From Gelatoporia subvermispora B (Eukaryota; Basidiomycota; Agaricomycetes; Polyporales; Gelatoporiaceae), in the NCBI GenBank assembly GCA_000320605.2, contig KB445798.1:1364131-1428130 (forward strand): a DNA stretch of 64,000 bases. The letters run 5' to 3'. Position numbers and translations under genes: made by a program. Of the stretch, positions 1 through 64,000 are shown in pieces (position 1 is the stretch's first letter; each line of letters begins with the position of its first letter). The notes under the pieces were generated by a model. The model ran no database searches. It was not told the origin of the DNA and saw only the letters and a program-made list of their open reading frames with translations.

Positions 1-704
1 GAGCGGCGCACATGCGCCTCCCCGTCCCCAGGGATACCCAGCTCAGGCGGGTGTACCACGCACCGCATGCCTTGATGGGGTCCTACCTCACCCCGACCCG
101 CGTTCATTTCCCCACTGCGAACGTTGGTGTTCCAGGTCGGCTTCTGCCTTCCAGCGCCCGCATGTCACTACACCGCATTGGGTCGTTCCGCACCCCGTAT
201 GGGGCTCTGCGCAAAGCAGAGGAGGTGGGTGGCATCGTAGGTATTCGAGATTGTCGGTCCGGCTGTCGTAAACCGCGACGTCGTGGGCTTGAGGGTTCTT
301 TTGGTGCCGCCTCAGGTTAAACTCGAGTTGGCCGAGGCCGCCCCGAGCCCGCTGACTTGGCATTTTCTGAAAGATTTCCGCGGAAATAGGAATGCGAACG
401 ACGAAAGAAATGCGTCGTAGAGATGATTAGTGGTAGGTGTTTGGTATTGTAGAGCTCGACAGGACACGTCATCGCGAGGGAGGGCCCTCAGGTGCTCGGC
501 GCCTAATCGAGATGGTGGTGGTTGCGGATCAAGGAAGGCGGGCGGACCTGCTGAGACTCGACGCTCTCGCTGAGATCTGTCGGTGCAATCCCGGGAACTG
601 TCTTTCTCTTTCCGGCTCACGATCGTCCCTCTCCGCTGATACCAAGACGGTACAACGACAGCCGAGGAGGAAAACCAATTACGACTAGCAGTGGTATCGG
701 AGAG
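1..704. other. No confident gene at left edge
   Basis: Open frames exist on both strands here but they are arginine/serine-rich, overlap each other and show no recognisable motif or convincing intron structure. The stretch probably holds the promoter of the acetyltransferase gene that starts at 705 and intergenic sequence; an untranslated end of a neighbour cannot be excluded. Confidence 0.4.
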
Positions 705-1886
705 ATGTCCGTCTTCTACGACCTGATCTCGAGCGACGAAGTTCCCGCCGCACATGTAATCGAGGTGGCAGGTGAGCAAGGTAGTCGTTCAGGATCCGGA
801 GAAACCGCATGCGACGGATGCGTTCAGGGTATCCACAGGACGAAGCCGGCAGCTTGGCAGCATTCCAGTGAGCCCGTCGTCTCGCTCTCCACATGCGAGA
901 TGTGAAACCAGCAGCACGAAGGTACCGTCAGTCGCAAGCTCCTGACCTCTTCCTTGGCGTCTTCCTGCCCAGCAACTCAGGACGCACACTTATCGGCTTC
1001 GTCTGTTCGACGCTCTCGCCGTCGCCGTCGCTCACGCACGAGTCCATGGCGACCCACGTCCCGGGTGGCGCCTCCGTCTGCCTACACTCAGTCTGTGTCG
1101 CGCCTGCGCACCGCAGGAGGGGCCTTGCACTGGGCTTGCTGAGGGAGTACGGTGCGCGGCTACAGACGGCGGCATACGAGGGCGCGGGCTACGAGCGGAT
1201 CCTCCTCATCGCGCACGAGGAGTTACGGGGGCTGTACGAGAAGGCCGGGTTCGAGTGGGTTGGGTTAAGCCCCGTTGTGCATGGGTCGCAGCCATGGTTC
1301 GAAATGCGGAGGGCTCTCGCGTCGCAGTTGCCTGGTCCGCCGCCCCCTGCAGCGGCCCCGGCCGACCTGTGGGCGGCCCTACAACGGGCGTCATCGCGGC
1401 CGAAGCCAATGGCACAGCTACTGCCGTCTTTCGCCAACGGCGTCCATGATCTGGCTGCGGATTTGGATGGCTCTCGGACGAACAAGTACGACCTGCTGTG
1501 TCCCCGACAAGGCTGTGGCAGCGTGATCCTGAAGAGCGGCGTTGCGACAGTCGTCGAGCGCGAGAGCGTCAGGCTGGAGCCTGAAGATCAACCATCCTCC
1601 ATCCTAGAGGCACTCCCGGCGCCATCCACATTGATGCCCTGGTGGCGCGTCACACCAGATGCGATGGCATTTGAGAACATTGGTTTTTCTCGGCCGGTCC
1701 AATCGCAGAGTACGTAGTTATCGTGACTCGGTGTGATACTCCTGCTCATTATACACGATAGTTCAATCTGACAAGAGGATCAAACTGCTTCTTTGCGCCG
1801 AATGCGACCTAGGACCGCTGGGCTGGCACGAAGAGGGCGGCAACGAGTTCTGGCTGGCGTGCAGTCGCGTTGGCTACTGCGTCTAG
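705..1886 (+). CDS. GNAT acetyltransferase fused to Mss4/DSS4-like zinc domain
   Basis: Four exons: 705-771, 828-867, 922-1709, 1762-1886; 339 residues. The N-terminal half is an arylalkylamine-type GNAT N-acetyltransferase: the acetyl-CoA loop reads VAPAHRRRGLALGLL and a typical late GNAT motif reads LYEKAGFEWVG. The C-terminal third is an Mss4-like zinc domain (the fold of yeast DSS4 and human RABIF, which bind and stabilise nucleotide-free Rab GTPases). Its two cysteine pairs are seen as LLCPRQGCGSVIL in exon 3 and LLCAECDLGPLGW in exon 4. Exon 3 runs through both domains without a stop, so this is one protein. The small exons 1 and 2 restore the conserved N-terminal GNAT helix (AGYPQDEAGSLAAFQYRQSQ), which supports the ATG at 705. 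The family knowledge is general; the Rab partner and acetyl acceptor are unknown. Confidence 0.85.
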
Positions 1887-2775
1887 TCTAGTCCAAGGTG
1901 TTCATGCAATACAACATGACACCATGCGTAACTCACGGCAACTGAAAATAAATCCTCCCACCCCCATGCCCCGCGAGACACAACGCGATTGTGTAACGCC
2001 TCCACCATCAGAATAATGCCTTCGATTTCATTGGATAGCTGGTCACGTGACTTTCGTCGAACTCACGAAACAGCGGCTAGAGACAGCGGTACGATGCGCG
2101 ATTATTGAAGTGTGACCGGAACGTCCGCCTTTATCGGCTTTGTACGGGTCCGTACTGTTGTCAAATGCCTCTTCACCTGCACCAGCACTAGCGTCATGCT
2201 TCTCCTGATTCGGAGACGTCATTATGAGGCATTCCGGAGACGCTTGACATATTGATTCCACAGACTGGTTCAGCATTAATGTCTTATTCGGTGCCGCTCA
2301 ACTGTTCACAGTGGACAGCACGTTCGAGGAGAATAGTATGGAACGGAATTCGTGTGTACAACCTCAGCGGCTCAACACGCCTTACATCCTGACGTTTTTG
2401 TATGCCAACCCTGCTTGTGAATCTCCATAGCCGACCTCTGTGCAGAACAACGAAGAGCATAGGGATGCGTAATATCGTTTATGTGGACCCGTGAACACAC
2501 CGCCTGATACATCATTCGTTAGACATCGGGGCGCGTGCAATGCGGTGTATACAAAGCGCGCGCCATCGATAAATTGGTCGACAATCGACATGGGCAGGTG
2601 CCCTTTGTTCTCATTGGCGATGAATTAGTGACGTCCCACGTTCAACCATTGGTGGGTAAGTTGTGGTACAGAAGTAGGACCCCCGGCGCCAAGTACCGCG
2701 CTTTTATATACGCCGTACTTACAGCGATACCGACATCTTCCTTGGCCGAGTCGTACATCGTCTACTCTGACCACA
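1887..2775. other. Intergenic region upstream of ADH copy 1
   Basis: No coding signal that I can support. It is moderately AT-rich and ends in the promoter of the alcohol dehydrogenase gene that starts at 2776. Confidence 0.5.
2705..2710 (+). promoter_or_regulatory. Candidate TATA box of ADH copy 1
   Basis: A TATATA hexamer within CTTTTATATACG lies 66 bases upstream of the ATG of the alcohol dehydrogenase at 2776, a usual spacing for a fungal TATA box. The call rests on sequence and position only. Confidence 0.35.
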
Positions 2776-4338
2776 ATGCTTACAGGAAGCGCAGCTCTTC
2801 TTCATGAAGTCGGAAATTGGCCGGTCCTAGAGACCGTGCCAGCCCCGAAGCAACCCTCGGAGCTCCTACCGGGTGAAGTGCTCGTCAAGCTGTCATACAC
2901 TGGGTGCGTCGGCGTGCACATACAGAGCGGGAATTTGCATAACGCCACTTCGGCGACTCCCGTCCTTCTACAGAGTCTGCCACTCCGACTTGCACTTCAT
3001 ACTAGGCGAATATCCACCTACTTCGCTACCCTGTGTCGCGGGGCACGAAGGCGTTGGACATGTTGTCTCATTCGGGGAGCATACCATCGAGGCGCAGTTC
3101 GAGGTTGGCGACAGAGTGGGCGTCATGCTCATTGCGCAGACGTGCAAGAAGTGCGAGCTTTGCTTACGGGGGGACGAACATTGTTGGTCATCTCTCGCTA
3201 GTCGACCATCAATCTGGCGTCTTGATCTGTTTTCCGCGATATAGATTGTTCTGAAGTCAAATATCTGGGTCTCCATCAATGGGGCACCTTTTCTGAATAT
3301 GTCGTGAGTGCAGCGCGGTAATCTTCGAATCTCTGGCGACTGACGTCCTAGCACAAAGGTGACGCGCAGCGAGTACTTGGTGCGCATCCCGGAAGCTGTA
3401 TCGAGCCCTGCAGCGGCACCTATTCTTTGCGCTGTGAGTTTCACATCGGTAGACGGCGCGGGCCAGAAATTGATTGCATATCGCAGGGCTTTACGGTATA
3501 CTCTGCATTGAAGAATAGCGACAGCAACGCCGGTGAATGGATTGCCATTTCTGGAGCTGGCGGCGGCTTAGGACACCTAGGTGGGTGGAACAAGCATCCA
3601 TGATTGTGTATGTTGAAATTCACGATGCTCACAAATGCCAGCGATACAATACGCAAATGCGATGGGCCTCCGAGTCATCGCAATCGGTATGCCGTGCTGC
3701 CATCGCGAATCGCGGCACTATTGACGGTCTGAAACAGACAGTGGCGAGGACAAGAAAAGCCTCTGTTTATCGCTCGGCGCGGAAAAGTGGGTCGATTTCA
3801 AGGCATCAAACGATGTGGTGGCGGACGTGCGCGCCGCTGCCGATGGGCTCGGGCCGCACGTAGCGCTCGTCGCAGCAGGCATAGTACGCATGCATCTCGC
3901 GGGATTCCTCCGACTCTGACGCCGTGATAGAATCTTCCTTACATACAAGCGGCTCAGTATCTTCGCCAGACAGGACGGCTGCTTTGCATCGGCTTGCCGT
4001 CAGGGAATGCCGAGGGTTTCTCTCTCGTGTCTGTAGTTGTCAAAGTATGGATTTGACACTCCAGCGGTCTCTGTCGCTATCTAAATTTGATTGTGACTTC
4101 AAGGGGATCAAGCTCATTGGGTCAGCACTGGGCAGTCGGCAGGAGGGAGTCGAAGCTCTAGACTTCGTTGCCCGTGGAAAGGTGCGACCTCACTTCGAGG
4201 TTTACCCTCACCGAGATATCAACACGTGAGTTCATGCAGCCAGGTTGTCCATATGGGTCGTTTTTCTCATAATCAATCAGAGTCCTGGGCAAAATGAACA
4301 AAGGGGAAATTGTTGGCCGTGCGGTGCTAAAATATTAG
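2776..4338 (+). CDS. Zinc-dependent alcohol dehydrogenase, copy 1
   Basis: Ten exons: 2776-2903, 2974-3182, 3245-3303, 3359-3433, 3487-3580, 3642-3686, 3738-3883, 3931-4044, 4104-4225, 4281-4338; 349 residues, the usual length of yeast-type ADH. It should interconvert primary alcohols and aldehydes with NAD(H) in the cytosol. Visible motifs: catalytic zinc ligands in VCHSDLHF and GHEGVGH and the cysteine of PILCAG; the four structural-zinc cysteines in CKKCELCLRGDEHYC (C-x2-C-x2-C-x7-C), with the last one restored only by splicing exon 2 to exon 3; the Rossmann glycines in GAGGGLGHL; and an acidic residue at the end of the second strand, pointing to NAD rather than NADP. All exons keep frame. 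Two paralogues with the same ten-exon layout lie at 51582-53270 and 58032-59604 on the other strand; this copy is the most divergent (for example GNAEGF where the others have GPLNGL). Confidence 0.93.
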
Positions 4339-5400
4339 CTGGTTGTACTGCGTTAGGTGCGCGAGAGGTCATCACAGTTGTCCGCGAAAATCATATAGGT
4401 GTATATAAGGCCATGTACTTGTAAATATAGTTGACTGAGCACTTCCTAAGCAAGGTATCAAATAAGTGAAGTAAATGGTAGATGAACCGGCTCTTATGGA
4501 ATCCTGACTCTTCCCCCGGTTCTTTGCACCTGCAAAACATCTTGATCGTCTGGACGTTTTGAGAGAGTAAATGCCTTTCTTGCAATTTTAGATCTCATCT
4601 TGCGTTTACGGGGTGCCGGAGTGTCATGTCTTTCAAGACGTGCTGGACTCATGTTTCAACCGAACGGCGACTCCACACATTACATCGGCATGACATGGCG
4701 CCAGCGGAATCGGACGGAACAAGAACAGTCGCCGGTGCCTCTGTACGCGTTGGGCGCCCACTTCTATCAGCATCATTGCTCATGGAATTCCTAGTGATGT
4801 ATTATATCATGCTCTGGCAAGACAAAAACACGCTGGAGCACGACAGGCCCGACCTAGGTGATCAATGTAGCACATGTTAGTATCATCTTCACTCGAGGTC
4901 AGAATATATTGAGATGGACAGACATAATAACAATCGATCTACTCCTCGATCAAATTGCATGCATTTGGTGGCAAGCATACTTATAACTTCATAGAGAGGG
5001 GTCAGATTGGCATCCACGCAATATATATTGCGCTACAGTCCAGAATATTTCTCGCACATACTAGCACATGATAGCGTTCCTTCTGTAGAGCGGTAACCTG
5101 TGAGAACTTCTACTTCTACGATACATCACAAGTACATACTGCTTTAGTCTCCAGCAACTCTCCAACAGGTAGAAATAACCACACATTGCATGAGATATAG
5201 GGGTTTTGTGTCACTGGGGTACAGGACCCCTCTCTCTGAATACGAGGAATCGACGTTTCGTCCGCCAATTCTGTCACCCTCATAGCGAAGCCCTGTGAAT
5301 GGGTGGCGTCGAGCACTGTCACGGCGTACACTTGATTCGAAATGGGCGGAGGTCGCGAGTGTGTATATGCTGACATAACCTGGTTCTTGTCTGCCAAGTT
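4339..5400. other. AT-rich intergenic region
   Basis: No supported gene. Part of it (about 5116-5400) is open on the minus strand in the same frame as the last exon of the membrane protein at 5401-6391, directly after that gene's TAG stop. It could be a former C-terminal tail or chance. Confidence 0.4.
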
Positions 5401-6391
5401 CTAATCGAAGCGAATGATTATGAGGTTAAAGCAGATTCCAGTCATTTGTACAAGCTACGCAAGGAGCGATCAGTGTTATGTTGGAAAATACACTGGAGAG
5501 GTTGCTTACGACGTTCGCCATGATGTAGTCGGCATTGCATTTCGAGATAGTAGTGAAAAGAGTCAGCACTGCGGTCGCGGAGTAGAGAGCCCCGGATTCT
5601 ATGATAATTCGAATAACATAGTGTAGCCTGTCATGACCTGCGATGTATTGGCGAACGTCGCAACTGACAGTGCAGATACGATACACGATGAGAGCTTCCA
5701 GAATTATTGTATCAGCAACAAGCATTGAAGTATGATGAACATACAGGTTGCGATGATGTTCAGTGCTACAGTTAGCGTATACGCAGCTCCGATGAAGGGC
5801 GTCAGGGACTGAGCGTTTATGCCATCGACGTTGTTCGTCGTTGCAGATCTCGCAATGAGCTCCAGACTGGCACCGAGACCTGCGAACCATGAGACTACGG
5901 GAACAATAATTGCTGTCCAGCGACGCTCCCATACAATCCAGCATCGGTATATCTGAGGAGCGTTGTATGAGTCGGAACTGAACGCGAGCTGGACCCTGTT
6001 GCGCACCAGAATGTCATCTCCAATAAGTGGTTGAATAGCCTTGTCGCTGTTTTGAATAATATTGCTTATTAGACTCGAAAGTCGGTTCAACCCCGATGTA
6101 CGATACATACCTTGAGCACATTCATCCAATACGCAACGTTGAGGAAAAGAGAGACATTATCCGCCGTCCACACCTTGATATTCAATACGACGTCTAGGGA
6201 CGCATCGAGCATTCCAATGATACCCATGGCCAGCGTAACAGCGACAAGTAACCTTTTCGTCGATTTCCATGCACTGGGTTCTTCCCCAGTTGCAAGTACA
6301 TATAATTCCCGAGCGTAACAAGGTCAATTCCCAGGAAGATGTTCGTGAAGTAAAGTGTCAGGATGCGCGCCTTGATAACAGAGATACCCAT
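5401..6391 (-). pseudogene. Seven-helix fungal membrane protein with one frameshift
   Basis: Minus-strand exons: 6111-6391, 6007-6039, 5745-5952, 5510-5694, 5401-5454. The protein belongs to the large Agaricomycete family of seven-transmembrane proteins of unknown function. Typical signatures are IYRCWIVWERRW after the third helix, VIRIIIESGALYSATAV before the sixth and MTGICFNLIIIRFD at the end. The splice sites are good and keep frame, but exon 1 (281 bases) needs one extra base near 6285. Before that point the frame reads LGNYMYLQLG; after it the family-like reading EPSAWKSTKRLLVAVT is in another frame. With one base added the product would be about 253 residues. The gene is therefore either freshly disabled or carries an assembly error. 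Substrate and role are unknown. Confidence 0.7.
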
Positions 6392-7336
6392 GGAGCAGAC
6401 AGGAGGTGGATTCCCCAGATACCAGGTGTGCGGGAAGCCATATCTCATATATGTGTTCTGGCAAAGAAAAACACTTTTTTGCGCATTCGCAGCCACACAG
6501 ACAAGGTTCAGTCAGTAGAAGAGTATCTAAACACACTCCAGCTTCGTCCACGCGTTGCTTTTGGCCGACCAAGCTTCAGGTTCCGGCACAGCAGTGTCGT
6601 ACATCGGGTTGACCGACGGATGCAGTGCCTTCGACTGATTTGACTATCATCGCGCAGTTTGTGTGCCGAGCGTTTTGGTGGACCGGGTGGTGAGGGAGCG
6701 TTCCAGATGTTGTCAGTGACTGGAGAAATTGCTCCATATTGCTAGTCTTCAGCTTGACTGGAACTGATGCATCACCGAACCATCGTCTTGTGTCGCACAT
6801 TAGATTCACGCTATGTACTAGCAGCTTTAACATGTTGGCAGCATAGACTTGACGGTGCCGACGCATCGGTCCACCGTCTGTACCAGTGCACGCTTGCGTG
6901 TGTATCAATAACTCAGCTGAATAAAAAAGAAGCAGGTGTGGGTACAGCAAATTATTTGACTCATAGCATTTGGACTGCAAGATATCGGAGAGTATGAGAG
7001 ACCTAGTGACCAGGGTTTCAGACAGTAGAAAGGTTCCGAAGCTGTCGCACAGCCCGTGGACTGACCGGTCCGGAGGAGGCCCAGTGAAGGCATCGGACCT
7101 AGCGCCCTCCATCCCGATCCATCCACAGCGCTCTCCCTATCGTTAGCGCGACATGGGCAGACTATACGCGAGCATGCTGGACACGTATGGAGGGCGCTGG
7201 GTCCGATGTTCACTGGGACTGAGAATGATCACATTGATCGTCAGCAGGAGCAATCACGTGCTACGGTTGTTCCTCTGCATCAGGCCCACCCCGGCGCGTG
7301 CTGGGGGGTTAGACGCCCATTGCTCCTCTCAGCTCT
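6392..7336. other. Intergenic stretch left of the large element
   Basis: Long frames on the minus strand (for example 6576-7112) have no recognisable motif and unlikely composition. I see no gene, tRNA or repeat that I can support. Confidence 0.4.
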
Positions 7337-7344
7337 GCCGCCCG
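7337..7344. repeat. Left target-site duplication of the large hAT element
   Basis: GCCGCCCG occurs immediately outside the left terminal repeat and again, identical, immediately outside the right terminal repeat at 25512-25519. Eight-base duplications are the hallmark of hAT transposition. Confidence 0.9.
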
Positions 7345-7462
7345 TAGGGTTGGGTAGAAAACCCCCATGTATTTTACATCAGTGTAAAATACATGTATTA
7401 TACATGTATTATACCTATATTATACATCGGTTGCCAGGAGGCAGGTATATAATGTAAATAAT
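7345..7462. repeat. Left terminal inverted repeat and subterminal motifs
   Basis: The outer 12 bases are the inverted repeat. Behind it, 7369-7392 is a palindrome with 9-base arms (GTATTTTAC and GTAAAATAC), followed by three TATTATAC-like steps and ATGTAAATAAT at 7452-7462. Such clustered subterminal repeats are where hAT transposases bind. The spacing to the inner motif is about 107 bases here but 39 at the right end. Confidence 0.75.
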
Positions 7463-7763
7463 CCTGGCGGTGACGACAAACGTGGCCCAAGCGCCTGAGG
7501 ATGACGAGTGGTGGCTGCAAAGTATCCGGCATCCGTGAGCGGTGGCCGTCGGGTGCCGTATCATCTTAATGTGCATATCGCCTTCAGCCAGTGACATACA
7601 CTTCATATGTGGCTTGCACCATCATGAGTGTGGCCAGGGTTTCCTAGTAGTGAATATAAAGACGGTTCTTTGGCTTGCCCAACTTCGCCTGAGCACCTAT
7701 CGACATCAGCTCACAAAACTAGCCAACTACTTGCTTCGTTCTTGGACACCCTCTCACAACATC

Positions 7764-10700
7764 ATGCAACCTCAGTTAGTCGGATTCAAAGCACAGGACT
7801 GGATTGGCTGTGGAAAGGACTTCAAGACAGCTCCGGATTTTGTTAGAGAAGCATTCAATGCACAGCTCTTGATCCCGCAACCTCTTGAAGCTATCCTTCT
7901 GCCAGGTTCCTCCGCTTCCATACGGACGTTGTTGTCCACAAAGCTTCCGACAATACATGATGCTCTCAATCGCTCGACCTCTCTGGCATTACAACAGTTC
8001 TTTTCTCGTGGTGGCCCTCCAGTACCGGCGCCTCTCGATTATCTGCGCACATTACCCATTCCTAGCCAAGAATTAGTAAAGTCATTGATTGATGTGGCCG
8101 GAATGGAGTGGATTGATGGGAAGCAGTCCATCATGTATTCGCACACAGACGTCTCTGAAGAGGTCTTTCTATTATGGGTTCTCACTTTCTGGCAGCGCGT
8201 TCACTTGCTTCAAGGTGATCTGCTCGCGTGGACAGAAGCTGATCAATGGCTGGCACCACGACTATCCGACTCGTTGGAGCTAGGGATAGCCGCTAACAAT
8301 GCTCGCAAACTATTGCTTGTCATCCCGTGGTCAAGTAAATTATCCACTCTCCCAGGAGCCGTCAATATCTATGAGCTCTCGACATTCTTCTCTCGTGACT
8401 GGCTGGAGTGCAGCCACATTAATCTGATTCTCGAACTCATCAAGCAAAGGCTTTGCGACAACCATCCCGATGCGCAGAAGCACTATATCGCAAATGTGTA
8501 TTTCTCAGCGATCCTATGTTCATCTTTTGCTACCGCTCCAGATGACAAGAATGTGCCTCCAATCCCATCCTGGATAGACAAGATTGGGCGAAAGTTGGCT
8601 TCTGGAGAACTTCAAACTGCAGCATTTGTCTTCAATCGTCACAATACGCACTGGGTCTCTGTAGTTGTCGATTTCATTCAAGGCCGGATTCTATTTGGCG
8701 ATTCCATGAAAGGCGGCCTCCCTCTAGAGCTCCTTTGATTATTTACCTGGTGGCATCGTCTTTATTCTCCCCCGAAGCGATCCTCTTGGTGTGACTGGAC
8801 GACAGCACCATTGCTATGCACAGAACAGACTGGCGGCGATACATATTCGTGCGGCCTTCTAAGCTCGAATGCAATCGAGCATTACTATACTCCGGACAAC
8901 TGCTCCTTGATACCCATCGGTGATGTTGATCTTGAGCGGCTCAGGATCTTTGACGCTATCTGGGCAGCGCAGTCAAAGAATCAGGTATGCATGTCTTGAT
9001 ATCCTTTCTTCAATTGATACTTACATTGGGCCCGACATAATCATAGACTATCTTCTTGAAGAGGCCCCGGGAACTATCAACCCTTCCGCCCATATTACCA
9101 AAGCGCATGAAGTTGGAAGAATCTCCTCCGGAATCTCAACGCCAAAACTCTGAGGTATTAGCATCAATATCATCCGACGATTAGTGTTGTGCCGGGCCCG
9201 ACTTGGCTCGAAAGCCCGGGCTTGGGCTCGGCTTAGGGCGGCCCAGGGCTCTCAAAATCATGAGCTGGGCCCGCTGGGGAGGGCTCGGGCCTGGCCCGGC
9301 TCAGCCGGGCTTTAGCCCAGGCTTTTGGCATGTGGAAGTAACTAAGTAATATAACATTTTTGCTATGCAAAAGCGTTGAACTAACACTTACCGAAATAGA
9401 ATGATCGTTATAGGCATCAAAATATGACAAGGAGTCGCAAGAGAAGGCCTTGAAAGGTACACGAGGATGCAAGTACAACGTGTCACGTGACTTCTGCACG
9501 AGTCCGAGCTCACATCTGTACTTCAGTGAGACCTCGGAGTTGATTCTGAAAGGTTTTTTTACAACCTTCAGTGCTGAAATTTACATATAGGTGTGTCCCA
9601 AATGATTTATTACTGCCCTCTACAATAATTACACAAGTTCCAAAAGCCCAGGGCTTTTGGGCTCGGCTCGGGCTTTCGAAAGTTCAGGCCGGGCCCTGAC
9701 AGTGGGCTTCAAGACGGCTTGGGCTCGGCTCGGCCCGGCTCCACAAGGGCCTGCCCGGCTCGGCTCGGGCTCTAAAGCCCAGCCCGGCACAACACTACCG
9801 ATGATGACCATGTGTCTATCTCGATGCTCTCTCGTGTTGCTAATACCACTCTTGAGGATTGTCAAACTCCATCGGCATCTCAGAAGGGCCGAGCTGGACG
9901 ACCACGGTCTTTGCTGCTAGACGATCTTACCTATTTGGTTCAAGCGGCCAAACCAGGTCACTACGCTCGCTACGGATGTGTTGGTTGCAAGTACGAATTT
10001 TCCGGGCGGGCAACTGGGCGGGTGTTGAAGCACGCAACACGCTGCTTGAAGCTCTCTCCCCAACTCAGGTCTCATGCTTGCAAAGCAAGCAGTGATAGTT
10101 CACCTGGCGCATGTGTCGAGACAATCAAGGCGAAGGTCAATCCCGCACATAATACATCTGCCGTAGCGGTGCATAGCACTTCGGACAATACCGTAGCCAT
10201 TGCGAAGAATACGGAAAGTCAGGACTGGCATGCCTACTTTGCTGATGCCGGGAAATCTACCCTCAAGGCTGCGTTGGATTTAGCAATACTCAAGTTCTTC
10301 AGCTGCAACGGAATTGCACCGAATGCAGCCGACTCCTCGGAGTGGAAGGATATCTGGCGAATTGTTGGAAGATATGAGCCTGTCTCGAGGAGTACAATGC
10401 AAGATGTTCAGATTCCACAGGAGGCAGAGCATGTCCGCTTGAAGCAGACCAAGTATTTGATGACCAAGCAGAATTTAACAATTTCTTTTGACGGGGGCGG
10501 AACTAGACGCCGAGAATCATTCTACTCATGTCATGTTACGACTCCCAAGCGAGAAAGTTATCTCATTGAGGCATTCCCCGGGAACGGATACGCCCATACA
10601 GCTGAGTGGATTTCCAAGCATGTCTTAGAGGTATGTAGTTTCCCAGTTCCGGGGATCTCATCTCATCTAACAACCTGACAGGTCATCAAATCAATTGGTC

Positions 10701-12530
10701 GAACTCGCTTTGCTGGCATCTGTTCGGACAGCACTGGTAACACAAAAAAATGCCGCCAGCGTGTCTGCAATGCTGTCCCTACCATAATCAATTTCCCTGA
10801 CCCTGTGCACCATACTGCATTAGCGATCAAGGATATCTGTCAACTGGAGTACTTCAGTCCCGTTGTGAAGATTACTCGTCGAGTCATCAAGCATCACTCA
10901 CACTCAGACAAAGCGACTCATCAGCTAGACAAAGCACGACCAAAGTTCAATATTACCCACGGCTTGCAGACGATCGGCAAGACACGCTTTGCTACCATTA
11001 TCCATGCTGCAGTAGCATTGTGCAATTGTCTACTGGCTTTACGCTATGTTCAAGCGGAGCATGGATTGAGTATTGAGGTATGTGAAAGACCTTCTGAGCA
11101 CGCTCATATAAGCCAAACCCCGATATACAGGACTGTTCTCCCCAGCTCTTCATGGCCGGGAAGTCCGCGAGCCTCAACTTTGAGCGAGACCTGAACCAGC
11201 TCATCAGTATAGGTTTACCGTTTGCAAAAGCTATCATGTGCCTCGAATCAAGCCATTCGACAGCCGCAGATGTGTACATATTCTGGTGTGCAATCGCCGC
11301 ATGTCTCAAGAGGGTTCTAAGCGACAATGAATCAGGCATTCCGAGTAGCGTCAAGGGTCAAATTCGTGGAATTTTCAATGCTAGATGGCGCGAGATATTC
11401 GAGGAGGGACCTAACAGAGCGCACTTGTCTGCGTTCTTTCTGCATCCCGGTCAGTATCTCTCGTGATGAAGCACAACTCCATGCTCATAGACTTCTCCAG
11501 GGTACACCGGTGCAGCCATCTTCAAGGAACCAAATGCAGTCGCTTTCAATATCAAAGTACCCGCACGCAAGGACAAACACACTGGTCAAGAGATCAAACA
11601 TCGGCGTGTCTATCAGCAAGTTGGCGAGTGTCTCACGACAATGCTCGCAGCTGAGGTCGAGCATGGCAAGAACATAAAGCTCAATGTCCCTTCTACTGCC
11701 CGAAAGCTACTGAAGGATCGCTTCCAGCACCAATTCCGTGCATATGCCACCGGTCATTATCCCTTTTCGACGCCATTGAGAGATGACCAAACAGCTCTCG
11801 AGTGGTGGAAGGAGCTTGAGAATGTTCCACAGGCCGAAGTACTAGCCGTAAGTCTTGCAAATTTGCAATAACGCCCTGTATGACCGTTATGTCCTCACGC
11901 TGAGACCACGGATGACCCAGGCATTGGCAATCAAGCTGTTCTCGATCATGCCAAACTCCATGCCTGAGGAGAGAACCGTCTCAAACTTTACCTGGACGAA
12001 TAGCGCACTCCGAAACCGTCAGCATCTCTCAACAATAGTGTCCCATACTCAAATCAGGCAGTTTTATCGATCCAAGGTGAGAACTCATGACATGAGGGGG
12101 ATGATAGTCTCATTGATCAATTACAACATATTACATACACCAGGCCCGACTCCAGACAATGTCAATACCAACAGTCCGTTTCTATGAGATGGACAGCTTG
12201 CTACGAGATATGACGACGGCAATCGGACCCAAGGATGCCGAGAAAGCGGTGAAGTTCTGCGCCCTGGACCAGGATGATAGCGAGGATGATGTGGATGCTC
12301 GTCCGGGGGAATCTTGGCTGGACGACCTGACGGAGAGCCTCACGACCGACGCCGCCACAGAGTTCGCGATGGAGCATGACGTCGAGTTAGGCCAGGAGGA
12401 GCTCATCTCCTTGCTGGCGAGCGACCATGCTATAGAGATGGTGGCGCAACGGGAGTCACAGCACCAGGAGCCCGTATTAGAAGAGGGGACCAACGAGGGA
12501 GTGTCCTGGGTGTTTGACGCGGATATCTAG
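7764..12530 (+). pseudogene. Ulp1-like protease / BED finger / hAT transposase, interrupted
   Basis: Exons as read: 7764-8984, 9047-9181, [MITE 9182-9797], 9798 or 9806-10630, 10682-11077, 11131-11449, 11501-11847, 11921-12076, 12144-12530. The first part is a C48 (Ulp1/SUMO-protease type) domain: the His is in FNRHNTHWVSVVV, the Asp in ILFGDSMKG and the Cys in GGDTYSCGLLSSNA. It is followed by a BED-like finger (C-x2-C...H-x4-C in CVGCKYEF...KHATRCLKL) and a DUF659/hAT transposase with acidic residues in ISFDGGG and ICSDSTGN. The hAT dimerisation segment reads PEERTVSNFTWTNSALRNRQ, and the tail is acidic. Two lesions are visible: an in-frame TGA at 8736-8738, between the protease Asp and Cys, and a 616-base MITE. 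Removing the MITE with one target duplication leaves the frame open, so the gene was one unit before insertion. It is the likely mobiliser of the element, now defective. Confidence 0.82.
9174..9805. mobile_element. Non-autonomous hAT-type MITE inside the transposase gene
   Basis: The element proper is 9182-9797 (616 bases). Perfect 16-base inverted ends TAGTGTTGTGCCGGGC occupy 9182-9197 and 9782-9797. They are flanked by CCGACGAT (9174-9181) and CCGATGAT (9798-9805), an 8-base duplication with one mismatch. The subterminal 100-150 bases on both sides are strings of GGGCTCGG / GGGCTTT-like units, and the middle is AT-rich without a coding frame. It would have been mobilised in trans by another hAT transposase, since its ends differ from those of the surrounding element. 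Confidence 0.9.
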
Positions 12531-13028
12531 GTCTTCATTCTATTCTGTCGCGGTTTTTTGCATTTTAAACGCATTTTTTACATTCCCGCTGCATCTGCAG
12601 TGGGTCTTGCAAGTAATCGACCTCAACGACTTTTGGCGGTAGATCCGCCGATTAACTTTACCTCTGCTTGGTCACGCTTGCATTTGTTTGTACTGCCCGT
12701 CCTCGGCAGGCTCCCAACACATCAGTTTGTATCCGTCCCGCCCACCCTTCTCTGGATCCGCAGTGAGTCCGCTGGTTAAGAACGTGGGATCATCCCCGTA
12801 TATGCCTTCCTCCCAGGCTCTCTCTGTCTTGCCGCTCAACACATCTTATCCATGTTGCTGCTTGGGATCACCCAAGGCGAAACTGCTCTTTTGCCCCTGT
12901 GCGTAGCTATGCGGTGATCTTCCCCTCTCAAACTGACGTCCCTTCGTCGCAGACCACCGGATATTCTTTCCGAATTGGTCGTCTGGTTAGATATTCCATC
13001 CCTTCTTGCCTTCCGCCACTGCTGTTCA
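12531..13028. other. Spacer between hAT transposase and Helitron-type cassette
   Basis: No gene. It contains T-rich tracts at 12554-12590. If the right part is a nested Helitron, its 5' end should lie here, but I could not identify a decisive terminus. Confidence 0.4.
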
Positions 13029-13871
13029 ATGGCCGACCACGTAGTGTCTCGCGAGCTGAATATCAGGTGCAATCGGTGCCTCTACCCTTACATTGCGTTC
13101 CCCACGCCGTTCCGCGCACTCATGCGTATAAGCGGCGCCATCGTCGTCGGATCTTCCGCTACTCTCTTTTTCGATTCAACTTCGCCGCACACCTCTAGCG
13201 ATTTAGATGTGTGTGTGCCTGCCGGCTTCGCTCAACGCTTCCGCACGTATCTCCAGCGTTGCGAGGGGTATAGTCACCACGCCGATATAGATCCTCTGGA
13301 TGATTACCTTGGCGGGTTAGCCCGCACGGTACGCATGCGCAAGGACAATGTACAGATCGACCTCCTGGAAAGTCGTACCCCCCTCGCTGCCTTTCCCGTT
13401 CCTCATTTCCTCGGCACTCACTTGTTCTCCTGGCTGTCGGCAGACTCCTTCTGCACCGCTTACCCCTCCCTCACTTTTGAGCGGCGCAGCCTGATCACTG
13501 AAAACCGCAATTTAGATGCCTTGCTGGCGAACAATTCTACCAAGCAACTTCTCCGCAAATGCGTACAGCGTGGCATCGACTGCAGATCCCATCTGTCCGA
13601 ATGGACCCATCGACCATGTACGCGCGGTGCTCACTGTCCTCACACCCCGCGCTGGTTCGGCGACCGATGGTGTTTATTGGGTCATTTCGCGGACATTCAG
13701 CAATCCCGGGTCGACTTGGACGCCCGATCTGTTGTCGCCGAGTACACTGCACTGTGGTGGCGTGGAGGACGGCCATGTGGCGGCTTGTGTATCACTCCGC
13801 GTGGGCGGCTTATTCCCATGGATGTTCTCACAGAGTCGACCGATAATCTGCGTCGTGTAGGCCCGTGGTAA
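13029..13871 (+). CDS. Nucleotidyltransferase-fold-like protein in the element
   Basis: A single open frame of 280 residues. Early in it GAIVVGSSATLFF is followed about ten residues later by SSDLDVCVP. This is the GS...DLD pattern of the DNA polymerase beta-type nucleotidyltransferase fold, in which the two aspartates bind metal. A cysteine pair (CNRC) precedes it, and a Cys/His cluster (CTRGAHCPHTPRWFGDRWC) follows near residue 200. I chose the ATG at 13029 because the upstream in-frame extension looks non-coding. Similar proteins are common in Agaricomycete genomes; their substrate is not known. Its place directly upstream of the Rep/helicase cassette, on the same strand, suggests cargo of the element rather than a host gene. 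A third catalytic acidic residue may be in NVQIDLLES. Confidence in the fold is moderate. Confidence 0.6.
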   Translation: MADHVVSRELNIRCNRCLYPYIAFPTPFRALMRISGAIVVGSSATLFFDSTSPHTSSDLDVCVPAGFAQRFRTYLQRCEGYSHHADIDPLDDYLGGLARTVRMRKDNVQIDLLESRTPLAAFPVPHFLGTHLFSWLSADSFCTAYPSLTFERRSLITENRNLDALLANNSTKQLLRKCVQRGIDCRSHLSEWTHRPCTRGAHCPHTPRWFGDRWCLLGHFADIQQSRVDLDARSVVAEYTALWWRGGRPCGGLCITPRGRLIPMDVLTESTDNLRRVGPW

Positions 13872-13896
13872 TTGGGCTTCGTACTAGCGGTCCAAA

Positions 13897-14746
13897 ATGA
13901 AATCATACATTATCATCTCGGTGCAGCTGTGTGTTACGGTCAGCCTCTCCGTTTCGATGTCTTGTCCTTACATGTACTACGGTTTCGACGCGGATAGTGA
14001 GTACGAGATTTCTCTCGTAGGGGACGGGAACGTACCCCTCCGTGTGCTCAGGTAAGTGTGGCTGGGTTGTGTTGCTCACTGTGAGTTCAACTTTACCGCC
14101 ACAGACTGCTCGCCGAGACCCTCGAAACAACCAACACCGCACAAGCCACATACGCTCTGGCTGCCTTGCCTTCTGATTATGAGTGGCGGAGCTGCCCCGA
14201 ACGTGGTTCCGTCCAACGTCGGACGGATACCGCCGGAAATGATTTAACCGTTCTGCTGTCCGGGACGATACATGAACTGGCCCGTGACGATAACGGTGTC
14301 GTGTGTATCGACCTGTGTCTTCTTCGAGAGAGGGATATTATGGCCACGCAGGTGGAGGGATTACTGCCTCTCGGTACAGTGTCATTCTGCCGTTGTTTGA
14401 ATTCCCTTTAATTCTTTTCAGATACTGTCTGCGCTGCGGTCGTGCCCATGACCGCTGGTGCGGCCGTAGCGGTGCGACACTTATTATACTGACCTCGTTA
14501 GGGGGCTGACGTTTTGGCCCGTAGGACTCTGACCTCGTCAAGGATGGGTATCATGGAGCCGGTGTGGACGGCGGTGCGCTCAACATCTACATGTTGAGTA
14601 TCGGCGATGTCGTTACCCTCAATTGCACCTTGGAACGATCTCGTCGCCACCCGGACGACCTATGGGACATTGACTTGATTTGCGGTTGTGTCTATCTAAT
14701 ACACGCCGTTCCTTCTTTCGAAGAGGATCTCGGCGAGGCCACGTAA
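13897..14746 (+). CDS. Unrecognised 231-residue protein, element cargo
   Basis: Exons 13897-14051, 14105-14373, 14422-14471, 14525-14746 join in frame with consensus GT-AG sites to 231 residues; I do not recognise the family. The start follows the nucleotidyltransferase-like gene by only 25 bases. The body is rich in valine, leucine and aspartate and looks mostly beta-stranded (for example DLTVLLSGTIHELA, NIYMLSIGDVVTLNC), which would suit a small OB-like or other beta-barrel fold, but no motif proves it. It ends shortly before the Rep/helicase gene, on the same strand. A role in DNA handling by the element is a guess from context only. Confidence 0.6.
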
Positions 14747-15038
14747 TGGTTCTTACTATACGCATTGTATGGCCCCCGCCTGACGTACTCCTTTATGTTC
14801 ACCACCCGGGGTGAAAAATTCTTCACCCTTAATTCTATCCCGGTTTGACAGGTTTTGTTTGGATCCGCACCTCTCCGGAACTTCGCTCCAAAAAAAAAAC
14901 ACGTGTTTTGAAAAATCACGTGTTATTTTGTGCAGAGTTGCCGTCCAGTGCTTGCTTGCGCTCCTGAATACTCGCCGGTCGTGGTTGCATCTTGACGACT
15001 TTACGCTCCCCGCTACACTGTTGCACGATTTGAACAGC
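14747..15038. other. Spacer before the Rep/helicase gene, with two hairpins
   Basis: Contains the inverted repeat GGGTGAA...TTCACCC at about 14810-14828 and two copies of CACGTG in inverted arrangement at about 14900-14925. The second could act as an E-box-like site or a hairpin. This probably includes the promoter of the following gene; an additional upstream coding exon is possible, since the frame is open from 14811. Confidence 0.35.
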
Positions 15039-18000
15039 ATGAGCTTCTTGATTCAAGGATCGTTTGCTTCACATCCTGCCTCCATTCTTATTGATCCTGA
15101 CACTGCCACCTCCTTGGTTTCGCTGGTGTTCGCGAACCGACACCGAATTCCACAGACTGTATTGCCTTCGAGTGGCTGCGCTCAGTCGAGCTCCTGTGGA
15201 CCCCTCATTGCATATACGAATGGCGGATTCTACACATCAACATTCCCCTTGCCGGTGGCATTTTCGACGCGATCTGATATCGTCTTAGGCCTGGATTGGT
15301 TGGGCTCCTCAGGGGTGCTTATCCGGGATGGGGCATTGCAAGAGCCAGACAGCGATGCTGTCTGTACGCCTCAGGCTTTTGCGGTTTGGCACCGACTTGA
15401 TAGTACGTATTTCTTCATCCACCTCCACCTCCGTACTCACTCTCCGTCGCAGTTTCCCCCCGGCCTTCAGGCTCTCGGACTGTTGATGTTCATTCCAGAC
15501 CGGCTTCTCACGGAGGCCCGTCTCGATTTCTCTCGCCTCGACGCGAAGATCTTGCTAGTGCTGATGGCTGTGGTCCACACGCTGAGCACACAAAAATCAT
15601 TCTTGAGGGTGGCTGTGGATCCCCCTTGTCCGATGTTCTGCCAGGCAGTGAAGCGGACTGTGGTCGCTTCCTTGCCGCGTTCCACGCATTTTTCCCGCCG
15701 GCTCGCTCGATGCACGTAGCGGCTTGGCTTTTGCAATCGCACGGCTTAGATGTCTCGCTGTGGCCTATTGGTAAAGCACGATCAGTCTTCGCGAGACACG
15801 TGTTGGAGGGGGGCTGTTTCTCCTCCACCTCTCCAGGTTGTCGGGAAATGGTTCCACCTCATATAGCACTTGAAGAATACATTGCGTCCGCACGTCGCAG
15901 TGTCTACAAGTTCTGCGAAACCTCGTCGACGGATAAACCTGTAATGATGGCACTGGTCTCCGGTTTGGGACTTGAGGTCCGCGACAGCGCCAGGAATTTT
16001 CGTCATACTGTGTTAAAAGCGCTTCGGCCGCTATGTCTTCCGGACACCGAGAATACATTTGAGCAGACTGTTAACAATTTGGACCGGTTGTCTCGGGCAG
16101 ACCTACGTGCTCTTGCCCAGTCTCACGACATCAGTGCGCGGACGAGTGCTCGATCTGAAGAGTTGAAAAATCTTATTCTTCAACATCTGACGAGCAGAGC
16201 TTGCCATTTGTCAACCTCCAGCTCATGTCGGATAGTGGGTGCCACCTCTGACGAGTTTACCGGTCAGCTGGATTTACAAATAAGCCTGTTGACACGCTTG
16301 AGGCCACGAGCGACCTCTAAAGTGCTGCGCCGCTTGTTGAATTCACATAGCGTCAAGTTCAATCAAAACGACGGTGTCGGTTGCCTCCGTCGCAAACTTA
16401 AGGCATTGATTACCAAATTGAAGAAGGGCAAGCATACATGGTCTGCCAGAAGACAGCGCAAGGGGCAACAACTGCTGGACGCACGTGAAAGAGTGGCTCG
16501 AGAGTGGCCTCAGCTTATCTCGGGTGATTTGAAAGCACGTTTGCAGGCGGCATTCCGACGTGAAACAAGCAAAGAGAATTTGCAGTCCCTGATATGCGCT
16601 TGTTGCGCTGCTTCCACTCTCGTGTCGAAAATGCGCGTCGTTAAACTGGACACTCTGCCGTTAGACATTCTCCATGTTCCCTTCGTGCTCGGCCGAGGAC
16701 AACCTCCTCCATACTTCGATAGTGGTCCTCTCAAAGATGTCCTCCTGCATCCTGATGGCATTATTGGCAGCACAAACTCTCTCCACAGCGAGGCGCGATT
16801 ATGTGCTGCCTGCTATCACCCTCTGCAACGTAATCGTTTGCCGGCATTGGCTTTAGCTAATGGTCTATACCTCGGACCTGTACCTGATGAGTTGCAGGAA
16901 TTGACTCCGATTGAAGAGGCTCTGATCGCTCAGTGTCGTGCAAAAAGCTGGATCGTACAGCTGCGTGAAGATGGGCGTGAAAACGCATTGCCGAACGCGC
17001 AGCGCGGGCTCAAAGGACATGTTATCATTCATCCGCAGCGACCCGAGCCATTGTTAGATGTTCTGCCGCCGTCTATGACTGATATACTGACATCGATTTG
17101 CGTTGTATTTGTGGGCAGTGTGATGCCATCTCGAGAGTGGGTCTTGTCAAAAGCTAAGCCGTTGGCTGTTCGGCGTGAAAAGGTCCATGCGGCCTTGCTG
17201 TGGCTCAAACAAAATAATCCGCTTTATCGCGGTGTGCGCATCGCTGAGGAACATTTGCAGGCTCTCCCCGAAGATGGTGTGCTTCCTTATCATGTTGAAC
17301 GAGTCGATCCGTCTGCTGCCCAGTCCTCTCTGACTGCACGTTACGACGTCAATGAGACTCTTGAGGCGCCGCCTGACGCCATGCGACAAGGGTTGTCTGA
17401 TGAAATGTTATCTTCTGTAGTTATCACCGATGTCGACGGTCGGTCCCCTGCTAACGAACTGCGGGCTGCGGCTATCCGGCATGTCAAACAAAAAAGGGGG
17501 GGGTTTGTACTCATGCCTCACGAGCCAACACCAGTCAACGAGTTCTTTGATCCGACTTTGTTGCCTTCGGTATACCCAACTCTTTTCCCTTATGGCGCGG
17601 GGGGGCTGGAGGACCGAGCTCGCGTATCCGCCCTGTCGTTCAAGCGACACTGTAAGCACCTGTTTAGTTTGAGTGATCGCAGGTTTCAACAACATTATTC
17701 TTTTATGTTCACGGTATTTAACATTCTGCAGCGTCGTACAGTTCTACTAAAGTCTAGTTTGCGAGTTAAAAAGGATTCCTTCCGTCACGTCGCTGAGGAC
17801 TTCGCAAGTATTTCGGCCGAGACTGTGTCTCGCATGTGTGAACGATTGAACAACTCCGAGCAGTTGGATGCTACGACCGACGAAGAGCGTAAGGTTCTTA
17901 AGCTCATGAGAGAGGTTAAGCTCGTTACTCGTGATGTTCCCGGCTCCTCCTCGGCGCGCATTGCAATGCGTAACGAGATACGTGGCCTCATGCTGCATCA

Positions 18001-21000
18001 CGGAATGCCGAGCTTCTATATTACAATAAACCCTGCAGATGTCTATAATCCTCTTGTTAAGTTTCTCGCCAGGGCGGACATCGATATCGACGATTTGTTG
18101 CCTGAACAGGTACCTAATTATTGGGACCAGTCAATTCTCATCGCCCGCAATCCAGCAGTGGCCGCGCGTTTTTTTAACATATACATGCACGCGTTCATCC
18201 GCACTTTACTCGCTTTCGATCCGAAACAGCAGGATGTCGAAGGGGGAATTCTGGGGGTTGTTAAATCCTACTACGGTTGCGTCGAGGCTCAAGGACGTGG
18301 ATCGCTCCATTGTCACATGGTCGTGTGGGTGGAGGGAGGATTAAATCCAGATGAGCTCCGTGAGCGTGTACTTGCAGACCACAGCGAAGAGTTTAAGCGG
18401 CGTTTACTTGATTTTCTCGATGACACTATCTCTAACGCCATTCCTCCAGCACCGGATGGCTACACGGACTCGGACCAGCGCCTGCCTCATCCATGTTCCA
18501 CCCGGGGCGTTCGCATGGAAGACCTCGCCACTCCTGCCACAGCCAACTTACGCGCCACAGATTTGCACCGTGTCGTATCCGCGTGTCAGAAACACGTCCA
18601 TTCGAGTACTTGTTATAAATATTGGAAAGGCAAAGGTCACGCGAAGGAATGTAGATTTGACCTTGAGGAGGGAAACGTGTGCTTGGAGAGCTCTATAGAT
18701 CCGGAGACCGGACAGATATGCCTCCGGTGTATGGATGGCTTAATTAATAACTTCAACGAAACTGTCATTCAGGCGATGAGGTGTAACATGGATATCAAAT
18801 TCATGGGCAATGGTCAAGACGCTCGTGCTGTGCTCATGTACATCACCGACTACATCACAAAATCTCCTCTGAAAGCTCATGTGTCCTACGCGGTGCTCGA
18901 GGTTGCCTTGAATCGATTGGCTCGTTTCGATACAGGCTTGAATGACATTGCACAGAGGGCAAGACGCACACTGCAACGGGCGGCGTTTGCGATGGTGGCG
19001 CAACAAGAACTGAGTGCCCAACAGGTGGCGTCTTACTTGATGGACTTCGAGGACCATTTCACAAGTCACACCTTCAATAATCTGTATTGGCCCGGCTTTG
19101 AGCGTTATCTCGATGCGCTAGACCCCAGTCCTGAATGCGCCTACCGCGGGGCATCTCGAACATCGGGAGATGGGGGAGCAGTCTCCACACCAGAAAATGG
19201 CGACATGCCAGCCGGCACAGGCGACAAAGACGATACCTTTCTCGAAGGAATCGCGGACACTGTCGAAAATGGTGACCTAGATGAGTACGACGAGCAGTTG
19301 AATAATATGAACACTGTAGATGAAGTTAGAGTGACTGCTAATCGGTCTGGTCAATTAATTCTGCTCGCAAACCAGTTATATGACTACGTGTATCGTGCGC
19401 CTGAGCTTGCAAACTTGTCGTTGTGGGATTTCGTGGCCAGAACAAAGAAGGAGAGTAAACGTAGCTCTCGGGAAGGAGAAGCCGAAGGCGACATCCAGGA
19501 GTCACTCGAGATTTCGGATGACGCAGGACTGGATGACCTTGAGGAGGATGGAAATGATGATGGATGTTCATGTGGTCCTGCCCTCGATCACTGCATATGC
19601 GGATCTGGAGATGTGGAGCATCTACTGGTCGATGGAGGTGATGACCCTGCACCAGATAAAGAGCAATTGCGTGGGATGACCGTATCAGAGTTATTGGCAT
19701 CTCTGTCACAACAACGTCCAACGTTTGGATTTACCCATCAACACCTTGAACATAACCGGAAGCACCTGAAGATTTTACATCCCGCTCGGGCGTTCGTGCC
19801 TGTGCCTATCGGACCGGCTCTACCGAGACGCGATCGCGAGGCTGAGTATCCTCGCTATTGTAGGCTCATGTTACTGTTTTTTAAGCCATGGCGGGTGGCC
19901 TCTGACTTACGTGAAAGACCTCAGACGTGGACCGACGCGTTCAAGAACATGACTGCAACTCTGCCCGAGCGCTTTGTACGCATCATGAATAATATACATA
20001 TTATGCACGAGTCTCAGGATTGTCGCGACAAACATCTGCGGCAGGGCCGTCACCGACGGCGTTTCGCTGAGCCTGTCGGTCAGGGTTTCGAAGGCGTGTC
20101 CATGGATGATGAGGATACCGCAGATTGCCCTTGCGTAGAGGACGTGTTAGACCACTTGCAGGCTATTGACAATTCCCGCTCTGCGTACCAGAATCGTATG
20201 GATGCGAGCGTGCTGGAGTGTATGACTCTGGCTGATCAGCACGCATTGTTTACAGAATTCACAGCACCCGAACGTCCAAGTGAACCGGATGACTCTCTGC
20301 TCGTGATAGATCCTGCTGTGGATAACGTTGAAGACACATGGAGATCTGCTTACGCGGAACGTCGCGCGGCCACACGCTCACGCTTAACTGCAAGTTCGCC
20401 TCAAGCTTCGGGTCCTGCCTCTGCTGCTAGTCGCCCTGGCCTCGTGGCACAGCACATGGGCGTGTTGCATGATGCCAGTGCATTACCTTTGCACAGTGTG
20501 GCTGTGATACCCGTCCAGGTGTCATCGGGCGTGCGGTCCGCACGCGATGTCGTTGCTGAGTACGCTATCAAATGGACGTTAAATTGCGAACAGACTCGTG
20601 CATTCGCAATAATTGTGAAACATGCAATGGACCCCCGCAGTTTGGATCCTGATGATGCCTTGCGGATGTATATCGGCGGCCAGGGAGGTACCGGAAAATC
20701 GACAGTCATTAACGCGTTACGAGAGTTTTTTAGCGCTCGTGGAGAAAGTAGGCATCTGCGACTTTGTGCTTACACCGGAGTGGCCGCACGCAATGTGGGT
20801 GGAGTGACTCTCCACGCAGCTATGTGCTTCGAACCGAATAAAAGGAGTCAGAGTGAACGGAGTACACGGTCTCGAGAGGCCTTAACCGCTATGTGGGGGG
20901 GGTAGACTACCTATTCATCGATGAGATGTCTATGGTGGGGTGTAAAATGTTGGCTCAAATTAGTGAAGCATTGGCAACCGCAAAGGGTAACTCAGCGGAT

Positions 21001-22326
21001 TTTGGTGGAATGAGTGTAATCTTCGCAGGGGACTTCGCTCAACTGGCCCCTATCAGCGACCGTGGACTCCACTCGTGGGTAGCCGGATCATCGGCGGTGG
21101 CTACTAAATTGCCTGGCCAGGACATCGTGATGGGTAAGGTACTGTGGTTATCAGTTGACACGGTTGTCATGCTTTGGAGGCAAATGCGCCAACAAGGTGA
21201 TGAGAACGGTCCTTTTGTGGAACTACTGTCTCGATTACGAGAAGGCAGGTGCACCGATGCGGACTACAACTTATTGAACTCACGTGTGGTTACAAACCTG
21301 CCGGCTCGATGGCAAACTTCAACCTGGGCAGACGCTCCGGCTCTAGTGGCAAACAATCCTATTAAAGATGCATTGAATGAGAAGGCTGTTCGGAATTTCG
21401 CCGTGCAAACTGGCCGTGAATTCCATTGGTATTATTCGCAGGACTCAATGGGTGGTCACGTGATAACAGAAAGTACTTTGCGAGAACGATTGTGGAACAT
21501 GCATTCTGGGCAGGGCGGTCAACGCTTGGGTAAGATTCCTATGGTAATAGGTATGCGTATCTTGGTGACTCAAAACTTTGACGTCGACGGAGGTATTGTG
21601 AACGGCAGTATGGGAGTACTGAAAAGAATTAGATACACCACTGACAGTGAGGGCAGAAGGTATGCTCTGTCATGCATTGTGCGTCTGGATGACGCCGATG
21701 ACGACTGCGAGGTCATGCAGGGTATGGACCCGTGCGAAGTCCCTGTGCTGTGTGACGAAGTCCAATTCACGGCGAAACATCCTTACTCAGGAGCTGGCCA
21801 ATCATTCAAGCGGTTACAATTACCTATTTTACCCGCATATGCGCTGACCGTTCATAAAGCCCAAGGACGAACATTCTCCAATGTGTTTGCTGACGTGCAA
21901 GGCTGCTCAGGTACAGATCAGCCATATGTAATGCTATCTCGCGTGAAGTCCCTCGCAGGTTTAGTCATATTGAGGCCTTTCAGATGGGCAAAGATAAGCT
22001 GCCGATTCTCTCAGGACACTCGTCGTGAATTGGACCGTTTGGATGTTTTGGCTGTAAGGACAACTGCAGTGCATGGAGTACCAGACGATGCACGTGCCGC
22101 TCAGGAGCGCCTGGAGCGTGAAAGACAACCTCCGTTGACGGCGAACGAGTTTGCAGGAAAAGGGAGACACGCGTTGGCCGGGGTAGGAATGGACAAAAAT
22201 GTATTGCTAGACCTCTTACAGACAAAAACGTTTGCCGAAATACACGCGCTACAGAACCCCCGCAAACGAAATCTAGACAAGGCCAACAGAGCCGAAGAGC
22301 CGCGGCGTCGCAGGCGAATAGGTTAG
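15039..22326 (+). CDS. Helitron-type Rep/PIF1 helicase with retropepsin-like N-terminus
   Basis: Exon 1 (15039, possibly earlier, to 15402) splices in frame to 15453-22326. Domain order: a retropepsin-like segment (ILIDPDTATSLVS, then DIVLGLDWLG); a SAP-like DNA-binding motif near 16080-16190 (LSRADLRALAQSHDIS); a cysteine-bearing linker of the DUF6570 type at about 16780-17110; the Helitron Rep domain, with HUH residues in GSLHCHMVVW (about 18300-18330) and the two tyrosines of MYITDYITKSPL (about 18835-18870); and a PIF1/RecD-like helicase with Walker A GGQGGTGKST (about 20675-20705), Walker B FIDEMSM and the late motif ALTVHKAQGRTF. This would nick, transfer and unwind single strands in rolling-circle transposition. 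The reading frame shifts once, in an eight-G run at 20895-20902 inside the helicase; one G more or two fewer would restore it. The fused protein would be about 2,400 residues. The stop overlaps that of the convergent gene. Confidence 0.85.
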
Positions 22327-23545
22327 GAAGTTGCGTCTTCTGCAATGCGCATCTCATTCATGGCGTGTGGGAGATTGGTGGCACTCTGAGAAGAGCTGGT
22401 GATGTGCATAGGAACATCATCTGTGGGTCCTTGAAATGCGACCTGGGGTACCATGACTTGATCCTCGTCATTGGGTGGGAGTCCGACAACAGCTTCTGTC
22501 GGAGTATCCAGCTGGTCTATGTTGACAATGTCCGGAAGGATGACCTGCTGGGGTGTAAGTGCGGGTACGCGTGACTGTGTGACGACTTACTTGGACGTCC
22601 TGGTATCTCATTAAACGCAGGACATCGTGCACGGCGAAGTGAGACACGGAGCGGCTGAACTTCTTATTGAAGGAGTACTGGACATTCACTGTGAAGGTGA
22701 CGTCCACGAAATCACCGCGCCGCAGAGCAGTCGGCTGGAGGGCGATCACGGCTCCGGTGGAAGTGAGAGCTTTGACCCCAATGCGGTGTGCGACTACCCA
22801 TTTGCGACCGTTGGCGTATCTGCGGGCACGGCCCGAGGGATCGTCAAGAGATGTTAACTGAATTCCGGGGGGGCGGTGTACGGGAGTGATCTGGGATGGA
22901 AATGAGCTTCGTGTTACACAAGGACATCGATACTAACCCGACTAAACACCGGGCGGGCGAAGGTGAGTTCGCCTTGCGTGACTTCTTCGGCCAGAGACTG
23001 CTCCCCTAATGAGTCGCTCACAAAGCTCTGTAGTTCGCGGACAGCGTGCCACTGCACGGCAAATGCCTCCTGTGCTCGGTCGTTCCCTCCTATCAATGTA
23101 ATGTGCTGCGTGGCTCTCGGAAGGTGGTGTTCAGACCTAGTCAAATTGTTTATAGTCACCGAGATGCTAGGAACAAGGAACAGCATACCTGTTCCAATCA
23201 CCTAAAGTCTTCACATTGAAAGAGCCCAGGAACCCTTGGACGTGAACTTTGACTTGGACGACGGCCCGACCAGGCGGAGGGCTCAAGTACGTGAGCATGT
23301 AATGGCGGCGAGGACCAGTGTGATGGTCCCCCTCGTCCGGGGCCTGCAACGTAGCCCACGATGATAACTGGTCGTACTCCGATGGCATGACGCGCCACGG
23401 GTCCTTCAATAACTGTTCGACAGCAACACCGCGCCGGGGGAGTGGGGCAGGCCACAGCTCGCGAACGAATTGTCCATCTTTGCCTGTGCTAGGTCAGAGC
23501 GATGGGAATGGGTCGAGTAACATACTCACCCCGAATAAACGACAT
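22323..23545 (-). CDS. Unrecognised 344-residue protein, element cargo
   Basis: Minus-strand exons 23530-23545, 23189-23483, 22938-23136, 22591-22890, 22323-22547 join in frame with consensus splice sites to 344 residues starting MSFIRG. I do not recognise the family. The protein has a beta-rich centre (for example GDFVDVTFTVNVQYSFNKK) between basic and aromatic stretches (ARRYANGRKWVVAHR), and an acidic, disordered C-terminus. The clean five-exon structure argues that it is a maintained gene rather than chance. Its stop codon overlaps that of the convergent Rep/helicase gene by four bases (22323-22326). The basic beta-rich core would fit a single-strand DNA- or replication-associated accessory, but that is inference from position only. 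Confidence 0.65.
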
Positions 23546-24006
23546 GCCTCTGGTGGGACAGGAAATGTGAGTTTACGTTGTGAACTGTTGCGTGGTTTAG
23601 TGGTTAGACTTAAGGTCGCTGTCGGCCTCAAGGCTGACCAGCTCCGTCAGGCGTCACACGGTCTCTGACCAGGATCGTTGTCAGCCGGCTGTGCAACACT
23701 GCGGAAGCCGGAAATGGGTGAACATGGCGGCGCGGATGCGGGAGGGCGACTATCGGCCCACCTGGAAGTTGGAGATCGAACCGGGGATTCGTCTGCTGGC
23801 GTCGAAAAGGATATGTCAGTTTGAATCGTGACGGGACCACCCAATTTGGGCATCCGCGGCGGCAGACCTGACGGTCGGTCAAAATGTGAATTTTCACATG
23901 CGTGCAGAGATCGACATAAAAGCTCACCTTTGGTCTGCGGGTCAAGGCACTTTCCTTCTGTTCCCATACACTGCTGAAATCCTGCCACTGTTTGTCGATC
24001 ACGAGG
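23546..24006. other. Divergent promoter region in the cassette
   Basis: Lies between the minus-strand 344-residue gene and the plus-strand gene starting at 24007. Long minus frames overlap it but have no motif. It probably holds both promoters. Confidence 0.4.
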
Positions 24007-25265
24007 ATGCCACCTAAACGCAAGTCCACCAAGAAGTCGAAGTGAGTAATCCCGAGTGTTAGCTTTGCGATGTGTGCTGACATTGCGCCACAGGGTGACT
24101 AAAGGGGGGCCCCGTACCGTCACGCCGACTGATGACAGAGTTGTGCCTATGCTGTCTGGCGTGAGTGCCGCAAACGAACCCCAGGACGAAGAGGACGCAC
24201 CATCAGCGACTGTTGTTCCTACAAGTCCTGCTGGTTGGTCGAAGTCACCGTCGCCTATGCCAGTCGCTGTCACTGCAGAGAGGTACGTGGGTTAGACACC
24301 GGAATGGATTGTGGGCTAAGTCCAGCAGGCGCAGGGAGAAAAGCCGCGCTGGTGCGGGTGAACCTGCTCATGGGTGTGTGCGCTCCTTCTCGGGTTCGAT
24401 GTAGTCTGCTAATCTGTCCGACCGAGCGTAGTGTATCCGTGACGCTTCAAGCCCTGTCTGCAAAGCGAAAGGAGGACGAACGAGTTGGCAGCGTTCCTGA
24501 TCCTTACGCTATGCCGGTGAGGTTCGTCTTTGCCTCTGCATTAGAAAAGTGAGTATCCTTGATGGCGCTCTTGCGGGATATTCACATACAGATTAGGCGT
24601 CTCTTCAACATGGTTGCTCATGTGGACGCACACCGCCATGTGTACGCAGTGTCGAAGCTGCCCGTGGAATGTTGATGGGGCAAATGGTCCCGCGACGGGA
24701 ACGATATCAGCCTCAAGCTGACGGGCGACGTCGATCGTGCGATCCCTGTGGCGATATGGATGTTAGCGCAACTCAAGCGATGGAAGTTACGAAACACCCC
24801 CGAGAAGGTTTCCCTCGGTTTCGTACCTCTACGTCAAGTTGACCGCGCCGCCGCTGAAGGTCATTTGGAGCGACTGGCTACAGGTTAGTTGTTATGTCGC
24901 CGGTCGAAGGGGTGTGACCTGACATTTTTTGGGTCGTAGCTCCTCCGGAAGAAGATAAGTCACCGCTGGTGTGGGCTTCTAGGTGGCTTCGCGAGAAGAA
25001 AGGCGGACCGCGCGTCGAATTCGAGAGTGTCTATGACCTGAGACAACCCGTCGCTGAGGGTGAGGAGCTGGAGGAGTACTACGTCGACAGCTTAGCCGAG
25101 GACGACATTGTGCTCGTGGAAGCTCAGGTCGCCCGTTGGTTTGTTGGGCTGAAGTTGTGGAGGACCAGATACAATCTCGAGGCACTGTACTGGATTCATC
25201 GCCCGTTGGAGAACGGAGATGCGTCGCCGGCTAAAAAGGCTAGGATGAGTACGATCGCGATTTAG
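24007..25265 (+). CDS. Unrecognised lysine-rich protein, element cargo, model incomplete
   Basis: The start is well supported: MPPKRKSTKKSK at 24007-24042 splices (GTGAGT ... CACAG) to 24093-24282, reading VTKGGPRTVTPTDDR and a proline/serine/acidic stretch. The last exon is about 24940-25265 (reading APPEEDKSPLVWASRWLREKKGG and ending in AKKARMSTIAI). The middle (about 24320-24900) has good coding frames, such as TERSVSVTLQALSAKRKEDE at 24421-24480, but I could not join all exons in one frame. The product appears basic at the start, acidic in the middle and aromatic near the end. I do not recognise it. It could also be two genes. It is the last gene before the candidate Helitron 3' hairpin. 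Confidence 0.45.
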
Positions 25266-25330
25266 CACCGAATTTGTATGTCTGCAGGGAATCTGGAACG
25301 TATTGAGGTTGCAATGATGCAGCGGGTTTT

Positions 25331-25350
25331 GCCCGAACCATCGGGCGCTA
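25331..25350. other. Candidate Helitron 3' hairpin
   Basis: GCCCGA at 25331-25336 pairs perfectly with TCGGGC at 25341-25346 across an ACCA loop, followed by GCTACGTTA. Helitrons end in a short GC-rich hairpin just before the terminus, and this one lies 65 bases after the last cargo gene and inside the outer hAT end. The usual CTRR end is not seen, so the exact terminus is uncertain. Confidence 0.4.
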
Positions 25351-25366
25351 CGTTATTTTTTACCGT

Positions 25367-25511
25367 GTATTTTACATGACACGTGATATGATTCGGATGT
25401 CCCGTGCCGACAAGTAAAATACATTATATACGCCATGTATATAATAGGTCCGGGGTTGACAATTATTTACATGCAATATCTTACCTCCCGAGAATATTAT
25501 ACCCCACCCTA
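25367..25511. repeat. Right terminal inverted repeat and subterminal motifs
   Basis: GTATTTTAC (25367-25375), its inverse GTAAAATAC (25414-25422), ATTATTTACAT (25462-25472) and the outer 12-base repeat TACCCCACCCTA (25500-25511) mirror the motifs at the left end in inverted order. Confidence 0.75.
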
Positions 25512-25519
25512 GCCGCCCG
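25512..25519. repeat. Right target-site duplication of the large hAT element
   Basis: GCCGCCCG, identical to 7337-7344. Confidence 0.9.
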
Positions 25520-25624
25520 CGGCTGCCACCCAAACCGGCGACTTCAGCTGTGTTAACTTCCACTCCTTTGCCTTCCGTCTTTCCACAATTGTCATCTGCA
25601 CAGACTGTGTGAAATATAGATCGG

Positions 25625-28371
25625 ATGGGAATCCATGGACTGACAACCTATCTACGTGAAAACAAACGTGTCCTCTCAAGGACTCTCAATTTCCACTCTT
25701 CGCAGAGCGATTCAGGTGGTATCACTCAGAGAACACCGGTAGTTGTGGACGGTTGGTCGTGAGTCCAGAATCACAGACGGTACAGAGTGACTGCTAATTG
25801 TTATAATTTGCCTGCCACGGCTACAACCTCTGAAGCTTCATCTACGAGCTCCTTGCACGCGCGGACCTGCCCTGGGTGTACGGCGGAGAATACGAGACCT
25901 TTGCCAAGATCCTCGTGCAGACGATCGATGCCTTGATTAGCACAGGTCTGAATCTATACTTTGTCTTCGACGGACCATACCCATCGCTCAAATTTCCCAC
26001 AATCGTCTCTCGCACGACGCAGACGGGTATCCAGGGCGGCCTCCTCTTCTTCCGTACATCGGCCATCGCCCGCTCCACTTCACGCTTTCTCCATGAAACC
26101 GCCTTGCTTCCCCCGTTGGTCTATGATGTCTGCGTGCGATCACTGCTCGAACTCGTATCAGATGGCTCATCAAAATATATCGGCCGCCTCGAGGTTCACT
26201 TCGCCGACGAAGAGGGCGATCCCTTTGCAGTCGCTCTTGCGGGACGTGTCGGTGCATACGTACTAGGACGTGACTCTGACTTTGTCGTCCTGAATGCCGA
26301 GGGGTACAAGGGCTATATACCTCTCGAGGAGATGGTGTGGACGGGGACAGCTGAGCCTTTGTCTCCCGATGGGAGTGTCTACAGCTCCCTGAGCAGAGAC
26401 ATGTACGATGACGAAGACGAGGATGGCTTCCGCCGCGTCCAGAAACCGAAGGCTCGCAGGCGCGCAGAGGTCGATCGGCGTCTGGGCCGCGGACTCATAC
26501 CTCCGGACGACGCCACCAATGCTCTCTCGGATCTCACCCTCACCTGCGAAGTCTATACCCCTGCTATGTTGGCCAACCACCTGGAGCTACCCGTGTCCGT
26601 TCTGCCGCTCCTCGGTGCACTACTGGGGAACGACTACACGGGCGCACCGGATGACACATCCCCAACGGCGTCGCCACATCCTGGCAGCTCTCGGAAGGGG
26701 AAGCTGCAGCATCTTTTCTTCGAGCGCAGGCTCACTCTGCAAGAGCGCATCACACATGTCGCGAGCATACTCCGTTCCATCCTGGCGGAGTCTGTCGCAG
26801 TTGTGGCCCAGACGGCTCGCAAGAGACGCACAAGGCAGATTACGAGCGTCATGGAGCTTATCGACGCCGCGGTGACGGCTCTTCTCATCCGCCCACCAGA
26901 CACTCTTGCGTCAGGCGAGCGTGAGGCGATAGTAGATCGTATTGTGGAGGCGACACTGCAGTATGCGTTGCCGCGGGCTGAAGAATTGGACGATTCTGTA
27001 GATGAGTCATCGATCGGCACAACAGAGGACGGCAGCACGCTGTGGGCTTCGGATGTCTGTGTATTGCATACACCCGAGTCGTGCCCCTTGTTTGCATATC
27101 TTGGTCGACGCGAACTAGCTATTGCCGACCTTGAGACGGGATGCGACGGCCTCGACGACAAGGACGATCCCGAGGCGCACGTGCGGGCTTTGTATGTCGC
27201 GGCTTACCGACGCGGTGTGCTGAACCCTCGAGTCTTGAACGCTCTCAACACTGCATCCAGCTGGCCGCGACTGTTCCTCGAGGATCCGGATAAGGAGAGC
27301 GTTGCACGAAGTATTGGACGGCCTGTCCGGGAATGGGGGTATGCACTGTTAGGAGCAGGCGTGGAACAACAAGTGCCAGAGACGCAGGTGGAGGTGGAAG
27401 AGGTGGTGGCGAGGGAGGACGAGGACGAGGAGGACGAGGACGAGGAGGACGAGGACGAGGAGGACGAGGACGAGCTGATCGACGTCCAAGAGTCCGACGA
27501 TGAGGACCTGCTCGCACCGCTTCGCGGAGCACTACAGCGCCTCGATGTGGGCACGAATGGAGAGCACATACTTCCGCCGGATGCCCTCCCCCATGCCGTA
27601 CCTTCACGGCCCAAAATCATTCTCGAATACGTCCGGCGAGGGACACGACTTGCGGCAGAGGAAGTGATTGTGCCTACATTGTCTGACCTCTTTGACAAGT
27701 TCTCTGTCTCATCTCACGAGCCAACTCGAGCCTCGCTGCCGGTTCAACTAATGTCCGAAGAGGACCGACTGACGTATCTGCTACGTGCACTCGAGTCGGA
27801 CGTCGCGGCAGTCCGAGCGCTGCCGTCGGAAATCCTCATGGCTGTGCTGTCCCTGCGTTGGGTCGTGCGCTCACTGCATGCTCGCGCAAAGGAGAGCGGG
27901 GGCGCGAAAGAACGCATCAAGGAGCGCTGGACAGCAGAGGAGGCAAAAGCCTTCTTGTCAGCATTCTCCGCCCATCCGAACGAGAACAGCCCGGAGGCGC
28001 CGGCTGTGCCCATCGAGGACCGCAACGTGCAGCTCATGGCGCAAATCAGCACTGCGTTCGAGGCAATTGACGGCTTCGCGCAAATCCTGCTCCTCGGCGA
28101 CCGGCTGCCGAACTCGATGTCGCACTTCTCGGGCAGGCGGTTCCATGCGTTCCTGACGGGCGTCCTGCAGGATGTCGGGGATAGCCTACTCCCGAGCGTC
28201 TGGGAGGCGGCTTTATCTGGGCAAGAGAACATGTTTGCACAGGCGAGCAAGGGGAAGAAGAAGGAGCAAAAGGCGTCCGCGCGAGCTGTGCCACCGTCTT
28301 CGAAACGTGGAGGTTCGCGTGCGGGCGCGGCGAAGGGCCTGTACGAGATGCTTGGGGATATGACTATCTAA
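25625..28371 (+). CDS. Asteroid-like XPG/PIN nuclease-fold protein
   Basis: Two exons, 25625-25758 and 25836-28371, give 889 residues. The N-terminus MGIHGLTTYLRENKRVL is the classic XPG/FEN1-family start (MG-x-x-GL), and after the splice the line VVVDGWSFIYELL supplies the first metal-binding Asp. FVFDG, HFADEEGDP and GRDSDFVVLN carry further acidic residues of the PIN-like active site, and GALLGNDYTG is the expected later Asp. This pattern is that of Asteroid-type proteins, whose nuclease activity and targets are not established. A run of repeated Asp/Glu, encoded by a GAGGACGAG tandem repeat, occupies about 27412-27476, and the C-terminus is basic. The gene starts only 113 bases from the right end of the 18-kb element, so that element sits in or near its promoter. 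Confidence 0.85.
27412..27476 (+). repeat. GAGGACGAG coding microsatellite
   Basis: An imperfect repeat of GAGGAC/GAC units encodes a pure Glu/Asp tract in the Asteroid-like protein. The opposite strand reads as a long serine run, which is an artefact of the repeat. Such tracts vary in length between strains. Confidence 0.85.
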
Positions 28372-29202
28372 TGTGGATTAATGGATGTCACCGTATCTGC
28401 GTAGGTTTCCGACTGGTGTAGGATATATGTGCTTCGTAAAACCACTGTACGACCTGATATGTATCATTGCGAATGAGTCTCGTACCGGTGATCCTGAGCA
28501 ACCTCTTGCAGCGTCCATGTGGCTGTGCATGTAATGAATTGGGACCTCTTCCTAGAGTGACAGTGTGATTATTGACATCAGGGAATGGAAGGCGAACACA
28601 CCTCTTCTAGAAATGGCATTTTCGTGAAGTTCACTATACCAGAAAATATTACTTTCCCACGGTGTGTCCACAAACGCCTGGTGACAAGCTCACGTTTCGA
28701 CCGTCATCTCGATTATCCTCCCTCCTCTAATGCATCAGTGTAGTCCTGCCTAGGGATATAAGATTCTGGCGCGCATGGACTGTTCCACGACATAGCATGC
28801 GAAAGGCTTATCGCTCACGTATAAATGCTGACCTGTCGTGGAGAGCCCCACGACAGCGTACAGTCAACATTGTTGATGAAAGGAGCGTCGCATTTGCCCT
28901 AGGCTATACATGGTGGTTCACTGGTAACAATATGACCATTAAATTGTTAAGTCCTGTTTCTCTAGTCACACTCGAAATACGATAACCCTCTCGCGTTTTT
29001 GGGCTGGATTGGATAGTGGCTGACAGTCGAACAACGGCTGACTCGATCACTGGCGCATCGTGTTTTGTGCCAGCCTGTGGTGCGTTGCTCTGCTTATTAG
29101 TGACGCAGTGCTCTAGAACACGCTCGAAACCACACAAAACCGTACTACATCTTGGTCGCCCTCGACGTTCGACGTGCACTCCTGAGTGTTTCCGACCCCG
29201 TC
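28372..29202. other. Intergenic region upstream of aquaporin
   Basis: No supported gene or repeat; short frames only. The last few hundred bases should hold the aquaporin promoter. Confidence 0.45.
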
Positions 29203-30315
29203 ATGTTCAGGTCCAGATCCAGGCAACCCATCTTCTCCAATTTCCGGGTAGACTGTCTTGCTGCACTGTTCGAATTCGTCGGCACTACTGTCTTCCTCCT
29301 TCTTGCGTTTGGTGGCGTACAAGCCAGTCAAGGCGAGAGCGGCAACAGCGATACCTCCTCCACGAATGTGCAACGAGTACTTTACGTATCTCTGTCTTTC
29401 GGGATCAGCCTACTTGTCTCTGCATGGCTCTTCTTCCGTGTGACTGGTGGCCTGTTCAACCCTAATGTCAGTCTCGCCCTCTTTCTAACTGGAGATCTCG
29501 GCCCGGTGCGATTCGTGCTATATAGCATAGCTCAGCTCGTGGGAGGGATCGCTGCGGCCGCTATCATCTTGGCCCTCACTCCTGGCCCGCTCGCATCGAA
29601 GTCAGTGTTCGGGCTCTGTGATGTGTGGCTTTGCTTATCTTATCGATTTCAAGCACATCTCTCCAGCACGGCGTTAATGCCGCCCAAGGTGTCTTCATCG
29701 AGATGTTCGTAACCGCCATTCTCGTCCTCGCGGTTCTCATGCTTGCAGCGGAGAAGCACCATACGACACCGTTCGCTCCGGTAAGTTTATTCAAGAAACT
29801 CTGTGATAATTTGATGCTCACTTGTCTTCAGATCGGAATTGGCCTTACTTGTTTAACTTGTCACATGTGAGAATACTCATTGGCCTCAGAATTTCATGAT
29901 CTGAACTCATTTTCTTGTTAGGTGGGCGGTTTGGTTCACAGGAGGAGGCATGAACACTGCTCGTGCGTTCGGGCCTGCCGTCGTCACAGGATTCCCTTAC
30001 GATAAGCACTGGGTGGTATGTCTGTCTTTACCACTCGAGATAATTCGAATTGACCCCACGCACCACCAGTATTGGGTCGGCCCGTTCCTCGGTTCGCTGT
30101 TGGCCGCCGGATTCTACACCCTGCTCAAACAGTACGTCTGGTCAGGCTCTCCTTATTTCTACGTTGTTCAGCATGCTCTGCACAGCTATCACTACTGGCG
30201 TCTCAACCCAGGCCAAGATGTCATCGTGCCACCCCTTGCGAGGATGCAGACGCAAGGTGTACTCGATGATCCGGGCAATACTACTCGTAACCCAGGCACT
30301 CCGATATTCCATTGA
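29203..30315 (+). CDS. Aquaporin (MIP family) with altered NPA boxes
   Basis: Six exons: 29203-29600, 29654-29780, 29832-29866, 29922-30015, 30070-30131, 30186-30315; 281 residues, the normal length. Six hydrophobic helices are visible, with the family signatures [32 protein letters not shown] and [12 protein letters not shown]. The protein is a membrane channel for water or small solutes. Both half-helix boxes deviate from NPA: the first is NPN and the second NTA (in MNTARAFGP), so selectivity cannot be guessed. The arginine of the selectivity filter is retained (NTAR). The fifth intron is supported because the unspliced reading adds a 54-base insert with consensus ends, while the spliced one gives [15 protein letters not shown]. 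Confidence 0.9.
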
Positions 30316-30466
30316 ATTGTATCTTCATTTACATTTGCATCGGTTTGCCACTTAATGCGCCTTAGAAAGAGATCGCACACTGTATTACAGAGATACCTAT
30401 CCTATCGTAGACTTCAAAAGTCGACGAACTAGCTGCGCGTCTGTCAGAATACCGGCCTCTTCGGAA

Positions 30467-32460
30467 TCAATCCCGAATGAGTGGGATCGCCGACGAACGT
30501 GGTTCGAATTGACAGTCGAATGGAAAGGGGAAGCTGGTATTCGACCTCTTAGTTCTAATTTCACACGACTGAAACGATTACTTACGAAAGAGAGCCGGAG
30601 GTCATCTTCACATCCTTTAATATCGGCTTGCCATCGGGGCCAATAGGAGGACGGATGGTATATGTGTACAGGATGGACACGATTGTCATGAAAAGCGCAT
30701 TGTCTGCAAAGTACCTTCCAGGGCAGATGCTATCGCCGACAAGGGATCAGCTGGAATTTACTCATCGAATATGATAACGCATACCGTCGGCCATAGCCAA
30801 ACGAGGCCGTACTGGGGTCGCGCACAGCCGGATTGAGTTTCCCATCTTTGATGAACCGATCAGGAAAGAATCTCTCGGGGTCAGGATATTCCTCAGGATC
30901 GTGTAAGATAGCCCTGGGAGAGTCAGCTGCGTGGAGGTATGACGTCTGTTCAGTACATACCAGGTATTGGCCATGACGATCGAACCCTTCGGAATCAGAT
31001 AGCCCTCGTATTCGTCGTCCTCAGTAGTCGTGTGTGCGACGCTGAGGGGCAAGACGGGCTGCCAACGTAGGCTTTCCTTCACAATGGCGTTAACGTAAGG
31101 AAGGGACTTGCGGTCGGAAAACTCGGGCAACCGCCCGGACCCGACGACGTCCATCAGTTCGGCGTACGCCTTCTCTTGGATCTCAGGGTAATGAACCATG
31201 GCCATGATGAATGAGGATATCGAAGAAATAACCTTCCCAGAGTATGAGATAACGGCAATCGCTAAAAATCAGGAGAACTCATCGTTTGAGTGTCGCATTT
31301 GAACAAACGGATAACTGATTACTTACCGAGATACGACACTGCAGCAACATTTCCTGATATTTCCTCCTCTTCCTCTCGCAGATCGGGATCTAGCGACGAT
31401 ACCCTATCCAGCATATCGGCGACAATAGACTGGAGCGCGTTGTTATCGTTCTATACATTGTCAGAATTGTACTTATGGAGCTGCTCATCGCGGTGTATAG
31501 CTTACCTGGGATATGGCTTTCTTGGCGGCCGCAAGACCGCGGTCTCGGATGGCTAAGCCATACTTTCGCCACTCATTTGCCTTTCTTCTGAACCCCGCGC
31601 CGGGGAGCCAACTAGGCACGTGCTTGAGGAATGGCATGATGTCAACCCAGAATGACCCAGGGTTCATCGTCTCAGCGACATGCTCCATGGCTGTCTGGTT
31701 GAGCGAAACCAGAGAGTCATCCTTAATCCCGTAGACGACACGTATGATTAGAGTCCCCATTGAGCTGATAATAAACAGAATTCCAGTCTATTGTTGCCTG
31801 TGCCATTCTCACGGAGTACTCACTTTCGGACGTGCTCCAGGTAACTCTTCGGGTCTTCATGAAGCTTCCCCAGCAGGTGCCGAATCTCCTTTAGCTGGTG
31901 CGGCTTGTAATTCTCGACCTGAGACGCATTGAAGTACTGGTGCATCATCCGTCTGTGACGGCGCCACCGAGTGCCGTACCGCATGATGACGAACGACCAC
32001 CCATATCCCATACTGCTCCAGTATTCAACGAGAGCACGATCATCTACGAGAAGAACGCCACTCACAGGAGTAGCATATGAAGGAGGGGCCTGTCGGAGTA
32101 CATGGAAGAACGCTTTTCGAATAAATCGAACGCAGCCTTGGCAGACCCAAGGATTATAAGAGGCGTTCCAAAGAAATTGGCATGCACAATATCCCCTAAA
32201 CATGTTCGTTAGGGTGAGCTCGCAGATACAAACCAAGAAGACCAAATTATACCGTATTTCTTAGACCATTCTGCGTAGGTCAGCCATTGATATGTCGTAG
32301 GTATGTCGAGGGCATTGCCCAGCAGAGGCAGTGGCTTAGGGCCAGGCGGGAGTGGAAGACGGTGAAGTGAAGACCTGCCCCTGTTGTACTTCAGGAGCAA
32401 GACCAGAACAATGCCGGTCAAGAGAGGCACCCAGGTGAATGCAGCAGGGGAAGCAAGCAT
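30467..32460 (-). CDS. Cytochrome P450 monooxygenase
   Basis: Nine minus-strand exons: 32253-32460, 32066-32195, 31824-32015, 31506-31764, 31327-31450, 30961-31261, 30785-30913, 30586-30729, 30467-30533; 517 residues. It has a membrane anchor (FTWVPLLTGIVLVLLL), the proline hinge LPLPPGPKPLPLLGN, the ExxR motif in VKESLRWQP, the PERF-like DPERFFPDRF and the heme loop FGYGRRICPGRYFA with its cysteine ligand, joined by the intron at 30730-30784. It should be an ER-bound, heme-thiolate oxygenase of secondary metabolism or detoxification. The I-helix is odd: where (A/G)Gx(D/E)T(T/S) is expected, the spliced reading is ISYSGKVISS, lacking the acid-alcohol pair for oxygen activation. An in-frame ATG nine codons upstream (32487) is an alternative start. 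Confidence 0.9.
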
Positions 32461-32487
32461 TTTTGGGCGATATCCAACGCCCTGCAT

Positions 32488-33891
32488 TCTGCTCGCATTT
32501 ATGCAATCTCGCCTGCGATCGTTTGACGTCGAGAATGGAAAGACATTCGAGAAAATTGAGACTTCACGCGTTACGCACGACGCGGGAATTCATCGCTTCC
32601 GGGTGTGGGTTATTAAATACAAGAAAAGGAGAGAAGTAGCGCAGTTGTACAGCCCGGTCTGCCGCGGGTCCGTTCTCGCTCCGATCCCCCACGCACAAGT
32701 TATACACAGCAATACCGGCCACAAAAGCAGTATTTGTCAATCGGCCTTCGTGGAGCCTTCCTAACATGCCGTAGCTGAGGCGAAAACCAGTGGGACAGTG
32801 GAAGGGGCGCTCCTAATGACAGGAAGAATGCTCTGGGTGGGAGATCTGCAACGTAGCGCCTGAGATACTCCGGTATCAGCTGAAGAAGGTATAAGACAGC
32901 ACCATCAGGGACCGCGTGTTCACGTTATCTTGTGGGACGTTACCCGACTCGGGGCTTGCATTCACCTGTAAAGCACCAGCTGAGTCGCATCGAACAAGTT
33001 TGGGATGCGGCAAACTGACGAGGGTGGTCTTCAGAAAATTTGTTGCAGGCTGAGGACTTATGGTGCACAACAGATGTGGGCGGGCTGTAGTTCACCTTAC
33101 CTTGCAACGATCGCAGCTCGTGATCACTCCTTGGGCGGAAATCGCCAACTTAGAAATTTATTAGAAATTTATGAAAGAGCCTATGCTTCAGGCATTGTGG
33201 AGAATTTCAGGCTACAGGGGCAATACCTCTGAACGAATCGGATCCCGTGTTGACAGAGCTCAATGGGGAGCTGATACGGAATTCCGCCTCACAAGCTGCG
33301 GCTGCATACCGACACAGCTAGTTCTACGCGGATCCGCTACGGTTCGACAGCTCCTTAGCTGGATCAATGGGTCATTTCATGCTCCTGCCTGCTATCGTTG
33401 CACTACGGGCCTACGACGAAACCGCAGTACCTGTAAGAGACCTGTGCACCGGGTGATACTCCAATAACATCAGGAACTCAACATGATATTGAAAGTCAGG
33501 GGCTACTTTGATCGATCTGATGCACAAAGTGCGAAGCGAAGAAGCATAAGTTGGCATCTGTTGGCATGCAGGAATGGATGCATGCGTCATACCCAAATTG
33601 GAGAGCGGAATTCCTTCCTTTACAGGATTGTATGGGTCTCAAGGCATAGGATGGAGCGATGTGTTCCGCGGCTCCCCATCCTAAAGAGCGTCTGGAACTG
33701 TGTACACCATATCCAACAAGTCTTCCGAGTAAGTACATATTAGCGCGAACGTATGGTCACAAAGTGCCCCTCACGCTAGCAAAGATCAGTACGTATGAGG
33801 TAAAAGGTAGCTGATCTGATATATCCAGATACATTGGTGTCGACACCGCTCGGAAGGCCAATTACTGAGGACATAGGATACTTGTTCAAGA
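32488..33891. other. Intergenic region between P450 and NOP4
   Basis: About 1.4 kb with only short, unrecognised frames on both strands. No tRNA or repeat that I can support. Confidence 0.45.
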
Positions 33892-36800
33892 CTAAGCACC
33901 ACCCTTCTTGTTTCTCCGTTCTTTCCGTTTCCTGCCAATGACCGAACCAATATTCTGGCCTGGCCTTTCTTGTTTGACCCCCGCAGATGCAATGTCCGCC
34001 TTTTGATCTTTTGTAGCACGCTGATCGGGCGAGCTGGCAGATAGACGGCGCTTCTTGTTGAAGGAAGGCTCTGACTCTTCCGTTTTGACAGAAGTTGAAG
34101 GCCGCGGGCGCTTGTTCTGCTCACCAGTCGCCTGTAGCCCGTCATCAGTACCGATGCAAGTCTGTCCTGGAATGAACGTACGTTTTGCTTTTCGGCGCGC
34201 CTGTGCACGACCTGGATGTTCTCAATTGAAAACTCCGCGATCAGGGTGCCTCTGCTTTTGGCAGAAGCTCCACGCTCCAGCTCCTCCTTGATGCGCAAGA
34301 TTCGCGCATCGTCTTTTTTCTCTTTCTTCTTCTCAGCAGTGAGAAGATCCTGCAGCTCCTTCTTCCACCACTCAGAGAATAGGGTACTGACACTCGGGTT
34401 GTTGTTTGCCCACCGGAGCACCCGCAGCGCGTCCGCGTGGGTGGTCATCTCCAAGAAACCGTATCCCTTGCTGCGACCTTTGCCAGTGATAGGATCGACG
34501 CGATCATGCTGTCGGACGATCTTGGCCTGCTTGACGCCGGTGTTGCGGCCTTGCGCCTTCCGCTTGCCCTTCTTGTCGCGCTGCTCGCTCGGTTCGGCTT
34601 CCTCCTTAACGGACTCCTGCGCGTCATCGGCCGGCACCTCGGCGAGCTCGTCCTCGGTAAGTCCCTGTCGGGTGCCATGCTTCGCTTCGGCCTCGAATGC
34701 GCGCACAGCGTGGATGGCGAGGCGCTTCAGCATGCGCTCAGTGGCATGGATCGGAAGTTGCCGGATACTGAGACGTGTCCGCGAGACATAGAGAGAGGGA
34801 TTCGAGCGCAGAAGAGCACGCCGCGCGTTGAAGGATTGTGTCCGCTTCTCCACCTCCGCTGGAGGCAACAGCTCGGCAGCAGGGGTATTCGGTAAAACGA
34901 CTATGGGAAGAGATATCAGTACCCTCAGAAGTACCTAGACCGCGGAGTAGGACGTACTGCCTTCCCGTAGAAGGTACAAGTTGCGCTTGTCAGCTTTCTC
35001 CCGCTGCCGCTCGCCAGCCTCCTTGAGTTTACCAGCTTCGTCTCGGGTAACTGCACGGATGACATCGAGAGTCCGGCCGTGAAGCACGAGACTCTGGGCG
35101 ATGGATGCAGAGGGGTCTGGTGTCAGCAAAGAAGGGAGCTTGAACGGGTTCTTCTTAGGCTGCTGCAACGAGACACTCAGTTGACGTGATGGAAGAAGTC
35201 ATCATACCACGCACCTGAACGGACCCGCCGCCGGTAGTCTCAGCGCGCAGGATTTGGCTCTGCTCAACTGCCTTATCCGCGTGTTCTATGTTCCAGAAGC
35301 ACACAAAGCCAGTTCCTCTAGAACGACCTGTCTCTGGATCCATGGCGACACGCGCATATCTCAGAGGCCCAAATGCCCGGAATCTGCGAAGTATGAGCGA
35401 CATGCAGGAATGAGGGCATAGAGTACACGTACAGTGTCCTCAAATCATCATCAGTCGCTTCAAAGGGAACATTGCGCACGAACAAGGTAGTTCCAGTCTC
35501 CGGCGGAGGTAACGTCGGCTTGACAGGTTTACGATCCTCTTCATCGCCATCCTCGTCGTCACTGGCACCGCCGTCAGAAGTATCGGAGTCACTGTCCTCA
35601 TGCTCATCGCTGTTGTGGACGCCAATGTGTTCGTCATCACTCCTTTCGCCCTCTCCGCTCTCCTCGTCCTCACCCTTAACATCCGCCATCTCCACATCCT
35701 CCTGCTCCGCCTTTTCCTCCTCAATCTTCGCCTTCTCCTTCTCCCACTTGTCCTTGCTCAACGCCCAGTCGACTGCAATGACACGCTGCGCGTCCGTCCG
35801 CTCCTCCTCGCTCTCCTCCGCGCTCTCCTCTCCCTCTCCCTCCACCTTGGCCTTGCTTAGCTGGCTCAACTTCTTCTCCTCCCGCCTCTGCTTCTTCCTC
35901 TTCTGCTTATCTGATACGATCTGCTCCGCCATGCCTGCCTGCACCGTCATGCCGTTACAGCCCTCAAGAGCCTTTTCTGCGTCCTTCTTGCTGAGCATCC
36001 ACACGAATGCAAAGCCGCGCCTCCTCGGCCTCTTCACTTGTTTGTTCTCAGCATCGTCCTCTTCGTCCCCATCGGCAGGGGTATCCTTCTTCTCGGGTAT
36101 ATCAACGGAGTAGATCGGGCCGTAAGGGAGGAAGATCGCTCGGAGGTCCTGCTCCGTGATGTTAAATGGCATGTTACGCACGATGAGTCGACTGGAACGA
36201 CTCGGGGCAGGTCCGAGTCCATTCTGCGTGGTAGTCGCCTGTTTCAGCTTCTTGGGAGCTTTGGCGAGCCCGTCAAGTCGCTTCTTCAGCGTTGCAGAAA
36301 GGAGCGAGCCCTTGAAGACGTGCGCATGGAGCTTACTGACGGCGTCATTGGCGGAGGCAGGAGTGGAGAAGAGTACGTGGGCTAATTTATAGTTATCAGA
36401 CTGAGGAGCGGATGGCATTGAAGCGTAGTTTAGCAACTCACCAATTGATTGATCTTCACTCCCTACTTCACTGAGAACTGGCCATTCGACCTTCTCGGCA
36501 CCTTTAATCTTGCGAACTTTCTTCCAGATAGCTTTTGAATCAATAGACGAAGGAAGTCCTCCGATCACGACGGTACGAATGGCTAGTGGATCGCGAGGGC
36601 CCGACGGGTGCACAGGTCGACGTGTCGCAACCTTTGCGGGCTTCTCTTTGGGTTTTTCAAGGGTGTCATTGTCCTTTGGCTGTTGACTTGTTGATCCTAA
36701 TCGTACGAGCGCTTAGGTATGACCTCACGCACCTTACTCGCTGCCCATTGCACCCTCAAAGCTCGACCGTTTAACTCGATGCCTTCCTTTGAGATCTTCT

Positions 36801-37098
36801 CCACAGCAGAGCTTGCATCCTCTCGAATCGCGAAAGAGACGTAGCCAACGCCTTTTGACACTCCGGAGCCTTGTTCGGTGACGACGAATGCCGTGCGCAC
36901 AGGAGCGATATCCGAGAACAGGGTTTTCAAGTCTGTGGACGTTGCGGTGTATGGGAGGTTGGACACAAATAATGTTGACCTAGTGAATTTATATGAGCTC
37001 AACGTGCGAGAAATAGAGTGTCCAACTACGTGCCCATGATGTGCAGGATCTGAGGTTTCCTCTTCCCTCTCCTTGCGCTTACCAAGGGTGTTGGACAT
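33892..37098 (-). CDS. NOP4: NOP4/RBM28-type nucleolar RNA-binding protein
   Basis: Six minus-strand exons: 36738-37098, 35433-36687, 35215-35383, 34958-35162, 34182-34900, 33892-34131; 982 residues. NOP4 (RBM28 in animals) is an essential nucleolar protein of 60S ribosome assembly with several RRM domains. Visible RRMs: RNP2 TLFVSNLP with RNP1 KGVGYVSFA (exon 1), LIVRNMPF with RRRGFAFVWM, TLFVRNVPF with RGTGFVCFW across the exon 2-3 junction, and a divergent C-terminal one ending SKGYGFLEMTTHADAL. Between the second and third lies a long acidic, serine-rich spacer. The end GSVIGRKRKERRNKKGGA is the basic tail typical of this family. It diverges from eIF3l with about 300 bases between the start codons. 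Confidence 0.92.
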
Positions 37099-37398
37099 GA
37101 TCGACCGGTTGTTCCGTCTAGTCGCAGCGTTTCTGAGGCCAACACGCTTGCTTAGATTGTCGTCAAGATGAACCAGCAAGCCTCAGGATAGATGCAGAGC
37201 CGGTTGAGCTCGCCGTCGAGAAAACCCCTCGGGGCACAAAAGTTGCTGCCATTTCGGGGCATTTGCTTACGTAACTGCGTTTTCTCGTTTTCCTCGTCCT
37301 TGACGCGGTCACCGTCGAGCACGTCTAGCTCAGGCTTTGGCTCTCCTGCATCATCTTCCTCTATAGCTCGTTGGTCTCAAGGTCTTGCTTAGCTCAAA

Positions 37399-39702
37399 AT
37401 GTCTCGGAAAGCTATCTGGGAAGCAGACCTCGATGAGGACCTGCAAGACGTCGACCTCAGCCTTGCCATCGGCAACTACGGACAGAATGGGCTCTACGAC
37501 GAAGGTAGCATAACTCACTTGTCTGCAGACCTGGAACTGAACATCCGTAGTTCAACCTCACATTGACGAGTCGACTCTTATTGCCGTGCAGCAGCAGATG
37601 GCACAACAGGCTGCCTTCTCTCAGATCCCGGACGTCGTGAAACGAGTGGGTACAGCCAATTCACCCGTGATTGTTGGCCGACATTCTCTTTGCGCAGTTC
37701 ATCGTGCACTTCCATCAAGCTGTCTTAGACAACAATCTTGCTGAGATTACGGTCGCGTATGAGAGCGGCTGGAACCGCTTGACGGAGAAGTTCTACGCGA
37801 AGACGGAGTGGCCGGAGGCAGAGGTCATCGCACCCCTCGTTAATGACGGTATGTAATGATCACAACCTCAAGCTGTATATCAGCTGTCGAGGTGCTTGGG
37901 CCATGGATTGACTCTTCTCCTCCAGACCAGATTTTCCTGATCCTGTACCGCGAGCTCTACTACCGTCATGTCTACTCCCGCCTGCAACCCAACATTGACG
38001 ACCGCTTCCACTCCTACGAGAACAGCTGCGAGTTGTTCAACTATCTCCTCAGTAGGGTAACCTCTACTTCTCCCATGCTATCCATACTCAAACCCGTGCA
38101 CAGACTCAGATGGCCCTGTCCCTCTCGAGCTCCCGGAACAATGGCTCTGGGATATCATTGACGAGTTCATCTACCAGTACCAGTCCTTCTGTGTCTGGCG
38201 GTCAAAAGTCAAGAACAAGACCGACGAGGAGCTCGTGCTGCTGTCCGAGGCGAGCCAGGTGTGGAGCTCGTACAGCGTACTGAACGTGCTCTATTCCCTC
38301 ATTCAAAAGTCGCACATCAACGAGCATATCGTAGCGACGCAGCAGGGCAAGTCTGCTGAGCAGATCGCGTATGTGCAATTTACTCCAAATCAGAACTGCC
38401 CTGCTCACACTCGGTGGTCTAGTGAGATCGTTGGAGAGTACGGCACGCGCCCGCTCTACCGCATGCTTGGTTACTTCAGCATCATTGGACTGCTGCGTGT
38501 ACACAGCTTACTTGGTGACTTCACCCTGGCGTTGAAGGTGACGGAGAACGTTGAGCTCAACCAAAAGGTACGATGTGCTTGGTTGTTAAATCCACAATAC
38601 TCATACATTGCTACCCAGTCTCCCTTCACACGCGTGACCGCCTGTCACGTTACTACCTATTACTACGTTGGCTTCTGCTACATCATGCTTAAGCGATACT
38701 CCGATGCCCTTCGTGCATTTGTGTCAATCTTGAACTTCATCCTTCGCATGCGCCAGTATCACACGCGTAGCTACCAGTATGATCAGGCGAGTCCTTCATC
38801 CTTTCTGCGCGTCAGTAAAGACCACTGAAGCTCACACACCACATAGATCAACAAGACCGCGGATCGGATGTACGCGCTCTTCGCGATCTGCAATGCCCTG
38901 TCCCCGAGTCGCATTGACGAGAACATCTCCAATATCGTCAAGGAGCGGTATGGTGAACAATTTGCCAAAATGTCTCGAGGGTGCGTTCCCATTGTATACT
39001 CTAGCGTATGCGGCAGCAGCTGAGATGTACTCAGTGAGGAGGGCATTCCCGCCTTCGAAGAACTCTTCCTGTACGCTTGCCCCAAGTTCATCTCCGCCAA
39101 CCCCCCACCGTATGAAGATCCTGAGCTCCTCGCTACGTACGTGGAGGACCCGCCCGTCGAGCCTGCGCAACGGCACCTTGCGCTCTTCGTCTCCGACGTG
39201 CGGGCACAGGCGCCCGTGCCAACGCTGCGCAGCTTCCTCAAGCTGTACACGTCGCTCGATGCGAAGAAGCTTGCGAGCTTCCTCGACGCGGATGAAGAGG
39301 AGATGGTGCAGCAGATGATGGTCATGAAGCAGGCGAGCCGCAGCGTGAGCCGCGTTGGCAGCGAGAAGGGCCTGCTTGATGGCCAGATGATCTCTACCAG
39401 CGACCTGGACTTTGCCATTGACGAGGTATGGATGTCCATCCTCAATCCTGATTACGAGGGTTCACTCTATTTGATAGAACATGGTCCATATCGTAGAATC
39501 GACCGTGGGCCGCCGGTATGCCGGCTGGTTTATTCGCAACACAGAGCACGCACAGCGTGTTTTGGACGCTCTGCGCAACAGCTCATTACCCCCGCTTTCC
39601 AAGGCTGCCCCGACATCGACCCAAAATGGTACAGAATCGAAAGGGCCCGCACCTCGGACAGGAGGTCAGAAGGTCGCATGGGGTGGGGTCAAGGCTGCAT
39701 GA
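37399..39702 (+). CDS. eif3l: Eukaryotic translation initiation factor 3 subunit l
   Basis: Ten exons: 37399-37504, 37551-37645, 37698-37848, 37926-38051, 38104-38368, 38423-38567, 38619-38786, 38847-38980, 39035-39425, 39478-39702; 601 residues. eIF3l is a PCI-domain subunit of the eIF3 complex, which loads the 40S ribosome in cytosolic translation initiation; budding yeast lacks it, filamentous fungi keep it. Diagnostic stretches include [59 protein letters not shown] and, at the end, the PCI-like [20 protein letters not shown]. The intron after exon 7 begins with GC instead of GT (CAG then GCGAGT); no GT alternative keeps the conserved frame [16 protein letters not shown]. Confidence 0.95.
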
Positions 39703-40813
39703 TTACACTTTGACCCTTTTGTCTGTAGTTGCTCGAATGATAGGACACGAGTTTTATCGCCATCTAATACTAGCTGGCCTACGATGTAGTCATTCACTGG
39801 TGACCAACTGAGCATGGAACGCGTCCTGCCAACAGCCTGTACATCGTCTCAGTCATTGTCACTCTTTGAGGTGGGTATGTACTGCATTCCATCTCGTTCA
39901 GAAGTCTCGGCGATGATATCGAACGAGACGACAGCGACGTACATGATTGCGGAGAACAATGAGCTGCTATCCCCTAGGCAGTATTCTTGCAGTCGGGCAA
40001 ATTTCCTACTGCAGAATAGTGCCCTGGGTAAGCCCCCACTAGAAATGAGCATGTACTAAGTATAGCAACTGCCGCGCCTTGGCTGTGAAGCAGACGGGGA
40101 CGCGCGGAGACATACTCTAGACCTCAGCGATAGTTTAGGCGGTGCGCAAAGGCCACTTCTCTTGTCCATTACAGTGCTCATATGCAAAGACAATTTGTGC
40201 CGCCGCCGCCACCTTCTTTCTTCGTCCACGAGGAACATATCACCTTTACTCTCATGGCTAGGCGATTTCCATTTCAGCGTGTTACCGCCGGCGAAAAATC
40301 GATGGAGCAGTCGAGAGCTCACGCCGCAGGGTATACTATATCGGCCACGCAAAGCTTATCGCCAGTTTTCGTTGACTTTGGCAAGCTAGCTGAGGATCCA
40401 TATCTGTGGCATTCATTTCATTGCACCAAAGTGAATTGATAATCGGACTCAACGAAACACACTTATGGCACATGTCACTGGGTCTGAGAGCTCATTCATA
40501 TACCCAGGCAGTCGATAACACTCAAAGCCTCCATACACAGTAACCCTCTTTCCCCTGCGGAAGCTACCGGGAACTCATCGAAGTTTCATATGTTGCACGC
40601 CGCGCACACGCAGTAGAGACTCACTGGCTAGAATGCCTCTGGGTCTCGCCGATCTCGACTTGTCTCGGCGTACATAGAACACCTGCCTCAGATAGAACGA
40701 CGACCCGACTGTTCGGGGCAGCCGCAAGTTTGGGGATATATAAACATAGTGGTATCATTCAACCATATCATCAACAACACCTGCTGCCAAACATTCTTAT
40801 TCGGAACCACAAG
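39703..40813. other. Intergenic region; one weak small frame
   Basis: No supported gene. The plus frame 40182-40439 (85 residues, proline-rich start) has no motif and no intron evidence, so I leave it out as a gene. A TATA-like stretch at about 40736-40742 precedes the small gene that starts at 40814. Confidence 0.4.
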
Positions 40814-41255
40814 ATGTGCCGGCACGTCGTGGAAAATGCTAAATTCAACTGCGGACACCACTACCCGCTCAGGCGGCAACGGGTGCGTGCTCTGGAATGT
40901 TGTTGGCTTTCTATGCTCAGTTTCCCCAGGTCGATTGCAACCGCCCGTGGTGTACGCTGAGCACCAGCCATGAGGGACGCCCGCATGACCACCGACAGTG
41001 TGCGACCCAGTAAGTCGATGGATCACTCATGCTTCGAAAGTACTTATGCCTAGTAGTATGAATCCGGACGTCAATCTTGTCATGCCGGAGGTTTCGTATC
41101 AGCACCCATGCAACATTTGTCTCGGGCAGCCCCCCGTCCCTGGTAACGGCATGAGTGGGGTGCGTGCAGGGCAAGACGGCGCTGCGCACGATTCCGACGA
41201 TTCTGACAACAGCGATGAGTTCAGTACTGAAGAAGAGGGGGGAGATGGGGATTGA
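40814..41255 (+). CDS. Small Cys/His-rich basidiomycete protein
   Basis: Three exons, 40814-40882, 40930-41009 and 41054-41255, all in frame; 116 residues. The start MCRHVVENAKFNCGHHYPL is the mark of a widespread family of short basidiomycete proteins (MCR-x-V-V-E...CGH). The second exon adds CNRPWC...H...H..C, and the third adds CNIC, so eight or so Cys/His residues could form a compact zinc-binding fold. The tail is a disordered Asp/Ser/Glu-rich segment. No function is known to me. The three frames are meaningless unless spliced, and each intron has consensus ends, which supports the model. Confidence 0.7.
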
Positions 41256-42262
41256 TATTCAGCATGAAATCATTGAAAATACCGGGCTTCGACTGTTTGC
41301 GACTAATGTAACACCATAGGGCTGATGTGGAAATTATCCTTCGATCAAGCGAGTATCTGTAGTCGCAAGAGTGGCTGGGGCTGCCAGTGCCAGGTTCTAC
41401 ACTGTAGAACTTGGCGGAAGAGTGGAAAGGGTGGAAATGAGAGCGCCTCCGGATCCCTCGTTCAGCCTTAAGTGGAGATGGACGACCACGCGCAACACTC
41501 TGTACCCTCAACTTTGCCTGACTTCTCCGAAATAGAGTTTGCTAGAATGTTACAACGTCTGCGGCTCGCAGATTGCTCACGAAGCTCTGTCGATCTTCGA
41601 GAATCTACCCAGATCGCCCTTCACGTTTTCAGGACGTAATGAGTTCGGTATGCACGATGTTTTCATTTCAAAGGTGGTTTTGGTTCGAAGATCCGAGATA
41701 CGTCGGGTGGTCTTGCCACTCGACGTGCTAGAACAAGCCGCAATTGCACTGCAATGACTTCATGCACCACATTTGTATTCCTCGCCCAATACTCAACAGG
41801 ACTGCGATTACCTCTCGCAACCACATGTACACGTTCAGCTGTACGACCCAGGAACTCCAGACCTGTTGATTATCCCTTCTATTCAATGGTGAGGTCCATG
41901 GTCACATCGGAACACATGTTTAGTAGCCTGGATAGTCACTCCAAGGGAGCATGCGTCAACCGCTCATCCCACCGCTTTTGGGACTGATGAGCATAGGCGA
42001 CGTCAGCTGCGAACAGATTTCGTTGGGGTCTCAAGAACTCGAGCAACAGGCTCGGCTGTCGTGCCGTCCCACTGTGACATCACTGCCAGTGACAAGAATG
42101 ACTCCCCGACACAATGAAGAGGTGCCACCCGCATATCGATATGCGCGAGATATGATGACGCCTCTGGCTCCTCTTTACTTACACACCAGGGACGAATTTC
42201 AGCCCTCCTCAGCTTGAACATAACGACGCGAAGGCACTTTCGGGGCTCATGCCAGTCAAGGC
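41256..42262. other. Intergenic region left of the Tc1 element
   Basis: Short frames such as 41539-41757 have no recognisable motif. I see no gene I can support. Confidence 0.4.
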
Positions 42263-42264
42263 TA

Positions 42265-43860
42265 CAGTGCCGAGCAAAAGTATTGCAACATCACGTGGTT
42301 CGGCCTTATTTTCATTGTAGTTACTTCATCTCTCAATCAATCTGCTTCGAAATTTTTCTGGTCTGATTGTCTATGTCTCTCAAGTCTACCACCGAAGTCC
42401 CTTGAGAGAAAAATCAGAATTGCATTCTCAGGAACAAATCCGCGCCGACGGGCGTTTAAGCGCCCGAGAGGCGCCCGTCGCACGGAACAGACTATGTTGC
42501 GATTTCTGGCACAGACCATAGGTTTGACAAAAGAGTGACAATCAGTATTTAGTGCCCTTTCCCTTGGCCTTCTGTAGTGCTTCAACCCGTCGTGGCATAG
42601 ACTCATACAGAGATTGTATGAGTCCAACATTGATTTGCCCCCACTCCTCCTGCATCACCTTCCATAGCTCCTCCAAGCTTTGAGGAGGAGGCACCCTGGC
42701 CCGTACACGGTGTTTGAGGAACTCCCAGCAATTTTCTATGATGTTCATATCTGGTGATTGTGGTGGCCAAGGCAAGACTTGGATGAAATGGTCTTTGAGC
42801 CAGTTCCGAGTTAGACGTGCAGTGTGCTTTGAATCATTATCCTGCTGGAAGATCATATCTTCTACCCTGATTAACTTGTCTGCCAGGGTCCCTAGAAGTG
42901 CTTCAGAAAGGATCTTGCAGTATTGACGGGCATCCATGTTGCTGTCAACTCGATAAAGGCGACCCACGCCCTTTGTAGTAATGCATCCCCAAACCATTAT
43001 GCTCCCTCTACCATGCTTTATAGTCGATTGGACTGCCCGGTCTATGAATTCCTCCCCACGCCTCCTCCAACAAATCTGACAACCATCTGGCCCAAAAAGA
43101 TTGAACTTTGACTCATCTGAGAAGATGACTTTGTGCCAGTCCTCCTGTGACCATTTGCTGTGACACTCCGCCCACCGTCTACGCTGCAGCTTGTGCTTAG
43201 GCTTGAGAAACGGTTTCTTGCGTTTAATGTAGACACTAAGCCCAACCCTATGGAGGGCTCGCCGGACGGTTGCTTCGCTCACATGAGGAAAGAGCTGGCG
43301 TTGAACATTAGCTGCAGTGTTAGCCACACCACTTTCAATGGCAATTGCAGCATGACAGAGGGAGCGTGGGCTAAGGATGCGGGGGCGTCCAGGACGGGGC
43401 TTCACAGCGTAGAAGCTGGGATGGTGACGGAGGTTGCGAAGCTGACGCCAGACGGTAGAGCGATGGATTTGTAAGGTATTGGCGATGTCTTGTACAGGAT
43501 GATTTTCCTTGTACAAAGTAAGGATCCGAGCCTTTTTGGTTGGGGTGCATTGGGGTGCCCGCCCCATGAGCAGTGTCAGATAATTTTCTGGAGGATGATA
43601 GTAGTGGTTTGAGTTATGGAAGATCATTCCGAAACTTTGTGACGTGGCGGGCGCTTAACGGGCGCCTAAGCGCGCGTCGACGCGGATGCACTCCTGAAGG
43701 TGCAAATTTAATTTCTGCCTCATAGTATATGGTAGCTATAAACTAGAGTAGTGTAGGTATCTACTATAATTTATTTGAGCCAAATTGATTGGAAAACAAG
43801 CAAGCTAGAAGTCAAACAATGCCCAAAAAGGTGATGTTGCAATACTTTTGCTCGGCACTG
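42265..43860. mobile_element. Tc1/mariner transposon, apparently intact
   Basis: A 1,596-base element with perfect 30-base inverted ends (42265-42294 and 43831-43860, beginning CAGTGCCGAGC). A TA dinucleotide lies on both sides (42263-42264 and 43861-43862), the duplication typical of Tc1/mariner insertion. GC-rich partial repeats of a GGGCGC(C/T)TAAGCG type lie inside both ends (about 42440-42480 and 43645-43680). It encodes one uninterrupted transposase. Identical inverted repeats and an open reading frame suggest recent insertion. Confidence 0.95.
42542..43567 (-). CDS. Tc1-family DDE transposase
   Basis: An intronless minus-strand frame of 341 residues from the ATG at 43567 (MGRAPQCTPTKKARIL); a further in-frame ATG exists at 43627. 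The N-terminus has the helix-turn-helix DNA-binding region (DIANTLQIHRSTVWRQL), then a GRPR-like hook (PRPGRPRIL). The catalytic triad is visible as VIFSDESKFN, IFQQDNDSKH and, 34 residues later, PDMNIIENCWEFLK, i.e. DD34E. It excises and inserts the element at TA sites. All catalytic residues and the full length are present, so activity is plausible. Confidence 0.95.
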   Translation of the reverse strand: MGRAPQCTPTKKARILTLYKENHPVQDIANTLQIHRSTVWRQLRNLRHHPSFYAVKPRPGRPRILSPRSLCHAAIAIESGVANTAANVQRQLFPHVSEATVRRALHRVGLSVYIKRKKPFLKPKHKLQRRRWAECHSKWSQEDWHKVIFSDESKFNLFGPDGCQICWRRRGEEFIDRAVQSTIKHGRGSIMVWGCITTKGVGRLYRVDSNMDARQYCKILSEALLGTLADKLIRVEDMIFQQDNDSKHTARLTRNWLKDHFIQVLPWPPQSPDMNIIENCWEFLKHRVRARVPPPQSLEELWKVMQEEWGQINVGLIQSLYESMPRRVEALQKAKGKGTKY

Positions 43861-43862
43861 TA

Positions 43863-46065
43863 CGAGTACAGCCTGCGTCAAGGTGTTGGCTTGACACTAT
43901 ATGGATTTCCTGGGCATGCCAGGACTCATTGAGTGCAATTGATCCAGACTATAGATGCGAAAGGACATATCTGATTGAGTTCTGCCTGCGAGGTGCATTG
44001 AATCACCTATCCAGAAAAATGCCAGCCGGTCTTGCCAGATGCCCAGAACGGCACGAAGTTGACCAAGACCATTCGTTCTTGGCATTCCTCGCCTTTGGGC
44101 CACTGTGAGCATTGATCATACGGTGTATATCCTCTAAGGTTCGAACGAATGACACCTCGCTCACTGATACATGCTGCAGACCGCCCTCACTCATGGACGA
44201 TCCCTGGAAGATGTTCAACAGCCTGGTGAATATCACTAGCCGCTATGAGTTGACCCGAATGGACTGTGCGATCGCTCAGCCAATTTCCTGGGACGCCTTC
44301 GGCAGTCCTAGGTAGACGCGCATTGTAACTTTTTATTACCGTGGATTCAAGGACGCCGCATTGGAAGACAAATCAGTTGTGATCAACCCTAGGTGGATGC
44401 GCGGGCGCACGGCACACCGATGGGTTCGTGTTCGTATGGAAAGGTGCGGGCAACTGTTTGAAAATGGTAAGCGGCGATAAGCATAGTTTGAGGCCCTTAC
44501 AAGTTACGGAAAGCTATCCCCATTCTTGGTGGGCCATCAGCTAAACTCATCTCAAAGTTGCGCGGGGACGTGTGCCTTGTGTTTGGTGGTAAGTAATAAG
44601 TGACATTACCGAGAGAAACCGCTATATTTCCTGAACGATACGAGTCCGCTGAAGGCTAACAAGTAATCAGGCCTCTAGACTCCGTCAGATCCTAGCCTTG
44701 GCTGCGACAAACAGGCAGAAGGAGGGAAGCGCCGCCATTGGCAGTGCGTGCCTTGCTTGCCCTTGTTGATGTGCGTTCATGTCTCATTTAACGTTTTGCG
44801 AGCTAACGCAGTGCTGGCAAAACCTCTTGACTACGACAATTTACTACTTTCTGACATACGCCTATGGGGCAAGACAACTGACACAAATCGGCAAATGCGA
44901 GCCGAAAGGTTGAGGCCGGGGAGTGGGAGACTCAACTGTGCATTGGCGCAAGGCTTCATCTTCCTCTGACGGAGACTTGGGCTGAGGCACGTCACAATCA
45001 GTACCATCGAGATCCATGCATGACGCTGGTAAGAGGATTCGATGTGATGATCGTCGTTTAAGATCAAGCCACTCTTTCATACTGCTCTCGAAGACGGCTG
45101 GACAGGCTCCATAGCGACATTGCTGACTCTGGTAACTGCAGAGTCGAAGGAAATGTCAAGTGGCATAGCTCACGTCATGCTAAATTATGCCCCGGATACG
45201 TTTGTATAGATAGATAGCAACTTTCCAGCGCCTACTCGATGAGGTGCCCCTGACATATGTCTCGAATTGGTATCAGGTAGCGTTTATTTCGATGTCGAAG
45301 AGGGACGGACACATGCTTTTTTGTCGACTATAGGTCAGATATGCATCGCTTTTCAACTCTGCGATCTTGATAGCCCATATGCGTGCCGCTTTCTTATCTT
45401 GTGCATAATTCATCAGTGTTAAGGCGCACAGCGGCAGAGGCGAGGAAAAGCCCAACAAACGCGCTCCATATATGGCACGGGGAAGTACATCCGAAGTGTA
45501 TCAGAGTGCCCATAATGTAGGACGCTTCTGAGTCCGAATATTAAGGTGTGTACCACGATTCCTTCTCGAACAATACTAATTATGACCATGGAGATCCACG
45601 GCCGTATCCTACATCTATAAGCTTACTCTACAAACCCCTCAATCAAACATCCGGAGTTGTCGCAAGCAAAAATGGGCAGAAGGCCGAACCTTTGTGGAGT
45701 TGCCCAGGTCCTCAAGACATACACCTCCTAATCACAATTTACGAACCGAGATTTCTGTACTATGTATGTGTAACCGGTTAAGTCCGTAATATCGAATTCC
45801 ACAAACTCGCATCAAGTGGTGTTTTTACGGACAAGATGTGGCAATATTAGCACCGAGCAGCTATCAATACAAAATCTTATCGGGAAAACAGACACGTTGC
45901 GTCACACGAGTAGGTAATTTAACAACAGCAAATACCAGACATTGTGCACGAGCGTGCATAGGCCGAAAATGGTCGGATAGCGATCAGGCTGGAGGAAGGG
46001 TGGTGAATCCAGAAGAAAAGGAGGGCAGAACTTGGGTTATGTCAAGATTTCTGCAATTGGCGCAT
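43863..46065. other. Gene-poor intergenic region
   Basis: About 2.2 kb with only short frames that share no motif with known families. No RNA gene or repeat that I can support. Confidence 0.45.
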
Positions 46066-47636
46066 TCAGGTCAGCGTGCCTAGGCGGCGCGCAGCACATA
46101 TAGCGCATTGGCCGGACAGTGACGCGATCTGGTCACTGCCATGCACGCACTCGCTATGCGCACCGCACCGGAAGGGTTCTCCTGAGGCAGACCTATGTTG
46201 CTTTACGGAGGAGGACATCGCCTGCGCGGGGGCTCCGGGACCAGAAAGCGGGTCCGAGCTTGCAGGGCTGGCGGGCCTGGGCCGTTTCCGCTCGCGTGCG
46301 CGGATGTTTGTCCGGATGCCCTGCATCGATACCGTCTGAAGACGGTATTAACAGCGACTCGCGAGCACAGCGCGCCAGGCGGGACAGGACTTGCCTTAGT
46401 CAATTCCGTCGAAATGTGTAGTCCTGGGAAGTCCTTCGTGGAGTACACTCTGAACGGCTCGCCAAAACACTCGGCAAGCACAGGCATTGGTCGAGGTCCC
46501 GCAGCCAGTGATTGTATGTGGAAAACTCTGTAGCGCAGGAGGAACGTGCCCTCCCGACGGACGGACACGTCCTGGGTATATATTGTCGAAACCATCACAT
46601 GCCGCGCAGAAGAAGGGCTCACCGAGAACACGAACACAATCGACGGTGTGCCCTTGAGGTCGACAAGGGACGAGTCCCGGAACTTCGTCCCTGCGAGCAG
46701 GTCGGAGCAGATCGAGATCGCCGTCACGGGGACGTCGCCGTAATACGCTACGATGTCAGTCATCGCAGGAGGACTCGCATCACGCGCGTCGTGCACTGGC
46801 GCCGCGCACTGCAGTGGAACATGATCAGATTGGAAGACAGAAGAGGACAAGTAACCAGATTCTGGGATCCCGGACAGCGCCATGGTTGAGGAGGCCGCAG
46901 AACGCGAGGCGCCCTGAGGTGACAGACAAGGGTTCCCCAGCATGAATGCGAGTACGCTATTATTAGCCGCGGTCGACACGTGTGCGGTACTGTGATCCCC
47001 TATATGCGGAAGGGACACGGTCTCAGAGTGAGGGAGAATATAATTAAACCCTGATTGCAAACGCGAGGGTGGCGGCATTGCGAGGGAGGCTTGCAGTGCA
47101 TCAGCGGATGAGGCCTGCGGAATATTGAGGGATCCGTCATCACAGAACACAGGGAACAGGTCGGCATAACAGAAAAAACCATAGGACACGACATCGCTGG
47201 GTTGGCTTGTCAGTGTCTCCGCATCAGGGGTAGGGAGCCCTCAAACGCACTCATACTGGATTAGTTCCTTCTCGTACGTGTTTAAGCTGCCTTGATTGCA
47301 GATCTCGAAGAGCCTCAATTGTACTATAGGCGGCGGATCGAGCGGCCGGCGATCCTTACGTGCAAACCTGAGCAAGCTGGTCAGCCATAACTCGAAATGT
47401 AAGAGACCTTAGGACTCACTTGCGCCCCAGCTGAGCTTTTTGAACCTCCAGGAGCTCCGCACGAATGGTGCGCCCTGCGAATGGACCTATAATGAACGTC
47501 ACAGGAGCGCCTAGCTCAGGAGAGCCGACTGGCCGGACACACTGGACCAGGGAATTGGCGAAATATGAGTATCAGTGAGAATCCGTCATGACTCAAGTAA
47601 CGAGTGATCTGTGATGCTCACAGCTGCCGAAGACAT
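46066..47636 (-). CDS. Velvet-family transcriptional regulator
   Basis: Six minus-strand exons: 47622-47636, 47420-47541, 47251-47367, 46623-47196, 46395-46571, 46066-46335; 424 residues. Velvet proteins (VosA, VelB, VelC, VeA) form dimers that bind DNA and link development to secondary metabolism in fungi. The domain is recognised by AGRTIRAELLEVQKAQLGRK, ARKDRRPLDPPPIVQL, DVSVRREGTFLLRYRVF and AECFGEPFRVYSTKDFPGL. A serine-rich insert of about 100 residues (roughly 46700-47150) separates the two halves. The last intron starts with GC (AAG then GCAAGT), giving STELTKTVSMQGIR, the normal velvet ending. The C-terminus adds a basic stretch (RARERKRPRP) and a Cys/His cluster. The 15-base first exon is the least certain part. 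Confidence 0.85.
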
Positions 47637-50600
47637 AGCGTACCCGTACAGACAAAGAAATTCTGGCTACGCCAGGCCCACCGATCGGCAACAGCGAGCA
47701 CTGTCGAGGCGGAAGGCTATAAGTGCAGAGGGGAGGAAGATAACCTCACTTGATGTACGCTTTATAGACGCTTACAAGTCCATGTCATGCCGGCAGAGCT
47801 ATCCACTTAGTCGAGACCTACGTCGCGTGCATCCTACCTGCCCTCAGACTGTTCACTACATCGTCTGGTGGATCCAACGCATGCCGTCCTGCCGTCCTGC
47901 CTCGCTCGATCCTAGTCGATGTGATTTGTACAGCACTGGGTGTCTGCGAGGGCCTCGTATGTTACGATGCGCAAGACAGTAATCGTCTGAGCCGCTTCTT
48001 ATTGCGTCCGCCGTAGCTTCGCGGAGCTCGCACGTGTGGGTTGCAACTTGCAGGCTCCACCGTCCAGTATGTGACTGAATATGAACGTATATGGTACATA
48101 CATTCATCGACCTGTGACCATCCCTTACAGGTCCCAACGTGGGACGGACATGGAACACGAGATGAGTCAACATACCCGCGGGGGGAAGCCCATGACCAGT
48201 TATTTACGTAGAGATGCGTCATTCTGCATCCCGAATAGTAGTCGCGTTTCCTGCTACATATCCGCGGTTCCGCCCGTACAAGAACGCATCAATTGCCCCT
48301 TCACTCCGTGAAGGCGCATCTACATCCGCATCGGCGAGCAGATGATCCTGCATCTGGCCCTTGCGAAGGTACCGCGAAGGTTGTCGGGAGCTCTCCTCAC
48401 ACAATCGTGGAGGTGACAACCCTGGGCTCCCAGTGGAAACCGTATCTGAGCCCGACCGCCACAGCTGTCTCGCACCAAAGTGCTCGCACGGTAATCGACG
48501 AATGCATCCGGATTCTGCCGCGTTGACGGAAGAGAAGTACCCGTCTTTGTCCCTGAAGATACATGTTCGCGCTGCAAGAGCGCGTTCAGAAGTACCCGCG
48601 GAGCTATTAGAGCTGACCTCATCAACATGCTGCTTGGTGCGTCTCACAGACCGAGCTTGGACCTCTGGCCTGTCGCATTCGTGTCGTATGCGACGTGGCG
48701 CGTGAAAGGAGACTCACTGACTGGCCACTGGTTGCATCGGCGTGCCACGTCATACTTCGAGGAATGTCGGTAGAGTTCCAAAGGACAGAGCAGATCTTTA
48801 GCTCCTCAAGCCGACAGAGTTCAACTTGAAGTTGGATGCTTGGAAGGTGTCGCCGCATGCGTCTCGAGCACGATGGGCAGTGGAACATAGCGGCGTATAG
48901 ACGCGCACTCCCAGTATAGTGGATATGACGTCAACATGTGAAAATGTTACTATTAGCGGCATGTTCAAGCGTTCAGGTCGTGCTCGACTCGCCGACTCTC
49001 CAGACCTTCCCGCGGACGTCGACTTTTATCTTGAAACAAGGTCTCTCATGGATTGTCTACTCCTGCTAGTATGTCTCTCCATGCACCAGGCAGACAGAAT
49101 CGACTAACTATCGTGTGAGCCGAGCAGATCACTATCTGACCTCTTCACCAGGGAATCGACGCTTTTGCTTTTCGAGGAACACCACGTGTGTATGCCTGTG
49201 TATGCCCGATGGCTACCGCAGCGTGTCGTGGTTGTGTCTGACCTTCTCATCTGTCGGGGCAAGACCTCGCCTATGGGAGATTACTCCCTGACTAGCCATA
49301 GTACTCACACAAACAGAACGCCGTGGCGTGACAGGATAACTCCTTTAGCATGACTACTCATTGACCCTTCATCACAGGTTGATAGGATCTTCTGATACGT
49401 GACCTGGAAAGCCTGCGAATTTCCTCGCCAAAACTTGCATAGCATGATTCTTTCGAGCGATCGACGAAGTCGCCCTTCTAAAATCTATGAACATCTATAC
49501 ATATGGCAGTCTCATGCGATAATGCCCGCGCGAGGACGATATGTCAAGATGCCCAATTGAATTTGGGGTGAAAAAAAGTACGGAAATGTCAAATTTGAGG
49601 ATGGCCTCTGCCTGAATGTGGACGGAACTGCGGCTGCAGGCAAATTCACCAACCGGCGGGCCGACCCTCGAAACATCGTCCACAACGCAGTCTTGCACTA
49701 TGTAGCCTTGCATAGCTCCAGACCGCCGCGGGCTATCGCCTACGAGACAACGCTCTGTTGCAAGGAGGCGCACGTCAATCGCAAACTAGAGACCAAGCCG
49801 ACCTCGATCAGTGTGCTCGATGAGGCTCGATGCCGCCGTCAAACTCAAGCGCTAAGCGCCCATGCGCCCATACCGACGGCACCAGCACCTCGGACGACGC
49901 GATCGTAGCTATGCCTCATTGCGATCGACATATCGTGTTTCTGTCACCCTTTGTCTGCCGAGGAAACTAATGGACGATGCAGCAGAACTCTTTGGTTCCA
50001 CTGCCATCAGCACTGGACATTCCGGAGCATTGCTATGGGGCAAGGTCGGGTTCAAAGCATCATTTTGGGTCCGTCTGGACTATTTCCTGTACGCAATCCA
50101 TTTGCCATGGAGCGTGTCGCCCCAGTCCAGTTGTGCTCATGAAGAGACTCTGACGGTGATGATCGCGCAGAACACAAACTGCGAGAGCATGCAACGCAGT
50201 CGCTCGTAGCGGAGAGTGTGATATTCCACAAGGTGAGACATAGAGAATATATCTAGAGGAGCTGCTTCGATCAACGGTGTCATTTCCTTGACAAAATGTT
50301 ACTTCTGTTGTCCTTGTGTACCTCATGCAACGGCGCGTCATGTGCTTTGTCACCTCGCTCTGTGAATGTCTTAGCTTCGGACTGGACATTTGACACGAAA
50401 GTGCGAAGGGAGCTTTACATTGGTAGCTCAGATTGGCTGAGATGCGGACATGAGCACGTCTGCCTTGAGTTTCTTGATAAATCGAGTGGAAAATCATCCG
50501 AGAACTACTGGATCTGGGTGAGTGTCTGTCCTTAATCATGGGGATACGATCAAGGATTCGTAAGCCTTCTAGCCTGGGTCAAAATAACACAGCACCTGTT

Positions 50601-51581
50601 CGGTTTGCCTTGTGTATCTTCAATGTCGCTTTCCTCGCCCCCGCTGAGACGTAATTCCAGTCGAGCGGTACGTCGAACCTCCCTCAAAGAAGGTCGGAAG
50701 ATTGGCAACCCTTCCCATGTATTCCATGTCTGAGGTTTCCATGGAGATCACGCAAACTCATTCCTTGACATGGAGCTAATAATGGCTCAGACGCACGTAC
50801 TCTCCACTTCATTGTACTCAGTGATGTTCCATGACTCGGAGTGCACTGGCGGAAGCAGGGAAGCCCAGAACGAGCGCACGTAGAATATCTAAATCAGTAT
50901 AGTCTAACCCAGCATGTGCAATACGTTGTGTCAAGTGCGACGCAAAGTCGCATCCCCGCAGTTTCAAGAAGAGTCCCCAATTCAAGGCCACGTTCCAACA
51001 GGATCTAACGCGTGAACACGAACGCCGAAACGTAGGTTCATGAAGACGCACGTCGTATACATGTCCTATCGCAGGATGATGCAGGCCACAGGCAATGGAT
51101 GGTCGTAAGAGCCCTCGTCCGTTGCAATCTCCTTGGAATTTCGATCGGTTGGAGTCTTGATCCTCTCGGGAGGTTGGCGTACTGCTCAGCGACACGCAGA
51201 CCCTGAGCACACAGCCACAAACACTCCCACGCCTTGGCTAGCATAGACGAGCGATAGACGAGACAGGGTCCTAGCGCGAAGAGCGAGCACCTCGCATCGA
51301 CATCCCTCGCTCGCCACGCACTCACGCACCTCGCCAGAACGCTCGCGAATAAAGTCTTACGAATCCGAACGCCATATGGATGCATTGGAAAATTCGTACA
51401 GCAGCCTTCCGATGCGGCCCCAACTCGCACCGTGCGTTCGCATCATAATCGTACACATGTGTGCTGCACATCCTCAGAAAGTCTTCCGGTGCCGGGCCGC
51501 CTGATGCTCCGGTCAGTCGCGGACCAAGGCGCTCCACGGCCGCGAGGCGATCACCTACCCTGGCCCGCCTCCGCTGGTACA
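47637..51581. other. Long gene-poor region
   Basis: Nearly 4 kb in which frames of 60-160 codons occur on both strands (for example 48219-48647, 50060-50539, 51038-51430) but none shows a family motif, and neighbours do not join through plausible introns. This may be a graveyard of old genes or long regulatory sequence. I support no feature here. Confidence 0.4.
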
Positions 51582-53270
51582 TCAGAACTGCAGGACGACG
51601 CGTCCGACAATCTTGCCGTTCTGCATCTCCTCCAGGACGCTACCGGGAAAATGAGCTTAGTCGGGCAGGCGAACGGTGTGTCGCGGACATACGTGTTGAT
51701 CTGGTCAAGGGGCACCACCTGATAGTGGGGCGTCACCTTCCCGCGCGCGACCAGCGCCAATGCCTCCGCCACGTCCTTGCGGCTGCCCAGAGCGGTCCCG
51801 ATCAATTGGATTCCCTGCAGAACTATTTATGAACGAAGTTCCACTGGTGTCTTCTGGAAGACGCACCCTAACTGCGATCGGTGTGAGCAGAAGCCCATTG
51901 AGGGGGCCCGCTGGCAGGCCAACGACGAGCAGCTTCCCGCCCGGGCGCAGGTAGAGCGATGCCTGGATGTACGGCGCTTGCTGCGATCGCATAGTCGATT
52001 GTCAGTCTATGAACGCCTGGAACATGGGCAGACGCTCACCGTGCCAGTCGCGATGAGTGCTGTGTGGGGGCCAATGCCGTCCGCTGCGGCGCGCACATCT
52101 TGGATCATGTCCTTGGATTCCTTGAAGTCGATCCACTTCTCGGCGCCAAGCTCGAGGCAGACTTTCTTCTTGTCTTCGCCACTGTCTGCAGCGCCACATC
52201 AGACTTCCATTCGTACAGAGCTTCTGGCCTGCATACCAATCGCGATTACACGGAGGCCCATGGCGACTGCATACTGGACAGCTGAGCGGCGTGTTCGTTA
52301 GCAGCCTGAATGTTAATGCGAGATATCGTGTGATGCGTACCAAGATGGCCAAGTCCGCCTCCCGCACCTGTGATGGTAACCCAATCGCCAACATTGCTGT
52401 GGCTGACCTTCAACGCCGTGTATACCGTGACACCCTGCAGCAGCCAGAGTCAATCCCAAGTGCGCACCCATCGGGATCCTACATACTGCGCAGAGGATCG
52501 GTGCAGCAGCCGGGCTGGGCACGTTCTCAGGGATAGGAACGAGATGGTTGACAAATGCGACCTAGCGACCAGCCGATGGCGCAGTACATCTGTGAGAGAC
52601 AAAAATAGTACCTCGTGCGGAAAGTACGCACGACGTATTCGCCGAATGTACCCCAGTCTGTGAACCCCGCCAGCCGCCTCTTCTCACAGTCTGTGAACGA
52701 ACGCGTCAGCACGGGCCCAGGGAGGATAAGCGCGTCGGGCGGGAGCGGGTATGGGTAAGCTTCACCCGCGGCGACAACACAGATTCAATGACGTTCTGCA
52801 AATTTCACGCGCCGAGCGGACGCCTTGGGCCGCGAAAATATATTTCCTTGGATGAAACTCACATTGCTCGGCCCCAGAGAGGCACATTTCGCACTGCATG
52901 CACGTATCGAGGATCCACTTAATACCGACTCTGTCGCCCACCTTGACCGCGGAGGCCCCGGTGTGCTCGCCAATCGCGATAATGTGCCCGACGCCTTCGT
53001 GGCCCCCAACGTGCGGGAGCTTGGGGGCCCGGAACTCCCCTAGCATGAAGTGCAGGTCAGAGTGACATACTCTGACGAGGACGGCGATCTTGTCAGCACA
53101 AATCAGTGCGTGGGCGAGATGACGCACCCGCTGTATTCCAGCTTTACGAGACACTCCCCAGGCGATAGCTCTGATGGCTGTTTCTTAGCCGGCACCGTCT
53201 CCGTAATGGTCTTCAGACCCAGCTCCTTAATGACCGCGGCCCGTCCAGATAGTGCGTCGGTGCCAGACAT
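51582..53270 (-). CDS. Zinc-dependent alcohol dehydrogenase, copy 2
   Basis: Ten minus-strand exons: 53128-53270, 52863-53071, 52632-52690, 52487-52561, 52341-52434, 52237-52281, 52040-52185, 51867-51980, 51693-51814, 51582-51639; 354 residues. Exons 2 to 10 have exactly the lengths of copy 1 and copy 3, and all introns are in the same places. Catalytic zinc ligands are in VCHSDLHF, GHEGVGH and PILCAG; structural zinc in CMQCEMCLSGAEQYC; the dinucleotide loop is GAGGGLGHL. It ends KIVGRVVLQF. The intron between exons 2 and 3 is unusually long for this gene (172 bases). This copy is GC-richer than copy 3. The expected reaction is NAD-linked alcohol/aldehyde interconversion in the cytosol. Confidence 0.93.
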
Positions 53271-54414
53271 TGTGGTAACAAGCAGCGTGAAGATAGATTA
53301 TCCAAGCCCTAGCTGTAGAGCGACGTGCAGGGTCTGTGAGATATAGTTCAGTCAAGTTGGGCGAGCCTGGGTGACTATAAAAGCTCTCTGGCGTCTGCGC
53401 CGTGATTTTGGGTAGCCGGTGACCGTGATATGGGTATCTCGTGAATCATATTGATGGCAGACCAGGGCCGGTCCTCAGGTTCGATGTCAACTTCGAGTAC
53501 GTATTTCTGCACGAGTGAGCAGGATGGTCGGTGCCGCGAGCAAGACAAGGAGAGGGTGGGTGGCGGTAGGAAGCGGCTATAGACTTTCTCCTCTTACCTC
53601 GCTCATTTGCGAGCGCGAGACGCGGTCGGCCGCAACCTTGTGGTGCCTTTGCTCCGGCATCAACCAGGCATCAAACCAGCACGAGGTATCTGAATCTGAC
53701 GGATCTTTCCTTTCTTTTGCCGAAAAATGCGCGGAACTTACCTCTGACGCACAGCGCAGAGCTCGCCGCTATGGTCCAGAGTCACGATTCGTTGCGATCT
53801 GTCGGGAAGGGGGTGGCGCACTCTCGTTATCCAGCGTCAGGCAGCAGTATGCTCAGCCTGTCCGGCTCCCATCATCTCACGAGGGTCATCTTTCTGACAA
53901 GAGGCACCGATAATTGTGAGTAGATGTCGCTTGGTGCAGGAAACGCTCTCATCCCATTTCCAGTCGTGCAGAACTTCTTCATGATGCGAAACGTGCCGGT
54001 AATTAGATGTAGACCCCAGTGCTCAATACCCGATGCGCCCTGACGAGTTGCGTTCTGGATCGCGCATCGCGGATATAAACGCTCGAAGTTGATATCCACA
54101 GGACAGGATCACTCGGAAAGGACTTTTGATGGTTCCCTGCCAACGGCAAATCGCAATCGAACATCTGTGTCGAAAGGGTTTCCCTATTTTCGGACGTCCG
54201 GCACCAGTTGTCTCGTCTGGAGACAGACATCACGGCCGTTGAAACCCCATAATGAGGTCCAGAAGACATCGGCTCAGCATTTCCGTCTTTGCGCATGGTC
54301 CTCCGTCCGAGCAAGATCTCTGCTTGGTGACAGCAACCTTTTCCCACATGCGCATCGTATAAGTCTCTCGACCCCGCTCACGCCACGGCCCGAAATCCCT
54401 TCCCCTCGCACAGG
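53271..54414. other. Intergenic region between ADH copy 2 and DUF6534 gene
   Basis: No supported gene. The sequence around 53373-53382 (GACTATAAAAG) resembles one at about 59648-59658 upstream of ADH copy 3 and may be a conserved promoter remnant. Confidence 0.35.
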
Positions 54415-56413
54415 ATGGCTTCCCCCGCTCCCGCTGCCGCCCCCGTGGCTCCCGTCTTCGTCAGCTACCATCTGGACAACACGCTCGGGGCGCTCTGCAT
54501 AGGCACGTACGCAGTACTTCTGAGATGAACACAACACTGAACTCCAACATGCAGGCGTGATCTTGACATCAGTGTACGTCTCTTACTATCAAGTGGCGAC
54601 GCGTCGCGTGTTCATGACGCTCTCTTTGCTTAGTCTCTATGGCGTTACCACAGTACAGATGTACATGTACTTCCAGGAGTGGAAGTCAGACGCGAGAATG
54701 ATGAAGCTGACAGTGCGTTTGTTTTGTTCCCTTGACCAAGCGTACCTGGGACTGACGCGTTTGTGCTGTAAGATGGCCTTCCTGTGGTATGTCATTCACC
54801 ATGCATGGCACACGATCGCGTGAATACCCACCTCCATGAAGGTTGCTAGAAACGCTTCACCAAATTATGGTTACACACGGTCTCTATACATACGCAGTCA
54901 CTGACTACGGCAACCCTCAAACTCTTCTTATTGCTCTCTGGTCCGTTCCTCCGATTGATTCCCCTTGTCACATACCTGATGAGTGGGTTTACTGCAGGAG
55001 TGTCTTGGTAAGTCTAAGCCCAGCCGTGATAGCCATCGCGCTCATCTTTCTCGGGTTAGGGAATTACCACATTGTCTGTAAGTGAAGGCAGCTGATTCTA
55101 CGTCAGCTCATTTGCTAAAAGAGGTATCCGCAGGCTACGATCGAGTTGATCGTCAGAAGGTAACAGCAATTTTGTTCGGGCCTGGATCAGAAGCTTACTC
55201 GATCATACAGCGTCTTCTGCTTCCGATTATGGAGACGTGAGTCTTTCTGGCAATGTTCGCGCGATGCAAGGTTAGAATGTGGTATGCATCAGTCGTCAAC
55301 AAGAATGTGTTCATGGTTGCTCCCATGGTGAGTCATCTCCTCATTTTGACCAAAGCTTTCTGACACCGCCATTAGTTTTTGCTCTCTTTGCTTGAATTTG
55401 GTAAGCATCTGCAATGTGTGTTAGCAGACGTAGCGTCCTCATCTTACCCTCGTGATGCAAATAGGTGGCGGTATCAGTAAGTTTTCCCCTGAGGGCGTAT
55501 AGCTCCTTTAACTAATATGAGTCGTTAGCCTTCACCGCCAAGGGGTAAGAATGCATGTCTTGTCCGTCATGATCAACATGTTGATCAAGAGAACAGCGCT
55601 CAATGTGACGGCCAATACGCTCTTTTTAAAGATTTCTCTGTAGGACCTTAAATTCTCTTGCGTATAGCTTGTGCTGATGCTTGACCGCAGTGGGTGGTAT
55701 ACGTCAGTCTCGGCTCCGGTGTAGTTGCAGATATCGGTATTGCGTCGCTACAGTCGTGGATGCTTTGGCATCGCCGAACGGGTATCAAGCGGTAATTGTC
55801 TCGATTGATTGTGAGGAACGTCAATGCTGACCGTTCTCCCTCTAGTACTGACTCGATAGTGCGATTGCTTGTGGCGTACAGCATCAACACGGGCTTGCTC
55901 ACCAGGTGCGCTCATATAGGACTATCTGTGGTTTTCATAAACTGATGAAAGCCTGCAGTCTTTGCGCCGTTGCCTGCTTCCTCGCGGTATGTGGACTCAT
56001 CATACGGCGCAACACGCGTGACCGCTCATGATAATTTACAGTTCGCCACCATGAACGACAACTTCGTCTACATCTCATTCTACCACATGCTCCCGAAGTG
56101 TGAGTCTGGTTAAACCTTCTACGTCATCGCCTACATGGACTCATGATTGCCATCAGTGCTTCTGAACTCCCTGTTGGCAACCTTGAACGCACGACAACAC
56201 CTGCGTAAGGTCGACGACCCGCTCTCGCTCCCAATGCAGGCGAGCCGCGCGCGGTCAACACGCCAGCCATTTTCTTCGCCAACAGTGAGCAACAACGACA
56301 AGGTCGTGCTCGAGGAGCGCAACGAGGCAGCCATACGTTCTGGGACCGATTGGCAAACCCTCGCGATTCGCGTGGAGACACACCAGGACACAAAGTTCGA
56401 CCCGGAGATCTGA
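54415..56413 (+). pseudogene. DUF6534-type seven-helix protein, 16 exons, one frameshift
   Basis: Exons: 54415-54502, 54555-54573, 54634-54712, 54773-54786, 54842-55007, 55211-55236, 55293-55327, 55376-55400, 55465-55476, 55529-55544, 55597-55639, 55691-55791, 55846-55905, 55959-55986, 56042-56099, 56157-56413. The family is a large basidiomycete group of seven-helix proteins of unknown role. Hallmarks are YHLDNTLGALCIG, YGVTTVQMYMYF, THGLYTYAVTDYGNP, RTDSIVRLLVAYSINTGLLTS and LLNSLLATLNAR. Exons as short as 12 bases are needed, and the family alignment supports each. The first intron starts with GC. Inside exon 5 the frame changes by one base between about 54940 and 54955 (ALWSVP, then LIPLVTYLMSGFTAG in another frame). 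This is the only lesion, so it may be a recent mutation or an assembly error. Confidence 0.75.
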
Positions 56414-56794
56414 TGATGGTCCCGGACCGCTTTTGTCCTTCTGTCGCGTACAAAATGTACACCCCTGTACAGCACTCCAGTCGCAGGCCGCCGGTATATG
56501 CCAAAATAAGTTATACCCCGATGTAATAGCAGTATACGGACGTTTAGGAGTAATTGAAGTAGAGTTCCCGGTTGAACGCGCAGAGCACCATTTCCGTCGA
56601 TGACCATGTACCCGCGTGTGTTGTTGATCTGAGAGACGCGCACGGTTCGGCGCAGCCACCCCTGGCGGTGCACACGACATCCTCGACCACTACACCTTGA
56701 ACGCAGCCCTGAGCAGTTTTGTGTTACACCCTGGGTATCTAAGCACTGTCTAGCACCATCTGAGCGCCTCAATTCCTGTTCTGCGTCTCCCAAG
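56414..56794. other. Short intergenic region before the Qc-SNARE gene
   Basis: Long minus-strand frames here run through the last exon of the preceding gene and have no motif. Likely the terminator of that gene plus the promoter of the SNARE gene. Confidence 0.4.
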
Positions 56795-57648
56795 ATGGCC
56801 TCTCTGGCGAGGTTGACGTCTCTTTCCACGCAAACGCTCTCTCTCCTCTTGGAACGTCAGCGACTGCAGTCCCTCCCGGGGTCTACAAATCCAAGCACTG
56901 TCTCTCTACATCTTCCCCAGATTACACGGAATCTGCAGCAATTACATGGAGGGATACAGGAAATGGAGCAGAAGGAGGGGAGGACGGAGGCTGTTAACCT
57001 CATGAGGTCGCAGTATACCCGAATGCGAGATATGCTGGGCCCGGAAACGGATACAGCCAATATACCAACGTAAGGAATTATCAACAGGTCCTATTCCCAG
57101 TACTCAAGGAATGCGACATGTACACTCCAGGCTGAAAGAACCAGAACCGCCGACCCCTGAGGCCGACTCACCCTCACCGTCGCCTTCGCCCTCCCCGCCT
57201 TCGCCAACAACCAAAGATCACGACAACATGTACACGCCATACACCGATGATCCAGAGGCGGGCTACCAGTCATCTGAGCAGATGCTGCATGCGCAGCGGC
57301 ATATCATGAACGAACAGGACGTGCATCTCGACCGGCTTTCGCAGTCGATCAACCGCCAGCGGGATATTTCCCTCCAGATCGGCGATGAGCTGGATGTGCA
57401 TACTGGTCTTTTGGAGGAGCTGGATACCGAGCTGGACCGGACAGACAGCAGGCTGACACGGGCGAGGAGGGGCTTGGATAAGGTAGCAAGAGGGGCGAAG
57501 AACAACGGTGAGTTATCCGTTCTCTCAATGCATGGGATGCATCCAGGTTGCTCATCTATACATTGCCTTGTGCATCGCAGGCTCGACAGTCATGATTGCT
57601 CTGCTCATCCTCGTCTTGCTAATCCTTATCATCATCTTCAAAACATGA
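56795..57648 (+). CDS. Syntaxin-8-type Qc-SNARE
   Basis: Three exons, 56795-57069, 57131-57507 and 57581-57648; 239 residues. The N-terminus MASLARLTSLSTQTLSLLLE begins a helical regulatory region; a Pro/Ser-rich linker follows. The SNARE helix runs from about residue 150 (HAQRHIMNEQDVHLDRLSQS) to RRGLDKVARG, with a glutamine at the central layer (RQRDISLQIGDELD). The last exon encodes a single C-terminal membrane anchor (MIALLILVLLILIIIF) placed right after a GS linker. Syntaxin 8 works in fusion of late endosomes with the vacuole or within the endosomal system. An R-SNARE lies 5 kb downstream. Confidence 0.85.
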
Positions 57649-58031
57649 CACTACCCTCCGCGATACCCCATCTGTAACGTTAATTCCGCATAACCCGCTG
57701 GATTATGACATGGCTAGCGCACACGAATCTGCGATGTCTGTACACTTTACCCCGCATCACGCGTGTTGTGATAATATGATAATACAGCAATTTATGACCC
57801 TGGACTTAGCTGTATACGCAAGATCGCACTCTTTCCCAGCAACCGTCTCCTGTCAGGCAACACATCAGCGCGCGGTCACGCCCATCTCCTCGGGCTACAT
57901 GGACTCTCCATCCCGCCGTTAATGCGAATGTCGCATGCTGCTTGCGTCGTCACTACACATGCTTCCGCTACGTAGATCACAGCGCGCCCGATTCCCCCAG
58001 CTGAGACGTGAACGCACCCAAGATATCCGGT
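57649..58031. other. Intergenic region between convergent SNARE and ADH genes
   Basis: Between convergent genes, so it should contain both 3' ends. No gene seen. Confidence 0.45.
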
Positions 58032-59604
58032 TTAGTATTTCAGTAATACACGACCCACGAGCAGGCCTTTGTGCATTCGCTCCAGAACGCTGTCACGAAG
58101 TCATTGAATGCCCGCTAACAGACGAGAAGGACAGGACTCACTCGTTGATCTCTGCGTGCGGCCGTACCTCAAAATGAGGCGTCACCTTACCCCGGGCCGC
58201 GAGGTCCAGGGCTTCAACAATCTCCTTCCGGCTTCCTAATACGGATCCGATCAACTTGATGCCCTGTGCATTGCGTCAAGCCATCACTGCTTTCAAATAG
58301 CACGAGAGGACGACTTGCCCTGACGGCGAACGGGGTGAGGAGCAGACCATTCAAGGGACCAGAAGGCAAGCCAACACAGAGGAGCCTCCCCATCGGGCGG
58401 AGGTAGAGAGAAGCTTGCAGATAAGGCGCGTGCTATGTATAGATCCCGCGCAACGTCAACAAGTCGAAGTGGGCCGACAGGGAAGTGTGGAGAACATACA
58501 CTTCCTATTGCGATGAGCGCGACATGCGGACCAACGCCGCCAGCTGCTGCACGGACATCCGCGATCACGTCGCTCGACTCCTTGTAGTCGATCCATTGTT
58601 CTGCCCCAAGCGATAGGCAAAGGTTCTTCTTTTCCTCTCCAGTATCTGATGCCCTTCGTGAGTGCTACATCGTACGGTAGCTGGAGCTGGTCATACCGAT
58701 TGCAATGACGCGGAGCCCCATGGCTACGCCATACTGAATGGCTAGAGGACATATCGTACGTTGAACTATAACACCGGCAATTACATGAACTTACCCAGAT
58801 GTCCGAGGCCTCCCCCCGCTCCAGATACGGCTAGCCAATCACCGACGCTGCTCATGCTGTTCTTGAGCGCAGAGTAAACAGTCGCGCCCTGGAATGATCT
58901 GGTAAGTAGTAATTCCATCTGGGCAGGATGCCGACTTACTGCACATAGTACAGGAGTTGCAACCGGGCTCGGTAGGTTAGCGGGAATCGGGACAACGTAG
59001 TCAGTGTGTGCAACCTATGGAGGACAGATGAGGTGCGCGCAGTTCTGCCATGGGGAGTCGTACTTACGACATATTCAGAAAACGTTCCCCATGCTTCGAA
59101 GCCCAAAGTCTTGAACTTGGCACAATCTATGGGACATTAAGTTTGGTGATACTAACATGCGATTGCAGCGAAAGTAGATGTACACTTACATTGTTCTTTG
59201 CCCGAGAGACATAATTCACACTGCATGCACGTCGATCCCAAGAGCGTGATTCCCACTTTATCGCCGACTCGGAAACGGCAGCGATCACTTTGCTCGCCGA
59301 TCGCTATGATATGGCCGACGCCTTCGTGTCCACCAACCGTAGGCAGGCTGGGCGGAGCGAATTCACCCAACATGAAATGCAGGTCCGAGTGGCAGACGCT
59401 GCACATCAATTCAGAATGTGTTGAGGGAGTGGAGAGTAGTATATCCAAGAGTCTAACGCACCCACTGTATTCCAGCTTGACGAGACACTCGCCCGGGAGA
59501 AGCTCGGAGGGCTGCTTCTGCGCAGGGACAGTCTCAATAACTGTCTTCAGACCAACTTCACGTATTATCGCAGCACGCCCACTCAGGATGGAAGAGGAAG
59601 ACAT
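58032..59604 (-). CDS. Zinc-dependent alcohol dehydrogenase, copy 3
   Basis: Ten minus-strand exons: 59462-59604, 59190-59398, 59068-59126, 58940-59014, 58795-58888, 58697-58741, 58500-58645, 58319-58432, 58142-58263, 58032-58089; 354 residues. Every exon has the same length as in copy 2. Motifs: VCHSDLHF, GHEGVGH, TPVLCAG for the catalytic zinc; CMQCELCLSGKEQYC for the structural zinc; GAGGGLGHL for NAD. It starts MSSSSILSGRAA and ends VGRVLLKY. The intron between exons 8 and 9 begins with GC (AGG then GCAAGT) where the other two copies have GT, a change within a duplicated gene family. It is closer to copy 2 than to copy 1 (for example LYLRPMGRLL, GPLNGLLLTP). Confidence 0.93.
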
Positions 59605-62275
59605 GTTTGAAGCAAGTTGCGGTATCGAGTCTATCGCTCTTGCCCCAGGACGGCGACTATAAGAGTGTCCAGGGCATCAGCGAACAGGGCTAGCGTATTG
59701 GTCCTTTATCCCGGCGCCCTCGCCCCGGTAATCATCGTCTTTTAGGACGGTACAGATGAAAGAAGCCACTGTCATCAGACCATGGGATCGCAGAGCGCGG
59801 TTGATCGGACTGAATGGAGTCAAGCGGAAGTGGCGTCTTCGTCTGACCTGTGCTGTGGGACGCGCTCGAGAAGAGGAGATTTCTTTTTACAAAACAGAAC
59901 ACTACAGAATGCGCGGAGACAGCACGGCCACCTATGCTTGCATGTCAGAGCCCATCCGAAAAGCAAACAGTTTTCAAGTCCTCGACTTGGCGAGTGTTAA
60001 GACTCGTCATCTTGTGGCGCAGAGGCACCATCTGAGGAGTCATAAGATAGCACTAGTGATATTCCACACAACCAGTCAGGAACACCCAAAAGAAGACCAT
60101 CAAGCGGAAGAAGAGCGGATGTCGTGAGGAACTTAGCAAAAGCTTCAATGGAGGGCGAACTGACATCGCGAATTTGGAAGTGTGTCACGTGGTAAGAACG
60201 TAGCCCTGAATCACGTGTTCCCTGCATGAACGCATAGACGCCCACGTCTTTCTGCTGCGACGAATGTCAACGATTCTGCAATTCGCGTCTGGCAACTAGC
60301 GATACTTCCCCTGCCTTGATCACGAACGAATTGCGCATGCTGGAAAGACCTGGCTGATATCAGCAATCACCACGACTCTTGCTCAGATACATTCCTTCGA
60401 GGCTTGTGTTCGTCTCCTTCGCGGCTTAGATTTGCACGGTTGGGCCATACGGTGGTAGCTGATGAGGGCTACATCTCGATTCTCGTACTTCCTGGCTTGT
60501 ACTTCCTAGCTCGAGAAATAGTCTTCGCTTTCCCGTACTTGGTCTCACTTGTGGTTTCCGCACAGCTGGCGGCAGCACCCTTTGCCTCGGTCTGACTCTG
60601 AGCACATCGCACCCCTGGCCAGGATCCTTGATCATCTCTAGAATTTCTCGCCGTAGGAGCGAATAGGCTTTGTCTAAACAGCACGCTATTCTGCCGTTAT
60701 CTAGTCGGCCTTGAACTTGGTGAGCTGTTATTGAACTTGACGCTCGATCCCGGTCATGATTCTCGCTTCTTGGAAGAAATACGGTAGGTCACCAGCTCTC
60801 GCGTAATGAATAGTTCTTCATGACAAATATATAATTGCACGGATGTACCTTCGTGGGGAGTACATTAAGAGTGTGTTACATCATCACTACTTGAGAAGGC
60901 TGACATTCTTGCCGTGCAATACCACATAGCAGATACGACCCGCTTTCGATGATTGACAATAGTGTGGTAGTACTATCCGACGATGCAAGAGGACAGAGGT
61001 AAGACTGAACAGGATTGCAGCGCCAGCACGGTATGGCGGGGAGTATGTCCGGCGTCCTAAAGTGTTTGCAACGCGTATGATGGTAGGCTTCTGTGCGCTG
61101 ATGTCAGTGTCGGAAAATCTGACAACGTCCTCATAGGGGGAGCTAATAGCGATAGGAACTGGCTCCAGACAGAGTCGTTCTACATTTCAGACACGCTACT
61201 AGAACAGCTCCCACTCGATTTGCCTCAACCTGTGCCGAATCGAGTCTGGTTGGAAGATGTCTATTCTTGCGCCTCTCCAGGATGAGCCGATGGATGGCGA
61301 TAGATGACGACGACGGATGTCTGTCAATGATCTTTGATTTCACTGGTATGATGCAGAAGGCAGCGAACCAGAGCACAGCCGATGAGGTTTTCCGAGGGAA
61401 AGCAGCGTATAGTTGGCTCCCTCTTCTAGTAGTCCAGACGTCATCCGGAAGTTGGGATACACACGAACAGAGCATTGAGTCGAATATAACGGCGTCGATG
61501 CATGCAATAGGCCGAGCCTTTGCAGGTGCTTGAAGGTGAATGTTGATGCAACAACATTCAGATTCAGACGCCGTCAGATACAGAACAGAATGATGGGCAT
61601 AAGAAGCCGGTGTATATCGGCTCCCATCTGAGCTTCGCCAAAGTACAGCAGTAGCGCTACGCTTGTGAGTTGAGCTGACCTATGTGAGGCAAATGCTATC
61701 CCCAGCGGAATTTCCTGTGCAGGTCCACCGTTTTCAGCACCGGTTGCGGCAGCGTTTGAATGCGCGAGTGCAACTGCGGACGCCCCAGTAGAGCAATCGA
61801 GCGTAATCGAGATGACAGAACTGCTGATATTCACGAAGTCTTCGGCATGCCTCGTAGCTCGAGGACAATTCAGTATTTGTAGGTGTATGAAGAGATGCAG
61901 CGTCGGAGGATGTGCACGATACAAGAGTGTGCTGGACGCGTCGCCTGCTAAGCGAAGAGGTCGAAGAGAGTGAACCGGGCTATAAGCGACGAAAAAAGGA
62001 GTTTCAGGAGGAAAACGCAGCTGAATGGGTGCGACGCGCAGTAAACGGCGAGGCACTGCAACGGCGTCGCAGGCAGCTTGGCTGTGTTTGGTCTCGACCC
62101 AAGAACGTCCCTACCGCCAGCTGCCGCGACAGCTCGTCACTCCACGACCACCACCCCAGTCCCGGCGACGACCCCCTCGACCTCATCATTTGACACGGTG
62201 AGCACACACCCGAGTTCGCCGTCGCCTGCGTCGCTCACGCTGCCCGCCTACCACCCAGAATCACACGCTTAAGCT
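59605..62275. other. Gene-poor region
   Basis: About 2.7 kb with frames up to 160 codons on both strands (for example 61574-62056 minus) but no motif or plausible exon chain. The last few hundred bases hold the promoter and 5' leader of synaptobrevin, with runs of CCACCACC/ACC at about 62140-62180. Confidence 0.4.
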
Positions 62276-62969
62276 ATGTGAGTGCCCTTGTTCAGACTCC
62301 CTCAACTTCCGCCGCCTCCCACACCCCAGGCGTACTGACGATGCGCTCGCAGGTCCGAACCATACGACCCGTATCTCCCGCGCGGCGGCTCGTCGTCGAA
62401 CCCCCCTGGCGGGCCCGGCGCGCCTGGCAACACCAGGACGGCGGCGATTCAGCAGCAGATTGACGACACCGTGGGGATTATGAGAGATAACATCACGAAG
62501 GTGGCAGAGCGAGGAGAGAGGCTCGATCAGCTGCAGGACAAGACAGGTGCGCCCGCTACCGTCTGGAGGCGCAGTGCTGCGTTGCATTGCTCGGCTTGCG
62601 TCCCCGGTACGACCGCGTGCTAACTTTGGTCGCCAGACAACCTCGCCGTATCAGCGCAGGGCTTCCGACGGGGTGCCAACCGTGTTCGCAAAGTGCGTTG
62701 ATACTCTACTCATGTTCATGAGTATGTGCTGACTAGTTTCTGCTCACCAGAATATGTGGTGAGTCTATGTCCCTCTGCCCACCCGCAGCCGTATGCTCAG
62801 CCAAACATCCCATGACGTAGGTGGAAGGACATGAAGGTAAGTTAACGTATCTTATCATCGCCCTCCCCTCACTCAGCTCCCTTCCCAGATGCGAATCATC
62901 ATTGGTGTAGCAATTGCCATCATCATCGTCATCATCGTCGTTTCCGTCGTGAAGGCGACACACCACTAG
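62276..62969 (+). CDS. Synaptobrevin-type R-SNARE (SNC family)
   Basis: Exons: 62276-62277 (AT of the start codon), 62353-62546, 62637-62692, 62751-62758, 62821-62836, 62889-62969; 118 residues, the size of yeast Snc1. The product starts [13 protein letters not shown], the usual opening of filamentous-fungal synaptobrevins. It continues with the R-SNARE helix ([34 protein letters not shown], with the central arginine in VAERGERL), then KNMWWKDMKMR and a C-terminal anchor rich in Ile/Val. It drives fusion of secretory vesicles with the plasma membrane. The first intron splits the ATG: AT at 62276-62277 and G at 62353, and no other in-frame ATG precedes the conserved SEPYDPY. The fourth exon is only eight bases. 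Confidence 0.88.
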
Positions 62970-63707
62970 GTACCTCCTGTCCTCCGCGCGCTGAGTCTTC
63001 TTCACCTTTGTACATTCTTCCAGGCTCACCGAGCCCATGTTGTGTTATATCTATGCGGCTACTCTAATTCTCGTCTCTTCCTTACCGTGCGGAGTGTACA
63101 TACTTGGGGCCGAGGCCGGACTATCAGTTGTCTTCTGCGCCGCGGTGGCGCTGTGTCATTTGTCAAATTCACACGCAGCTTCTTACCCACACCGTGCAGA
63201 CAGGACGATTTGACTATGGAACCCAGTGCAGCTTGGAACCCGTTCAGCGACCGTTATTACTGTGGCACCTGTTGTATGCGTACCACTACTGGCATGACAA
63301 TCTCTAGGAAGGGAAGCAGAGGCTTCCCCGCAACGGAAGTAAATCGCGCGTCGGGTCCCAGTCTGATTTTGACGACTCCTGCCTAACATTCATGCTTTTG
63401 GATGGCATACTGGCGTTAAGACCATTGCGCAGACGACACATGTATCACTATTGTAGATTGTGGACGGTGAGGCTGCCCAAGAATGGGTAGAACTAGTAAC
63501 GGGTTGTGCAGGGGTATCGAGAGCGGGCGTGATATAGCATAAATGCGACCCAAAGCCAGAAATTCAACCAATGCAACATGAGAATGCGCGAACGGTCCGT
63601 AAAGTACTATAAGACTGTAAGACTGTAAGACTATCCATAATGATATGTGGGCCGCCACAGACAGCCCAGTCTGCCACGAAACCTGGAACAGCAACTCACG
63701 CTCACGC
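62970..63707. other. Intergenic region between convergent genes
   Basis: No gene I can support. It contains a tandem repeat of the ten-base unit TAAGACTGTA (about three copies) at about 63608-63634. Confidence 0.4.
63608..63634. repeat. Ten-base tandem repeat TAAGACTGTA
   Basis: About two and a half copies in direct order (TAAGACTGTAAGACTGTAAG...). Probably a neutral minisatellite seed. Confidence 0.6.
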
Positions 63708-64000
63708 TCATTCTTCCTCGCCCTCGTCTTCTTCCTGAATGGCTTGCTTGAACGCGGGCCCAGAGCGTCCCGCCGGCAGACGACTCCGCCCTGCCCTCGG
63801 TTCGGGCGCGTCGAACGACTCGCCGGGTAGGGGCGAGGTGCGCCCTGGCGAGCGTCCATTCTTACTGCGGCTGTTCCGCCCAGTGGCCGTCCCCACCGTA
63901 AGTCCCCCATTCGCCGCAGCGCGCTTCCCTGGCGCGCCCCTTGCCGGCGCCCCGCGAGGGGACGGCGAAAGCAGTGGCGAGTCGAGCGGGGGTACGTACG
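63708..64000 (-). CDS. C-terminal end of a disordered basic protein, cut by the window edge
   Basis: The minus frame is open from the right edge to the stop at 63708. It reads a proline/serine/arginine-rich segment (YVPPLDSPLLSPSPRGAPARG, then SKNGRSPGRTSPLPGE) and ends in FKQAIQEEDEGEEE. No domain is visible in this part. The composition and the acidic end look like the unstructured tail of a regulatory or cytoskeletal protein; the identity needs the sequence to the right. Confidence 0.5.
   Translation of the reverse strand, partial: YVPPLDSPLLSPSPRGAPARGAPGKRAAANGGLTVGTATGRNSRSKNGRSPGRTSPLPGESFDAPEPRAGRSRLPAGRSGPAFKQAIQEEDEGEEE

Follow-up and report, generated by a model that had tools for sequence, protein, structure and literature searches.

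A probable Helitron2/Helentron-type element and a miniature element nested within a hAT transposon with a predicted Ulp1-type protease domain in Gelatoporia subvermispora

Several described transposable elements resemble parts of the locus analyzed here; the comparisons below refer to the available portions of the articles cited. Helentrons and HINEs (PMC4067079) share with the inner element of this locus subterminal inverted repeats, a 3' palindrome, a TT insertion site, an RGS motif in Rep and short derivatives, and the S in RGS(P/L)HxH is given there as the Helentron form. The Helitron2 element FoHeli of Fusarium oxysporum (PMC5148889) has in common with it a Rep/helicase without endonuclease, non-autonomous relatives, a T beside the insertion and asymmetric inverted repeats, the 3' one located some 20-51 bp from the end, with hairpins in some cases. 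HELPO1 and HELPO2 of Pleurotus ostreatus (PMC4289320) likewise occur in a basidiomycete host, encode a Rep/helicase and reach up to 13.7 kb, yet they differ from the inner element in their AT site and CTRR ends (CTTG in HELPO2); the same article mentions an earlier in silico report, lacking a structural analysis, of Helitron-like sequences in the species studied here, under its other name Ceriporiopsis subvermispora. Regarding composite elements, Teratorn (a fused piggyBac-herpesvirus, PMC5601938) is of the kind imagined by the original prediction made for this locus; it was reported as one mobile unit retaining transposition activity, while the parts described here were found apart.

The window, i.e. 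the whole stretch of DNA that was analyzed, comprises 64,000 nucleotides of the genome of Gelatoporia subvermispora B (GCA_000320605.2, contig KB445798.1, positions 1,364,131 to 1,428,130). Three independent transposons are almost certainly stacked in it, in an ordinary nesting of known kinds, since relatives of the hAT element and of the rolling-circle element were each found without the other.

The outer hAT element, nested insertions included, covers 18,167 bp (7345..25511, + strand) between 12-bp terminal inverted repeats (7345-7356 and 25500-25511). It starts with TAGGGTTGGGTA and finishes with TACCCCACCCTA (inverted match of 11/12), carries mirrored copies of subterminal words at its left and right ends, and is flanked by a duplication of the 8-bp target GCCGCCCG (7337..7344 on the left, 25512..25519 on the right). 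The inverted ends, the perfect 8-base duplication and the mirrored motifs on which the original prediction was built are thus all present in the sequence. The species' own genome was searched for both ends, and the resulting counts are lower bounds: the left end, with the hAT part as query (40 of 43 candidates scored), was detected in at least 10 places, window counted, and the right end, with the rest of the element as query (31 of 32 candidates scored, the window not among the matches), in at least 8 places. At least eight other copies, ranging from 643 to 4,762 bp, carried both ends, a count that leaves out a place on C7 with the left end only and a place on C26 with a partial right end. 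TAGGG-type terminal inverted repeats were shared by the window and all eight of these copies, each of which (8/8) was bordered by a perfect 8-bp target duplication, all mutually different, so the outer hAT element is not a product of chance. The copy on C6 (4,762 bp, with TGCTAAAC flanking both sides) contained neither the inner element nor the miniature element, and its alignment to the window's hAT part showed 81-83% identity.

The gene of the outer element (7764..12530, + strand; start and stop codons set by eye) is a homologue of CERSUDRAFT_73706 and would encode a Ulp1 protease joined to a DUF659/hAT transposase. In the window it is interrupted twice, by a stop codon at 8736-8738, within the Ulp1 part, and by the miniature element; the stop is specific to the window with respect to C6, which reads through at that position. 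The miniature element (616 bp, 9182..9797, + strand), unmentioned in the original prediction, splits the transposase gene and forms the third transposon layer in the window. Its ends are TAGTGTTGTGCCGGGC, with termini TAGTGTTGTGC, and the flanks CCGACGAT (9174-9181) and CCGATGAT (9798-9805) are alike in 7/8 positions; the own-genome search gave 34 further match rows, of which some represent fragments of a single place.

The transposase gene of the C6 copy was open as a seven-exon model, giving 1,261 aa, and the deposited model CERSUDRAFT_73706 has 1,273 aa, the 12-residue difference falling at the Ulp1/transposase junction. DUF659 goes with hAT transposases. Pfam assigned to the C6 protein an N-terminal Peptidase_C48 (Ulp1) domain, DUF659 in the middle (E 1.2e-9, above cut-off) and a C-terminal hAT dimerisation domain (Dimer_Tnp_hAT, E 0.015, below cut-off). 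Through DUF659, Pfam agrees with the hAT transposase that had been proposed for this locus; the upstream Ulp1-type ORF (from 7764), which the gene model places in one gene with the transposase, had gone unmentioned. The hAT transposase and the N-terminal Ulp1-type protease are likely to be one predicted protein of 1,261-1,273 aa, a mildly new arrangement that adds slightly to the interest of the locus beyond the nesting. DUF659-containing fungal hAT members (P0002-P0007) share with the present element DUF659 and a related transposase, while the latter, with its 8-bp duplication and TAGGG-type inverted repeats, has the predicted N-terminal Ulp1 (C48) fusion in addition. A literature search of titles and abstract openings, which is no proof of absence, found no description of a hAT-Ulp1 fusion in the text so covered.

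That the Ulp1 and hAT ORFs are instead two distinct genes, fused by gene prediction alone, seems rather unlikely. With the whole Ulp1-hAT protein as query (7,992 candidates scored), seven proteins were found; according to the precomputed Pfam column, the Ulp1 domain was present only in the species' own protein and in none of the remaining six (6/6), which come from other species and covered 44-57% of the query. The Ulp1 part alone, used as query, gave two hits: the window protein itself and a stand-alone Fomitopsis protein of 270 aa. The absence of the domain in the six proteins is consistent with separate genes, as is the fact that the junction rests on a predicted intron, where the two models disagree by 12 residues; against this, the two parts are joined in frame in both models. 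The differences per codon position between the window and C6 followed a similar pattern in the Ulp1 part (0.12/0.10/0.31) and in the transposase part (0.13/0.08/0.37 and 0.10/0.09/0.32), which agrees with a single gene, although the same would be expected for separate genes too.

Beyond the probable fusion, an Ulp1 relative was detected on C39 of the same genome, with 28-29% identity (28% over 422 aligned columns). There, a Ulp1-type ORF lies just upstream of a DDE_1 transposase ORF within a candidate element (L075, C39:55500-63500, about 1805-6056) with 27-bp inverted repeats (26/27) and TA at its borders; these borders are putative, taken from this one copy, and the left end abuts another inverted repeat. 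A further, weak Ulp1 match was found on C13 (24% identity, E 1.9e-6). It is possible, and we propose it only tentatively, that cut-and-paste transposons of this fungus have repeatedly been assisted by Ulp1-type (SUMO/ubiquitin-like) proteases, fused in the hAT element and separate on C39; if so, the protease may target host SUMO signalling or the transposase itself, favouring transposition.

The inner element, a predicted Helitron2/Helentron-type rolling-circle element of 12,772 bp (12584..25355, + strand), lies between T(12583) and T(25356), so that the inner part, originally placed at 13-25.3 kb, is present with a slightly larger extent. Its 5' terminus is TCCCGCTGCATC (the sequence from 12584 being TCCCGCTGCATCTGCAGTGGG) and its 3' terminus is GCTACGTTA (...GTTA), without CTRR. 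The 5' inverted repeat CCCGCTGCATC (12585..12595, + strand) is part of a palindrome (12585-12604), and its counterpart, the 3' subterminal inverted repeat GATGCAGCGGG (25316..25326, - strand), is located 29 nt from the 3' end, followed by a hairpin GCCCGA-ACCA-TCGGGC (25331..25346, + strand) at 9 nt from that end. The insertion site is T|T, within a T-run in the 3' untranslated region of the hAT gene, and the C6 copy reads through the unoccupied site (ACATTTTTTACCG); there are six Ts at the C6 site versus the seven left by the window coordinates, and hence the position of the joint is uncertain by one base, a T.

Searches of the same genome showed that these ends recur. The 5' end was detected in at least 14 further places, 12 of which were examined; the preceding base was T in all of them (12/12), and two (L066 and L068) had a one-base difference from TCCCGC within the first two positions. 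Both ends were found in 4/12 of these copies, with lengths of 354, 448, 448 and 398 bp and a T after the 3' end in every case (4/4), while in the other 8/12 the 3' end was not found within the stretch examined at each. On C8, the 3' end was 96% identical over 104 bp and then followed by T; on C13 it was diverged, and also followed by T. Relatives of the coding part were detected on C8 (92-96% identity, in pieces), C21 (66-70%), C13 (69-73%) and C1 (66-67%); for those on C21 and C1, termini were looked for and not found. Part of what was anticipated for solo copies of the inner cassette does occur elsewhere, as short elements sharing its ends and as incomplete or diverged relatives; a second full-length 12.8-kb copy was not found in the own genome, where the C8 relative is broken up.

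The largest coding block of the inner element is the Rep/helicase ORF (stop to stop, 15404..20905, + strand), to which Pfam assigned DUF6570, Helitron_like_N (1.5e-34) and the start of PIF1, in agreement with the proposed Rep/PIF1 helicase. Its motifs include RGSLHCH near aa 969, YITDY near aa 1146 and GKST near aa 1764, and a PDB sequence search with this ORF gave one weak match, to an AAA ATPase (E 0.0074). PIF1 is spread over two frames, the rest of the helicase being read in the other one (20857..22326, + strand) because the reading frame breaks at eight consecutive Gs (20895-20905, + strand); this run is identical in the C8 relative, which indicates that the break is either inherited or a shared reading error. 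No endonuclease domain was matched by Pfam in the 13 of the inner-element ORFs that were scanned.

Accessory ORFs were found on both sides of this block. For the first (12918..13871, + strand), the sole relative found was a Gelatoporia protein with the UniRef name F-box; a nucleotidyltransferase reading, based on a motif seen by eye, had no Pfam match and is not claimed. The ORF before the Rep/helicase (14784-15719, + strand) contains a stretch IDPDTATS...DIVLGLDWL and had no Pfam match either, so that an aspartic-protease (retropepsin-like) reading of this motif, also made by eye, is not claimed. For the accessory ORFs at 12918, 14085 and 14784, the compared stretches, which covered some relatives only in part, contained no DNA match. 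Downstream, opposite-strand ORFs (22323..23493, - strand) were kept in pieces in the C8 relative (3/3 compared) and in the C21 relative (2/3), and the last ORFs (24676..25265, + strand) were conserved in C21 (24676-24888) or in both C21 and C13 (24918-25265); no Pfam family above cut-off was detected in either group. The predicted structures of two accessory ORFs had mean pLDDT values of 32 (12918-13868, + strand) and 38 (22471-22932, - strand) and were set aside.

In the comparison with C21, differences per codon position were concentrated at third positions in two pieces of the Rep/helicase (0.29/0.19/0.62 and 0.24/0.15/0.64) and in the last accessory ORF (0.22/0.20/0.57), which suggests that both are the element's own genes and under selection. 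The pattern was less even for the opposite-strand ORFs (0.24/0.25/0.69, with 269 of 462 bases aligned, and 0.33/0.29/0.47). With respect to C8, Rep/helicase differences were more even across codon positions (0.07/0.05/0.10 and 0.06/0.03/0.07), so no constraint is visible since the window and C8 copies parted.

Based on its ends, its T|T site and the RGS motif, the inner element is assigned to the Helitron2/Helentron type, the RGSLHCH motif of the window Rep carrying the S of the Helentron form. Since the 13 ORFs scanned contain no match to an endonuclease, a feature that sets it apart from the Helentrons as presented in the available text of PMC4067079, Helitron2-type is the better name. With respect to FoHeli, as far as the text available for PMC5148889 goes, it is longer (12.8 kb), ends in TCCCGCTGCATC...GTTA, has different accessory ORFs and resides in a basidiomycete host. 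A canonical Helitron (Helitron1, with 5' TC, 3' CTRR and an A|T site), like those of Pleurotus, would also start with TC and encode a Rep and a PIF1 helicase, as this element does; nevertheless, its 3' end reads GCTACGTTA instead of CTRR, it sits at T|T, its inverted repeat is asymmetric, and both HELPO families, as described in the accessible part of PMC4289320, combine an AT site with CTRR or CTTG. This reading is thus very unlikely, and was rejected because the 3' end (...GTTA) and the T|T site do not fit. The Helitron-type machinery originally recognized at the locus was retained as a rolling-circle Rep/PIF1 module, with ends and a site of the Helitron2/Helentron kind rather than the canonical one. 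For a basidiomycete family of this predicted type, well-defined termini, an insertion site (T|T) and several short relatives are now available.

The arrangement would be explained by a cut-and-paste hAT element that inserted here, duplicating GCCGCCCG, by a miniature element that landed in the hAT transposase gene, and by a 12.8-kb rolling-circle element that landed between Ts of the T-run in the hAT 3' untranslated region. Each of the two large elements would have used separate ends, namely the 12-bp inverted repeats in the hAT element, and the inverted repeats plus 3' hairpin in the rolling-circle one. We infer these transposition mechanisms from the families of the stacked elements, whose anatomy and separate copies were observed. 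The simpler of the readings proposed initially, a rolling-circle element landing in a hAT copy, is supported by the eight two-ended hAT copies of the own genome, all of them free of the cassette (8/8). Its counterpart, a giant DNA transposon of a new class in which the hAT transposase mobilises the entire 18 kb, rolling-circle module included, as a stable unit, is extremely improbable and was rejected: the outer ends and duplication of the window copy are perfect, and the Ulp1-hAT gene of C6, open under the seven-exon model, could in principle act in trans, but the joint unit was present in no second copy of the own genome (0/8 with both outer ends), the window transposase is broken by the stop at 8736-8738 and by the miniature element, the relatives and ends of the inner element occur away from this hAT, and no positive evidence for the composite was obtained. 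A candidate new class of giant transposon is hereby removed, and the locus illustrates that stacked transposons can mimic one.

Other features were noted in the window. At 25625-28371 (+ strand), ~110 bp beyond the end of the hAT element, a reading frame recognized by eye starts with MGIHGLTTYLRENK and is followed by a long ORF with a weak XPG_I_2 match, below cut-off; the hAT insertion may have an effect on the promoter of this gene. An apparently complete Tc1/mariner-type element (42265-43860, - strand) contains an open ORF of 370 aa (DDE_3, HTH_Tnp_Tc3_2), and its two ends match (CAGTGCCGAGCAAAAGTATTGCAACATCAC) and are each bordered by TA; seven further places at 95-99% identity, some of them partial, were detected, in addition to two shorter or weaker rows. 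A gene for a velvet-domain regulator was also present, at 46203-47240 (- strand).
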